Assembly (NCBI RefSeq): GCF_000829825.1
Contig: NZ_JXSL01000016.1
Coordinates: 1 to 40,682 of the forward strand
Source of the DNA: Paramagnetospirillum magnetotacticum MS-1
GTDB taxonomy: Bacteria; Pseudomonadota; Alphaproteobacteria; Rhodospirillales; Magnetospirillaceae
Length of the DNA: 40,682 nucleotides
Reading direction: 5' to 3'
The position numbers and the translations under genes were made by a program. Shown here in pieces: positions 1-40,682 of this stretch. Positions within the stretch are counted from its first letter, which is position 1; every line of letters begins with the position of its first letter. Under the pieces are notes generated by a model. The model searched no databases, was not told where the DNA came from, and saw nothing but the letters and a program-made list of their open reading frames with translations.

Positions 1-168
1 GCCGAAACCGATGGCGCTTTCTGGGCCGGACAGGCCGAGAGATTCGCCGTCGCCGCCGAAGCGGCGGCAACCATTGTCGCCGAGGCAACCGGGCTTGATC
101 TGCAAACCCTGATCGTTTCCGCCCGCAGAGGCTCGGACTACCGGACGCTCGGCATCGAGTTGTTTTGA
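1..168 (+). CDS. C-terminal end of a phage structural protein (partial)
   Basis: An open frame enters from the left edge in frame 1 and stops at TGA 166-168, giving the last 55 residues of a protein. The end is Ala/Glu rich, then reads GLDLQTLIVSARRGSDYRTL and finishes IELF. No family is recognised from this fragment. It lies 11 bp upstream of the next phage gene in the same direction, so it belongs to the prophage late operon. The start is outside the window. Confidence 0.6.
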   Translation, partial: AETDGAFWAGQAERFAVAAEAAATIVAEATGLDLQTLIVSARRGSDYRTLGIELF

Positions 169-179
169 AGGGAAGGCCC

Positions 180-590
180 ATGACCACCCTTGCCCATTAC
201 CTGACGCTCAAATCCGCCCAGGACAACGCCTTCGCCACCATCTCGGCCAAGCTCGACGATCCCAACCTGCGGATGGACGATTTCGCGCTGATGGTGAAGG
301 CCATCGAGCTGATCGAGACCGTCCAGGACACCGATTCCTACGACGCCCTGCTGCGCAAGGTGGCCGCCAAAGCCGCCGGACTCTACGCCCCCGGCCTCAG
401 TGGCGAGGACATCCTCATGCTCACCCGGGCCTCCCGGCTGGGCGACATCCCCCATGGCGGGGAGGAGCGGTGGATGCTGCTCAATCGCGACGAACGGAAC
501 ATGGATGTCACCGGGGCCGTGATGGTCGGCGAGCGCAGCCTGGAATCCTTCGGCGATTGCGTCCTCGAAACCTTCTACGCGGAGACCTGA
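180..590 (+). CDS. Phage protein of unknown function, 136 aa
   Basis: The start is placed at ATG 180, which has an AAGGGAAGG ribosome site 3 bp upstream; a TTG at 165 in the same frame is less likely because it overlaps the previous stop and lacks such a site. The product is soluble and acidic, with no membrane segment or signal peptide. I do not recognise a domain. Its position between tail-region genes, 4 bp before the next start, suggests a structural or assembly role in the virion, which is inference from context only. Confidence 0.6.
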   Translation: MTTLAHYLTLKSAQDNAFATISAKLDDPNLRMDDFALMVKAIELIETVQDTDSYDALLRKVAAKAAGLYAPGLSGEDILMLTRASRLGDIPHGGEERWMLLNRDERNMDVTGAVMVGERSLESFGDCVLETFYAET

Positions 591-594
591 TCCC

Positions 595-1161
595 ATGCCC
601 CTGACCATCCCCCCGATCCCCAACGCTGCTCCCTTCGTGGCGTTCTCCGACAATGTCGGCATCTTCAGCAATTCCAAGGCCCGCGAAATCCCGGCCCGGC
701 TCAATGCCATTGCCCAGGCGCTGAAGGATCACATCAACACGCTCTGGCTGGGCACGGCCACCAGCTTCATCAACGGCACGGTGATCGCCGGTCTCAACGC
801 CGCCCTTGCCAAGATCGAGACCTTCTCCAACGGGATCGAAACCCGCATCAACAATCAGATGGCCGAGTTCCAGGTCAATCTCGCCAATTACCTCGGAACC
901 AATGCCGGGTATTCGGTCAGTGCCGCCAACGCCGCCCTGTTTACGGGGGGCATCGTCGCGGGCGACATCGTCTACGACGTTGCCGGAAGGGCGGTTTCGA
1001 TCCGCCAGGGGCCGCGTCTGATCAACGGCATCACCTACAACGATGACGGCACCATGGCGGGCTATGCCGAGAAGCTGACCCTCGGCGGCATCACCTACAC
1101 CCGCGCCTACAGCTTCACCTATACGCCCGACGGCCAGATCGCCGCCATCACGGAGGTTTGA
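595..1161 (+). CDS. Probable phage tail fibre or fibre-associated protein, 188 aa
   Basis: The protein opens with a proline-rich stretch, has a helical middle (about residues 35-95) that could form a trimeric coiled coil, and ends in a beta-rich part with repeated G-I-T-Y units (near residues 145, 167) and YTPDGQIAAITEV at the end. This helix-then-beta layout is common in phage fibres, but no named family is recognised. Its stop (1159-1161) abuts the ribosome site of the next gene, so the two are probably translated together. Confidence 0.6.
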   Translation: MPLTIPPIPNAAPFVAFSDNVGIFSNSKAREIPARLNAIAQALKDHINTLWLGTATSFINGTVIAGLNAALAKIETFSNGIETRINNQMAEFQVNLANYLGTNAGYSVSAANAALFTGGIVAGDIVYDVAGRAVSIRQGPRLINGITYNDDGTMAGYAEKLTLGGITYTRAYSFTYTPDGQIAAITEV

Positions 1162-1163
1162 GG

Positions 1164-2507
1164 ATGGATATCCTGACGTTCAATGCGCTGAAGCAGTACC
1201 AGCGCCGTATTGACAGCGATCTGCTCGATCCCTGGAAGCGCCCGGCCTTCGCCGTGGTCACCATGAGCAGCTCGGCGCCCTGGGGCACGGTGGTCTACAA
1301 CCACTATCTCCAGGAGCTTTGCCGCCAGCATTACAATGACAGCGGCTACATGCAGGGCAGCACCAGCAGCTTGGGAACCGAGTTCTTCAACAACTGGTAT
1401 TCCTACGGCCAGACCAACTCGAACATCTCGTCAACCGACACCTCCTACGGTGACGGCACGGCGCGGTGCGGGCATCTCGGCCATATCGCCCTTGGCATCG
1501 GCCCCGACGGCTCGATGATCGGCCGCCCCAGCCCCTATGCCGGCACGGCGCTCCGGAATGTCGGGGTCTGGGTCAACAACAAGACCAACAAGAACCTCGC
1601 CCTGTTCATGGAGAACCAGTACGCGGGCGTGGCGCCGCGCGCCATCGCCCCCGGCCGCCTGACCGGCACCGAGGGTTGGCATCTGGCCTGGACCAATACC
1701 AAGTTCTACGCCCAGAACAATTTCGGGACCTACAACAAGTACGGGATGATCGGCTACAACGAGAAAACTGGAACGCTGGTCATCAATGAGAACAAGAACG
1801 GCGGCACCTCCATGCGGCTGCACGTCTATTCCAACGTCCCTCCGTTCGACATTTCCGCCAGCAACCGCCGCGCCTGGTTCAACAATCTCGATGAGACCAA
1901 GCACATCTTCTACGACTGGACGGCCAATTCGGCCGGGTATGCCGAGAGCCTCTATCGCGGCATCGTCATTCCCTGCGACGACGGCAAGATTATTATCGTG
2001 CGGATGGAGCCCAGCAATTACTGCATGCTGGACCGGTTCACGCCGAACGGAACTGGGGGCTACACCAAGGAAGCCACCCACACCCTGAGCACGACCACGA
2101 CCTACGGCATGGAATCCGCCGACCGCAACGGCATCCGCTTCCAGATCTCCAACGACGGCAAATACGTCATCTGCTACCAGCCCTATTACTACTATGGGGC
2201 CGGGGCCGAGGTGTTCCTGATCCGGGTGTCGGACGGGAAGTACGCCTTCCTGCAATACCAGGATTCCAGCTATGGGCGGTCGTTCGCGCCCATTCGCGAC
2301 AGCGACTTCATGGTCTCCTACAGCCCGAATTCCGACAGCGGCTACGGCATCTACATGTCGCACATCGACACCCGCACCGTGTTCCAGGCCGTCGCCGACA
2401 AGGGCGACATGAGCTCCAAGGTGCCGGGCTTCAACGTCTACATCTTCGACAGCGCCTATCACTCGACCAACTACCCCTACATCGTTCCGATCATCGGAGG
2501 CATCTGA
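1164..2507 (+). CDS. Large beta-rich phage protein, probable tail fibre/receptor-binding protein, 447 aa
   Basis: The start is ATG 1164 with GGAGG at 1152-1156; a TTG at 1158 is in frame but poorly placed. The sequence is unusually rich in Tyr, Asn, Ser, Thr and Gly, has few Lys/Glu runs, and carries repeated short strands such as the YYYYG block and FLIRVSDGKYAF. That composition is typical of receptor-binding or adhesin-like beta structure. No domain is named with certainty. It lies between a fibre-like gene and a small gene in the position where a fibre chaperone is often found. Confidence 0.6.
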   Translation: MDILTFNALKQYQRRIDSDLLDPWKRPAFAVVTMSSSAPWGTVVYNHYLQELCRQHYNDSGYMQGSTSSLGTEFFNNWYSYGQTNSNISSTDTSYGDGTARCGHLGHIALGIGPDGSMIGRPSPYAGTALRNVGVWVNNKTNKNLALFMENQYAGVAPRAIAPGRLTGTEGWHLAWTNTKFYAQNNFGTYNKYGMIGYNEKTGTLVINENKNGGTSMRLHVYSNVPPFDISASNRRAWFNNLDETKHIFYDWTANSAGYAESLYRGIVIPCDDGKIIIVRMEPSNYCMLDRFTPNGTGGYTKEATHTLSTTTTYGMESADRNGIRFQISNDGKYVICYQPYYYYGAGAEVFLIRVSDGKYAFLQYQDSSYGRSFAPIRDSDFMVSYSPNSDSGYGIYMSHIDTRTVFQAVADKGDMSSKVPGFNVYIFDSAYHSTNYPYIVPIIGGI

Positions 2508-2509
2508 TC

Positions 2510-2947
2510 ATGGCCGGCAAAATCAGCTTCCCCCATGGCAATGACTGGGGCGTCATCGGACCCGAGGGCGACCACGATCTGCCCGTGGACTCGACCCTGG
2601 GTCACCGCTTCCATCTCGTCGACGGCGAGGTTGTCGACCGCTATGACGGCGTTACCGACGACGAGGTCCGCGGGCTCGATGCCGAGCGTGTCGCCGAGCG
2701 GCAGGCCGAGGAACTCCAGGCGGCCAGAACCGCCCTGGTTCGCCGGGTCAAAACCGAAGCGGCGCAGCGGATTGCCACTCTCGACTGGAAGGTTGAACGC
2801 GCCCGTGAGCGGGATGCCCTGAACGGCACCAAGACCCTCCAGGAGGTCTATGCCGAGCGCGAGATCATTCGGCGGGCGAGCAACGAGGCAGAAGCCGCAA
2901 TCGCCAAGCTCACCTCCCAGGAAGAGATCCTGGCCTTTTCCTGGTAG
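2510..2947 (+). CDS. Small phage protein, possible tail fibre assembly factor, 145 aa
   Basis: It starts 2 bp after the preceding fibre-like gene. The N-terminal third is beta-like (KISFPHGNDWGVIGPEG), while residues about 50-140 form a long charged helix rich in Glu, Arg and Ala, ending LAFSW. A short protein with a helical body directly behind a fibre gene fits a fibre assembly chaperone, but the sequence alone does not show that. It could also be a minor tail component. Confidence 0.5.
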   Translation: MAGKISFPHGNDWGVIGPEGDHDLPVDSTLGHRFHLVDGEVVDRYDGVTDDEVRGLDAERVAERQAEELQAARTALVRRVKTEAAQRIATLDWKVERARERDALNGTKTLQEVYAEREIIRRASNEAEAAIAKLTSQEEILAFSW

Positions 2948-2977
2948 CCCCTTTCCCCTGACCCGGAATTCAATGCC

Positions 2978-3328
2978 ATGACCGAACAATCCCCGGAAAT
3001 CTGGGCGGGCGTCGCCACCCAGTATGTCGGCGCCTGGGGTCAGGCCGCCCCCATGGTCCAGATCGCCGCCATCGCTGCCACGGTGATCATCATCGCCATC
3101 ATCGCCTGGGCATGGTCGCGGAAGCAGGGGGCGCCGGATGCGTCTGGTGTCCCCGTCGAGGCCTTCGCCCATGTGGTCGAGGAACAGGCCCGCCAGACCG
3201 AGGCCCTGCGCTCGGCGGTAGAGGGCCTGTCCGAGATCGTCCACGAGATGCGCAAGCTGCTGGCGGCCAGGACTTTCTGCCCGTTCCCGTCGCCCATGTG
3301 CGCTCCCGGCAAGGACAACCATGCCTGA
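2978..3328 (+). CDS. Single-pass membrane protein in phage tail operon, 116 aa
   Basis: A hydrophobic segment (residues about 26-46, IAAIAATVIIIAIIAWAW) is followed by a basic SRK and then a helical, coiled-coil-prone region (residues 60-97). This topology would leave the helix in the cytoplasm or the periplasm depending on insertion. It overlaps the next gene by 8 bp. The function is unknown. Such small membrane proteins in phage late operons are sometimes holin or spanin related, but a clearer lysis cassette exists downstream, so I do not assign lysis here. Confidence 0.6.
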   Translation: MTEQSPEIWAGVATQYVGAWGQAAPMVQIAAIAATVIIIAIIAWAWSRKQGAPDASGVPVEAFAHVVEEQARQTEALRSAVEGLSEIVHEMRKLLAARTFCPFPSPMCAPGKDNHA

Positions 3329-3845
3329 TCCGGCGTTGTCGCAGGCGCTGAAGGAGGCGTTTGCATCGGCCCCGGCCGGAACGGTGATTCTCGATACGTT
3401 GGAGATCTGGCATCCAACCTTTGACGAGCCGATCCGGGTGGTCCGCGACCACGCCGACCTCACCGCCCGGCTGGAGACCGGGGCGCCCCGCGATGGCGGC
3501 AAACGGGTGACCTTCGCCGCGCTGGCTTTCGAGTTCTCGCCGCCGCCGGTGGATACCGCCCCGGTGCCGGAAATCACCGTCACCCTAGACAATGTCGGCA
3601 GCGACATCACCGATGCCCTTGAGGGAGCCGCCATCAGCCAGCAGGTGATCGAGATCACCTGGCGGCCCTATCTCTCTACCGATCTCAACGGCCCCCATAT
3701 GGACCCGCCCATCACCATGACCCTGACCGAGGTCGAAGCCGACACCATGAGGGTCACGGGGCGCGCCCGCATGCTGGATGCGGGGAACAAGTCCTTCCCA
3801 TCCATCACCTACACCGCCCGGCGCTTTCCCGGTCTGGCGCGGTGA
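3321..3845 (+). CDS. DUF1833-type phage tail protein, 174 aa
   Basis: The pattern at the start (ALSQALKEAFASAPAGTVILDTLEIWHP) and the phrase EITVTLDNVGSDITDALE match my memory of the DUF1833 family, found just ahead of the NlpC-like and tip genes in lambda-like tail modules. The protein is mostly beta, soluble and about the usual family length. The order DUF1833, NlpC, tip protein in this window supports the assignment. Its start ATG lies inside the end of the previous gene, indicating translational coupling. Confidence 0.7.
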   Translation: MPDPALSQALKEAFASAPAGTVILDTLEIWHPTFDEPIRVVRDHADLTARLETGAPRDGGKRVTFAALAFEFSPPPVDTAPVPEITVTLDNVGSDITDALEGAAISQQVIEITWRPYLSTDLNGPHMDPPITMTLTEVEADTMRVTGRARMLDAGNKSFPSITYTARRFPGLAR

Positions 3846-3852
3846 TGACGTA

Positions 3853-3890
3853 GCGGGCTGCCGCCCGCACCCGCTCGGAGGCTCGCCTCC
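3853..3890. repeat. Tandem hairpins between phage genes (REP-like)
   Basis: Two short perfect stems stand side by side: GCGGGC-TGCC-GCCCGC (3853-3868) and GGAGG-CTCG-CCTCC (3877-3890). They fill the 71-bp gap between the DUF1833 gene and the NlpC-type gene, the only sizeable gap in this otherwise tightly packed operon. No T-tract follows, so this is not an ordinary intrinsic terminator. It may be a dispersed palindromic repeat inserted in the prophage or an RNA processing site. Confidence 0.5.
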
Positions 3891-3916
3891 AAACCTCCAT
3901 TCCTTTCGAGGTCATC

Positions 3917-4312
3917 ATGCACTGGGCAATCGCCTTGATCGGCCTGCCGTGGTCCGTCCATGGCAGCGGGCCGGACTCGTTCAATTGCTGGGAATTCGTC
4001 CGCATGGTGCAGGCCGAACATTTCGGCCGCCTGCTGCCCGAGATCGGCAATCCAGAAGACATGCTGGTCATGGGGCGGACCTTTCGCGACCACCCCGAGC
4101 GTCGGCGCTGGGCCAAGGTTGACCCGCCAGCGGAGGGCGATTGCGTGCTGTTGCGCCGGTCTCGCCATCCCATCCATGTGGGCGTCTGGCTCGATGTGGA
4201 TGGCGGCGGCGTCCTGCATTGCGCCGAGGGCGCTGGGGTGGTGTTCCAGCGTTCGGACGCGCTCGCGCTCAACGGCTGGGCCATCGAAGGTTTCTACCGG
4301 TTTTCGCCATGA
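3917..4312 (+). CDS. NlpC/P60-like phage tail assembly hydrolase, 131 aa
   Basis: The protein has the features of a compact NlpC/P60 cysteine peptidase: a Cys in DSFNCWEFV (about residue 22) followed by an HVGVW segment (about residue 80) carrying the candidate catalytic His. Proteins of this type sit in front of the tip protein in lambda-like phages (gpK-like) and cut peptidoglycan or process the tip during assembly. Its TGA overlaps the ATG of the next gene (ATGA at 4309-4312), so the two are coupled. The length matches the single-domain forms. Confidence 0.7.
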   Translation: MHWAIALIGLPWSVHGSGPDSFNCWEFVRMVQAEHFGRLLPEIGNPEDMLVMGRTFRDHPERRRWAKVDPPAEGDCVLLRRSRHPIHVGVWLDVDGGGVLHCAEGAGVVFQRSDALALNGWAIEGFYRFSP

Positions 4313-6636
4313 CCGCCTCCATCGTTATCGTCACCAATCCCTTCGAGCCGGTGACCAGCCGCTCGGTGCATGCGGTGGAATCCGGGATCACGCTGGGCGG
4401 CCTGTTGCAGGGTTGCGGCATCGCCGAGGATTGCTGGTCCGACGGGCCGGAAATCCTGATCGGCGGCATGGCGGTGCCGGTCGGCATCTATGCCGTCCGG
4501 GCCATCGGCGACGGCGAGGTCGTCACCGTCATTCGCTGGCCCCAGGGCGGCGGGGGCGGTGGTGGGGGCGGCAAGAACCCCATGCGGATCGTGCTCACCA
4601 TCGCCGTGATGGTGGCCGCCATCTATCTGGGCCCCATGGCGGCGGTGGCCATGGGCTATACCGCCGCCGGAAGTGCCGCCGCCATGGCCACAGCGGGCAT
4701 CGCCCTGGCCGGCTCGATGCTGATCAATACGGTGATCCCGGCCCCCAAGCCCTCCATGCCGTCGCTCAACTGGGGCGGCAGCGGCAGTGCGCCAGCCCCC
4801 AGCCCGACCTATTCAATCCAGGCTCAGGGCAACCAGGGCCGATTGGGCCAGCCGATCCCGGTGATCTATGGCCGCCACCTGATCTATCCCGACCTCGCCT
4901 CCGAGCCCTACCAGGATTACGTCGGCGGCGAGCAGTACCTCTACCAGCTTCATGTCATCGGCCAGGGCGAGTATGCGGTCGAGCAGATCCGCATTGAGGA
5001 CACCCCGATTTCCTCCTTCGAGGAGGTCCTGACCGAAACCGTTCCTCCCGGCAGCCGTGTCACCTTGTTCGAGCCGGACGTGGTCACCGCCGCCGAGGTG
5101 GCCGGCCAGGAACTGGTGGCTCCCAATCTGGTGCAATCGGGCGACGATGGATATATCGGCCCGTTCACCGCCAATCCGGTCGACACCACAGCCGGGGCGT
5201 TGGGCATCGACGTGGTGATGCCCCGTGGCCTCTATTACGCCAATGACGGCGGCAGTCTGGATAGCCGCACCGTCCAGTGGCAGGTGGAGGCGCGGGCCAT
5301 CGATGCCGAGGGTGGAGCCATTGGCGGCTGGGCGGTTCTGGCGCAGCCGTCGCATACCGCCGCCACCAACAGCACCATCCGTCTGTCCTTCCGCTATTCG
5401 GTCAGTCCGGGCCGTTACGAAGTCCGCCTCAAGCGTCTAGACACCAAGGACACCGCCGAACGCGCTGGCCATGAAATCCGCTGGGGCGCTCTGCGTGCCT
5501 ATTTAACCGGCCAACCCGATTTCGGCGCCGTCACCCTGCTGGCGGTCAAGATGCGGGCCACCGACAATTTGTCGCAGCGCTCCAGCCGCATGATCAACGT
5601 CATCGCCACCCGCAAGCTGCCTGTGTGGTCAGCGGCGGGCGGTTGGTCGGCCCCGCAGCCGACCCGCTCCATCGCCTGGGCCTTCGCCGATGCCTGCAAG
5701 GCCGAGTATGGGGCGAAGCTGGCTGATTCCAGGATCGACCTCAAGACGCTGGCCACCCTGGATGCCGTTTGGGCTGCCCGCGGCGATTCCTTCGACGCGG
5801 TGTTCGACACCAGCATGACGGTGTGGGAGGCCCTGACCCGCATCGCCCGCTGCGGCCGCGCCGTGCCCATCCAGCAGGGCGGTATCGTCCGCATTATCCG
5901 TGATGCACCCCAGACCATGCCGGTGGCCATGTTCGGGCCACGCAACATCGTCAAGGGCTCGTTCAAGATCAAATACGTCATGCCCGGCGACGATACCGCC
6001 GACGCGGTGACGGTGGAGTATTTCTCGTCCCGCACCTGGAAGCCCGACGAGACCACGGCGAAGCTGCCCGACAGCCAGGGCGACAATCCGGCCAAGGTCA
6101 ACCTGTTCGGCTGCACCGCCAAGGACCATGCCCAGCGGGAAGGTCTCTACATCGCCGCCAACAACCGCTACCGCCGCCGCATGGTCACCTTCCGCACCGA
6201 GCTGGAGGGCATGATCCCCACCTACGGCGATCTGGTCGCCATCACCCACGACATGCCCCGCTGGGGGCAAGGCGGCGAGGTGATCGATTGGCGGGCCGAA
6301 TCCACGAAGCCGCCCTGGACTGGGGCGGTTCTGATGCTGTCCGAGCCGCTGACCTGGACCGAGGGCGTCAGCCATTATCTGGCGCTGCGCCGCCGCGACG
6401 GCAGTCTGGCGGGGCCGTTCCGGGTCGAGCCGATGGCCGATGCGCCCACCATGGTGCGTCTCACCGAGCCGCTGACCGTCACGCCATATACCGGCGGCTC
6501 GGAGGAGCGGACCTACTTCTCCTTCGGCCCCGGCCAGGCATGGGCGCAGACCGCCCGCATTCTCGCCATCCGTCCCCGCGCCGAACAGGTGGAGATCACC
6601 GCCGTCGCTGAGGACGCGCGGGTCCACATCAACTGA
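4309..6636 (+). CDS. Tail tip/host specificity protein (lambda gpJ-like), 775 aa
   Basis: The start is placed at ATG 4309 because of its 4-bp overlap with the previous stop; an upstream in-frame ATG at 4141 only reads through that gene. The N-terminal region resembles a gpI/gpJ start, followed by a glycine tract (about residues 80-88), two hydrophobic stretches (about 90-150), and the segment GRLGQPIPVIYGRHLIYPDL, a hallmark of tip proteins. A central part with W-Q-V repeats is fibronectin-like, and the C-terminal half is the phage-tail baseplate-hub-like domain. It would form the distal tail tip that contacts the cell and probably fixes host range. Confidence 0.75.
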   Translation: MTASIVIVTNPFEPVTSRSVHAVESGITLGGLLQGCGIAEDCWSDGPEILIGGMAVPVGIYAVRAIGDGEVVTVIRWPQGGGGGGGGGKNPMRIVLTIAVMVAAIYLGPMAAVAMGYTAAGSAAAMATAGIALAGSMLINTVIPAPKPSMPSLNWGGSGSAPAPSPTYSIQAQGNQGRLGQPIPVIYGRHLIYPDLASEPYQDYVGGEQYLYQLHVIGQGEYAVEQIRIEDTPISSFEEVLTETVPPGSRVTLFEPDVVTAAEVAGQELVAPNLVQSGDDGYIGPFTANPVDTTAGALGIDVVMPRGLYYANDGGSLDSRTVQWQVEARAIDAEGGAIGGWAVLAQPSHTAATNSTIRLSFRYSVSPGRYEVRLKRLDTKDTAERAGHEIRWGALRAYLTGQPDFGAVTLLAVKMRATDNLSQRSSRMINVIATRKLPVWSAAGGWSAPQPTRSIAWAFADACKAEYGAKLADSRIDLKTLATLDAVWAARGDSFDAVFDTSMTVWEALTRIARCGRAVPIQQGGIVRIIRDAPQTMPVAMFGPRNIVKGSFKIKYVMPGDDTADAVTVEYFSSRTWKPDETTAKLPDSQGDNPAKVNLFGCTAKDHAQREGLYIAANNRYRRRMVTFRTELEGMIPTYGDLVAITHDMPRWGQGGEVIDWRAESTKPPWTGAVLMLSEPLTWTEGVSHYLALRRRDGSLAGPFRVEPMADAPTMVRLTEPLTVTPYTGGSEERTYFSFGPGQAWAQTARILAIRPRAEQVEITAVAEDARVHIN

Positions 6637-6670
6637 TCCCGTTTCCCCACAACAGCCAAGGACCATCCCC

Positions 6671-6967
6671 ATGACCAGGATTCGAGAATTTCTGCATCAC
6701 CTGCCGTTCATCGCCATCGCCCTGCTGTGCCTGGCGGTGGCGCTGCTGGCCGATGGCTTTGCCCACAAGGCCGCCGCCATGAACCTCGGCTACGTCTTCA
6801 TCGGCTTTACCTCCTTCGGGCTGGGAGTGCGGTGGGTGTTCAAACTGGTCGGCATCGAGATCGCCGACATCTTCGACAAAGGGGACAATGATGCGACCGG
6901 TGCTGCCATTCTTAGCTCTGCTTTTGTTCTGGGCGTCGCCTTCGTGGTCGGCTCCGTCCTTCACTGA
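6671..6967 (+). CDS. Small multi-pass membrane protein, candidate holin, 98 aa
   Basis: Three hydrophobic segments are visible (about residues 11-29, 37-60 and 77-97), giving a class I holin-like layout. The gene opens the lysis end of the operon and is followed, with an 80-bp overlap, by a secreted lytic transglycosylase and then the spanins. Holins share no reliable sequence signature, so the assignment rests on size, topology and position. It could instead be a phage superinfection or membrane protein. Confidence 0.6.
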   Translation: MTRIREFLHHLPFIAIALLCLAVALLADGFAHKAAAMNLGYVFIGFTSFGLGVRWVFKLVGIEIADIFDKGDNDATGAAILSSAFVLGVAFVVGSVLH

Positions 6968-7460
6968 CCGCTACGACCAGCCGATCCGCACCGCCGTCAA
7001 GCGGTGGTGGGGCGATCTGCCCGACTGGCTACTGTGGAAGGCGCAGTTGTTCCAGGAGAGCCATCTCGATCCGGCGGCGGTGTCCCAGGTCGGCGCCAGG
7101 GGCATCGCCCAGATCATGCCGGGCACCTGGGGCGATCTGTCGCGGCGGCTGGAGTTCCCGCCGGCCGCCAGCCCCCATGACGCCAAGCTCGCCATCGAGG
7201 CCGGTGCCGTCTACGACGCCGATCTGCGCCGGCAATGGAGCCGCAACCGGTCCCCGATGGAAGCCCATCGTCTGGCCCTGGCCAGCTACAACGCCGGCAC
7301 CGGTCATATCCTGAAGGCGCAGCGGGCCTGTGGCGGCGCCGCGCTGTGGTCGGACATCTCGCCATGCCTGTCCCAGGTCACCGGCCAGCATGCCGGCGAG
7401 ACCCTGGGTTACGTCACCCGCATCGAGCACTGGCGGGCGCAGATGGAGGCGCGGCGATGA
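6888..7460 (+). CDS. Secreted lytic transglycosylase (phage endolysin), 190 aa
   Basis: The N-terminus is a Sec signal peptide (MMRPVLPFLALLLFWASPSWSA, cleavage about residue 22). The SLT catalytic motif is clear: the catalytic Glu in LFQESHLDP, then GARGIAQIMPGTW, and later the ALASYNAGTGHI block. The enzyme would cleave the MurNAc-GlcNAc bond with formation of anhydro-MurNAc. It starts inside the end of the holin-like gene (AAAGGGGA ribosome site at 6878-6885) and its TGA overlaps the next ATG. A signal-bearing endolysin can be exported by the host, in which case the holin sets timing. Confidence 0.85.
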   Translation: MMRPVLPFLALLLFWASPSWSAPSFTDRYDQPIRTAVKRWWGDLPDWLLWKAQLFQESHLDPAAVSQVGARGIAQIMPGTWGDLSRRLEFPPAASPHDAKLAIEAGAVYDADLRRQWSRNRSPMEAHRLALASYNAGTGHILKAQRACGGAALWSDISPCLSQVTGQHAGETLGYVTRIEHWRAQMEARR

Positions 7461-7894
7461 TGGATTTCCTGATTCCGCTCCCCTGGCGGATTGCGGCGGC
7501 GGCGCTGGTGGTCGCCGTCATTACCGCCACCTTCGCCTGGCTGTGGGCTGAGCGTGCCGGCCTCAAGGCCGACAATGACCGGCTCACCGCCAATGCCGCC
7601 ACCCTGGTCGCGGCCGGTGCTGCCAAGGACAAGGCCCTGGCCGATCTTCTGGCCAACCACGCCGCCGACCTTGCCGCTATCGCCTCCCGCCAGACCAAGG
7701 AAACGGCGGTGCGGGCCACCACCACCCGAATCATCAGAGAGGAGATCGCCCATGCCCTGCCCGAGGACGACCAGCCTGTACGCGGCGCTCTTGCTGCCGC
7801 TGTTGACCGCCTGCGGAACCCCGCCGCCGGTGATGGTGCCGGAGCCCAAGGTGATCCGCCTCAAGCCCCCGGCGGCCCTGACCGCCCGCGTTGA
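7457..7894 (+). CDS. Rz-like inner membrane spanin, 145 aa
   Basis: An N-terminal membrane anchor (about residues 10-30, RIAAAALVVAVITATFAWLW) is followed by a long Ala-rich coiled coil (about 32-115) and a proline-rich end. This is the i-spanin layout: anchored in the inner membrane with the coiled coil in the periplasm. The start at ATG 7457 overlaps the endolysin stop. A second reading frame within its 3' part encodes a lipoprotein with the o-spanin layout. Spanin pairs fuse inner and outer membranes in the last step of lysis. Confidence 0.75.
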   Translation: MMDFLIPLPWRIAAAALVVAVITATFAWLWAERAGLKADNDRLTANAATLVAAGAAKDKALADLLANHAADLAAIASRQTKETAVRATTTRIIREEIAHALPEDDQPVRGALAAAVDRLRNPAAGDGAGAQGDPPQAPGGPDRPR

Positions 7895-8024
7895 CCCGGC
7901 CCCGATTCCGGCCATCGTCACCTACAAGGACGTGGCCGAGATCTGGACCCTCGACCGCTCTGCCCTGGCCATCTGCAATGGGCGCCTGGAGGAGATCGAG
8001 GCGCTGGGGAAGGAAGGCCAATGA
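7752..8024 (+). CDS. Rz1-like outer membrane lipoprotein spanin, 90 aa, overlapping the Rz-like gene
   Basis: Read from ATG 7752 in the frame shifted relative to the Rz-like gene, this ORF starts MPCPRTTSLYAALLLPLLTAC, a lipoprotein signal peptide with an LTAC lipobox. The mature part is proline rich (GTPPPVMVPEPK, LKPPAALTARVDPAPIP), as expected for o-spanins. The first 143 bp overlap the Rz-like gene and the rest extends past it. The pairing of a coiled-coil anchor protein with an overlapping Pro-rich lipoprotein is the standard signature of a two-component spanin. Confidence 0.75.
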   Translation: MPCPRTTSLYAALLLPLLTACGTPPPVMVPEPKVIRLKPPAALTARVDPAPIPAIVTYKDVAEIWTLDRSALAICNGRLEEIEALGKEGQ

Positions 8025-8054
8025 CGGCGTGAGAATTTTACCGGACCGGTGATA

Positions 8055-8094
8055 CGGCCGACCGTGGGAGCAATCCCCCGGTCGGCCGCCTTTT
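8055..8094 (+). terminator. Strong intrinsic terminator after the phage lysis genes
   Basis: A perfect 10-bp stem (CGGCCGACCG with CGGTCGGCCG) is capped by an inner GGGA/TCCC stem and a GCAA tetraloop, then followed by CC and TTTT. It lies 30 bp after the spanin stop and marks the end of the prophage late transcript. Confidence 0.85.
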
Positions 8095-8152
8095 GCGTTT
8101 GTGGGCCCGAGCGGTGGGGCCGACACAAACATATTCGGCTCCTATGTTCGCG

Positions 8153-9805
8153 TCACCCCGCCCGCAGCCTCTTGATAAAGTCCTTCACCTCGCCGTCGAG
8201 ATGGCTGGCTTCTTCGATCAGGCCGCCGGCTTTTTCCAGCATGTCGTTGGCGACCCTGCTGGACTGGCCGGCCTTGTCGCTGACGCTGGCGATATGTCCG
8301 ACGACCTCGCGGGTGCCGGCGGAGGCCTGCTCGATGCTGCGGGCGATCTCGCCGGTGGCGGCCTGCTGTTCCTCGACGGCCGAGGCAATCACGGTCGAGG
8401 CCTGGCTGATCTCATTGATGGTGCCCAGGATTTCCTTGATGGCGGCCACGGCCTGATGGGTGGCGCTTTGCACCTCTGCGATCTGTTGGCCGATTTCCTC
8501 GGTGGCGCGGCCGGTCTGGTTGGCGAGGTTCTTGACCTCGCTGGCCACCACGGCGAAGCCCTTACCGGCATCGCCGGCCCGCGCCGCCTCGATGGTGGCG
8601 TTCAAGGCCAGCAGGTTGGTCTGGCTGGCGATGTCGTTGATCAAGCTGACCACCTCGCCGATCTTCTGGGCCGAGGTCAGCAGGCTTTCGACGATTTGGG
8701 TGGTGTCTTCCGCCTTGCCCACAGCCGTGCCAGCGACCTGAGCGGCGCGGGAGACATGGCTGGCGATCTCGTGGATGGAGGCGGACAGTTCCTCTGCGGC
8801 GGCGGCCACCGTCTCCACGTTCGAGGACGCTTGTTCCGCCGCCTGCCCCGCCGCGGCGGCATCATCGGATGTGGACCCGGCGGTGAACGACATGATGCGG
8901 GCGCTGGCGTGAATGGTGTTGGAGGCGGTGTTCACATGCTGTGAGAGAGCCCCCATGTGGCCCTCGAACTCTTGCGAAAGAGCCAGCATGGTATTGTGGC
9001 GCTCGGCCTCATTGGCCTTGCGAAGCTCTTCCTGTTGCTGTTTGAGCTCGGCCACCCGGCTGGCGTTCTCGCGGAACACCTCGACGGCATGGGCCATGGC
9101 GCCGATCTCGTCCTTGCGCTCGACGCCATCGATCTGGATGTTCAGATTGCCCTCGGCCAACCGGATCATGGCGTCGCGAAGACGATCCAGCGGACCGATG
9201 ATGCCCCGCGACAGGGTCATGACCAAGCCGACCACCACCACGACGATCAGCAGGCCGAAGACGACCGGACGGCTGGCCGCTGCCGCCAGCCCCTCATCCT
9301 TGGCGGCCAAGGCATCGCGGTAGTCGTTGGCGAGAACGGCCCGCATAGCCGCCAGTTGCTGCTCGGCCTTGGTCGCCGCCGCCGCGAACTTCTGCTCGTC
9401 ATCCACCGACGGGTTTTCCTGCACCTTCTTCACCACAGTCGACATCTCGTCGAGGGCTGCGATCAAGGCGGTCTTAGCCTCGGAGGATGCCCCCTCGATA
9501 CGGCCAGTCCGTTCGCGCACTTCGGCCAATCGGGCATCGCTCAGTGCCTTGAAGCGGGCGGGAAATATCTCGTAGTTCAGGCGGCGGCTGACCAAGACGG
9601 ACAGGTTGGACAGGCCCAGTTCAACCTCCTTGGCCACAATGGTTGCCGCCTGACGCTGGTCGGCGCGAGCGGCGGCGGCAGTGCCGGAACTGAGGCTGAA
9701 AGAGCCGGTGGCGATCACCAGGGCCAGGGCGGCGACGGCGACGGCGCCGATCAGGACCAGGCTGCGTTGGATGCCGATGCGGGGCATGAGGGCGGAGGTC
9801 GTCAT
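8153..9805 (-). CDS. Methyl-accepting chemotaxis protein, 550 aa
   Basis: The start is ATG 9805 with GAGGAAA 7 bp upstream; a GTG at 9820 overlaps the previous stop but has a poorer site. The layout is membrane helix (about 14-35), helical periplasmic sensor region (about 36-180, four-helix-bundle-like), second membrane helix (about 183-202), HAMP (about 203-256) and a cytoplasmic signalling rod. The conserved hairpin tip is clear ([20 protein letters not shown]). No CheR-binding pentapeptide is present at the C-terminus (KRLRAG). The gene is 11 bp behind a PstS-like binding protein, suggesting that the binding protein presents its ligand to this receptor. It passes the signal to CheA. Confidence 0.9.
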
Positions 9806-9816
9806 GGCGGCTTTCC

Positions 9817-10599
9817 TCACTTGAACTTCTTGCGGGCGGCGTCGGTGCGCAGGAACGCGATCAGCTTGGCCGTGTCCGGACCGGGATCGCCCTTGGTCAC
9901 GATCGCCAGCGGCCGGGCGATCTTCTTGGAGCGAATAACCTTGATCTCGATGGGATCACCATCGCGCTTGGCCTCGTCGAAATAGGCCTGGACGAACCCG
10001 GCCGATACCGCACCGATGGCCCCGGCATTTTCCGCCACCATCACCATTTCCTTCTTGGTGGCGTAGACGATCTTGGCCGAGCGGGCGTAATCCACCTTCT
10101 TGCCCATGACCTGCTCCCAGACCACCTCGCGGGTGGCGGATTCGGAGTGACTGGTCACCACCTGGACCTTGCGATCAGGGCCGCCAATGTCCTTCCAGTT
10201 CTTGATCACTCCGGCATAGAGGTCGCGGAGCTGGTCCCAATCCAGTTCCTCGATCGGGTTCTTGGCATTGACGATGGGCGAGATTTCGTCCTCGGCGAGG
10301 ACATGGATCTGGTAGGTGCCGTCTTCCGGCAGTCCCTGGGCCTTGAGGATGCCTTCCAATGGGCTGGAAATGATCGCCGCCGGAACTTCCCCCGCCACCA
10401 GACGCTTTACCCCGTTACCGCTGCCCACACCCTCGACCTTGATATCGAGGCCGGTCGCCTGCTTGATGTCGGCGGCAAGAGGCTCGAGGATACGACTTTG
10501 GACCGTGGTCGATCCAGACAGCGTGAATTCGGCGGCAATTGACTGTCCCGAGAGCATCAGGACCGCCAGCGTCAGAAATACAGGGCGAGTTAGGTGCAT
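9817..10599 (-). CDS. PstS-like periplasmic substrate-binding protein, 260 aa
   Basis: A signal peptide (about residues 1-22, ending SIAA) precedes a phosphate-binding-type domain. Family features are [17 protein letters not shown] at the start, [14 protein letters not shown], and [14 protein letters not shown], which form the oxyanion pocket in PstS proteins. It is shorter than typical PstS and no pst transporter genes are nearby. The immediate partner is a chemoreceptor gene, so a sensory role is likelier than transport. In an arsenic locus the ligand could be phosphate, arsenate or molybdate; the sequence does not decide. Confidence 0.8.
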
Positions 10600-10692
10600 A
10601 TTAAATCCTTATTTCTTACGTTCCACATGGCGGCCTTATCGCAAAGTTAACATTTCCAATAACCACGCGCGCTATGGCCAAGGCGATATTGA

Positions 10693-11667
10693 TCATCCGC
10701 CAGTTATGTTCATGCCACGAGCAAGGCGGTTGATTTGGACGTCGCCAACAAAACCGTGCCGCTCCGGCTTAGCTGAAATGGCCGAGTCGATGATTCTCTC
10801 GAGATGGTGATCCGACTCGCTGGCGCGCAAGGGAGTGCCGAGGTCAATCGCATCTTCCTGCCCGAGGCAGGTATAGAGCGCCCCCGTGCAGGTCACTCGG
10901 ATGCGGTCGCAACCGTCACAGAAACACGCGCTCATGGGGGTGATGAAGCCGATTCGGCACTGGGTCTCGGCGATGGTGGCATAGCGGGCCGGACCGGCGG
11001 TCTGCCAATCGCAATCCACCAGCGTCCATCTCCGCTCCAGATCGGACCGCACTTGCGATAGCGCCAGATGCCGAGAGGTGGAATCCCCCGCCATGGGCAT
11101 GCGCTCGATCAGGCAGAGATCGAAGCCATGGAGACCGCACCAGGCGACAAGATCATCAAACTCGTGGTCGTTGATCCCCGGCAAGGTCACTGTGTTGATC
11201 CGAACGGCGAGCCCCGCCGCCTTTGCGGCGAAAATTCCCTCCATTACCTGTTCCAAACGACCATGCCGCGTGAGGGAGGTGAAGCGAGTCGGATCAAGGG
11301 TATCGAGGGAAACATTGATGCGCCGCACACCCGCCGTCGCCAGTCCATCGGCATGTTTGGCGAGTTGAGTGCCGTTGGTGGTCAGCGTCACCTCGTCGAG
11401 ACGGCCATCCGCCACCAGGGCCCCCAGCCGGTCGATCAGGCTCATGATGTTGCGCCGGACCAGCGGCTCCCCTCCGGTGAGCCTGATCTTGCGCACGCCT
11501 TTGCGGACAAACGCCTCGCACAGACGGCCAAGTTCCTCCAAGGTCAGCAACTCGGCCCTTGGCTTGAAAGTGACGTCCTCGGCCATGCAATAGACGCATC
11601 TGAGATCGCAGCGATCCGTCACCGAGAGGCGGAGATAGGTTATCTTGCGGCCGAAGCGATCAATCAT
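10693..11667 (-). CDS. moaA: GTP 3',8-cyclase MoaA (molybdenum cofactor synthesis), 324 aa
   Basis: This radical SAM enzyme performs the first step of molybdopterin synthesis, converting GTP to 3',8-cyclo-GTP. The N-terminal cluster motif is CDLRCVYC (CxxxCxxC, about residues 20-27), followed by RLTGGEPL and, in the C-terminal half, the second cluster motif CFCDGCDRIRVTCTGALYTCLG. The C-terminus ends in GG, as in MoaA proteins that need that tail. It is placed directly after the arx operon, separated by a hairpin, which fits supply of cofactor to the molybdenum enzyme encoded upstream. No other moa genes are in the window. Confidence 0.9.
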   Translation of the reverse strand: MIDRFGRKITYLRLSVTDRCDLRCVYCMAEDVTFKPRAELLTLEELGRLCEAFVRKGVRKIRLTGGEPLVRRNIMSLIDRLGALVADGRLDEVTLTTNGTQLAKHADGLATAGVRRINVSLDTLDPTRFTSLTRHGRLEQVMEGIFAAKAAGLAVRINTVTLPGINDHEFDDLVAWCGLHGFDLCLIERMPMAGDSTSRHLALSQVRSDLERRWTLVDCDWQTAGPARYATIAETQCRIGFITPMSACFCDGCDRIRVTCTGALYTCLGQEDAIDLGTPLRASESDHHLERIIDSAISAKPERHGFVGDVQINRLARGMNITGG

Positions 11668-11695
11668 TCGGGACTATCATCTTCCAGAAAGAGGA

Positions 11696-11721
11696 AGGCC
11701 CGGTCGTTTCCGGCCGGGCCT
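11696..11721 (-). terminator. Hairpin between the arx operon and moaA, probable terminator
   Basis: AGGCCCGG and CCGGGCCT form an 8-bp stem around a 10-base loop. On the minus strand the stem is followed by a pyrimidine-rich TCCTCTTTC tract rather than a clean T-run. It lies 20 bp after the last gene of the arx operon and would end or attenuate transcription before moaA. Confidence 0.5.
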
Positions 11722-11740
11722 GAGTGTGGTGGGTCGATGT

Positions 11741-12058
11741 TTATTTGAAGCTCCGCTTCAGCGCCTCGCGTTCATTGGCCTGCTTGCGCTTCAGGGCCAT
11801 GCGCTCCTCGTCCTGCTTGTCCTCGAGGACGCGGACCTCCTTGATCTGGCGATCCTCGAGTTCGCGCATGGCCTTCTTGTTCTCGGGGTTGGTCAGCGCC
11901 TGCTCGGCGGGGCTGTAGGGCATGGTGCCCCAATTGCCCACGTCGGTCCCGGCTTCCGCCGGCAGGGCCGGCTTGGGATCGGCGGCCCCGGCGGTGACGG
12001 GAGCCGTCATCGCCAGAATCGCCAGGAGGAGTGCGGCAAAAGTCGCTTTGGTGATCAT
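11741..12058 (-). CDS. Small secreted helical protein in arx operon, 105 aa
   Basis: A Sec signal peptide (about residues 1-25, ending TAGA) is followed by a short Pro-rich linker and a highly charged helix (about 58-105) made of Glu, Lys and Arg with regular spacing. There are no cysteines in the mature part and no heme motif. I recognise no family. It starts 9 bp after the arxC stop, so it is the last gene of the operon. In described arx operons the gene after arxC is, as far as I recall, a TorD-like chaperone (arxD); this protein is not of that kind, being short and exported. Confidence 0.75.
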   Translation of the reverse strand: MITKATFAALLLAILAMTAPVTAGAADPKPALPAEAGTDVGNWGTMPYSPAEQALTNPENKKAMRELEDRQIKEVRVLEDKQDEERMALKRKQANEREALKRSFK

Positions 12059-12067
12059 GGCGCTCTC

Positions 12068-13240
12068 CTACTGCTCGGAGGTTTCGGAGAGGCGCAGCAA
12101 CCAATTACCGGCCCCGTAGAGGACATAGAAGATGCCGAACCCAGCCGGAACCAGCATCCATTCGGTGGCCGACGGCCAGTACTCGGCATAGCCGCCGAAC
12201 GACCCTTTGAACAAGGGCACCACCTGGCCGACGATCAGCAGTTCCAGGCGGGCGAAGAAGATGCCCACGCCGAACAGCAGCGCCGCCAGGGCCTGGAAGG
12301 GGCGATATTGCCGCCGGGATTCCGAGGCCATCAGAAGGGCGGGAAGAACGAAACCCAACCAAATCTCCACATGGAACAGCGGAGAGCGGAGCGCATGCCA
12401 GTGAGCCTCCATCCCTTCGTAATTGCTCCACAGCCCGGTGATGATCTGGCCGAAGCGCATGGCGATGACGGCCAGCAGGGAGACGAAGAACAGCCGGGGT
12501 AGAACGGAAGTGTAGAGCCGCTTCACCTCAGCCTGCTTGTCCTCATGCTCATACAGGCTGGTGATGAACAGGATGAAGGCGGTGGCGGTGGCGAAGCCGG
12601 TGAGGATGAAATACATGGGCATCACCGGGCTGTACCAGGCCGGACGCATGGCCATCATGCCGAACACCAGACCCAGGGTTCCGGGAGCCAGGATGCAGAT
12701 GGTGAACGAGGCGATGGACACGTAATGCGCCCGCTTGGTGTGCCACTCGCCGGTATGCATCAGGTAGAACTTCACGCAGAGCAAGACGAGGTCGATGGAG
12801 TAGAACACGCCCATCCACCACATGGGGGAATGGAACTGCATCCCCATGGGGATCGCCCAAATCATGCGGAAGGGATGACCGATTTCCAGCGCCAGGATGG
12901 AGAAGCCGGCCACCAAGGTGGTGATGGACAGCCACATACACCGCTTGGCGACGGGATAGAACACCTTCAGGCCGAATACGGTATCGAGCGAGGCGATCAC
13001 CGACAGGCCCGACGAGGTCAGCAGGAAGAACAGGTAGAAGGCGATGGGCGCCCCCCAGGCCACGTTGGAGGACGTGTTGAAGGCGGAATGGCCGTTCAAG
13101 ACCAGTTGGAGGAGCACATAAGCAAGCCCGACACCGGCGAGGATGGCGCCCCCCAGCATCATGAGGATGGTGACGCCATCGGGCTTCTTGCCGAAATCGA
13201 TGAGGCCGAGCAGCCCCTGAGAGTTAGGACGGGTTGTCAT
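12068..13240 (-). CDS. arxC: NrfD-type quinone-interacting membrane subunit (ArxC), 390 aa
   Basis: The protein has about ten membrane segments and the pattern of the NrfD/PsrC family, including the conserved EIGHPFRMIWA stretch and SPMWWMGVFYSIDL. Such subunits anchor the catalytic and ferredoxin subunits at the periplasmic face of the inner membrane and exchange electrons with quinone. In an arsenite-oxidising complex electrons would be passed to the quinone pool. It lies 12 bp behind the ferredoxin subunit gene. Without arxA as neighbour it could equally be called PsrC-like. Confidence 0.8.
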   Translation of the reverse strand: MTTRPNSQGLLGLIDFGKKPDGVTILMMLGGAILAGVGLAYVLLQLVLNGHSAFNTSSNVAWGAPIAFYLFFLLTSSGLSVIASLDTVFGLKVFYPVAKRCMWLSITTLVAGFSILALEIGHPFRMIWAIPMGMQFHSPMWWMGVFYSIDLVLLCVKFYLMHTGEWHTKRAHYVSIASFTICILAPGTLGLVFGMMAMRPAWYSPVMPMYFILTGFATATAFILFITSLYEHEDKQAEVKRLYTSVLPRLFFVSLLAVIAMRFGQIITGLWSNYEGMEAHWHALRSPLFHVEIWLGFVLPALLMASESRRQYRPFQALAALLFGVGIFFARLELLIVGQVVPLFKGSFGGYAEYWPSATEWMLVPAGFGIFYVLYGAGNWLLRLSETSEQ

Positions 13241-13252
13241 GACGGGCCTCCC

Positions 13253-14011
13253 TTACGATTTGATGCGCGTGGAGCGGGTTTCAGGGATGGAGGATTGCTC
13301 ACCGGCCAGGTAGTAGACCTGGGGCCGGTTGCCGGTTTCCTCCTTCAGGCGGGTACCCCGCTTCTCGGCGATGAGACGGCGAACCTCGCTGGTGGGCGTG
13401 TCGAGGTCGCCGAAATAGCGGGCCGAGGGCGCGCAGGTGACGACGCAGGCCGGGACGAAATCGCGCAAAGCCGGATTGCTGGGATCGAGATCCACGGTTC
13501 CCGCCGGAGCCTTGGAAACCCGGTGATAGCAGAAGGTGCATTTGGAGACCACGTTGGTGGGCTGGATGCCGACGCCGTGCTTGGGATCGCGCCGCGCCTC
13601 GGGCATCTGCCACGGCGGGTTCCACATCTTGTCGCCGTCGCCTGGGAACACCGAACGGATGTCGGGCTGAACCGGCTGCTTTTCCTCGGCATAGAAGCGC
13701 ACGCCGTAGGGGCAGGCGACCATGCAGTATTTGCAGCCGATGCATTTCTCCCAATCCACCAGGACAAAGCCGTCCTTGTCCTTGAAGGTCGCCCCGGTCG
13801 GGCAGACCTCGCGGCAGGACGGGTTCTCGCAGTGCATGCAGGGACGCGGCAGCCAGCTGAACTTGCCCGAGGGATATTCACCCTCGGCGTAGAACAGGAC
13901 GTCCTGCCAGTTCTCACCGGGCAGCCGGTTATTTTCCACCTGACAGGCGGTGGTGCAGGCTTGGCAGCCGGTGCACTTTTCCAGGTCGATGACCATTCCC
14001 CATCGTGACAT
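13253..14011 (-). CDS. arxB: Four-cluster ferredoxin subunit (ArxB), 252 aa
   Basis: The DmsB/PsrB/ArrB layout is present with four cysteine groups: CTGCQACTTAC near residue 13, CMHCENPSCREVC near 58, CIGCKYCMVAC near 90, and a closing set including CTFC and CVVTC (about 160-195). These bind four [4Fe-4S] clusters that pass electrons between the molybdenum subunit and the NrfD-type subunit. No own Tat signal is present, so it is probably carried out by the Tat signal of ArxA. The gene lies between arxA (29 bp) and arxC (12 bp). Confidence 0.85.
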   Translation of the reverse strand: MSRWGMVIDLEKCTGCQACTTACQVENNRLPGENWQDVLFYAEGEYPSGKFSWLPRPCMHCENPSCREVCPTGATFKDKDGFVLVDWEKCIGCKYCMVACPYGVRFYAEEKQPVQPDIRSVFPGDGDKMWNPPWQMPEARRDPKHGVGIQPTNVVSKCTFCYHRVSKAPAGTVDLDPSNPALRDFVPACVVTCAPSARYFGDLDTPTSEVRRLIAEKRGTRLKEETGNRPQVYYLAGEQSSIPETRSTRIKS

Positions 14012-14040
14012 GACTAATTCTCCTTCTCAGATCCCGTCCA

Positions 14041-16512
14041 TCACGCCTTCTCGACCGTCACCAGCACGCCGTAATTGCTGGTGAGGCCAGAGATGGGGTC
14101 GGAAACATTGGGAATGATCTCGCTGACATTGCCGCTGTTGCGGCTCTTGGCCCACCGGCCGTGGGCCCAATGGCCGAAGCCGAAGGGCAGCACCACTGTG
14201 TCGGGACGGGCACCGGGGAAGTAGCGGGCCTGGGCGGTGATCGAGCCGATATCCGAGCTGATCTTGACCCGATCGCCGTCCTTGATGCCGCGCGCCTGGG
14301 CGGTCTTGGGATTGATCTCCAGGTACATCTGGCCACGGCCGCCCACATTGGGCTGGTAGATGGACACCGCGTTGGGGATGTTGGCGCTGCGCCCCTCGGC
14401 ATGCATGGGGGTCTTGGGCGTCACGAAGAACAGATCGCCCTTGCCGGTATATTTGGGCGCCACCCACTGCGGGAAGCCCACCCGGTCGGCGGCAACGCCG
14501 ACACGTTGCTGGATGAAGTCGGCGTAGTGTTCGAGATACGAGGACTTGAACTCGAACTTGCCGGAATCGGTCTTCAGCAGCTTGGCCTTAACGTCCTCGG
14601 GCGTCATCGGCTTGCGATAGTCCTCGCCATCCCACTGATAGAACTCGCCGTCGATCTGGCGGTAGACATAGGGCTTCTTGTACCAGACGCCCTTTTCGAC
14701 CCAGCTTTCGAAGCTGTTGACGCCGTTGTCGCCGGGGCTGGTCTCGAACCCCTTGGCCAGGGCGCGCAGGATGTTCTCGGTATTGCCGATGGCCTTATAG
14801 TAGTCGCTCATGGGGCCGTTGATGCGCTTGCCCAGTTCGATGAGGACGTCGGTGAAGGCCATGGTGTTGTGGATCGGCTTGACCGCCGGCTGACGGATAT
14901 TGACCATTGGCCAGCCCTGGAAGGGGTAGGTCGGGCAATCGTTCCACCGTTCCAGATAGGTATGATCCGGCAGGATCAGGTCGGCGAACACCGAGGTCTC
15001 ACTCGGGAAGGGCGAGGTATCGACCACGAAGATGTCCTTCAACGCCTCTTCCCAGACCTTGCATTCCGGGCCGCTGAAGATGGGATTGGTCAGCCAGAAG
15101 ACCATGGTGTCCATCTTGTAGGGATTACCCGCCAGATGGTTTTTTGCGACCTCCTGCCACTGGTTGCTGGCCATGGGCAGATAGGCGGTCTTGACCCGGT
15201 CGATGCGCGGCATCTTCTTCGCCGCCGCCGCCTTGGCGATGTCGTCCATGAAGTCTTCGGGCTTCACCGGCAGCTTACCGAACGGCACGCTCATCTGGTT
15301 GCCCAAGCCGCCCTTGGCGTAGAAGGCGCCGACCAGGGCATTCAGACTGTGGATGGCCAGACCATTATAGGTGGCGTTGGTGCAGGTGGTGGCACCACGC
15401 TCGAAGACGGCCATGGCCGGCTTGGTGGTGCCGAATTCCCGGGCCGTGGCGAGGATCAGCTTTTCTGGGATAGTGGTGATCTCCGCCGCCCAGGCCGGCG
15501 TGCGGTCCTTGAGCTCGGCATTCCACCAGGCGATCAGATCCTTGGTCCACTTGTCCTTGAAGCTGGCCGGATCCAGCGTCTCGCCGGTCTTGAACAGATT
15601 CTTGCCGTCGACGAAGTCGCCGACGAACTTCTTGTCCCACAGCCCCTCGGTGAGCAGCACATGGGCAATGGCCAGCGCCAGGGCACCATCGGTGCCGGGC
15701 TTGATCATCAGCAGGTGATCGGCGGCGGCGCCGGTGGTGGTCAGGCGGATATCGACCACCGTGACCTTGGTCTTGGGCGCCTTGGTGCGGATATGGCCCC
15801 AGGTCTGGAGATTGTTGTTCAGCGGCCGGTAGGCTTCGAGGAAGGCGGCGCCGAAGAACAGCAGGTAATTGGCGTTGCGGTAGTCGTAGGAATTATAGGC
15901 GTAATTGCCGTCCAGAGCCGACTTGGCCTTCTTGCTGGCGTCCGAGCATAAGGAGGAGTGGCCAAGGCCCACATTAGGTGAGCCGTACATGGCGGAGAAC
16001 GGCCCCAACTGGCCATCATCGGAATTACCCCAGCCACGGCCCAAGGTGATGCTGAACCGGTGGGCCTCGCCCTTCTCGCGTAGGGTGTTGAGGCGTTTGC
16101 CCAAGGTGTCCAGCGCTTCGTCCCAGGTGATCGGGACAAATTTGGGATCGACGTCACGGCCCTTGGCCGGATTGGTCCGCTTCATGGGCCCGGTGTGGCG
16201 GTCGGGATCGTAGAGCATGTAGACCCCAAGCGGCCCCTTGGGGCACAGCTTGCCGTTGGAGATGGGGTGGTCCAGCGTGCCGGTGATGCCGGTCACCTTG
16301 CCATCCTCGACGCGCACATCGATGCCGCAGCGGGCCGGGCACTGGTGACAGGTGCTCTTCACGATCTTGGTGTCGATGGCGGCGGCGGCATGGGCTTCGT
16401 CCGGCTTGGACATCAGCCCGGTCGCTCCGACACCGACGGCGGCGGTAGCGGCGGCGCCGGCGACGGTGGTGGCTTTGAGAAACTCTCGCCGTGTGGAATC
16501 AAGTGTGCTCAT
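14041..16512 (-). CDS. arxA: Arsenite oxidase catalytic subunit ArxA (molybdopterin, DMSO reductase family), 823 aa
   Basis: A Tat signal (STRREFLK at residues 6-13) is followed by the [4Fe-4S] motif C55-x2-C58-x3-C62 with C90, and the candidate Mo-ligand Cys189 in GHSSLCSDASK. The stretch TLGRGWG (156-162) matches the XGRGWG motif that, as I recall, separates ArxA from the arsenate reductase ArrA. The length fits the Arr/Arx clade. The C-terminal dinucleotide-binding domain is present (MHAEGRSANIPNA; FGFGHWAHGRWAKSRNSGN). The enzyme would oxidise arsenite to arsenate in the periplasm, though this clade can run in reverse in vitro. It overlaps the arxB'-like gene by 14 bp. Alternatives are ArrA or polysulfide/thiosulfate reductase; the divergent arxXSR-type genes and nearby ars genes favour ArxA. 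Confidence 0.82.
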   Translation of the reverse strand: MSTLDSTRREFLKATTVAGAAATAAVGVGATGLMSKPDEAHAAAAIDTKIVKSTCHQCPARCGIDVRVEDGKVTGITGTLDHPISNGKLCPKGPLGVYMLYDPDRHTGPMKRTNPAKGRDVDPKFVPITWDEALDTLGKRLNTLREKGEAHRFSITLGRGWGNSDDGQLGPFSAMYGSPNVGLGHSSLCSDASKKAKSALDGNYAYNSYDYRNANYLLFFGAAFLEAYRPLNNNLQTWGHIRTKAPKTKVTVVDIRLTTTGAAADHLLMIKPGTDGALALAIAHVLLTEGLWDKKFVGDFVDGKNLFKTGETLDPASFKDKWTKDLIAWWNAELKDRTPAWAAEITTIPEKLILATAREFGTTKPAMAVFERGATTCTNATYNGLAIHSLNALVGAFYAKGGLGNQMSVPFGKLPVKPEDFMDDIAKAAAAKKMPRIDRVKTAYLPMASNQWQEVAKNHLAGNPYKMDTMVFWLTNPIFSGPECKVWEEALKDIFVVDTSPFPSETSVFADLILPDHTYLERWNDCPTYPFQGWPMVNIRQPAVKPIHNTMAFTDVLIELGKRINGPMSDYYKAIGNTENILRALAKGFETSPGDNGVNSFESWVEKGVWYKKPYVYRQIDGEFYQWDGEDYRKPMTPEDVKAKLLKTDSGKFEFKSSYLEHYADFIQQRVGVAADRVGFPQWVAPKYTGKGDLFFVTPKTPMHAEGRSANIPNAVSIYQPNVGGRGQMYLEINPKTAQARGIKDGDRVKISSDIGSITAQARYFPGARPDTVVLPFGFGHWAHGRWAKSRNSGNVSEIIPNVSDPISGLTSNYGVLVTVEKA

Positions 16513-17629
16513 GGCACTCCCTCTCTTTTAGGTCACTGGCTTGAAACGAAAACAGGTTGCGCAACATGCCGATGCCGTTGCGGCAGCGCGGGCAAAGGCC
16601 GTCGGCGTCGATGTCGGACATCTGGGCGCCGCATTGGCGGCACAGGCCGATGGAATGGGCGGTAAGAATGGTGCGCTCGGCTCGGATGGCCCGGCCCGCC
16701 GAGCGATCGAAGGACAGCGCCGACCCGGGGCAGGCCGAGACGCACAGGCCGCAGTCGATGCAGGAACGGGGATCGAAGGACAGGCCCTCGGCAGCCTCGC
16801 CCACCCACGACTGCAAGGCCTGGGTCGGGCAATGGGCGGCGCAGGCCCCGCTATTGTTGCAAGCCTCTGAAACACCGAGGGACGGCACCAGCCGGTCGGG
16901 CGACAGCCCGCCATGCATTTCCGACAGGCGGCGCAGCAACGCCACCTGCCGCAGGTGGTTCCGCACGACCGGAGCCGCTTCCACGGGTGTGACCGGCACC
17001 GGAGTTCGGCTCGGAGTGCCGGAGCCCACGGCTCCCAATCGACGGAACAACCCACGGCGGGAGACGCCACCACGCGCCGCACTGTCGTCTCGCAGCGCGG
17101 GTTTCAGGGGGGTGCGCCGCAAGCGGGGAACCAGCGCCTCGGCCAGGCCGATCGCCAGCATGATGTCGCGGGTTTGAACCAGGGCCCGCGCCGCCGGAAT
17201 CGCCTCGCCCTTGCCGACGGAGCATTCGCCGCACCAGCCCCGATCCATGAGGACGACCGAAGCTTCACCGGCGGCAAGGCGCAAGGCCAGAAGATGGGAA
17301 ACCGTCAGACCGCTGAGACAGGGAACCCGAATGGTGCCCGCTTCGATGCTGTTGGGCGGCACCCGCGCGCATTCCACCACCACCCGTCCGTGGCGGGGCG
17401 ACGGGTCGGCGGCTTCGCCGAAGCCTTTGGCTTCGATGGCTCCCACCGGACAGGCCACGGCACAGGAACCACAGCCGACGCAAGTTTCGGAAACCGTGGG
17501 AACGTCGCCCATGGCCTCGATCGCCGCCACCGGACAGCCCTCGGCGCAAGCCACACAGCCGCCACGGCGGCGGAAGGGCTCGCAGGCGGCACCATCCAAA
17601 TGAACGAACTCTGTGGCGACCAACGACAT
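16499..17629 (-). CDS. Polyferredoxin ahead of arxA (ArxB'-like), 376 aa
   Basis: This is the first gene of the arx operon. Cysteine groups are C16/C25-x2-C28-x3-C32; C50-x2-C53-x2-C56-x3-C60 (classical [4Fe-4S]); a middle block with C87, C104, C133 and C136; C257-x5-C263-x3-C267; and C290-x2-C293-x2-C296-x3-C300 (classical). The C-terminus holds a CxxC...CxxC zinc-ribbon-like group (C330, C333, C346, C349). An internal SRRGLFRRL (190-198) recalls the twin-arginine start of NapF/NapG-type proteins, but it is not N-terminal, so the protein is probably cytoplasmic. Described arx operons have a ferredoxin gene arxB' in this place. Its role is unproven; it may act in maturation of ArxA or in electron transfer. 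Confidence 0.7.
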   Translation of the reverse strand: MSLVATEFVHLDGAACEPFRRRGGCVACAEGCPVAAIEAMGDVPTVSETCVGCGSCAVACPVGAIEAKGFGEAADPSPRHGRVVVECARVPPNSIEAGTIRVPCLSGLTVSHLLALRLAAGEASVVLMDRGWCGECSVGKGEAIPAARALVQTRDIMLAIGLAEALVPRLRRTPLKPALRDDSAARGGVSRRGLFRRLGAVGSGTPSRTPVPVTPVEAAPVVRNHLRQVALLRRLSEMHGGLSPDRLVPSLGVSEACNNSGACAAHCPTQALQSWVGEAAEGLSFDPRSCIDCGLCVSACPGSALSFDRSAGRAIRAERTILTAHSIGLCRQCGAQMSDIDADGLCPRCRNGIGMLRNLFSFQASDLKERECHEHT

Positions 17630-17752
17630 TTCCTACCCTTTTGGTTGGGAATCGCCTCATTAAATGTGTGGGCATTCTGGGACTGAATTATTGGAGGCCG
17701 CAATGGAAATGAGCGGTATCGACAAAGAAAAACTTATTGATTACAGTGAGTT

Positions 17753-17768
17753 GTTACCGCGCGGTAAC
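17753..17768. promoter_or_regulatory. Palindromic site 1, GTTACC-GCGC-GGTAAC
   Basis: A perfect 16-bp palindrome lies 124 bp upstream of the arxB'-like start. The arms are identical to those of site 2. A symmetric site fits a dimeric regulator with a C-terminal Fis-type helix-turn-helix, such as the response regulator encoded by the divergent operon. Confidence 0.7.
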
Positions 17769-17834
17769 GCATTCCATGCCATATAGCGCAAAGTTATTTA
17801 ATTGATTTCTGAACTCATCTCCAAAGCGCCTGCC

Positions 17835-17850
17835 GTTACCATTCGGTAAC
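17835..17850. promoter_or_regulatory. Palindromic site 2, GTTACC-ATTC-GGTAAC
   Basis: The same 6-bp arms as site 1 surround a different 4-bp centre, so only the arms are conserved. It lies 77 bp ahead of the chosen arxX start. The pair of matching arms within 100 bp is unlikely to be chance and points to cooperative binding of one regulator controlling both transcripts. Confidence 0.7.
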
Positions 17851-17926
17851 ATGCCAAACATTTACAGAGTTTCGGCCCAATCCGATGCTCTACCTCTCTC
17901 GCGGGGGCAGTGTTAGAGTGCCTGCC

Positions 17927-18820
17927 ATGCAGATGTTCAAAGGAAGCTGGTCGGCATCTTGGTTCACCGTTCGAGGATGGCTCGGCGGTGTTGTGCTGCT
18001 GGTTTTGGCCCTGTCCATGCCGCTGCCGGCCCAGGCCGCCGAGGGGCCGGTCCGTATCGCGCTGACCGCGGCTGCCGTCCGGGACGAGCTTCCCTTCTAT
18101 GATCGCTGGGCCGCCTATCTGGGGCGCAAACTCGGCCGCCCGGTGGAATTCGTCCAGCGGCGCAGTTATCGCGACATCATCGAGATGCTGCGGACCGGCG
18201 AGTTGGATTTCTCCTGGGTCTGCAGCTACTCCTTTGTCCAGGCGCTGGACGCGGGACTGGTGGATCTGGTGGCCACACCGGTCTTTCGCGGCAAGCCGCT
18301 CTACCAGTCCTACATCATCGTGCCGCGTGACAGCCCAACCACAGACCTGATGCAGTTGGAAGGCAAGTCCTTCGCCTATACCGACCCGGATTCCAACACC
18401 GGCTACATCGTGCCCCGCGCCATGCTGCGCGATTCGGGGCACAACCCCGAGCGCTTCTTCCGAACCATCTTCTTCACCTGGGATCATGGTCAGGCAATCG
18501 AGGCGGTGGCCGACAAGGTGGCGGACGGGGCCGCCGTGGATTCCTATGTCTGGGAGTATCTGGCGGCCCAGCGCCCCCGCCTCGCCGAGCGGACCAAGAT
18601 CATCCAGCGCTCGGAGGAGTTCAGCTTTCCCCCCATGGTGGCGCGGCGCGGCATCGATCCCGATCTGCGCAGGCGCTTTGCCGACGCCATCCTCAGCATG
18701 GCCGCCGATGCCGAGGGACGGCGGTTGCTGGGCGAGATGATGCTGGATGGCTTCGTGGCCCTGCCTGCCTCCAGCTACGACAAGGTGCGGGCCTTGCCGA
18801 CGGCGCGTCCGTTACGATGA
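17927..18820 (+). CDS. arxX: PhnD-type periplasmic binding protein, probable arsenite sensor (ArxX), 297 aa
   Basis: The start is set at ATG 17927, giving a Sec signal peptide that ends AQA before AEGPVRIAL; ATG 17885 in frame would add 14 residues with no ribosome site. The mature protein has the PhnD/AioX-type fold signs: YDRWAAYLGRKLGRPVEFVQ, LDFSWVCSYSF, TDPDSNTGYIVPRAML. Its only cysteine in the whole protein is Cys99, in the position where AioX-type arsenite sensors use a Cys as I recall. Its TGA overlaps the kinase ATG (18817-18820), so sensor and kinase are coupled. It probably binds arsenite and touches the kinase's periplasmic domain. A phosphonate ligand is the main alternative, but no transporter genes accompany it. 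Confidence 0.78.
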   Translation: MQMFKGSWSASWFTVRGWLGGVVLLVLALSMPLPAQAAEGPVRIALTAAAVRDELPFYDRWAAYLGRKLGRPVEFVQRRSYRDIIEMLRTGELDFSWVCSYSFVQALDAGLVDLVATPVFRGKPLYQSYIIVPRDSPTTDLMQLEGKSFAYTDPDSNTGYIVPRAMLRDSGHNPERFFRTIFFTWDHGQAIEAVADKVADGAAVDSYVWEYLAAQRPRLAERTKIIQRSEEFSFPPMVARRGIDPDLRRRFADAILSMAADAEGRRLLGEMMLDGFVALPASSYDKVRALPTARPLR

Positions 18821-20283
18821 CCATCTTCCGGCCAATGGCCTGGAGTCTGTCCATCAAGCTGCCGGTCATCGTCTGTCTGGTGGTGGTGGGCGTCGCCGCC
18901 GTGATCGGCGCTGGCGTGGTCGGCAAGGACCGCATCGAACTCCGCGAAGCCCTGTCGGACAATGCGCGGCTGCTGGCCCGCTGGGTCGCGGCCAGCGCCG
19001 CCGAACCCATGCTGCGCGACGACAGTTGGTCGGTATATCGCATCCTGCGGCAGGTCACCTTCGAGGGCGGCGGTGGCGAGACGGAAGTCGTCACCGCCAT
19101 GGTGCTGGACCGCGAAGGCAAGGTCGCCGCCCATCTTCAGCCGGGCGAGAACCCCATCGGGCTGCCGCTGGTCGTCCATGGCGACAGCGAGGCGAAGCTG
19201 CTGGCCGCCGCCCTTGGCGCCCATGCGCCCATGGTGCATGAGGACGAGGACGGAAAATTCGTCGAAGGAGTCGCCCCGGTCTTCGCTGGCGGCAAATATG
19301 TGGGGGTGGTCCGGGTTCGCCTGTCCACCCGGCAATTGACGGAGGCGACACGGGAAGCGGCCCTGGTGGTTCTCGCCCTCGCCCTGGGCCTTGCCGCGCT
19401 GGGCAGTCTCGTCGGCATCAGGCTGTCGCTGGGCGCGGTCCGTCCGTTGCGGCGGCTGGCCGATGCCATGGCCTTGCTGGGTCAGGGAGACCACGCCCCA
19501 GTGAGCATCAAGGGCGGTGACGAGATCGCCCAACTGGGCGAGTCCTTCAACCAGATGGCCGCCGAGGTGGCGGAAAAGCAGCGGCTGGAACGGGAACTGG
19601 CGCAAAGCGAGAAGTCCGCCGCCCTCGGCCGCATCGCCGCCGGTGTCGCCCACGAGGTCAACAATCCCCTGGCCGGCATCCTCAACTGCCTGTCCACCAT
19701 CAAGGACCACCCGGAACAGCCCGATCTGGTGACGCGCTATCTGCCGCCCATCGAGAAAGGACTGCATCGCATCCGCGCCATAGTCCAGGATCTGCTGGTG
19801 GAGCAGCGGGCCGAGCACGCCTCGGAACTGTGCGGTCCGGAATGCCTGGACGAACTGCGCGATTTGATCATTGCCGAGATTGAGGGCGCCGGCATCACCC
19901 TGGACTGGGACAATCGCGTCCATGCTCCGGTCCAGGTCAACCGGCCCCGCCTACAACAGGCCGTGCTCAATCTGCTCAAGAATGCCGCCCAGGCCATGCC
20001 CGACGGCGGCTGCCTGAAGTTCTCGGCCAGCCTTGACGGCGGCCTTTTGCGCATGGAGATCGAGGACACCGGCATCGGCATCGCCGAAGAGGATCTGCGG
20101 CACATCTTCGATCCGTTCTTCTCGTCAAAAAAAAGCGGCACCGGGCTTGGCCTATGGATCACCCTGCGGCTGCTGAATTCCATGGGCGGAGGCGTCGAGG
20201 TCACCAGCGAACCGGGCAAGGGAAGCATATTCAGCCTCCATGTTCCCGTGGAAGGAGAAGGCCATGGACCGGCGCAGCAATGA
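18817..20283 (+). CDS. arxS: Sensor histidine kinase (ArxS), 488 aa
   Basis: Domain order is membrane helix (about 14-36), periplasmic domain (37-178), second membrane helix (about 181-203), HAMP (204-256), HisKA with the phospho-acceptor His279 in AHEVNNPL, and a HATPase domain with N-box NLLKNAAQAM (385-394), DTGIGI (417-422) and GTGLGL (441-446). The AHEVNNP box is of the NtrB-like type. It overlaps the binding-protein gene upstream and the response regulator gene downstream, so all three are one translational unit. It should phosphorylate the adjacent regulator when the binding protein is loaded. Confidence 0.88.
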   Translation: MTIFRPMAWSLSIKLPVIVCLVVVGVAAVIGAGVVGKDRIELREALSDNARLLARWVAASAAEPMLRDDSWSVYRILRQVTFEGGGGETEVVTAMVLDREGKVAAHLQPGENPIGLPLVVHGDSEAKLLAAALGAHAPMVHEDEDGKFVEGVAPVFAGGKYVGVVRVRLSTRQLTEATREAALVVLALALGLAALGSLVGIRLSLGAVRPLRRLADAMALLGQGDHAPVSIKGGDEIAQLGESFNQMAAEVAEKQRLERELAQSEKSAALGRIAAGVAHEVNNPLAGILNCLSTIKDHPEQPDLVTRYLPPIEKGLHRIRAIVQDLLVEQRAEHASELCGPECLDELRDLIIAEIEGAGITLDWDNRVHAPVQVNRPRLQQAVLNLLKNAAQAMPDGGCLKFSASLDGGLLRMEIEDTGIGIAEEDLRHIFDPFFSSKKSGTGLGLWITLRLLNSMGGGVEVTSEPGKGSIFSLHVPVEGEGHGPAQQ

Positions 20284-21541
20284 CCGCGACCGCATGCAGG
20301 TACTGGTCGTCGAGGATGACGAGATCATGCTGCTGTCCCTGGTTGATCGGCTCAAACTGGAGGGGATCGAGGCCATCGGCGCGCCGACTCTGAAGGAAGC
20401 CCGCTGGTGGCTGGGAACCGGCGGCATGGATCTGGTGGTCTGCGACATCCGCCTGCCAGACGGCCAGGGCAGTGATCTGTTCCTGGAAATCTCCAAGCTC
20501 CAGCCCGGCCTTCCCTTCATCCTGATGACCGCCTTCGGCTCGGTGGCCGACGCGGTGGCGCTGGTCAAGGCCGGGGCAGTGGACTACCTGGAAAAGCCCT
20601 TCGACCTGCCCGCCTTCATTCAACTGGTCCGCCGCACCCTGGCCACCCTGGCCGATATGCGTCTGGCCGATGGCCCGGCCATGGAGCGCTTTCGCCTGGG
20701 CTCCGGCCTGCTGGGCCAGGACCCGGCCATCCTGCGTCTGGAACGCACCATCCACCGTATCCGCAACCTGGACACGCCGGTGCTGATCTCGGGCGAGCGC
20801 GGCACCGGCAAGCGGCAACTGGCCGCTCTGATCCACCACAACAGCTCCCGCGCCCAGGGACCGTTCGTGAAGCTCAACTGCGCGCCCTGGGAGAACGATG
20901 GCGAGGTGGAGGTGGATTTCGCCGCCGCCATCGAACGGGCGGCGGGGGGAACCCTGTTCCTGGACGAGGTGGCGGAACTGCCCGAGCGCTTGCAGGGGCG
21001 TCTGATCCAGCTGATCAGCCATCCCCACCCCAATATGCGGGTGATCGCGGCCCGCCGGGCCGAAGGGGGCGCCGAAGAGGAAGGCGCCGTCCGCCCCGAT
21101 CTGCTGTGGCGGCTTTCGGTCATCCATATCCGGGTGCCGCCCTTGCGTGAACGCCCGGAAGACATCGTCCGCATCGCCCGGCTGTTCCTGGCCCAGGCGG
21201 CCAGTGTTGCGGGCAAGCGGGTCACCGGCTTCTCGCCCGCCGCCGAGGATTCCTTGCGGATACAGAAGCTGCCCGGCAACGGCCGCGAACTGCGCCGTCT
21301 GGTCGAGCGGGCGGTGGCGCTGGCCGATGGACCGCAGGTGGAGCTCCACCACATCGATTCCGAACCGGAAAAGCCGATCGAGACTGTCGATCTGAAGACA
21401 GCGGTCGAGGATGCCGAGCGCGCCGCCATCCTCTCCGCCCTGGCCCGCGCCGACGGCGCCATCGGCAAGGCCGCCGATTTTCTCGGCATCTCGCGCAAGA
21501 ACCTGTGGGAGAAGATGCGCCGCTACGATATCGAGCGATAG
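20264..21541 (+). CDS. arxR: AAA+ response regulator lacking the GAFTGA loop (ArxR), 425 aa
   Basis: The start is ATG 20264, preceded by AGGAGAAGG; it lies inside the kinase gene. The receiver domain has acidic residues D18/D19, phospho-acceptor Asp61, Thr89 and Lys111. The AAA+ part has Walker A GERGTGKR (177-184), Walker B LFLDE (231-235) and the PGNGREL segment (337-343). Between Walker A and Walker B the usual LFGHEKGAFTGA loop is missing: the sequence goes from NCAPW straight to an acidic stretch and IERAAGGT. A Fis-type helix-turn-helix ends the protein (about 385-420). Without GAFTGA it should not activate sigma-54, so it probably works with sigma-70, like some NtrC/HupR-type proteins. 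Confidence 0.88.
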   Translation: MDRRSNDRDRMQVLVVEDDEIMLLSLVDRLKLEGIEAIGAPTLKEARWWLGTGGMDLVVCDIRLPDGQGSDLFLEISKLQPGLPFILMTAFGSVADAVALVKAGAVDYLEKPFDLPAFIQLVRRTLATLADMRLADGPAMERFRLGSGLLGQDPAILRLERTIHRIRNLDTPVLISGERGTGKRQLAALIHHNSSRAQGPFVKLNCAPWENDGEVEVDFAAAIERAAGGTLFLDEVAELPERLQGRLIQLISHPHPNMRVIAARRAEGGAEEEGAVRPDLLWRLSVIHIRVPPLRERPEDIVRIARLFLAQAASVAGKRVTGFSPAAEDSLRIQKLPGNGRELRRLVERAVALADGPQVELHHIDSEPEKPIETVDLKTAVEDAERAAILSALARADGAIGKAADFLGISRKNLWEKMRRYDIER

Positions 21542-21603
21542 CGCGTAACATCTCACCGGCACCTTCCGTCCAATGCACATCACGACTAGTGCTGGAGGAA
21601 GCC

Positions 21604-22077
21604 ATGACCATGACGACTTTGGAAAAGGAACTGGTGGCGCTCGCCATCTCGGTGGCGGCGGGATGCCGCCCCTGTGTCACCCATCATCTGGTGGAGGTCC
21701 GCAAAGCGGGGGGAGACGACGATTCCATCGTCAAGGCGGTGGGCGGCGCGGTTTGCGTGCGGAACTCCGCCGGCGACGGAATGCGGCGGCACGCCCTTGG
21801 ACTCGACCCGGCGAAAAAAGAATGCGGCTGCACCGCCTCCGATCCCCTGACCGAGTTAATCGCTCTGGGAGCGGCGCTGGCGGTCAATTGCACCGCCGAG
21901 ACCGACAAGCATCTGACGGCGGCCCGCTCCCTCGGTGTTGCCCAGGATCAGCTGGACGAGGTCTTTGCGCTGGCCGCCATGATCCGCACCAAGGCCATCG
22001 GCCATGCCGAGGCCCGGCTGGGCGGCGCCGGCCAGGGCAATTGGGGCGAGCCCCCGAAAGCGGCACGCTGCTGCTGA
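21604..22077 (+). CDS. AhpD-like (carboxymuconolactone decarboxylase family) protein, 157 aa
   Basis: The start is ATG 21604 with GGAGGAA just upstream. The AhpD redox motif is visible as C21-R-P-C24 followed by THH (26-28). A second, degenerate half follows (AVNC96...KH103) that lacks the CxxC. Extra cysteines occur as CGC (74-76) and a terminal CC. The family includes AhpD peroxidase-reductase partners; some members sit in arsenic gene clusters. The gene is 62 bp behind arxR and just before a strong terminator, so it is likely the last gene of the sensor operon. It may use its thiols for peroxide or arsenical chemistry; neither is shown. Confidence 0.8.
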   Translation: MTMTTLEKELVALAISVAAGCRPCVTHHLVEVRKAGGDDDSIVKAVGGAVCVRNSAGDGMRRHALGLDPAKKECGCTASDPLTELIALGAALAVNCTAETDKHLTAARSLGVAQDQLDEVFALAAMIRTKAIGHAEARLGGAGQGNWGEPPKAARCC

Positions 22078-22094
22078 TCTCTGACGGAAGCTCA

Positions 22095-22127
22095 AGGGGC
22101 GGCATCTTCGGATGCCGCCCCTCTTTT
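22095..22127 (+). terminator. Intrinsic terminator after the sensor operon
   Basis: A perfect 11-bp stem (GGGGCGGCATC with GATGCCGCCCC) with a TTCG tetraloop is followed by TCTTTT. It lies 17 bp after the AhpD-like stop and can also serve the minus-strand genes that end from the other side. Confidence 0.9.
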
Positions 22128-22236
22128 ATTGGCAGAACACCATGCCCGACAGCAGCAGATCGGCCTGCGGCAGCCGGTAGACGGACCAAGCCAGGACCAG
22201 GACGGCCATGCCCAGTCCAAACCCGACGATCCTCAC
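22126..22236 (-). CDS. Tiny membrane protein coupled to MFS transporter, 36 aa
   Basis: A GTG at 22236 overlaps the stop of the MFS gene as GTGA, and opens a 36-residue frame (VRIVGFGLGMAVLVLAWSVY then a short tail ending VFCQ). It has one hydrophobic segment (about residues 3-20) and one Cys near the end. The stop lies right at the bidirectional hairpin, as expected for the last gene of the minus-strand operon. The 4-bp overlap and the sensible single-helix topology support it being real. An internal ATG at residue 10 is an alternative start. Function unknown; it may modulate the transporter. Confidence 0.5.
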   Translation of the reverse strand: MRIVGFGLGMAVLVLAWSVYRLPQADLLLSGMVFCQ

Positions 22237-23507
22237 GCCGCCGCTTTGGCAGGCTCGGCCGCCTCTTCCCGGATGGGCAGGTTCAGCAGGGCGGCCAGCA
22301 GGCTGAGACCGATAGCCACCATCCAGGCGCCGTCATAGGAGCCCAGGCGGTCATAGAGAACTCCGCCCAGCCAGCCGCCGAGAAAGGCGCCCAACTGGTG
22401 GGCGAGGAAGACCACGCCACCCAGCATGGACATGTTGCGCACCCCGAACAGGGCGGCGACGGTGCCGTTGGTCAGCGGCACGGTGGACAGCCAGACCAGC
22501 CCCATGGCGGCGCCGAAGGCATAGGCGCTCCACTCGCTGACCGGCAGGAAGGCGAAGCCGGCGATGATCCCCGCCCGCGCCAGATAGAGCCAGGACAGCA
22601 GCATGGGCTTGCGCCACTTGGTTCCCCACAGCCCGGCATAATAGGTGCCGGGAATGTTGAGCAGGCCGATCAGGGCCAGGACGGTGGAACCGATTCCCGC
22701 CGTCAAGCCCTTGTCGGACAGGAAGGCGGGCACATGGGTGGCAATGAACACCACCTGGAAGCCACAGACGAAGAAGCCCAGCGCCAATAGTTGAAAGCCC
22801 CGGTGGCGCAAGGCCTGCCGGATGGCTTGCCCTGCGCTCATCTCTGCGCCCTGGGACGGGGCGTGTCCGTTCTCCATCAGCGACACCGCCAGCGGCGCCA
22901 TGACCAGGGAGAGAACAGCCATGGCGACCAGCGCCCCCGACCAGCCCAGCACCCCGATACCGGACAGGGCGCCGGGCAGCATGACGAACTGACCGAAGGC
23001 GGCGCCACCCATGGCGAGACCCAGGGCCAGACTGCGCTTTTCCGGGCTGGTGGCGCGGGTGACGGCGCCCAGCACCAGGGGATAGGTGGTGCCCGACAGG
23101 CCGAGTCCGACCAGCAATCCGGTGCCGAGGATGAAGGCCGTCTCGCCCTGGGGCAGCGCCATCACCAGCAGGCCGACCACATAGAGGGCGGTGCCCACGA
23201 TGATCATCCGCCCGGCGCCGATCCGGTCAGCCAGCAGGCCGGCGAAAGGCTGGGACAGACCCCAAACCAGATTCTGGAGCGCGATGGCGAAGCCGAACGC
23301 CTCGCGGCTCCAACCGCCAGCCTCGGTCACCGGCTGCAGGAACAGGCCGAAGGAGTGACGCACACCCAGCGAGATGGCCAGGATGGCCGAGGCACAGATG
23401 AGAATGGCAAGCGGGCTGTGCCCGGCGGCGGGACGGGTCATGGTCTTCTCCGGTCGCTCGGTGGGGAGGATATCAGGCATGGGGATTTCCAGGCGATCGA
23501 GGCTCAT
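22233..23507 (-). CDS. MFS transporter, 424 aa
   Basis: Twelve membrane segments and MFS signatures are present (LADRIGAGRM after the second segment; WLYLARAG and GGWLGGVLYDRLG later). The start at ATG 23507 overlaps the sigma factor stop as ATGA; ATG 23441, with a GGAG site, would drop a 22-residue cytoplasmic extension and is a real alternative. The substrate is not evident. Arsenic clusters can carry MFS pumps (ArsJ, ArsK), but the GAPDH partner of ArsJ is absent here. Being co-encoded with an ECF sigma factor suggests stress-controlled export. Confidence 0.8.
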   Translation of the reverse strand: MSLDRLEIPMPDILPTERPEKTMTRPAAGHSPLAILICASAILAISLGVRHSFGLFLQPVTEAGGWSREAFGFAIALQNLVWGLSQPFAGLLADRIGAGRMIIVGTALYVVGLLVMALPQGETAFILGTGLLVGLGLSGTTYPLVLGAVTRATSPEKRSLALGLAMGGAAFGQFVMLPGALSGIGVLGWSGALVAMAVLSLVMAPLAVSLMENGHAPSQGAEMSAGQAIRQALRHRGFQLLALGFFVCGFQVVFIATHVPAFLSDKGLTAGIGSTVLALIGLLNIPGTYYAGLWGTKWRKPMLLSWLYLARAGIIAGFAFLPVSEWSAYAFGAAMGLVWLSTVPLTNGTVAALFGVRNMSMLGGVVFLAHQLGAFLGGWLGGVLYDRLGSYDGAWMVAIGLSLLAALLNLPIREEAAEPAKAAA

Positions 23508-24055
23508 GGGGCACCCCCGTCGCGGGGCGTGCAGGGAATGGCGTCTCGTCCGAAATCCAGGCGGCATTGCCCGGCCAGCCGCCCCCGCAGCGCGATCCGC
23601 GCCCGATGCAGCAGCACACGGGCATTGCCCTCGGAGATGCCCAATGCCAGGGCGACCTCGGCATGGTCGGCCTCGGCCATGTCATGCAGGATCAGGACGT
23701 CGCGCAGACGTTCCGGCAGTGCCATGATATGAGTGGTGATGCAGGCACCCATCTCACCTTGCATCAGGACCATATCGGCGTCCTCCCCTTCGCCGGGCAA
23801 GGCCGTCAGGGCATCTTCGTCCAATTCGGTCTCGGTGCGGGTGGCGGGACGGCGGTAATGGTCGCGCAGCACATTGAGCGCGATGGCCGACAGCCAGGTC
23901 AGGGGCTTGGCACGCCCGGAGAATCCGGCGGATGAGGTCAAGGCCCGCACCAGGGTGTCCTGGACGATATCGTCGGCAAGGTCGGCATTGCCGGTCAATC
24001 TCAGGACGAAACGCCTGAGATCGGTCCGGTAGGCGGCAAGATCCATATGGGTCAC
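23504..24055 (-). CDS. ECF sigma-70 family factor, 183 aa
   Basis: Region 2 is visible as RFVLRLTGNADLADDIVQDTLVRAL with LTWLSAIALNVLRDHYRR, and region 4 as LPERLRDVLILHDMAEADHAEVALALGISEGNARVLLHRAR. The start is set at GTG 24055, which has AGGAGG 9 bp upstream; the ATG three codons later (24046) lacks a ribosome site, and the longer frame to 24115 has no support. A Cys-containing tail follows region 4. No anti-sigma gene is next to it; the coupled downstream gene is an MFS transporter. Its trigger is unknown. Confidence 0.85.
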   Translation of the reverse strand: MTHMDLAAYRTDLRRFVLRLTGNADLADDIVQDTLVRALTSSAGFSGRAKPLTWLSAIALNVLRDHYRRPATRTETELDEDALTALPGEGEDADMVLMQGEMGACITTHIMALPERLRDVLILHDMAEADHAEVALALGISEGNARVLLHRARIALRGRLAGQCRLDFGRDAIPCTPRDGGAP

Positions 24056-24133
24056 GGTGACGGCCCTCCTGTTCTCCAAACGGGCACGAAGCCCTTCCCT
24101 TGTTGGACGAGCCACCGGGTGAAAATGTTACGG

Positions 24134-25321
24134 TCAGACCAATCCGACAGCACCCAAGGCGTAGAGCACGGCAAGACCGGTCGCGGCCTGAAGGGCGGCC
24201 CCGCCGACCATGGTCGCCAGAGCGGAGGATTCCGCGTCTTTCACCAGGGCGTCGCTGCGAACCAGCCAGTAGAAACTGTCAGTAGGCAGGATGGCGAAGG
24301 ACCCCAGGCAGATGGCGAAGACCGCCGCTTCCGGCGAGATCCCCGACCCGACCACCAGTGGCGCCAGGATCGGGGTGACGGTGGCGAAGGTGGCTGTCGC
24401 CGCGCCGTAGACCAGCTTGAAGATCATGGTGGCGATGAACAGCACCAGCAGCACGCCGATGCTGGCGATCATGGGCTGCAACATCTGCTTCAGGGGCAAA
24501 GCATTGCTCAGCATGGAGCCGAAGGCACTGGCCGCGCCGATGACCAGCAACAGCCCAGCGGTCCGGCGCATGGCGGCATCCAGGCACTCCCGGCGTCCCT
24601 CCGGCCTAGTCTCCATCAGCGCCACCGCCGCCGCGATGATCAGCGCCCCCTTGGGGCGGGTGAGGAAGCCGACCACCGGCAAAGCCGAGAAATCGCCAAC
24701 GGACCCGACCAGCAGCAGCCCCCCAAGGACCGCAAGCGGCGCCAGCGGGCAGATGGAGGACCAGGATAAGCCGCCCCCCACCATGCCGTCGGCTTCCAGA
24801 GGCTTCGCCGTCCGATAGCGGGCCCAGACCTCCCCCGCCAACCAGACCGGCCCGATCAGCAGCAATCCCACCACGAACAGGGATGAACTGTTCACCCCCA
24901 GTCCGGTGGCGACGATCAACGGCCCGGCGGGAAACAGCAGGCGATAGCCCGCCTGGCTGCCGAACGCCACCGAGAGCTTGCGGCGCTCCGCCACCGACGC
25001 CAGGGTGGCATAGGCGGTGTCGGGGCAAACCATCCCGGCGGCGGTAATAGGGGAGATGGTGGCGGCGATACGGTCGGCGCCGTTCAACTGCTGCCGCGCC
25101 ATGCAGGCGGCCAGCACGAAGGACGGCAGCAGGATCAGGGCGAAATCCCCGAGAATCCGGCCAAACCCACTGCTGAAGGCACGAACGACCTCCACCCCGT
25201 TGAGGCCGCTCGCCAGCCCGATCACCAGGGCCAGCAGAACCAGCCAAACCGGTTGGGGAAGATTGAGGCCGCTCCACCGGGGGGCGGCCTGGGATGGGTT
25301 ACCTGCGGTCGAGGATGTCAT
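24134..25321 (-). CDS. GntP-like permease under a candidate ArsR operator, 395 aa
   Basis: A protein of about 11 membrane segments with the GntP/ion-transporter superfamily feel: ISPITAAGMVCPDTAYATLASVA near the first third, and a matching second half (ATMIFKLVYGAATATFATVTPILAPLVVGSG). The start is ATG 25321 with GGAG 8 bp upstream; the ATG at 25342 falls inside the operator and has no ribosome site. GntP proteins carry gluconate and other organic acids. Here the gene lies between arsM and an ECF/MFS unit, and its upstream region repeats the arsR operator almost exactly, so its substrate may be arsenic related. That is inference. Confidence 0.7.
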   Translation of the reverse strand: MTSSTAGNPSQAAPRWSGLNLPQPVWLVLLALVIGLASGLNGVEVVRAFSSGFGRILGDFALILLPSFVLAACMARQQLNGADRIAATISPITAAGMVCPDTAYATLASVAERRKLSVAFGSQAGYRLLFPAGPLIVATGLGVNSSSLFVVGLLLIGPVWLAGEVWARYRTAKPLEADGMVGGGLSWSSICPLAPLAVLGGLLLVGSVGDFSALPVVGFLTRPKGALIIAAAVALMETRPEGRRECLDAAMRRTAGLLLVIGAASAFGSMLSNALPLKQMLQPMIASIGVLLVLFIATMIFKLVYGAATATFATVTPILAPLVVGSGISPEAAVFAICLGSFAILPTDSFYWLVRSDALVKDAESSALATMVGGAALQAATGLAVLYALGAVGLV

Positions 25322-25339
25322 GACAGGTCTCCAGTAACT

Positions 25340-25358
25340 CATAATTCTAGAAATATGG
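25340..25358 (-). promoter_or_regulatory. Candidate ArsR operator upstream of the GntP-like permease
   Basis: CATAATTCTAGAAATATGG is identical at 17 of 19 positions to the sequence covering the arsR start at 26500-26518. The core TTCTAGAA is a palindrome and the CATA/TATG ends are inverted repeats. It stands in the 71-bp gap between arsM and the permease gene. Confidence 0.7.
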
Positions 25359-25392
25359 AAACAATGGACGCGCCTTCGCCCTCAGCCACCCG

Positions 25393-26190
25393 TCAAACCA
25401 GGGGCCGACGGGCCTCGATGGTGGCCGAGGCGACGTAATCCTCGATTCCCAGGCCCGGCGCCCAGTTGGCGATCAGCTCGCGGCTTTCCGGCTTGGGCTC
25501 GATCCGGATGTCGGTGAATCCGGCCTGCTCCAACCAGTTGGACAGCTCCGCCACCGTGGCGGCGCCGGCGGCGCATCCGGTCAGCAATTCCTTCATGGCG
25601 GCCAGTTCCGGTGGAAGGGGGCGCAGCATGACCACGTCGGAGATGGCCACCCGGCCGCCGGGCTTCAGCACCCGGAAGGCATCGTTCAGGACGGCGGGCT
25701 TGTCCGGCGACAGGTTGATGACGCAGTTGGAAATGACCACGTCGGCGGTGTTGTCGGCGATGGGCAGGTGTTCGATCTCGCCCAGGCGAAACTCCACATT
25801 GGCCAACCCCAGCTTGGCGGCATTGGCCCGCGCCTTGGCCAGCATCTCGTGGGTCATGTCGACGCCGATCACCCGCCCGCTCTCGCCCACCTGCCGAACG
25901 GCAAGGAAGGCATCGAAGCCAGCGCCGCTGCCCAGATCGACCACCACCTCGCCCGGCCGCATGGCGGCGATGGCCTGGGGATTGCCGCAGCCGAGCCCCA
26001 GATTGGCGCCGTCCCCCGCAGCGGCAAGGTCGGACTCGTCATAGCCCATGCGCTTGGCCAGGGTGTCGGCATCGGGCGCCGGGCCGCAGCAGGAAGACGG
26101 AACTGCTGGCGAGCAGCAGGACGAGGATGCTCCGGCGGCAATGGCGCCATAGCGGCTTCGCACCAAGTCACGAATCTGATCGGGGGTCAT
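25393..26190 (-). CDS. arsM: Arsenite S-adenosylmethionine methyltransferase, 265 aa
   Basis: The enzyme methylates As(III) using SAM in the cytoplasm. The SAM-binding motif VVDLGSGAGFDAFLA (83-97) and the following VIGVDMTHEML are clear. The ArsM cysteines are present: C68 in LGCGNP, C156 in SNCVINLSPDK and C206 in LTGCAAGA, which together bind arsenite; two extra pairs occur near the N-terminus (C25/C26, C34/C35). The start ATG has GAGGAG 8 bp upstream and is 12 bp behind arsR, so the two are one operon. Products (methylarsenicals) could leave by the ArsP-type permease encoded at 29.3 kb. Confidence 0.93.
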   Translation of the reverse strand: MTPDQIRDLVRSRYGAIAAGASSSCCSPAVPSSCCGPAPDADTLAKRMGYDESDLAAAGDGANLGLGCGNPQAIAAMRPGEVVVDLGSGAGFDAFLAVRQVGESGRVIGVDMTHEMLAKARANAAKLGLANVEFRLGEIEHLPIADNTADVVISNCVINLSPDKPAVLNDAFRVLKPGGRVAISDVVMLRPLPPELAAMKELLTGCAAGAATVAELSNWLEQAGFTDIRIEPKPESRELIANWAPGLGIEDYVASATIEARRPLV

Positions 26191-26202
26191 GGTTCAAACT
26201 CC

Positions 26203-26502
26203 TCAGGAGCAGCAGGGATCGCGCGAACAGCAATTCTCGGTGAGATAACCAACCACCGCCCGCATGCGTCCGTATTCAGCGGAATAGATCAGCGAGCGCC
26301 CCTCGCGCCGCACCAAAACCAGTCCGGCGTTCTTCAGGTGCGACAGATGAAACGACAGGGTATTGGGGGTGATCGCCAACTCCTCGGCGATCTGCCCGGC
26401 CGGCATCCCCGCCGGTCCGGCGGTCACCAGCAGGCGGAAGACCCGCAGGCGCGAGTCCTGGGCCAGGGCAGAAAGGGCGGCGATGATGTCTATTTTTTCC
26501 AT
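26203..26502 (-). CDS. arsR: ArsR-family repressor with C-terminal cysteine site, 99 aa
   Basis: A winged helix protein with recognition region ITPNTLSFHLSHLKNAGLV. It has no ELCVC motif in the DNA-binding part; instead the cysteines are grouped at the C-terminus (C91, C92, C97, C98). This matches the type known from Acidithiobacillus ferrooxidans ArsR, in which C-terminal cysteines bind As(III). No Shine-Dalgarno sequence precedes the ATG, and the promoter places the transcription start at or next to the A of ATG, so translation is probably leaderless. It should repress arsR-arsM and, through the second operator, the GntP-like permease. Confidence 0.92.
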   Translation of the reverse strand: MEKIDIIAALSALAQDSRLRVFRLLVTAGPAGMPAGQIAEELAITPNTLSFHLSHLKNAGLVLVRREGRSLIYSAEYGRMRAVVGYLTENCCSRDPCCS

Positions 26503-26538
26503 AATTCGAGATATATGGAATCATTTAGTGCCTGTCAA
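26499..26538 (-). promoter_or_regulatory. arsR promoter and operator on a leaderless start
   Basis: On the minus strand TTGACA (26538-26533), a 17-bp spacer and TATATC (26515-26510) form a near-consensus sigma-70 promoter. Seven bases later comes the ATG of arsR (26502). The inverted repeat CCATAATTC-GA-GATATATGG (26499-26518) covers the -10 box, the start point and the start codon, so bound repressor would block polymerase directly. Confidence 0.8.
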
Positions 26539-26596
26539 GCTCCGCCCATCGGACAAGAGACAGGAGGCACATTTCATTGCAAAATCATGCTTGGCA

Positions 26597-26618
26597 TTCG
26601 GCTGCCTGGTAAGCCGAA
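26597..26618. promoter_or_regulatory. Inverted repeat ahead of the ModE-like gene
   Basis: TTCGGCT and AGCCGAA flank an 8-base spacer, 18 bp ahead of the ATG of the ModE-like gene. The size and place suit an operator used for autoregulation, or an RNA hairpin in the leader. No T-run follows. Confidence 0.4.
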
Positions 26619-26636
26619 CGGGAATCGAGCGGGATC

Positions 26637-27038
26637 ATGCTGAAACTTCGGGTCAAACTGTGTTCATTCGCCGCGCTGGGGCCGGGCAAAGCCAATCTGC
26701 TGGAAGCCGTCGACCGCTGCGGCTCCATCACCGCCGCCGCCAAAGACCAGGGCATGTCCTATCGCCGGGCCTGGATGCTGATCGACGAAATGAACCGCGC
26801 CTTCCGCGAACCCGTGGTGGGCGCCGCCGCAGGCGGCCGGACCGGCGGCAGGGCCGAGGTTTCCGAACTGGGCCGGGAGGTTCTGGCCATCTACCGCGAG
26901 GTTCAGCAACTCGCCGAGACGGCGGTCTCCGAGCCGTTGCAGCGGCTGGAAAATCTGGTCGCCGATAGTCCCGAACCACCTCCTGCCGGAACCGCCCCCG
27001 GGTCGGGGCGTCATCGCCCCCTCCGCGACGACGATTAA
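26637..27038 (+). CDS. ModE N-terminal-like DNA-binding protein without molybdate domain, 133 aa
   Basis: The LysR-type helix-turn-helix of the ModE family is plain: GPGKANLLEAVDRCGSITAAAKDQGMSYRRAWMLIDEMN, then a wing with GGRTGGRAEVSELGREVLAIYREV. The protein ends after about 110 structured residues plus a disordered Pro/Gly tail, so the MopI/TOBE molybdate-binding part of full ModE is missing. Stand-alone proteins of this kind exist and their effectors are mostly unknown. In a locus with a molybdoenzyme and moaA a link to molybdenum supply is plausible. A 42-bp palindrome on the promoter of the next gene is a possible target. Confidence 0.8.
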   Translation: MLKLRVKLCSFAALGPGKANLLEAVDRCGSITAAAKDQGMSYRRAWMLIDEMNRAFREPVVGAAAGGRTGGRAEVSELGREVLAIYREVQQLAETAVSEPLQRLENLVADSPEPPPAGTAPGSGRHRPLRDDD

Positions 27039-27074
27039 CCTCTCGGCGTCATATCCGCAAAGGAACGACGGTCG

Positions 27075-27123
27075 TTGTAATCGCCCATGCATGACGCTAT
27101 AAGACAAGCGTTATGCACGGGCG
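27075..27123 (+). promoter_or_regulatory. Promoter with 42-bp inverted repeat upstream of the TauE/SafE gene
   Basis: TTGTAA (27075-27080), a 17-bp spacer and TATAAG (27098-27103) form a sigma-70 type promoter. A long inverted repeat with 17-bp arms (27082-27098 and 27107-27123, 15 of 17 pairs matching) and an 8-bp centre covers the spacer, the -10 box and the likely start point. A repressor bound here would block initiation. Confidence 0.65.
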
Positions 27124-27160
27124 GCTACGACGGTTGTCCCTGAACCTTGGTGGATAGGCA

Positions 27161-27946
27161 ATGCGCGAGAACCGACTTGCTGCATTCGGAGGTGGTGCCG
27201 TCATCGGCACCCTTGGTGGGCTGATCGGCCTTGGCGGCGCGGAATTTCGCCTGCCTCTGCTGATCGGCTCGTTCCGCTTCGCCGCCCTGGAGGCGGTCAT
27301 CCTCAACAAGGCCATGAGTCTGGTGGTGGTGGCCGCCGCCCTGGTGTTCCGAACCCGCATCATCTCCATCGAGACGGTGGTCTCCCACGGGGACATCATC
27401 ATCAACATCCTGGCGGGCAGCATGGCCGGAGCGTGGTTCGGGGCGGGCTGGGCCATGCGCCTCAAATCCGATGGGCTGTACCGTATCATTGCCGTGCTGC
27501 TGGTCATCATCGCCGGGGCGCTGCTGTTCGGCCACGACGCCACCGGCCAAGGCGTGCCGTTGTTCTCTGGTACGGTTCAGATCGTTGCCGGTGTCCTGGC
27601 AGGCTTCGCCATCGGCATTGTCGCCTCGCTGCTGGGAGTCGCCGGGGGTGAATTGCTGATCCCCACCCTGGTATTGCTGTTCGGCCTCGACATCAAGCTG
27701 GCGGGCAGCCTGTCGCTGGCGATCAGTCTGCCGACCATGATTGTCGGCTTCTCCCGCTACACCCAGGATGCCAGCTTCGCCGTTCTGGGACGCAACCGCA
27801 CCTTCATGGTGGTGATGGCCGCCGGATCGCTGGCGGGAGCCTTCATCGGGGGGATGTTGTTGGGAATGGCGCCCAGCGCCATCCTGCTGCCGCTGCTGGC
27901 AGCGATGCTGATGATTTCCGCTGTGAAGGTCTGGCGGCACGGATAA
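27161..27946 (+). CDS. TauE/SafE-family membrane exporter, 261 aa
   Basis: Eight or so membrane segments with the two-half TauE/SafE (DUF81) pattern: GGLIGLGGAEFRLPLLIG in the first half and the matching LLGVAGGELLIPTLVLLFG in the second. Family members move sulfite, sulfonates or other small anions. The gene follows the ModE-like regulator by 122 bp and has its own promoter with a large palindrome. An oxyanion substrate would fit the locus, but nothing in the sequence identifies it. It ends 17 bp from the convergent cytochrome gene. Confidence 0.85.
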   Translation: MRENRLAAFGGGAVIGTLGGLIGLGGAEFRLPLLIGSFRFAALEAVILNKAMSLVVVAAALVFRTRIISIETVVSHGDIIINILAGSMAGAWFGAGWAMRLKSDGLYRIIAVLLVIIAGALLFGHDATGQGVPLFSGTVQIVAGVLAGFAIGIVASLLGVAGGELLIPTLVLLFGLDIKLAGSLSLAISLPTMIVGFSRYTQDASFAVLGRNRTFMVVMAAGSLAGAFIGGMLLGMAPSAILLPLLAAMLMISAVKVWRHG

Positions 27947-27963
27947 GACCGGCCCTGGGCGGG

Positions 27964-28806
27964 TTACGGCAGGGATATCGCGGCCCGGCTCAGTTCCTCG
28001 AACCCAGCGGCGGCTTCGCCTGCCGGTTTGGTGGCCGGTTGGCGGCCATAGAGCAAGCGCGCCTCCACCGCCACGGTTCCGTCACGGCCCGGAGCCTCGA
28101 TCTCCACCACGGTGGCCCGATCCGGGGCCAAGGAGTGGTCTTGCCACCCGCTCCCGTCATTCCGCCATCCGAAACGCTGACGCTCGATCCAGACAGTCCT
28201 TCCATTGGGATCGAGGCCGCGCAGAACCAGCCACACTGCCCGTCCGGTTGTTCCACCCGGCAGGCCATGGCCGGCGAGATGGCGGATCGAGGCGATGAGC
28301 CGTTCGTCCGCCAAGGCCAGTTGAACGGTCGCCACATTTTGCAGAAAGGCCGGATCGCTGGCGCCGCGAAAGGCGTGATGCCCCTGGCCCGCCTCCAAAT
28401 GGCAATCGAGGCAGGTGATGCCGCTTCGGGCGGCATTGGAGCCCTTGAACATCCGCACCGTCGACTCGCCGGGAGCGTCATGGCACCGGCCGCAGGCATC
28501 GGGGATCGCCACCGAGGCAAAGGGATGTTCTCCGCCGCCATGGCAATCCCGGCAGGCGACCCCCAAACGCCCCGACGGGGCATGGCAGGCGAGGCAGGCC
28601 TTGTCTGAATTGGCCTCGGCCCATTCCTTCTGGAAGGCGGGCGTGGCGGCCGACCGGGCCATGGCGGTTTTGGCAAATTCTTCGGCCTGGGCGCGATGGC
28701 ATGGGGCGCAGTCCTCGTCGGCCTGGGCTGGCACTCCCGCCAGAACGACCACCACGATCACCCAAATCGCGCGGACCAGAATCGTCAGGTGTTCCAGGTG
28801 TGGCAT
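27964..28806 (-). CDS. Periplasmic pentaheme cytochrome c, 280 aa
   Basis: A signal peptide (about residues 1-29, ending PAQA) leads to five CxxCH heme-binding motifs: CAPCH (33-37), CLACH (71-75), CRDCH (85-89), CGRCH (105-109) and CLDCH (132-136). After about residue 150 comes a heme-free beta-rich domain of 130 residues. The start is ATG 28806 (GGTGG site); GTG 28815 is possible. The heme half resembles cytochrome c554-type proteins (a CxxCH-rich multiheme family). It could carry electrons to or from a periplasmic oxidoreductase such as the arx complex; no oxidase or reductase gene is adjacent, so this is inference. Confidence 0.85.
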   Translation of the reverse strand: MPHLEHLTILVRAIWVIVVVVLAGVPAQADEDCAPCHRAQAEEFAKTAMARSAATPAFQKEWAEANSDKACLACHAPSGRLGVACRDCHGGGEHPFASVAIPDACGRCHDAPGESTVRMFKGSNAARSGITCLDCHLEAGQGHHAFRGASDPAFLQNVATVQLALADERLIASIRHLAGHGLPGGTTGRAVWLVLRGLDPNGRTVWIERQRFGWRNDGSGWQDHSLAPDRATVVEIEAPGRDGTVAVEARLLYGRQPATKPAGEAAAGFEELSRAAISLP

Positions 28807-28925
28807 CCGGTCCACCAGAGTTTGGGATACGGAAAGTGTATCAAGCCAGCCTCACCATTTCAGCCACATCATGAGCATCCCACGGAACTGCCATGCGTCA
28901 ACGCCCGCGCTTATTCCTTAGTAAG

Positions 28926-28947
28926 AATATGCTTGTGATGGCATATT
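28926..28947. promoter_or_regulatory. Candidate ArsR operator upstream of the second arsR
   Basis: AATATGC and GCATATT are perfect 7-bp inverted arms around an 8-bp spacer, ending 6 bp before the ATG of the adjacent arsR-family gene. The site differs from that of the first arsR, so the two repressors probably do not cross-bind. Confidence 0.6.
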
Positions 28948-28953
28948 TATGAA

Positions 28954-29304
28954 ATGGAATACGCAACCAACATCTTCTTCGCCCTCTCCGACCCGATCCG
29001 CTTGCGCGGTTTGGCGCTCATGGCCAAGGAGGGCGAACTTTGCGTCTGCGAACTGACCCACGCCCTCCAGGCCGGTCAGCCTCAGATCTCCAAGCACATG
29101 GCCACTCTTCGCGATGCGGGTCTGGTCAAGGATCGCCGGGATGCCCAGTGGGTTCTCTACTCCCTTGCCTCCGACGCTCCGCAATGGGTCCAAGACGCCG
29201 TGGCGGCCGCGGTGAAGGGAATTTCCGAGGATCGACGGCATGCCGACGATGTTGGGCGACTGAAGTCCATGACGACCCGCCCACCCCGCGAGCGCGTCGC
29301 TTGA
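28954..29304 (+). CDS. ArsR-family repressor with ELCVC motif, 116 aa
   Basis: The winged helix has the classic metalloid site ELCVCEL (C30, C32) within the DNA-binding region, with recognition helix QPQISKHMATLRDAGLV. This is the As(III)/Sb(III)-responsive ArsR type. No ribosome site precedes the ATG; an AT-rich palindrome stops 6 bp before it. It is followed after 18 bp by the ArsP-type permease, so it probably controls that gene and the downstream thioredoxin-like gene. Confidence 0.9.
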   Translation: MEYATNIFFALSDPIRLRGLALMAKEGELCVCELTHALQAGQPQISKHMATLRDAGLVKDRRDAQWVLYSLASDAPQWVQDAVAAAVKGISEDRRHADDVGRLKSMTTRPPRERVA

Positions 29305-29322
29305 TTACGGAAGGCGAAAGCC

Positions 29323-30288
29323 ATGTTCGAGATTTTCACCCGCCTTGCCGACTGGACCATCACCGACGTCCTTGCGCTTGAACCGGGAACCAAGCTGGCG
29401 GACGCGGTCCACTTCTTTGTCGAGGACACCACCAAGATCTTTGTCCTGCTGGTGGTCATCGTTTTCGTCATGGGCCTGTTTCGCACCATGCTGTCGCCGG
29501 AAAAAGTCCGGGGATATATCGAAGGCACGTCGCGCGGCATCGGCTATATCCTGGCCGTGATCCTGGGGGCGGTCACCCCATTCTGCTCCTGCTCGTCGGT
29601 GCCGCTGTTCATCGGCTTCCTCGAAGGTGGCATTCCGGTGGGCGTCACCATGGCGTTCCTGATCACCTCGCCGCTGGTCAACGAGGTGGCCGTGGTTATT
29701 CTCGGCTCCATCATGGGCTGGAAGATGACCACGGTCTATGTGGTGACCGGCATGAGCGTCGGCATCCTGGGCGGTATCCTCATCGACCGCTTCCATATGG
29801 AGCGCTGGGTCGAGGACTATGTCTGGAAGATCCGCATGGGAACCATGGCTCAGGCCGAAGTGGACGGCTCCGTGACCGGGCGGGTCCGCTACGCCTGGGG
29901 CGAGGTCAGGGACATCGTCGGACGCATCTGGCTCTACATCATCATCGGCGTCGGCATTGGTTCCGCCCTTCATGGCTATGTGCCGCAGGAGCTGTTCGCC
30001 CAATATGCCTCGGCCGACAACCCGTTCGCCGTGCCGGTCGCGGTGCTGATGGGGCTGCCGCTCTATTCCAACGCCACCGGCATCATTCCGGTCGCCGAAG
30101 CGCTGATCGCCAAGGGCGTTCCCATCGGCACCGTGATCGCCTTCATGATGAGCGTGGTCGGTGTTTCACCACCAGAGTTCATCATGCTGCGCAAGGTGTT
30201 GAAGCCGCAAATGCTGATCTTCTTCGGCGTGTTCCTGACCATCTCCTTCATGATGGTCGGCTACCTGCTGAACCTGATTTTTGCCTGA
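29323..30288 (+). CDS. arsP: ArsP-type permease (organoarsenical efflux), 321 aa
   Basis: Around eight membrane segments with the family signature TPFCSCSSVPLFIGF (C88 and C90) and ITSPLVNEVAVVILGS. The second half repeats the pattern (LMGLPLYSNATGIIPVAEALIAKG). The ArsP branch of the DUF318 permease family exports trivalent organoarsenicals such as methylarsenite. The upstream arsR and the arsM gene 3 kb away support that reading. The other branch of this family is of unknown role, so the substrate remains open. The next gene encodes a thioredoxin-like protein, a frequent companion of these permeases. Confidence 0.82.
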   Translation: MFEIFTRLADWTITDVLALEPGTKLADAVHFFVEDTTKIFVLLVVIVFVMGLFRTMLSPEKVRGYIEGTSRGIGYILAVILGAVTPFCSCSSVPLFIGFLEGGIPVGVTMAFLITSPLVNEVAVVILGSIMGWKMTTVYVVTGMSVGILGGILIDRFHMERWVEDYVWKIRMGTMAQAEVDGSVTGRVRYAWGEVRDIVGRIWLYIIIGVGIGSALHGYVPQELFAQYASADNPFAVPVAVLMGLPLYSNATGIIPVAEALIAKGVPIGTVIAFMMSVVGVSPPEFIMLRKVLKPQMLIFFGVFLTISFMMVGYLLNLIFA

Positions 30289-30303
30289 CCTAAGGAGGAC
30301 ATC

Positions 30304-30540
30304 ATGAAATCGTTCAAAGTGCTGGGATCGGGCTGCAAGAACTGCATCACCACCGCCAAACTGATCGAGGACAAGGCCCGAGCGCTGGGCGTCGCGGTCG
30401 AAATCGAGAAAGTCACCGACATGGCCGCCATCCTGGGCTTCGGCGTCATGAGCACGCCGGGCGTGGTGCTGGACGGCAAGGTTGTTCATGCGGGGGGAAT
30501 TCCGCAACCGGACAAGGTTACCGGGTGGCTGGAAGGCTGA
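30304..30540 (+). CDS. Small thioredoxin-fold protein with CxxC, 78 aa
   Basis: A compact thioredoxin-like domain of the MTH895/redox-active disulfide type: GSGCKNC (C11, C14) near the N-terminus and the cis-Pro region MSTPGVVLDGK. It is cytoplasmic (no signal peptide) and about the usual length. It follows the ArsP-type permease by 15 bp with an AAGGAGG ribosome site. It may deliver or reduce arsenicals or maintain the permease cysteines. The pairing with DUF318 permeases recurs in many genomes, as I recall, but the mechanism is not settled. Confidence 0.85.
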   Translation: MKSFKVLGSGCKNCITTAKLIEDKARALGVAVEIEKVTDMAAILGFGVMSTPGVVLDGKVVHAGGIPQPDKVTGWLEG

Positions 30541-30610
30541 AATGCCGCCGCTGATCGGTTGAACGAGGTCTGGCGAAGCTCCGCCATCCCTCCGAACGAA
30601 GGAGGTTTCC

Positions 30611-31795
30611 ATGGCTAAGCGTGAAATCGTGATCTGCAATGCGGTCAGAACCGCAATCGGGACCTTCGGCGGTTCGCTGAAGACTATTCCCGCCAGCGAT
30701 CTGGGGGGCGCCGCCATCAAGGCGGTACTGGAGCGATCCGGCATCGACGGCAGGGATATTGGAACCGTTGTGATGGGCAATGTGGTGCAGGCAGGAGGCA
30801 AGATGAACCCGGCCCGCCAAGCGGGGATCCTCGGCGGACTGCCCGTTGAAGTCCCCGCCATGACGGTGAACCGGGTCTGTGGATCCGGCGCCCAGGCAAT
30901 CGCTTCCGCCGCCCAGGAAGTCATGCTCGGCTTCGTGGACGCTGCCATTGCCGGCGGCATGGAGAACATGGACCTCGCCCCCTATCTGCTGACCGGCACG
31001 CGTTGGGGGCAGCGTCTCGGCGATGGTCAGATCTTCGACAGCGTCCTGCGCGACGGCTTGAATGACGCCTTCTCGGGACAACATTCCGGCTGGCACACCG
31101 AGGACTTGGTCAAGGAGATGAATATCAGCAGGGAAGACCAAGACCGTTGGGCCGAACGATCACAAAGAAGCTTCTCTGCCGCCCAGGCTGCGGGGCTGTT
31201 CTCAGCCGAGATCGCACCCGTCGAGATTCAGGGCCGCAAGGGGCCGACCGTTTTCGATAAGGATGAACACAATCGTCCCGATACGAGGTTCGAATCTCTC
31301 GCCAAGTTGAAGCCCGCCTTCCGGCCCGACGGCACCATCACCGCCGGCAGCGCTCCTGGCCTGAACAGTGGTGCCGCCGCCATGATCGTCGCGGACCGCG
31401 CCTGGGCCGAACGGCATGGTCTTGTGCCCATGGCCCGTCTGCTGTCCTACGGCATTGGGGCGGTGGAGCCCGGTATGTTCGGCCTCGGCCCCGTTCCGGC
31501 CGTCCGCCAAGCACTGGAGCGGGCGAGATGGAGTTGCGCCGATATCGAACGCATCGAAATCAACGAAGCCTTCGCGGCTATCGCCATTGCGGTTATGCGG
31601 CAACTAGGGCTCTCCGAGGATAGAGTGAACGTCGAAGGTGGCGCCATCGCCCATGGGCATCCGATCGGAGCGTCCGGCGCAGTCCTGACCACCCGCCTGA
31701 TACACTCCATGCGCCGGGACGGCCTGCGCCGCGGTGTGGTCACCCTGTGCATCGGGGGCGGACAGGGAATCTCCCTGGCGCTCGAAACCTGCTGA
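30611..31795 (+). CDS. Acetyl-CoA acetyltransferase (thiolase), 394 aa
   Basis: A full-length thiolase II type enzyme: nucleophile C90 in NRVCGSGAQA, EINEAFA, GGAIAHGHPIGASG with the catalytic His, and CIGGGQG with the second Cys near the end. One unusual stretch is GSAPGLNSGAAA where GNASG(I/L)NDGAAA is usual. It would condense two acetyl-CoA to acetoacetyl-CoA or run in reverse, as in polyhydroxybutyrate synthesis or acyl degradation. It has its own strong ribosome site (GAAGGAGG) and no metabolic partner beside it. Its presence between arsenic and metal export genes is unexplained, and it may be a passenger of insertion. Confidence 0.9.
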   Translation: MAKREIVICNAVRTAIGTFGGSLKTIPASDLGGAAIKAVLERSGIDGRDIGTVVMGNVVQAGGKMNPARQAGILGGLPVEVPAMTVNRVCGSGAQAIASAAQEVMLGFVDAAIAGGMENMDLAPYLLTGTRWGQRLGDGQIFDSVLRDGLNDAFSGQHSGWHTEDLVKEMNISREDQDRWAERSQRSFSAAQAAGLFSAEIAPVEIQGRKGPTVFDKDEHNRPDTRFESLAKLKPAFRPDGTITAGSAPGLNSGAAAMIVADRAWAERHGLVPMARLLSYGIGAVEPGMFGLGPVPAVRQALERARWSCADIERIEINEAFAAIAIAVMRQLGLSEDRVNVEGGAIAHGHPIGASGAVLTTRLIHSMRRDGLRRGVVTLCIGGGQGISLALETC

Positions 31796-31866
31796 TTCCA
31801 CCAGGCTGGCTGGAGTCGCCCAAGACGATGACTCCGGCCATGCCCTCAACGGAAAGAATGCCTTCC

Positions 31867-32796
31867 ATGGATATCCAGCATGGCGTCGAACCGAAGGACC
31901 ATGGACACTCCCACGCGACCGCCCCTGACAACGAAGGTCGGGTGCTGTGGGCCTTGCTGCTGACCGGTGGCTTTCTGTTGGCCGAGGTGATCGGCGGCAT
32001 CCTGTCCGGCTCCCTCGCCCTGCTGGCCGATGCCGGCCACATGCTGACCGACACCGCGGCCCTGGGATTGTCCTTTGCCGCCTTCCGTGCCAGCCGCCGT
32101 CCCGCGACCGGGCGACACTCCTATGGCATGCACCGCTTCCAGGTCCTGGCAGCCTTCATCAACGGCGCGATGCTGATCGGAATCGCGGCGTGGATCTTTA
32201 TCGAAGCCCTGCAGCGGATATTTCAGCCCGTCGAGGTGCTCGCCGGTCCCATGATGGTGGTCGCCATACTGGGGCTGGCGGTCAACGTGGCAGCCTTTTT
32301 CATCCTGCATGGCGGCGATCAGGACAATATCAACATGCGCGGCGCCGCATTGCATGTGCTGGGCGACCTGCTCGGCTCGGTGGCGGCCATCGTGGCGGCG
32401 GGTGTTATTCTGTGGACCGGATGGATGCCCATCGACCCGATCCTGTCGGTGCTGGTTGCCCTGCTGATCGTCAGAAGCGCCTGGCGGTTGGTCGCGGGCT
32501 CGGCCCATGTGCTGATGGAAGGCGCACCCGATGGCATCGATGTGGACGAACTGCGCCACGACCTGATGGCACAAGTCCCCGGTGTCACGGACATTCACCA
32601 CGTTCACCTTTGGATGCTGACCCCGACACAGCCGTTGATCACCTTGCATGCGACCGTCAGCGGAACAGCCGATGACGGGACTCTGCTCCGGGCTCTCCAG
32701 ACGGCTCTGGCCGAGCGTTTCGACCTGCACCACACGACGATCCAGATCGAGAGCGAAAGCTGCTGCACCGACAGAACTGCCTGCGCGATGGAGTAA
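31867..32796 (+). CDS. CDF-family cation efflux protein (CzcD/ZitB-like), 309 aa
   Basis: Six membrane segments, an N-terminal His-rich lead (HGHSHAT), the metal-site motif HMLTDTAAL in helix II and HVLGDLLGSVAAIVAA in helix V, and a cytoplasmic C-terminal domain with DIHHVHLWMLTPTQPLITLHATV. These are standard CDF features for Zn/Co/Cd export with H+ exchange. The start is uncertain among ATG 31828, 31840, 31858 and 31867; I chose the last as it gives the usual family length. A CCTDRTAC cysteine tail near the C-terminus is unusual and may bind metal. It follows the thiolase by 71 bp and precedes the TAXI gene by 17 bp. Confidence 0.88.
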   Translation: MDIQHGVEPKDHGHSHATAPDNEGRVLWALLLTGGFLLAEVIGGILSGSLALLADAGHMLTDTAALGLSFAAFRASRRPATGRHSYGMHRFQVLAAFINGAMLIGIAAWIFIEALQRIFQPVEVLAGPMMVVAILGLAVNVAAFFILHGGDQDNINMRGAALHVLGDLLGSVAAIVAAGVILWTGWMPIDPILSVLVALLIVRSAWRLVAGSAHVLMEGAPDGIDVDELRHDLMAQVPGVTDIHHVHLWMLTPTQPLITLHATVSGTADDGTLLRALQTALAERFDLHHTTIQIESESCCTDRTACAME

Positions 32797-32813
32797 GGGA
32801 AGGATTAAGCCTG

Positions 32814-34151
32814 ATGGAGAATACGGGGGCATCTGTGAACAGAGCGAGACGCCAACGGCTGATCGTCGCCGGAATTGGTTTTTGCACCCTCATCCTTCTT
32901 GCCATCGCCACCGCCGGATTCTTCTATTACCAGCAGCCCGCCCGCCTGAGAATTGCCGTCGGACCACCGGGCAGCAATGATGAGCAGTTGGTCACCGGCA
33001 TCGCCCACAGACTCAACGCCAATGGCGCATCCGTCCGATTAGCGGTGGTCACGGTCGAAACCCCGGCTGAAGTGGCCAAGGCATTTGAACGTGGAGACGC
33101 CGACGCCGCCGTATTGCGAAGTGACTTTCCAGCCCCACAAGCAGCTCGATCCGTCGCCTTGTTTCATCGCAATGTCGTGTTATTGGCCACACCGTCAGGC
33201 AGCAAGATCAAGAGCATTCCCGACCTTGCCGGCAAAACCATCGGAGTGGTCGGACGCCCCGGAATTAACGACGGCATCCTGGAAGCCATTCTCCGGCAAT
33301 ATGCGATCCCGGCAAGCGCGGTGCGCACGCTGACGTTACGGTCAACGGAAATCGGCCAAGCGGTCCAAGGCAAGCAGGTTGACATTGTGCTGGCCGTCGG
33401 GCCCCTCAATGGCCGCGCCGTAACCGAGACGGTGGCAGCACTCACGGGTAATCGGCGCCGCCCCACATTTCTTGAAATCCCCGATGCGACCGCCATCGCG
33501 GCAAGGCTGCCAGGGTTTGAAACCAGCGAGATCATTGCCGGTATGTTCGGCGGAAACCCGCCACAACCCGCCGCCACGATCACAACCCTCGGCTTCCGTC
33601 ATCATCTGGTAGTTCGGCAGGACTTGCGGGACGGCATCGTCGGCGAGTTCGTCCGCCTCATTTTCGATATGCGCCCAAGCCTCATGCTCGACTTTCCCGC
33701 AGCGGACCGGATCGAGGCATTGGATACCGAAAAAGGCGGAAAAATTCCTGGCCATCCAGGAGCCATCGCCTATTACGACGGCAGCGAGCGCACGTTCTTC
33801 GACATATACGGCGATCAGATATATTTCGCCATCATCGCCCTGAGTATCGTCGGGTCGACCATCGGGTGGGTGATCCGCTTGGCGCTGCCGGCCAAGCGAA
33901 AGTCCAGCCTGAGGCAATTCGAACTGCTGATGGCGCTGTCAAGAATGGCTCCCCACGCAACCACCATCGAACATTTGAACGACCTCGACCTCCAAGCCGA
34001 AGCCATCTACGCAAATGCCCTGCAACAGACCGAAAGCGGCTCGGTTGATGAGGCCCAGTTGATGGTATTTTCCCTGGCTGTGGAAAATCTCCGCCAGGCA
34101 ACGGCCCTGCGCCGCACAAATCTATCCGCCCTTGCAGGCGTCCCGCGATAA
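32814..34151 (+). CDS. Membrane-anchored TAXI-family substrate-binding protein, 445 aa
   Basis: An N-terminal membrane helix (about 16-39) precedes a TAXI-type binding domain (RLRIAVGPPGSNDEQL, LAGKTIGVVGRPGINDGIL). A second membrane helix lies near 337-358, followed by a cytoplasmic tail of about 85 residues. TAXI proteins normally feed TRAP transporters, but no TRAP membrane subunits are encoded here. The two anchors and tail suggest signalling or an orphan receptor. Codon use is visibly less GC-biased than in its neighbours (for example TTGTTTCATCGCAATGTC), a hint of different origin. Confidence 0.78.
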   Translation: MENTGASVNRARRQRLIVAGIGFCTLILLAIATAGFFYYQQPARLRIAVGPPGSNDEQLVTGIAHRLNANGASVRLAVVTVETPAEVAKAFERGDADAAVLRSDFPAPQAARSVALFHRNVVLLATPSGSKIKSIPDLAGKTIGVVGRPGINDGILEAILRQYAIPASAVRTLTLRSTEIGQAVQGKQVDIVLAVGPLNGRAVTETVAALTGNRRRPTFLEIPDATAIAARLPGFETSEIIAGMFGGNPPQPAATITTLGFRHHLVVRQDLRDGIVGEFVRLIFDMRPSLMLDFPAADRIEALDTEKGGKIPGHPGAIAYYDGSERTFFDIYGDQIYFAIIALSIVGSTIGWVIRLALPAKRKSSLRQFELLMALSRMAPHATTIEHLNDLDLQAEAIYANALQQTESGSVDEAQLMVFSLAVENLRQATALRRTNLSALAGVPR

Positions 34152-34236
34152 CATGACGGATACCGCAGAGAGCTTCATTGCAGGTGCCGGAACTCTTCAA
34201 TCGGTCCCGAAGATAGAACATGGGGGCAGGACTGAG

Positions 34237-34650
34237 TCACTTGCGGAAGAAACAGACCCAGCCATCGGCAGAGCCATCACTGGCCGGCGAACAGCTGACC
34301 GGTGTTTCCTCCAGCCCCGATTGGGCAGATGGCGGCATGATGGTCATATGGAAGGAGCGGCAATTGCCGACGTCCACCGATGCGCGGCGGATAAGGAAGT
34401 TCTTGTGGGTGACCTCGGGCTGGACGGCGCCACAGCTTGTCGGCATCCACTCGACCAGATCGTTGAGGGCCTCGCCCAGCTCCTGGGCCATGCCGCCTTT
34501 CGGGTAGCCTTGTAACTGCCGCACATAGGCTCCGACCGCAAGGCCGTTGGCGGGAAGTGGATAGTCGCAGGTTCCGGCAATGGCTCCGAGTGGAAACCCG
34601 AGCAAGACCGCTATGGCGACGGCAAGAACCTTAACAGGACGGGCAGGCAT
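34237..34650 (-). CDS. Secreted cysteine-containing protein of unknown function, 137 aa
   Basis: The start is ATG 34650, giving a signal peptide (about 1-25, ending GAIA before GTCDYP). The mature protein has five cysteines spread through it (TCDY, SCGA, NCRS, SCSP, VCFF), suggesting disulfides or metalloid binding. I recognise no family. It overlaps the rhodanese gene by 20 bp and follows it, so they are probably one transcript. It converges with the TAXI gene. Confidence 0.65.
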   Translation of the reverse strand: MPARPVKVLAVAIAVLLGFPLGAIAGTCDYPLPANGLAVGAYVRQLQGYPKGGMAQELGEALNDLVEWMPTSCGAVQPEVTHKNFLIRRASVDVGNCRSFHMTIMPPSAQSGLEETPVSCSPASDGSADGWVCFFRK

Positions 34651-35080
34651 CGGTCGGCAATCCCCTCTTGATCCAGCCGGGGCCGCTGTCATTTCCCATC
34701 ACCCCTTCCTTAATGTTCACCACATTGGTGAACCCCTTCGCCAGAAGGAGCTTCTGGGCCTGGGTCGAGCGGTTTCCCACCCTGCAGATGAGGCCGATCG
34801 GACGTGACTTGTCACCGCCAGCCGCGCCCAGAACCTTTTCAAGAAACGCCGCCGGGCCCTCAGGGTCGTGGACATTGATGCGCCTGGCCTCTGCCGGCAC
34901 CCCCGTCTGTCGCCATTCCTCCGGGGTGCGTAGATCGATCAGCAGCAGTTTACCCTCGGTGAGCATGGCATTTGCGTCCACCGCAGAAATGACGCTCTCC
35001 TGCGCCACCACCGGGCTTGCGAGCAGCAGGAGGGCGGCAATGGCGATTAAACGCATGGAGTGGGCGAATGGGAAGCGCAT
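34631..35080 (-). CDS. Periplasmic rhodanese-like protein, 149 aa
   Basis: A Sec signal peptide (about 1-26, ending VVAQ) is followed by a single rhodanese domain with LLIDLRTPEEW and the active-site loop LICRVGNRS, where the Cys is the sulfur carrier. The C-terminus has an extra CPSC motif. Exported single-domain rhodaneses move sulfane sulfur or bind oxyanions. The start at ATG 35080 has GAGG 7 bp upstream. It lies behind arsA by 80 bp with a hairpin between, so read-through from the ars operon is possible. Confidence 0.82.
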   Translation of the reverse strand: MRFPFAHSMRLIAIAALLLLASPVVAQESVISAVDANAMLTEGKLLLIDLRTPEEWRQTGVPAEARRINVHDPEGPAAFLEKVLGAAGGDKSRPIGLICRVGNRSTQAQKLLLAKGFTNVVNIKEGVMGNDSGPGWIKRGLPTDACPSC

Positions 35081-35127
35081 GGGCTGCCTCGCGCTGAAAT
35101 TACTTATTGAATGCCTAATATAGAAGA

Positions 35128-35157
35128 GTGCCGGGAAAAAGACATGATCTTCGGCAC
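35128..35157 (-). terminator. Weak hairpin after arsA
   Basis: GTGCCG and CGGCAC form a 6-bp stem around an 18-base loop just after the arsA stop, followed on the minus strand by TCTTCTATATT. The large loop and lack of T-run make it a weak terminator at best. A possible -10 box (TATATT) for the rhodanese gene follows. Confidence 0.35.
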
Positions 35158-35160
35158 CTG

Positions 35161-36891
35161 TCAGTCTTTGGCAACCGCCACCGCGTCCCCCATCCAGGGG
35201 ATCAGGGCCGTCCGCACCGACAACGTGGCCACCACCCGCTCGATGAACGGAACCTCGTATTTTCCCCGCTGCGCCAACAGCGGATCGGTGGTCCCGCTGG
35301 CCAGCAGGCTTTGATTGATCACCCAGGCGAAGGGCGTGATGCCCGCGCGGGCCAGATCGGCCTGAAGGCGCTCGGCCTCGTGCACCGGGGTGGCCTCGGC
35401 CAGGGTGACGATGATGGTCTTGGTGAAGGCCGGGTCGCGCAGCCGGGGCAGCAGCGAGCGCACCGCGTCCGGCATCTCGGCCTGGGTGCGCAGGACTTCG
35501 CGGTGATAGGCTTCGGCGGCATCCAGCAGCAGGATGGTATGGCCGGTGGGCGCGGTGTCCAGAATGACGAAGCGGTCCTTGCCCTCGTCTACGGTGCGGG
35601 AGAAGGCGCGAAACACCGCGATTTCCTCGGTGCAGGGCGAGCGCAAATCCTCTTCCAGCATGGCGCGACCAGCCACATCAAGGTCGCCACCCGCCTTGGC
35701 CAGAACCTCATCGCGGTAATCGGCGACTTCGCGTTCCGGGTCGATGCGGGTAACGGTCAGGCCAGGAACCTTGCCCTCAACCGCGTCCTGAACGTGGGCG
35801 GCGGGGTCGGTGGTCGACAAGGTCACCTGATGGCCTTGGCGTGCCAGGGCAATGGCGATGGCGGCAGCGACGCTGGTCTTGCCGACACCGCCCTTGCCCA
35901 TGGTCATCACGACGCCATGACCGCTGGCGGCGATCTCGGCCACCAGGACGTCCAATCCACCGGGCAGGGCGATCTGGGGCATGGGCTCGAAGGCAGGCGG
36001 GCTGGTCAGTCGGCTGGCGGCCATGGCCCGAAGCGAGTCGAGCCCCACCGTCCCCCTGGGGAGGAACAGCGTGTCGGTGCGGGGCAGCCGAGCCAGTTCT
36101 GCAGGCATTCCGGCCAGGGCATGGCGGCCTCGCGCCGTCATGGCATCGGCGATGGCGTCACCCGGTTTAGCGGCGGTGAAAACGCCGTTGAGGGCGAGGC
36201 GCAGATTGCTGACGCCCAGTTCGGCCAGTTCGCCCCTGGTGCGCTCGGCCTCGCGCAGCGCCGAGTGTTCTGGGCGACTGACCAGCACCAGGGTGGTGGC
36301 CTTGGGATCGGCCAGTTGGGCGACGGTGGCGGCATACAGCGCCTTTTGCTTCTCAAGGCCCGCCAGCGGCCCCAGGCAGGAGGCGCCGCCGGTGGAGGAC
36401 GCGATGAACTCGGTCCAGGCCGACGGCAGGGTCAGCAGCCGCAGGGTATGGCCGGTGGGTGCCGTGTCGAAGATGACGTGGTCGAACGCAGCCGTGGCCG
36501 CTGGATCGCCCAGCAGCTTGGCGAACTCGTCGAAGGCGGCGATCTCCACCGTGCAGGCGCCGGAGAACTGCTCCTCCATGCTGGCGATGGCAGCGGCGGG
36601 TAAGATGCCGCGATAGGGTCCGACCATCCGCTCCTTGTAATCATGCGCGGCTGCCTCGGGGTCGATATTCAAGGCGAACAGGCCGGACGCGCCGGGAATG
36701 GCAGTGGGAGTCTGGCTCAGCGCCGCCCCCAGCACCTCGTCCAGGTTGGACGCAGGATCGGTGCTGACGATCAACACCCGCTTGCCGGCCTCGGCCAAAG
36801 CCAGGCCGGTGGCGCAGGACAGCGAGGTCTTGCCGACGCCGCCCTTGCCGGTGAAGAACAGGATGCGGGTATCGACCTGGGGCAGGCTCAT
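35161..36891 (-). CDS. arsA: Arsenite efflux ATPase ArsA, 576 aa
   Basis: Two homologous halves, each with a deviant Walker A (FTGKGGVGKTS at about 13-23; TMGKGGVGKTS at about 330-340) and the signature DTAPTGHT. The metalloid-binding cysteines match the classic numbering: C113, C172 and C420. ArsA couples ATP hydrolysis to arsenite pumping through the membrane partner (ArsB or Acr3). The start is ATG 36891 with AAGGA 8 bp upstream. It is the last gene of the ars operon, 10 bp behind arsD, its usual partner. Confidence 0.95.
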   Translation of the reverse strand: MSLPQVDTRILFFTGKGGVGKTSLSCATGLALAEAGKRVLIVSTDPASNLDEVLGAALSQTPTAIPGASGLFALNIDPEAAAHDYKERMVGPYRGILPAAAIASMEEQFSGACTVEIAAFDEFAKLLGDPAATAAFDHVIFDTAPTGHTLRLLTLPSAWTEFIASSTGGASCLGPLAGLEKQKALYAATVAQLADPKATTLVLVSRPEHSALREAERTRGELAELGVSNLRLALNGVFTAAKPGDAIADAMTARGRHALAGMPAELARLPRTDTLFLPRGTVGLDSLRAMAASRLTSPPAFEPMPQIALPGGLDVLVAEIAASGHGVVMTMGKGGVGKTSVAAAIAIALARQGHQVTLSTTDPAAHVQDAVEGKVPGLTVTRIDPEREVADYRDEVLAKAGGDLDVAGRAMLEEDLRSPCTEEIAVFRAFSRTVDEGKDRFVILDTAPTGHTILLLDAAEAYHREVLRTQAEMPDAVRSLLPRLRDPAFTKTIIVTLAEATPVHEAERLQADLARAGITPFAWVINQSLLASGTTDPLLAQRGKYEVPFIERVVATLSVRTALIPWMGDAVAVAKD

Positions 36892-36901
36892 GACATTGTC
36901 C

Positions 36902-37270
36902 TTAGCAGCACCCGGATTTGGGCGAGCAGCACGAGGAACCATCGGCCTTGACGGTGATGCGCGACTTGGCGGTCAGGCCGAGCTTGGCCGCCAGTTGGTC
37001 GCGCGACAGATGAACACCGGTCGAGACAATATGGCCGTCCACGGCGATGATCGGCAGGCGGTCCATACCGGCTTCCATCTCCTTGAGCACCAATGGATTG
37101 GCGGCGAAGGCCTGGGGCTCGGTGCCCAGGTTATAGCGCTGGACGGTGATGCCCTGCTCGGCCACCCATTTCAGATCGGCGGCGAAGGCCACCAGGGCCG
37201 GATCGACCTCGGGACCGCACACGCCTGTCGAGCAGCACATGGCGGGGTCATAGACTTCGAGCTTTGTCAT
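36902..37270 (-). CDS. arsD: ArsD arsenic metallochaperone, 122 aa
   Basis: The N-terminal chaperone site MCCSTGVCGP has C12, C13 and C18, the residues that hand As(III) to ArsA. Two more cysteine pairs close the protein (SSCCSPKSGCC), as in classical ArsD. Its thioredoxin-like fold and length fit the family. It lies between the glutaredoxin-type arsC (11 bp) and arsA (10 bp). Confidence 0.95.
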   Translation of the reverse strand: MTKLEVYDPAMCCSTGVCGPEVDPALVAFAADLKWVAEQGITVQRYNLGTEPQAFAANPLVLKEMEAGMDRLPIIAVDGHIVSTGVHLSRDQLAAKLGLTAKSRITVKADGSSCCSPKSGCC

Positions 37271-37281
37271 GATGGTCTCTC

Positions 37282-37716
37282 CTAAAAAAGGCGCTTTCCC
37301 TGCTCATCCACCACCTTTTCTCCGTCCTCCTTGGTGAAGGCACCGTTCTGGGGCTGGGGCAGAATGTCGAGAACCACCTCGGACGGGCGGCAGAGCTTGA
37401 CGCCCAGGGGCGTGACCACGATGGGGCGATTAACCAAGATGGGGTGGTCCATCATGGCGTCAAGCAGCTGATCGTCGGTCAACGCAAGATTGTCCAATCC
37501 CAGATCGGCATAGGGCGTGCCCTTCTTGCGCAGAAGGTCGCGGACGGCGATGCCCATGCCCGCGATCAGCCCCACCAGTTCGTCTCGCGTGGGCGGAGTC
37601 AGCAGGTACTCGATCACCCGGGGCTCCGCGCCGGAATTGCGGATCAGCCCCAGCGTGTTGCGCGACGTGCCGCAGGCGGGGTTGTGATAGATGGTGATGG
37701 TGGATTGGTTGCTCAT
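37282..37716 (-). CDS. arsC: Glutaredoxin-linked arsenate reductase ArsC, 144 aa
   Basis: The ArsC/Spx fold with ITIYHNPACGTSRNTL and catalytic Cys15, and the conserved LVNRPIVVTPLGVKLCRP segment with arginines that bind arsenate. This type uses glutathione and glutaredoxin to reduce As(V) to As(III). The start is ATG 37716; the reading frame continues upstream to 37920 but that part overlaps acr3 and lacks support. It lies 5 bp after acr3. Confidence 0.93.
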   Translation of the reverse strand: MSNQSTITIYHNPACGTSRNTLGLIRNSGAEPRVIEYLLTPPTRDELVGLIAGMGIAVRDLLRKKGTPYADLGLDNLALTDDQLLDAMMDHPILVNRPIVVTPLGVKLCRPSEVVLDILPQPQNGAFTKEDGEKVVDEQGKRLF

Positions 37717-37721
37717 CGTGT

Positions 37722-38780
37722 TCACACCTTGGCTTCGTACCAGTCCTTGCTGGCATTGACGATCTTGACCACCGACAACATCACCGGCACCTCGATCAGC
37801 ACACCGACCACCGTGGCCAGCGCCGCACCGGACTGGAATCCGAATAGGGAAATGGCGGCGGCGACCGCCAGTTCGAAGAAGTTGCTGGCACCGATCAAGG
37901 CGGCCGGCCCGGCGACGCAATGGGCGACGCCCAGCCTCTTGCTCAGCAGGTAAGCGAAACCGGAATTGAAATAGACCTGGATGGTGATCGGCACCGCCAG
38001 CATGAGAATGACCAGCGGCTGGGCGATGATCTGCTCACCCTGGAAGCCGAACAGCAGGACCAGGGTGGTCAGCAGGGCCAGCAGCGACAGCGGCCCCAGC
38101 TTGGCCAGGGTCGCGGCCAGGGCTTGCTGCCCTCGGGCCAGCAGGGCCTTGCGCCAGAGTTGCGCCACGATCACCGGCACCACGATGTACAGAACCACCG
38201 ACAGCAACAAGGTGTCCCACGGCACGGTGATGGAGGACAGGCCCAGCAGCAGCCCGACGATGGGAGCAAAGGCAAAGACCATGATCAGGTCGTTGAGCGC
38301 CACCTGGGACAGAGTGAAATGGGGCTCGCCCTTGGTCAGGTTGGACCACACGAACACCATGGCGGTGCAGGGCGCGGCGGCCAGCAGGATCAACCCGGCG
38401 ATATAGGAATCGATCTGGTCGGCGGGCAGATAGGGCTTGAACAGATGGCTGACGAAGATCCAGCCCAGCAGCGCCATGGAGAACGGCTTGACGCCCCAGT
38501 TGATGAACAGGGTGACGCCGATGCCCTTCCAATGCTCCTTGACCTGATGCAGCGCCCCGAAATCGATCTTCAGCAGCATGGGGATGATCATCAGCCAGAT
38601 CAGCACCGCCACCGGCAGATTGACCTGGGCCAGTTCCATGCGGCCGATGGCGTGGAACGGTCCCGGCAGCCAGTGCCCCAGCGCCACGCCAGCCACGATG
38701 CAGAGCCCCACCCAGAGGGTGAGGAAACGCTCGAACAGGTTCATGGCGGGCTTGGCGCCCACTTCGCATTGAACGGACAT
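37722..38780 (-). CDS. acr3: Arsenite permease Acr3, 352 aa
   Basis: About ten membrane segments with the Acr3 patterns NLPVAVLIWLMIIPMLLKID, LAAAPCTAMVFVWSNL with the conserved Cys, and FNSGFAYLLSKRL. It exports As(III) by proton exchange and can be energised by ArsA. The ATG shares one base with the stop of the preceding arsC (TGATG at 38780), so the two are coupled. It is of the usual family size. Confidence 0.95.
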   Translation of the reverse strand: MSVQCEVGAKPAMNLFERFLTLWVGLCIVAGVALGHWLPGPFHAIGRMELAQVNLPVAVLIWLMIIPMLLKIDFGALHQVKEHWKGIGVTLFINWGVKPFSMALLGWIFVSHLFKPYLPADQIDSYIAGLILLAAAPCTAMVFVWSNLTKGEPHFTLSQVALNDLIMVFAFAPIVGLLLGLSSITVPWDTLLLSVVLYIVVPVIVAQLWRKALLARGQQALAATLAKLGPLSLLALLTTLVLLFGFQGEQIIAQPLVILMLAVPITIQVYFNSGFAYLLSKRLGVAHCVAGPAALIGASNFFELAVAAAISLFGFQSGAALATVVGVLIEVPVMLSVVKIVNASKDWYEAKV

Positions 38781-39238
38781 CAGACCTCTCCCGCCCGATC
38801 CGGGCCCAGTTCGATCAGACGCCGAACCTTGGCTTCGATCATGGAATAGACCTTGCGGAACTCGGCCAGTTGCTCCTCGTGGCTGCCCTTGGCGTCGGCC
38901 GGGTCGGGAAAGCCCAGATGGACCTTGGACGGATGGCCCGGCCAGATGGGGCAGATCTCACCGGCCGCGTTGTCGCAGACGGTGATGACCAGATCCATCT
39001 TAGGCGCATCGGGCAGGGCGAATTCGTCCCAGGATTTGGAACGGTAGCCCTCGGTGGAATGCCCCTTCTCCGCCAGGATTTCCAGTGAGAAGGGGTTGAC
39101 CCGGCCCACCGGCTTGGACCCGGCGCTATAGGCCTTCCACTTGCCGCCGCCGAGATCGTTGATCAGGGCTTCGCCCAATACGGAACGGGCCGAATTACCG
39201 GTACAGAGAACCAGAACTTTGATGATGGAATCGCTCAT
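38780..39238 (-). CDS. arsC: LMW-phosphatase-type arsenate reductase ArsC (copy 2 of operon), 152 aa
   Basis: The phosphatase loop CTGNSARS begins with catalytic Cys12 (CX5R-type, R18). The stretch VCDNAAGEICPIWPGHP carries two further Cys in the region where thioredoxin-linked ArsC proteins keep their redox pair. It would reduce arsenate by a disulfide relay. It lies between the related copy (22 bp) and acr3 (coupled). Confidence 0.92.
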   Translation of the reverse strand: MSDSIIKVLVLCTGNSARSVLGEALINDLGGGKWKAYSAGSKPVGRVNPFSLEILAEKGHSTEGYRSKSWDEFALPDAPKMDLVITVCDNAAGEICPIWPGHPSKVHLGFPDPADAKGSHEEQLAEFRKVYSMIEAKVRRLIELGPDRAGEV

Positions 39239-39260
39239 GGATATTGCCTTGTCGCGTCGG

Positions 39261-39761
39261 TCAGGTACGGGGCTTGCCGATATCGTCCAGATGCTTTTGC
39301 AGCGACAGACGGTCGAGGGACTGAATCGGCAAGGCGGAGAAGATGCTGATGCGGTTGTTCAGCATGCGCATCACGTCGGCGGTCAACGCCGCCTTCTCGA
39401 CGGCGCTGCCCTCGAATCCGGCGGGATCGGGCACGCCCCAATGGGCGGTCATGGGCTGCCCCGGCCACACGGGGCAGACCTCTCCGGCGGCGTTGTCGCA
39501 AACGGTGAAGACGAAATCCAGCTCCGGCGCACCCGGCCGGGCGAACTCCTCCCACGATTTCGATCGGAAGGCATCGGTGGGGAAGTTCAGCTTCTTCAGC
39601 AAATTGAGAACCGTCGGGTCGATATGGCCCTTGGGCTGGCTGCCGGCGCTGAACGCCTTGAACTTGGTGCCGCCCTCACGGTTGAGAATGGCTTCGGCCA
39701 TGATGGAACGCGCCGAATTGCCGGTGCACAGAAACAGGACGTTATAGGTCTTCTCGCTCAT
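39261..39761 (-). CDS. arsC: LMW-phosphatase-type arsenate reductase ArsC (copy 1 of operon), 166 aa
   Basis: Same family as the next gene, with catalytic Cys12 in FLCTGNSARS and VCDNAAGEVCPVWPGQP. It differs in a longer C-terminal helix (residues 130-166) and in surface residues, so it is an old rather than recent duplicate. The start is ATG 39761, overlapping the arsR stop as ATGA; a longer frame to 39830 only reads into arsR. Confidence 0.92.
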   Translation of the reverse strand: MSEKTYNVLFLCTGNSARSIMAEAILNREGGTKFKAFSAGSQPKGHIDPTVLNLLKKLNFPTDAFRSKSWEEFARPGAPELDFVFTVCDNAAGEVCPVWPGQPMTAHWGVPDPAGFEGSAVEKAALTADVMRMLNNRISIFSALPIQSLDRLSLQKHLDDIGKPRT

Positions 39762-40174
39762 GGCGGTCCCCCACAGCAGGTAGATTGGGCCTGAGCATTC
39801 GAAAACAGTGCCGCCCGGCCTTGGTCGCACAGGACCTGGACCGGAACCGCGTTGACCAGCGCCAGAACGCGGCGATCCTCCGCCGTGGTGGGGTCATCCT
39901 TCATGGACGCTCCCACCAGATCGAGGAAGGATCGGGCATAGGCGTTGAAGTCGCGTTCGGCCAGCCGGTAGTAGACCCACTTGCCGTCCCGGCGCTGCTG
40001 GAGCAGTCCGGCGGTCTTCAGCGCGGCCAGATGCTTGGAAACGGTGGCGGGCGCAAGGTCCAGCACCGTGGTGATCTGGCAGACGCAGAGCTCGCCGTTT
40101 TCCAGCAGCTTCAGGATACGAACCCGGCTGGGGTCGGCGACGGCTTTGGCGACAGTTTCGAATGTCTCAAGCAT
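39758..40174 (-). CDS. arsR: ArsR-family repressor of the ars operon, 138 aa
   Basis: Winged helix with the ELCVCQI metalloid site (C30, C32) and recognition helix APATVSKHLAALKTAGLL. The C-terminal extension of about 40 residues ends TCCGGPP and may add a second binding site. It is the first gene of the operon and its stop overlaps the first arsC. No ribosome site is obvious before the ATG. Confidence 0.93.
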   Translation of the reverse strand: MLETFETVAKAVADPSRVRILKLLENGELCVCQITTVLDLAPATVSKHLAALKTAGLLQQRRDGKWVYYRLAERDFNAYARSFLDLVGASMKDDPTTAEDRRVLALVNAVPVQVLCDQGRAALFSNAQAQSTCCGGPP

Positions 40175-40198
40175 GGGGGAACGCTACCGTCAATTTGC

Positions 40199-40238
40199 TG
40201 AATGGTAAAATGATACATTCATGACGGAGCCAAGGCAA
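40199..40238 (-). promoter_or_regulatory. ars operon promoter with operator
   Basis: On the minus strand TTGCCT (40238-40233), a 17-bp spacer and TATCAT (40215-40210) form a sigma-70 type promoter. The inverted repeat TGAATG-N11-CATTCA (40199-40221) spans the -10 box and fits an ArsR operator. It ends 25 bp before the arsR ATG. Confidence 0.6.
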
Positions 40239-40501
40239 TAGCCGATTAGGCTTCAGATTCATCGGTTAAGCACCAATAGTCTATGTAGATGATTGATTTT
40301 CAAGGGGAGAAGGTTCTCCGCCAGCCCCCTTCCCTCCGCCACCGCCTTGAAAACCAAGGGTTTTCGCCGTTTTACCCTCCGGCACTTCTGGCATTCCGAG
40401 GCCATTGTGCCCCACCTTTGTGCCTCAAGACAATGCCACGAATTAGGTCGGTCACGCTGCTTCGCGTGAGCGCCTAGCCGCCTCCCTTTGCAAGCGTGAC
40501 C
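40239..40501. other. Non-coding stretch with several hairpins, possible element boundary
   Basis: No supported gene lies here. Visible structures are GGAGAA-GG-TTCTCC (40306-40319), GAAAACC-AAG-GGTTTTC (40349-40365) followed by GCCGTTTT, and TCACGC-N6-GCGTGA (40452-40469) whose left arm also pairs with AGCGTGAC at 40493-40500. The sequences TTCTCCGCCA (40314-40323) and CCCTCCGCCA (40332-40341) resemble the 3' end of a tRNA-Ser, the kind of site used by integrases, but no tRNA body is present. This may mark an edge of an inserted element. Confidence 0.4.
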
Positions 40502-40681
40502 CTACCATGTCGGCCCTACCGCCGGTCTGACGCTGATGGCCGGGCCGTAATACTCCACCAGCACCGTGCTGGGATGGTCCGCCGTCGCCTCCTGGACGAT
40601 CCGCGCCCACAGGGCATGCCCGGCATCCATCACCGGCGCCAGCATGGCGGCGGCGCAGGACGGGATGTGCCCGACCGGCGC
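40502..40681 (-). CDS. C-terminal end of an unrecognised protein (partial)
   Basis: A minus-strand frame enters from the right edge and stops at TAG (40504-40502), giving 59 residues. It reads GHIPSCAAAMLAPVMDAGHA, then a helix, then TVLVEYYGPAISVRPAVGPTW. The frame is open throughout, has GC-rich third positions like its neighbours and a plausible amino acid make-up. It is too short for family assignment. The start lies outside the window. Confidence 0.5.
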   Translation of the reverse strand, partial: APVGHIPSCAAAMLAPVMDAGHALWARIVQEATADHPSTVLVEYYGPAISVRPAVGPTW

Positions 40682-40682
40682 C

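Follow-up and report, generated by a model that had tools for sequence, protein, structure and literature searches.

How would an arsenite oxidase operon be switched on by a regulator that lacks the loop for contacting sigma-54? The question is raised by the Arx locus of Paramagnetospirillum magnetotacticum MS-1, which lies at positions 11741-21541 of the 40,682-nucleotide stretch that we analyzed (the window); no end overlap of the contig, as would make it circular, was seen. The oxidase genes arxB2-arxA-arxB-arxC diverge from the sensor genes arxX-arxS-arxR, and all of the named genes are open. The locus itself is already known: Arx proteins and ArxXSR of this species are in print (PMC5908839), and the available text of that paper mentions neither GAFTGA, nor operators in M. 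magnetotacticum, nor the small protein described below. We found four variants on the known Arx theme, namely an ArxR without GAFTGA together with an arxB2 for which no upstream -24/-12 site was found, palindromes unique in the genome, the replacement of arxD, and a presumed extension by moaA, a PstS-like gene and a chemoreceptor gene. We are fairly confident that the locus represents an operon for an Arx arsenite oxidase together with a dedicated sensor module, in which ArxR would most likely act on a sigma-70-type promoter.

The oxidase operon and its family

The operon lies on the minus strand and begins with arxB2 (arxB', 16499-17629), encoding a polyferredoxin with Fer4 domains and 24 Cys. 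It is followed by arxA (14041-16512) for the 823-aa molybdopterin catalytic subunit with the Tat motif TRREFL and a four-Cys [4Fe-4S] motif, arxB (13253-14011) for a [4Fe-4S] subunit whose 16 Cys are enough for four clusters, and arxC (12068-13240) for an NrfD-type membrane subunit (PF03916). TLGRGWG occupies residues 156-162 of ArxA (GRGWG from 158), and Cys189 aligns with a Cys of the ArrA structure 6cz7 that we take to be the molybdenum ligand. The preliminary description of a Tat-exported molybdoenzyme with a four-cluster ferredoxin, an NrfD subunit and a leading polyferredoxin was thus borne out. Best curated family E-values across the seven Arx proteins ranged from 8e-15 (ArxB2) to 8e-141 (ArxA).

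Among other Arx loci, the arxA-arxB order was kept in 18 and arxC came next in 17. An arxB2 homolog was present in 16 of 18, sitting behind arxC in L085 and missing from L045 and the cut locus L088. Identity of ArxB to its counterparts at 17 other loci was 63-80% (a 24-residue match in L033 excluded); for ArxC it was 65-69% with the five nearest relatives and 33-48% with the 12 others. The ArxA proteins of six MAG loci (L031-L036) were 68-70% identical to that of the window; L082, which by its length and content is the contig of L035, was excluded from comparisons.

By motif, gene order and tree, we confirmed at the sequence level the assignment of the 823-aa protein to ArxA and not to ArrA, PhsA, TtrA or AioA. 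XGRGWG, proposed beforehand as the ArxA mark, was carried by all but one of the 19 Arx-like sequences (18), and the exception, L088, is a fragment without the N-terminus. Neither L039 nor the ArrA-like pair L047 and L048, which have RGRY where ArxA has GRGWG, contained the motif, and it was also absent in 12 outgroup ORFs, although a wrong frame may have been read for some. A tree of the kind suggested in the preliminary description placed the protein outside the ArrA-like and PsrA/PhsA-like sequences and inside an Arx clade of 18 rows with support of 100/100, in a sampling that omits L088 and 5 of the 12 outgroup ORFs and includes neither a named, biochemically tested ArxA (MLHE-1 and PHS-1 are missing) nor a named TtrA. 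Forcing ArxA together with the ArrA-like pair was rejected (p-AU 0.002). Against curated profiles, the protein scored 470.8 bits for ArrA (cut-off 1600), and (R/K)GRY was absent from it; PhsA gave 292.8 bits (cut-off 694), TtrA 78.6 (cut-off 1750) and AioA 32.2 (cut-off 359), and the tree also argues against ArrA and PhsA/PsrA.

As far as the accessible portions of PMC6549141 and PMC6683785 describe them, the arxB2ABCD-arxXSR loci of Alkalilimnicola ehrlichii MLHE-1 and Ectothiorhodospira are alike in gene set, order, divergent sensor module, XGRGWG and Tat signal. They differ from MS-1, which has a small exported protein in place of ArxD, has moaA, PstS-like and MCP genes behind, and has an ArxR without GAFTGA. 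The match in gene set and order stood for arxB2, A, B, C and XSR; arxD (TorD) was not found beside the operon in the window. Two TorD-like genes are located elsewhere in the genome. The absence of arxD would not disqualify ArxA, because three alpha- or deltaproteobacterial Arx genomes without it are reported in the part of PMC6549141 available. TorD was likewise not found in the five usable MAG loci, and the data are compatible with the arxD-less loci as a single clade (p-AU 0.46).

In the place of arxD after arxC, we found a gene for a 105-aa exported protein with a charged helix (11741-12058, minus strand); the preliminary description does not mention this gene, whose position explains why the span given there starts at 11741. 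Homologs are located directly behind arxC in L031, L032, L035 and L036, with a fragment in L034. The window protein matched no Pfam family, and two of five members of the small-protein family matched Metal_resist weakly (best E 0.008). A branch that lacks arxD but has a small protein of its own raises the issue of how maturation of an exported molybdoenzyme proceeds when the usual chaperone is missing.

The sensor module

The PhnD-type binding protein and the kinase of the preliminary description are both present on the plus strand. The arxX gene (17885-18820; the true start may be Met15 at 17927) encodes a Phosphonate-bd/PhnD-type periplasmic protein predicted to sense arsenite, and the closest solved structures are AioX and ArrX. 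Its pocket residues Y95, C113, Y140, S170, T172, H201 and D219 correspond to Tyr88, Cys106, Tyr131, Ser161, Ser163, His192 and Asp210 of AioX; six are identical, and the change of Ser163 to Thr is shared with Sulfuricella, G276 and G327. The only Cys of ArxX is the equivalent of the arsenite-linking Cys in AioX. The AioX signalling residues Val56-Phe57-Leu58 are Ala-Ala-Val in ArxX; Ala57 occurred in none of 10 other X proteins, and Ala56 or Val58 in some. ArxS (18817-20283) is a histidine kinase with sCache, HAMP, HisKA and HATPase domains and His279 as the presumed phospho-acceptor. ArxR (20240-21541; the true start may be Met19 at 20294) has the receiver (Asp69), AAA+ (Walker A and B motifs starting at 185 and 240) and Fis-HTH domains of the AAA+ regulator that had been claimed, although it is not of the standard kind, its GAFTGA sigma-54-contact loop being missing.

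ArxS (25-32%) and ArxR (35-40%) are unusually divergent from all the proteins compared. The X, S and R proteins of this species are said to cluster with those of alphaproteobacterial Aio systems, according to the available text of PMC5908839. Our trees (17 sequences each for X and S, 16 for R), in which the window proteins form long branches, suggest that this clustering is borne out only partly. ArxX leaned to Sulfuricella, G276 and G327 (87/95), and constraining it to the alphas gave a p-AU of 0.064. ArxS grouped weakly with the alphas (62/94), and a constraint to non-alpha Arx gave p 0.46. ArxR leaned to the alphas (89/89), and holding it with non-alpha Arx was rejected (p 0.0008). A smaller analysis of 11 sequences, their frames left untrimmed, gave longer window branches, placing X with Sulfuricella, G276 and G327 (93/93) and leaving S and R unplaced. 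The comparisons did not include Methylorubrum, which had no annotation, or the regulator of Phyllobacterium, whose annotation is split in two. Four MAG loci (L033-L036), unlike MS-1, had no ArxX match in at least 7 kb upstream of arx; the flanks of L031 and L032 were too short.

Predicted operators, promoter and probable sigma factor

The 255-bp divergent spacer contains two perfect palindromes, GTTACCGCGCGGTAAC (17753-17768) and GTTACCATTCGGTAAC (17835-17850), neither assigned a strand, which are likely to be ArxR operators of the GTTN10AAC kind predicted for the AioR/ArxR family. A search of the whole genome for GTTACC-N4-GGTAAC with at most one mismatch returned two places, both in this spacer, and the reversed control pattern gave 9 matches per strand. 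When the search was confined to the window and two mismatches were tolerated, two palindrome matches also came up in 2 of 100 shuffles. The footprinted AioR site is GTTCGGATTTCCGAAC with the consensus GTTN10AAC, as the accessible part of PMC5335332 reports, and in our related loci the palindrome type tracked the recognition helix. The AioXSR-AioBA systems of Agrobacterium GW4 and of NT-26, as partly seen in PMC5335332, PMC6011840 and PMC7533571, resemble MS-1 in the sensor triad and this kind of site but serve a different oxidase; the half-site is GTTCGG in GW4, and the NT-26 site differs at two positions. NT-26 has GAFTGA and a sigma-54 promoter, whereas in MS-1 the loop is missing and no such promoter was found. 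The role of arxXSR in arxAB expression was undemonstrated as of 2019, by the available text of PMC6549141; two exact, genome-unique palindromes in a cultured strain make that role directly testable.

No -24/-12 site was found upstream of arxB2 in the spacer, and a sigma-70 promoter search there gave weak candidates only. RpoN is present in the genome. Across 16 related XSR loci, and at a threshold fixed after a first look, a -24/-12 site was detected in 10 of 11 with GAFTGA and in none of five without, suggesting that the two absences go together. In Rhodobacterales, too, regulators lacking GAFTGA are found repeatedly, next to genes annotated as oxidases. A single origin of all GAFTGA-less regulators was not rejected (p-AU 0.09), and the best tree has at least two changes. 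Because the sigma-54 loop is lost and no -24/-12 site was found, ArxR would most likely act on a sigma-70-type promoter. NtrC-type regulators without GAFTGA in Rhodobacter capsulatus and Caulobacter are reported to do so in the part of PMC10274813 available, there for nitrogen control, here for arsenite control.

That several arsenite regulators lack both GAFTGA and the -24/-12 site would be an example of an entire circuit switching sigma factors. It is quite possible, though we stop just short of favoring it, that the arsenite switch came to use the housekeeping polymerase in place of sigma-54, with the ArxR loop and the -24/-12 promoter lost and the operators kept. Rhodobacterales AioR/ArxR show a comparable change, perhaps an independent one, and the MS-1 Arx branch may have lost its TorD-like gene, which the small exported protein replaced as an Arx-specific partner.

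Proposed working, alternatives and the arsenic island

We infer that arsenite would be bound by ArxX through Cys113 and the signal passed from ArxX to ArxS and on to ArxR, which, when phosphorylated, would act at the two operators to turn on arxB2ABC and the genes behind. ArxA would fold in the cytoplasm, be exported by Tat and oxidize arsenite in the periplasm, its electrons passing to ArxB, ArxC and the quinone pool, with nitrate (Nap) or low oxygen as the most likely final acceptor. NapA is present in the genome (1555 bits, cut-off 931), no AioA over cut-off was found there, and PufL gave no match in the genome, but at a cut-off that none of 14 control genomes passed. Because of these findings, coupling to nitrate appears plausible and microaerobic coupling possible, while phototrophic coupling, which the preliminary description had also allowed, is not supported.

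ArxA-type enzymes may run in reverse, and ArxA and ArrA are sister families; the enzyme could then be a respiratory arsenate reductase in vivo. ArrA is its nearest curated family and its best solved structure (423 bits), and AioX pocket residues are kept in ArrX too, according to the text seen of PMC5908839. We regard this as quite unlikely, since the ArrA score is far under a cut-off that L048 passes (1742; L047 falls below), XGRGWG stands in place of GRY, the grouping with the ArrA-like pair was rejected, and the NrfD subunit and polyferredoxin are Arx-like. A main substrate other than arsenite, such as antimonite or selenite with arsenite secondary, is highly unlikely: sequence alone cannot give the substrate and the ArxX sensor loop is unlike that of AioX, but ArxX retains the pocket of arsenite-binding AioX, and the same contig carries arsA, acr3, arsM and ArsC-like genes.

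The missing GAFTGA loop and -24/-12 site, the altered ArxX loop, the long X, S and R branches and a window without TorD could also mean that the locus is decaying or cryptic, its operon not expressed or matured. This is unlikely given that the frames from mcp through arxR are open over 13 kb, that the Walker, receiver, kinase and pocket residues and both perfect palindromes are retained, that regulators without GAFTGA recur in Rhodobacterales, and that the genome has two TorD-like genes elsewhere.

Behind the small-protein gene, three minus-strand genes presumably extend the Arx operon inside an arsenic island. The moaA gene (10693-11667) is a second copy of the GTP 3',8-cyclase of molybdenum cofactor synthesis (TIGR02666, 346 bits, cut-off 284), another copy being at G000:C30, and moaA is likewise located behind arxD in Sulfuricella. 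It is followed by a gene for a PstS-like periplasmic oxyanion-binding protein (9817-10599; PF12849), related to phosphate-binding proteins in the PDB, and by mcp (8153-9820; PF00015, PF00672) for a methyl-accepting chemotaxis protein; the last two overlap by 4 bases. A chemoreceptor is also found in the arsenic island of GW4, as the available text of the GW4 reports indicates. The MS-1 chemoreceptor has two hydrophobic helices and zero Cys.

The arx locus and the identity of ArxA

The window comprises the entire contig C16 (40,682 bases), and the whole genome 4,523,935 bases in 36 contigs, as in PMC4384492. All of the reading frames named in the preliminary description were present. On the minus strand, arxB2, arxA, arxB and arxC are followed by the gene of a 105-aa protein (11741-12058), moaA, a PstS-like gene and a chemoreceptor gene; the plus strand carries arxX, arxS and arxR in that order. 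Because the run from arxB2 to the chemoreceptor gene has two overlaps and otherwise gaps of 9-93 bases, these genes likely form one operon. ArxX, ArxS and ArxR of M. magnetotacticum are already named as Arx regulatory proteins in PMC5908839, so that the locus itself was known before; this was the only paper on arxA in Magnetospirillum or on arsenite oxidation in M. magnetotacticum found in the open-licence literature. The Arx locus is real, and both its kind and its presence in this species are already known. Its regulator and accessory genes depart from the usual set, and these departures are open to test in MS-1, a cultured strain.

The proposal that the molybdoenzyme is an ArxA was borne out by a 28-row tree, in which the protein fell inside an Arx clade of 18 rows (support 100/100) and not with the ArrA-like pair (L047 and L048); grouping with that pair was rejected (p-AU 0.002). 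The named Arx rows were Sulfuricella, Cereibacter ORIO and six MAGs, leaving out MLHE-1 and PHS-1 ArxA and any named TtrA. Of 19 Arx-like sequences, 18 carried the XGRGWG motif and one, a fragment without the N-terminus, did not; the motif was absent from the ArrA-like pair, L039 (Azoarcus KH32C) and 12 outgroup ORFs. Identity as ArrA, PhsA, TtrA or AioA was rejected, as every curated cut-off was missed (470.8 bits against 1600, 292.8 against 694, 78.6 against 1750 and 32.2 against 359, respectively). The ArrA model scored other Arx proteins similarly (431-476 bits for L031, L037 and L038); L048 passed with 1742 bits and L047 reached 1110.

Regulators, promoter and predicted operators

The best solved relatives of the sensor ArxX were AioX (196.6 bits) and ArrX (146.7). 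Six of the seven AioX pocket residues listed in PMC5908839 are identical in ArxX, Ser163 being replaced by Thr as in three other ArxX, and its sole Cys occupies the position of the arsenite-linking Cys. The AioX loop Val56-Phe57-Leu58 is Ala-Ala-Val in the window protein, and Ala57 occurred in none of the 10 other X proteins compared.

In ArxR the receiver Asp69 and both Walker motifs (A and B) are conserved, but the GAFTGA loop that contacts sigma-54 is missing. Among 16 regulators compared, 11 had GAFTGA or GAFSGA; those without were the window ArxR and four from Rhodobacterales. We scored -24/-12 promoters in the spacer upstream of the oxidase genes, on the strand of those genes (for KH32C, upstream of its other molybdoenzyme gene). 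A site with at least 9 of 12 matches was present in 10/11 loci with the loop, the exception being G327, and in 0/5 without; at a threshold of at least 10 of 12 the counts were 8/11 and 0/5. The Fisher p-values (0.0014 and 0.026, respectively) are a rough guide only, because the 16 loci are related to each other, the consensus came from general background, the threshold was fixed after a first look, the start codons of four loci were picked by hand, and that of G873 is a guess. RpoN is encoded in the MS-1 genome. NtrC proteins lacking GAFTGA act at sigma-70 promoters, according to PMC10274813, and our literature search found no paper discussing GAFTGA together with ArxR/ArxX or AioR.

The 255-bp spacer between arxB2 and arxX contains the palindromes GTTACCGCGCGGTAAC (17753-17768) and GTTACCATTCGGTAAC (17835-17850). 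In the whole genome, these are the only two places that fit the pattern within one mismatch. As a control, the reversed pattern, itself palindromic, gave 9 genome matches per strand. In the window alone, at two mismatches, 0.36 matches were expected and two were reached in 2 of 100 shuffles. The AioR footprint in Agrobacterium GW4 is GTTCGGATTTCCGAAC, with the consensus GTTN10AAC (PMC5335332). Eight of 16 XSR loci had GTTAC-type sites at one mismatch or fewer, plus Hydrogenophaga at two, and five had GTTCGG-type sites at zero mismatches, plus NT-26 at two; G873 had neither type and none of the 16 had both. Neither type was found in the spacers of loci without ArxX (0/5). All six regulators at GTTCGG-type sites carry the recognition helix RTTLWEKM, and the remaining ten have RKN, RKT or RKS at that place, RKN in the window. 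Judged from these sequences, the recognition helix varies with the palindrome type, so that the window palindromes match the helix of their own ArxR and, as its predicted operators, fit RKN.

Accessory genes

A TorD profile built from three annotated proteins was run on the Arx loci as a search for the chaperone gene arxD. It matched in 12/12 loci (L037, L038, L043-L046 and L083-L088), and gave no match in the window, L031, L032, L034, L035 or L036; L033 was left out of the count, its ArxB match ending after 24 residues and its contig 1.4 kb on. Eleven of the 12 TorD-bearing loci are in the tree, in a 100/100 clade with the window outside. The MS-1 genome has two TorD-like genes at other places. 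PMC6549141 reports arxD missing from three alpha/delta genomes.

The 105-aa protein shows the reverse distribution. Homologs directly follow arxC in L031, L032, L035 and L036, and L034 has a fragment of one; in the 12 TorD-bearing loci no hit was credible, the best (E 0.15) being antisense in L037. Common to the five intact members are an N-terminus resembling a signal peptide, a charged helix and an Asn-Trp-Gly that never varies. A search up to E 1 gave no relative of solved structure, and two of the five weakly matched Metal_resist (best E 0.008). As an exported protein it cannot be a simple substitute for a cytoplasmic chaperone; we guess that it works with ArxABC in the periplasm as a partner.

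At the end of the presumed operon, the PstS-like gene overlaps the chemoreceptor gene (8153-10599, minus strand). Among the matches listed in 18 other Arx loci, whose flank lengths vary, none to either protein exceeded 45 bits, and moaA appeared only in Sulfuricella. The PstS-like gene had no homolog at 1e-20 in 15/16 other same-genus genomes and therefore probably arrived with the arsenic island. An island mcp of Agrobacterium GW4 is under AioR control and mediates arsenite chemotaxis (PMC5335332 and PMC7533571). The window chemoreceptor has no Cys and, given the overlap, it is an attractive guess that it senses arsenate or phosphate through the PstS-like partner. The two could form a chemotaxis pair for arsenate/phosphate or arsenite.

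The arsenic island, distribution and related loci

To the right of arx lie genes for an AhpD-like protein, an MFS transporter, an ECF sigma factor, an ArsP-family permease, an ArsE-like protein and two ArsR-type regulators. An ArsR, ArsM (345 bits, cut-off 263) and ArsQ-like permease (393, cut-off 480) row (24134-26502, minus strand) points to arsenic methylation and possible organoarsenical export. A short ModE-like DNA-binding protein (26637-27038, plus strand; 82 bits, cut-off 98.5) is encoded inside the island. The contig also carries a small multihaem cytochrome c gene (27964-28815, minus strand), with a TauE-type permease gene on one side and an ArsR gene on the other, and an efflux set (35161-39830, minus strand) of arsA (770 bits, cut-off 650), acr3 (384, cut-off 283) and two ArsC-like genes below cut-off. 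The phage tail-tip gene TipJ/lambda tail I to the left of the arsenic genes (4141-6636, plus strand) suggests that the island may border, or lie in, a prophage. NapA and a second moaA are present in the genome. Nothing passed the AioA cut-off (best 65.8 bits against 359) and no PufL was found, though no control genome passed either cut-off.

ArxA orthologs are rare. We found one in 1/16 other same-genus genomes (G006, 61%), matches at 1e-100 in 4/385 genomes of the class (MS-1 included) and 5/369 of the class of G197, and eight at 1e-60 among 398 genomes of the phylum, G000 (MS-1), G197, G276 and G327 being Arx-like. Seven matches occurred in 72,556 plasmid records, two being Arx (62% and 60%), and a genome contig scan gave six loci at 68-70% to the window ArxA. 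The G006 ArxA sits in another branch of the tree, so the two same-genus proteins were probably acquired separately.

Four of the nearest MAG loci (L033, L034, L035 and L036) had no ArxX match within at least 7 kb upstream of arx. Another molybdoenzyme, 27-28% identical to ArxA, was seen in KH32C (L039:4358-12600) and G327 (L046:1439-4123), forming a sister pair in the ArxA tree (rows L039 and L030). The KH32C gene for it runs divergently from an XSR module that has a GTTACG palindrome, and adjoins ars genes; the pair is possibly an uncharacterised arsenic enzyme. The XSR module of G006 (L043) has its nearest counterpart in KH32C (S 57%, R 68%), but the ArxA of G006 is near Cereibacter, so sensor modules seem to have been swapped between enzymes.
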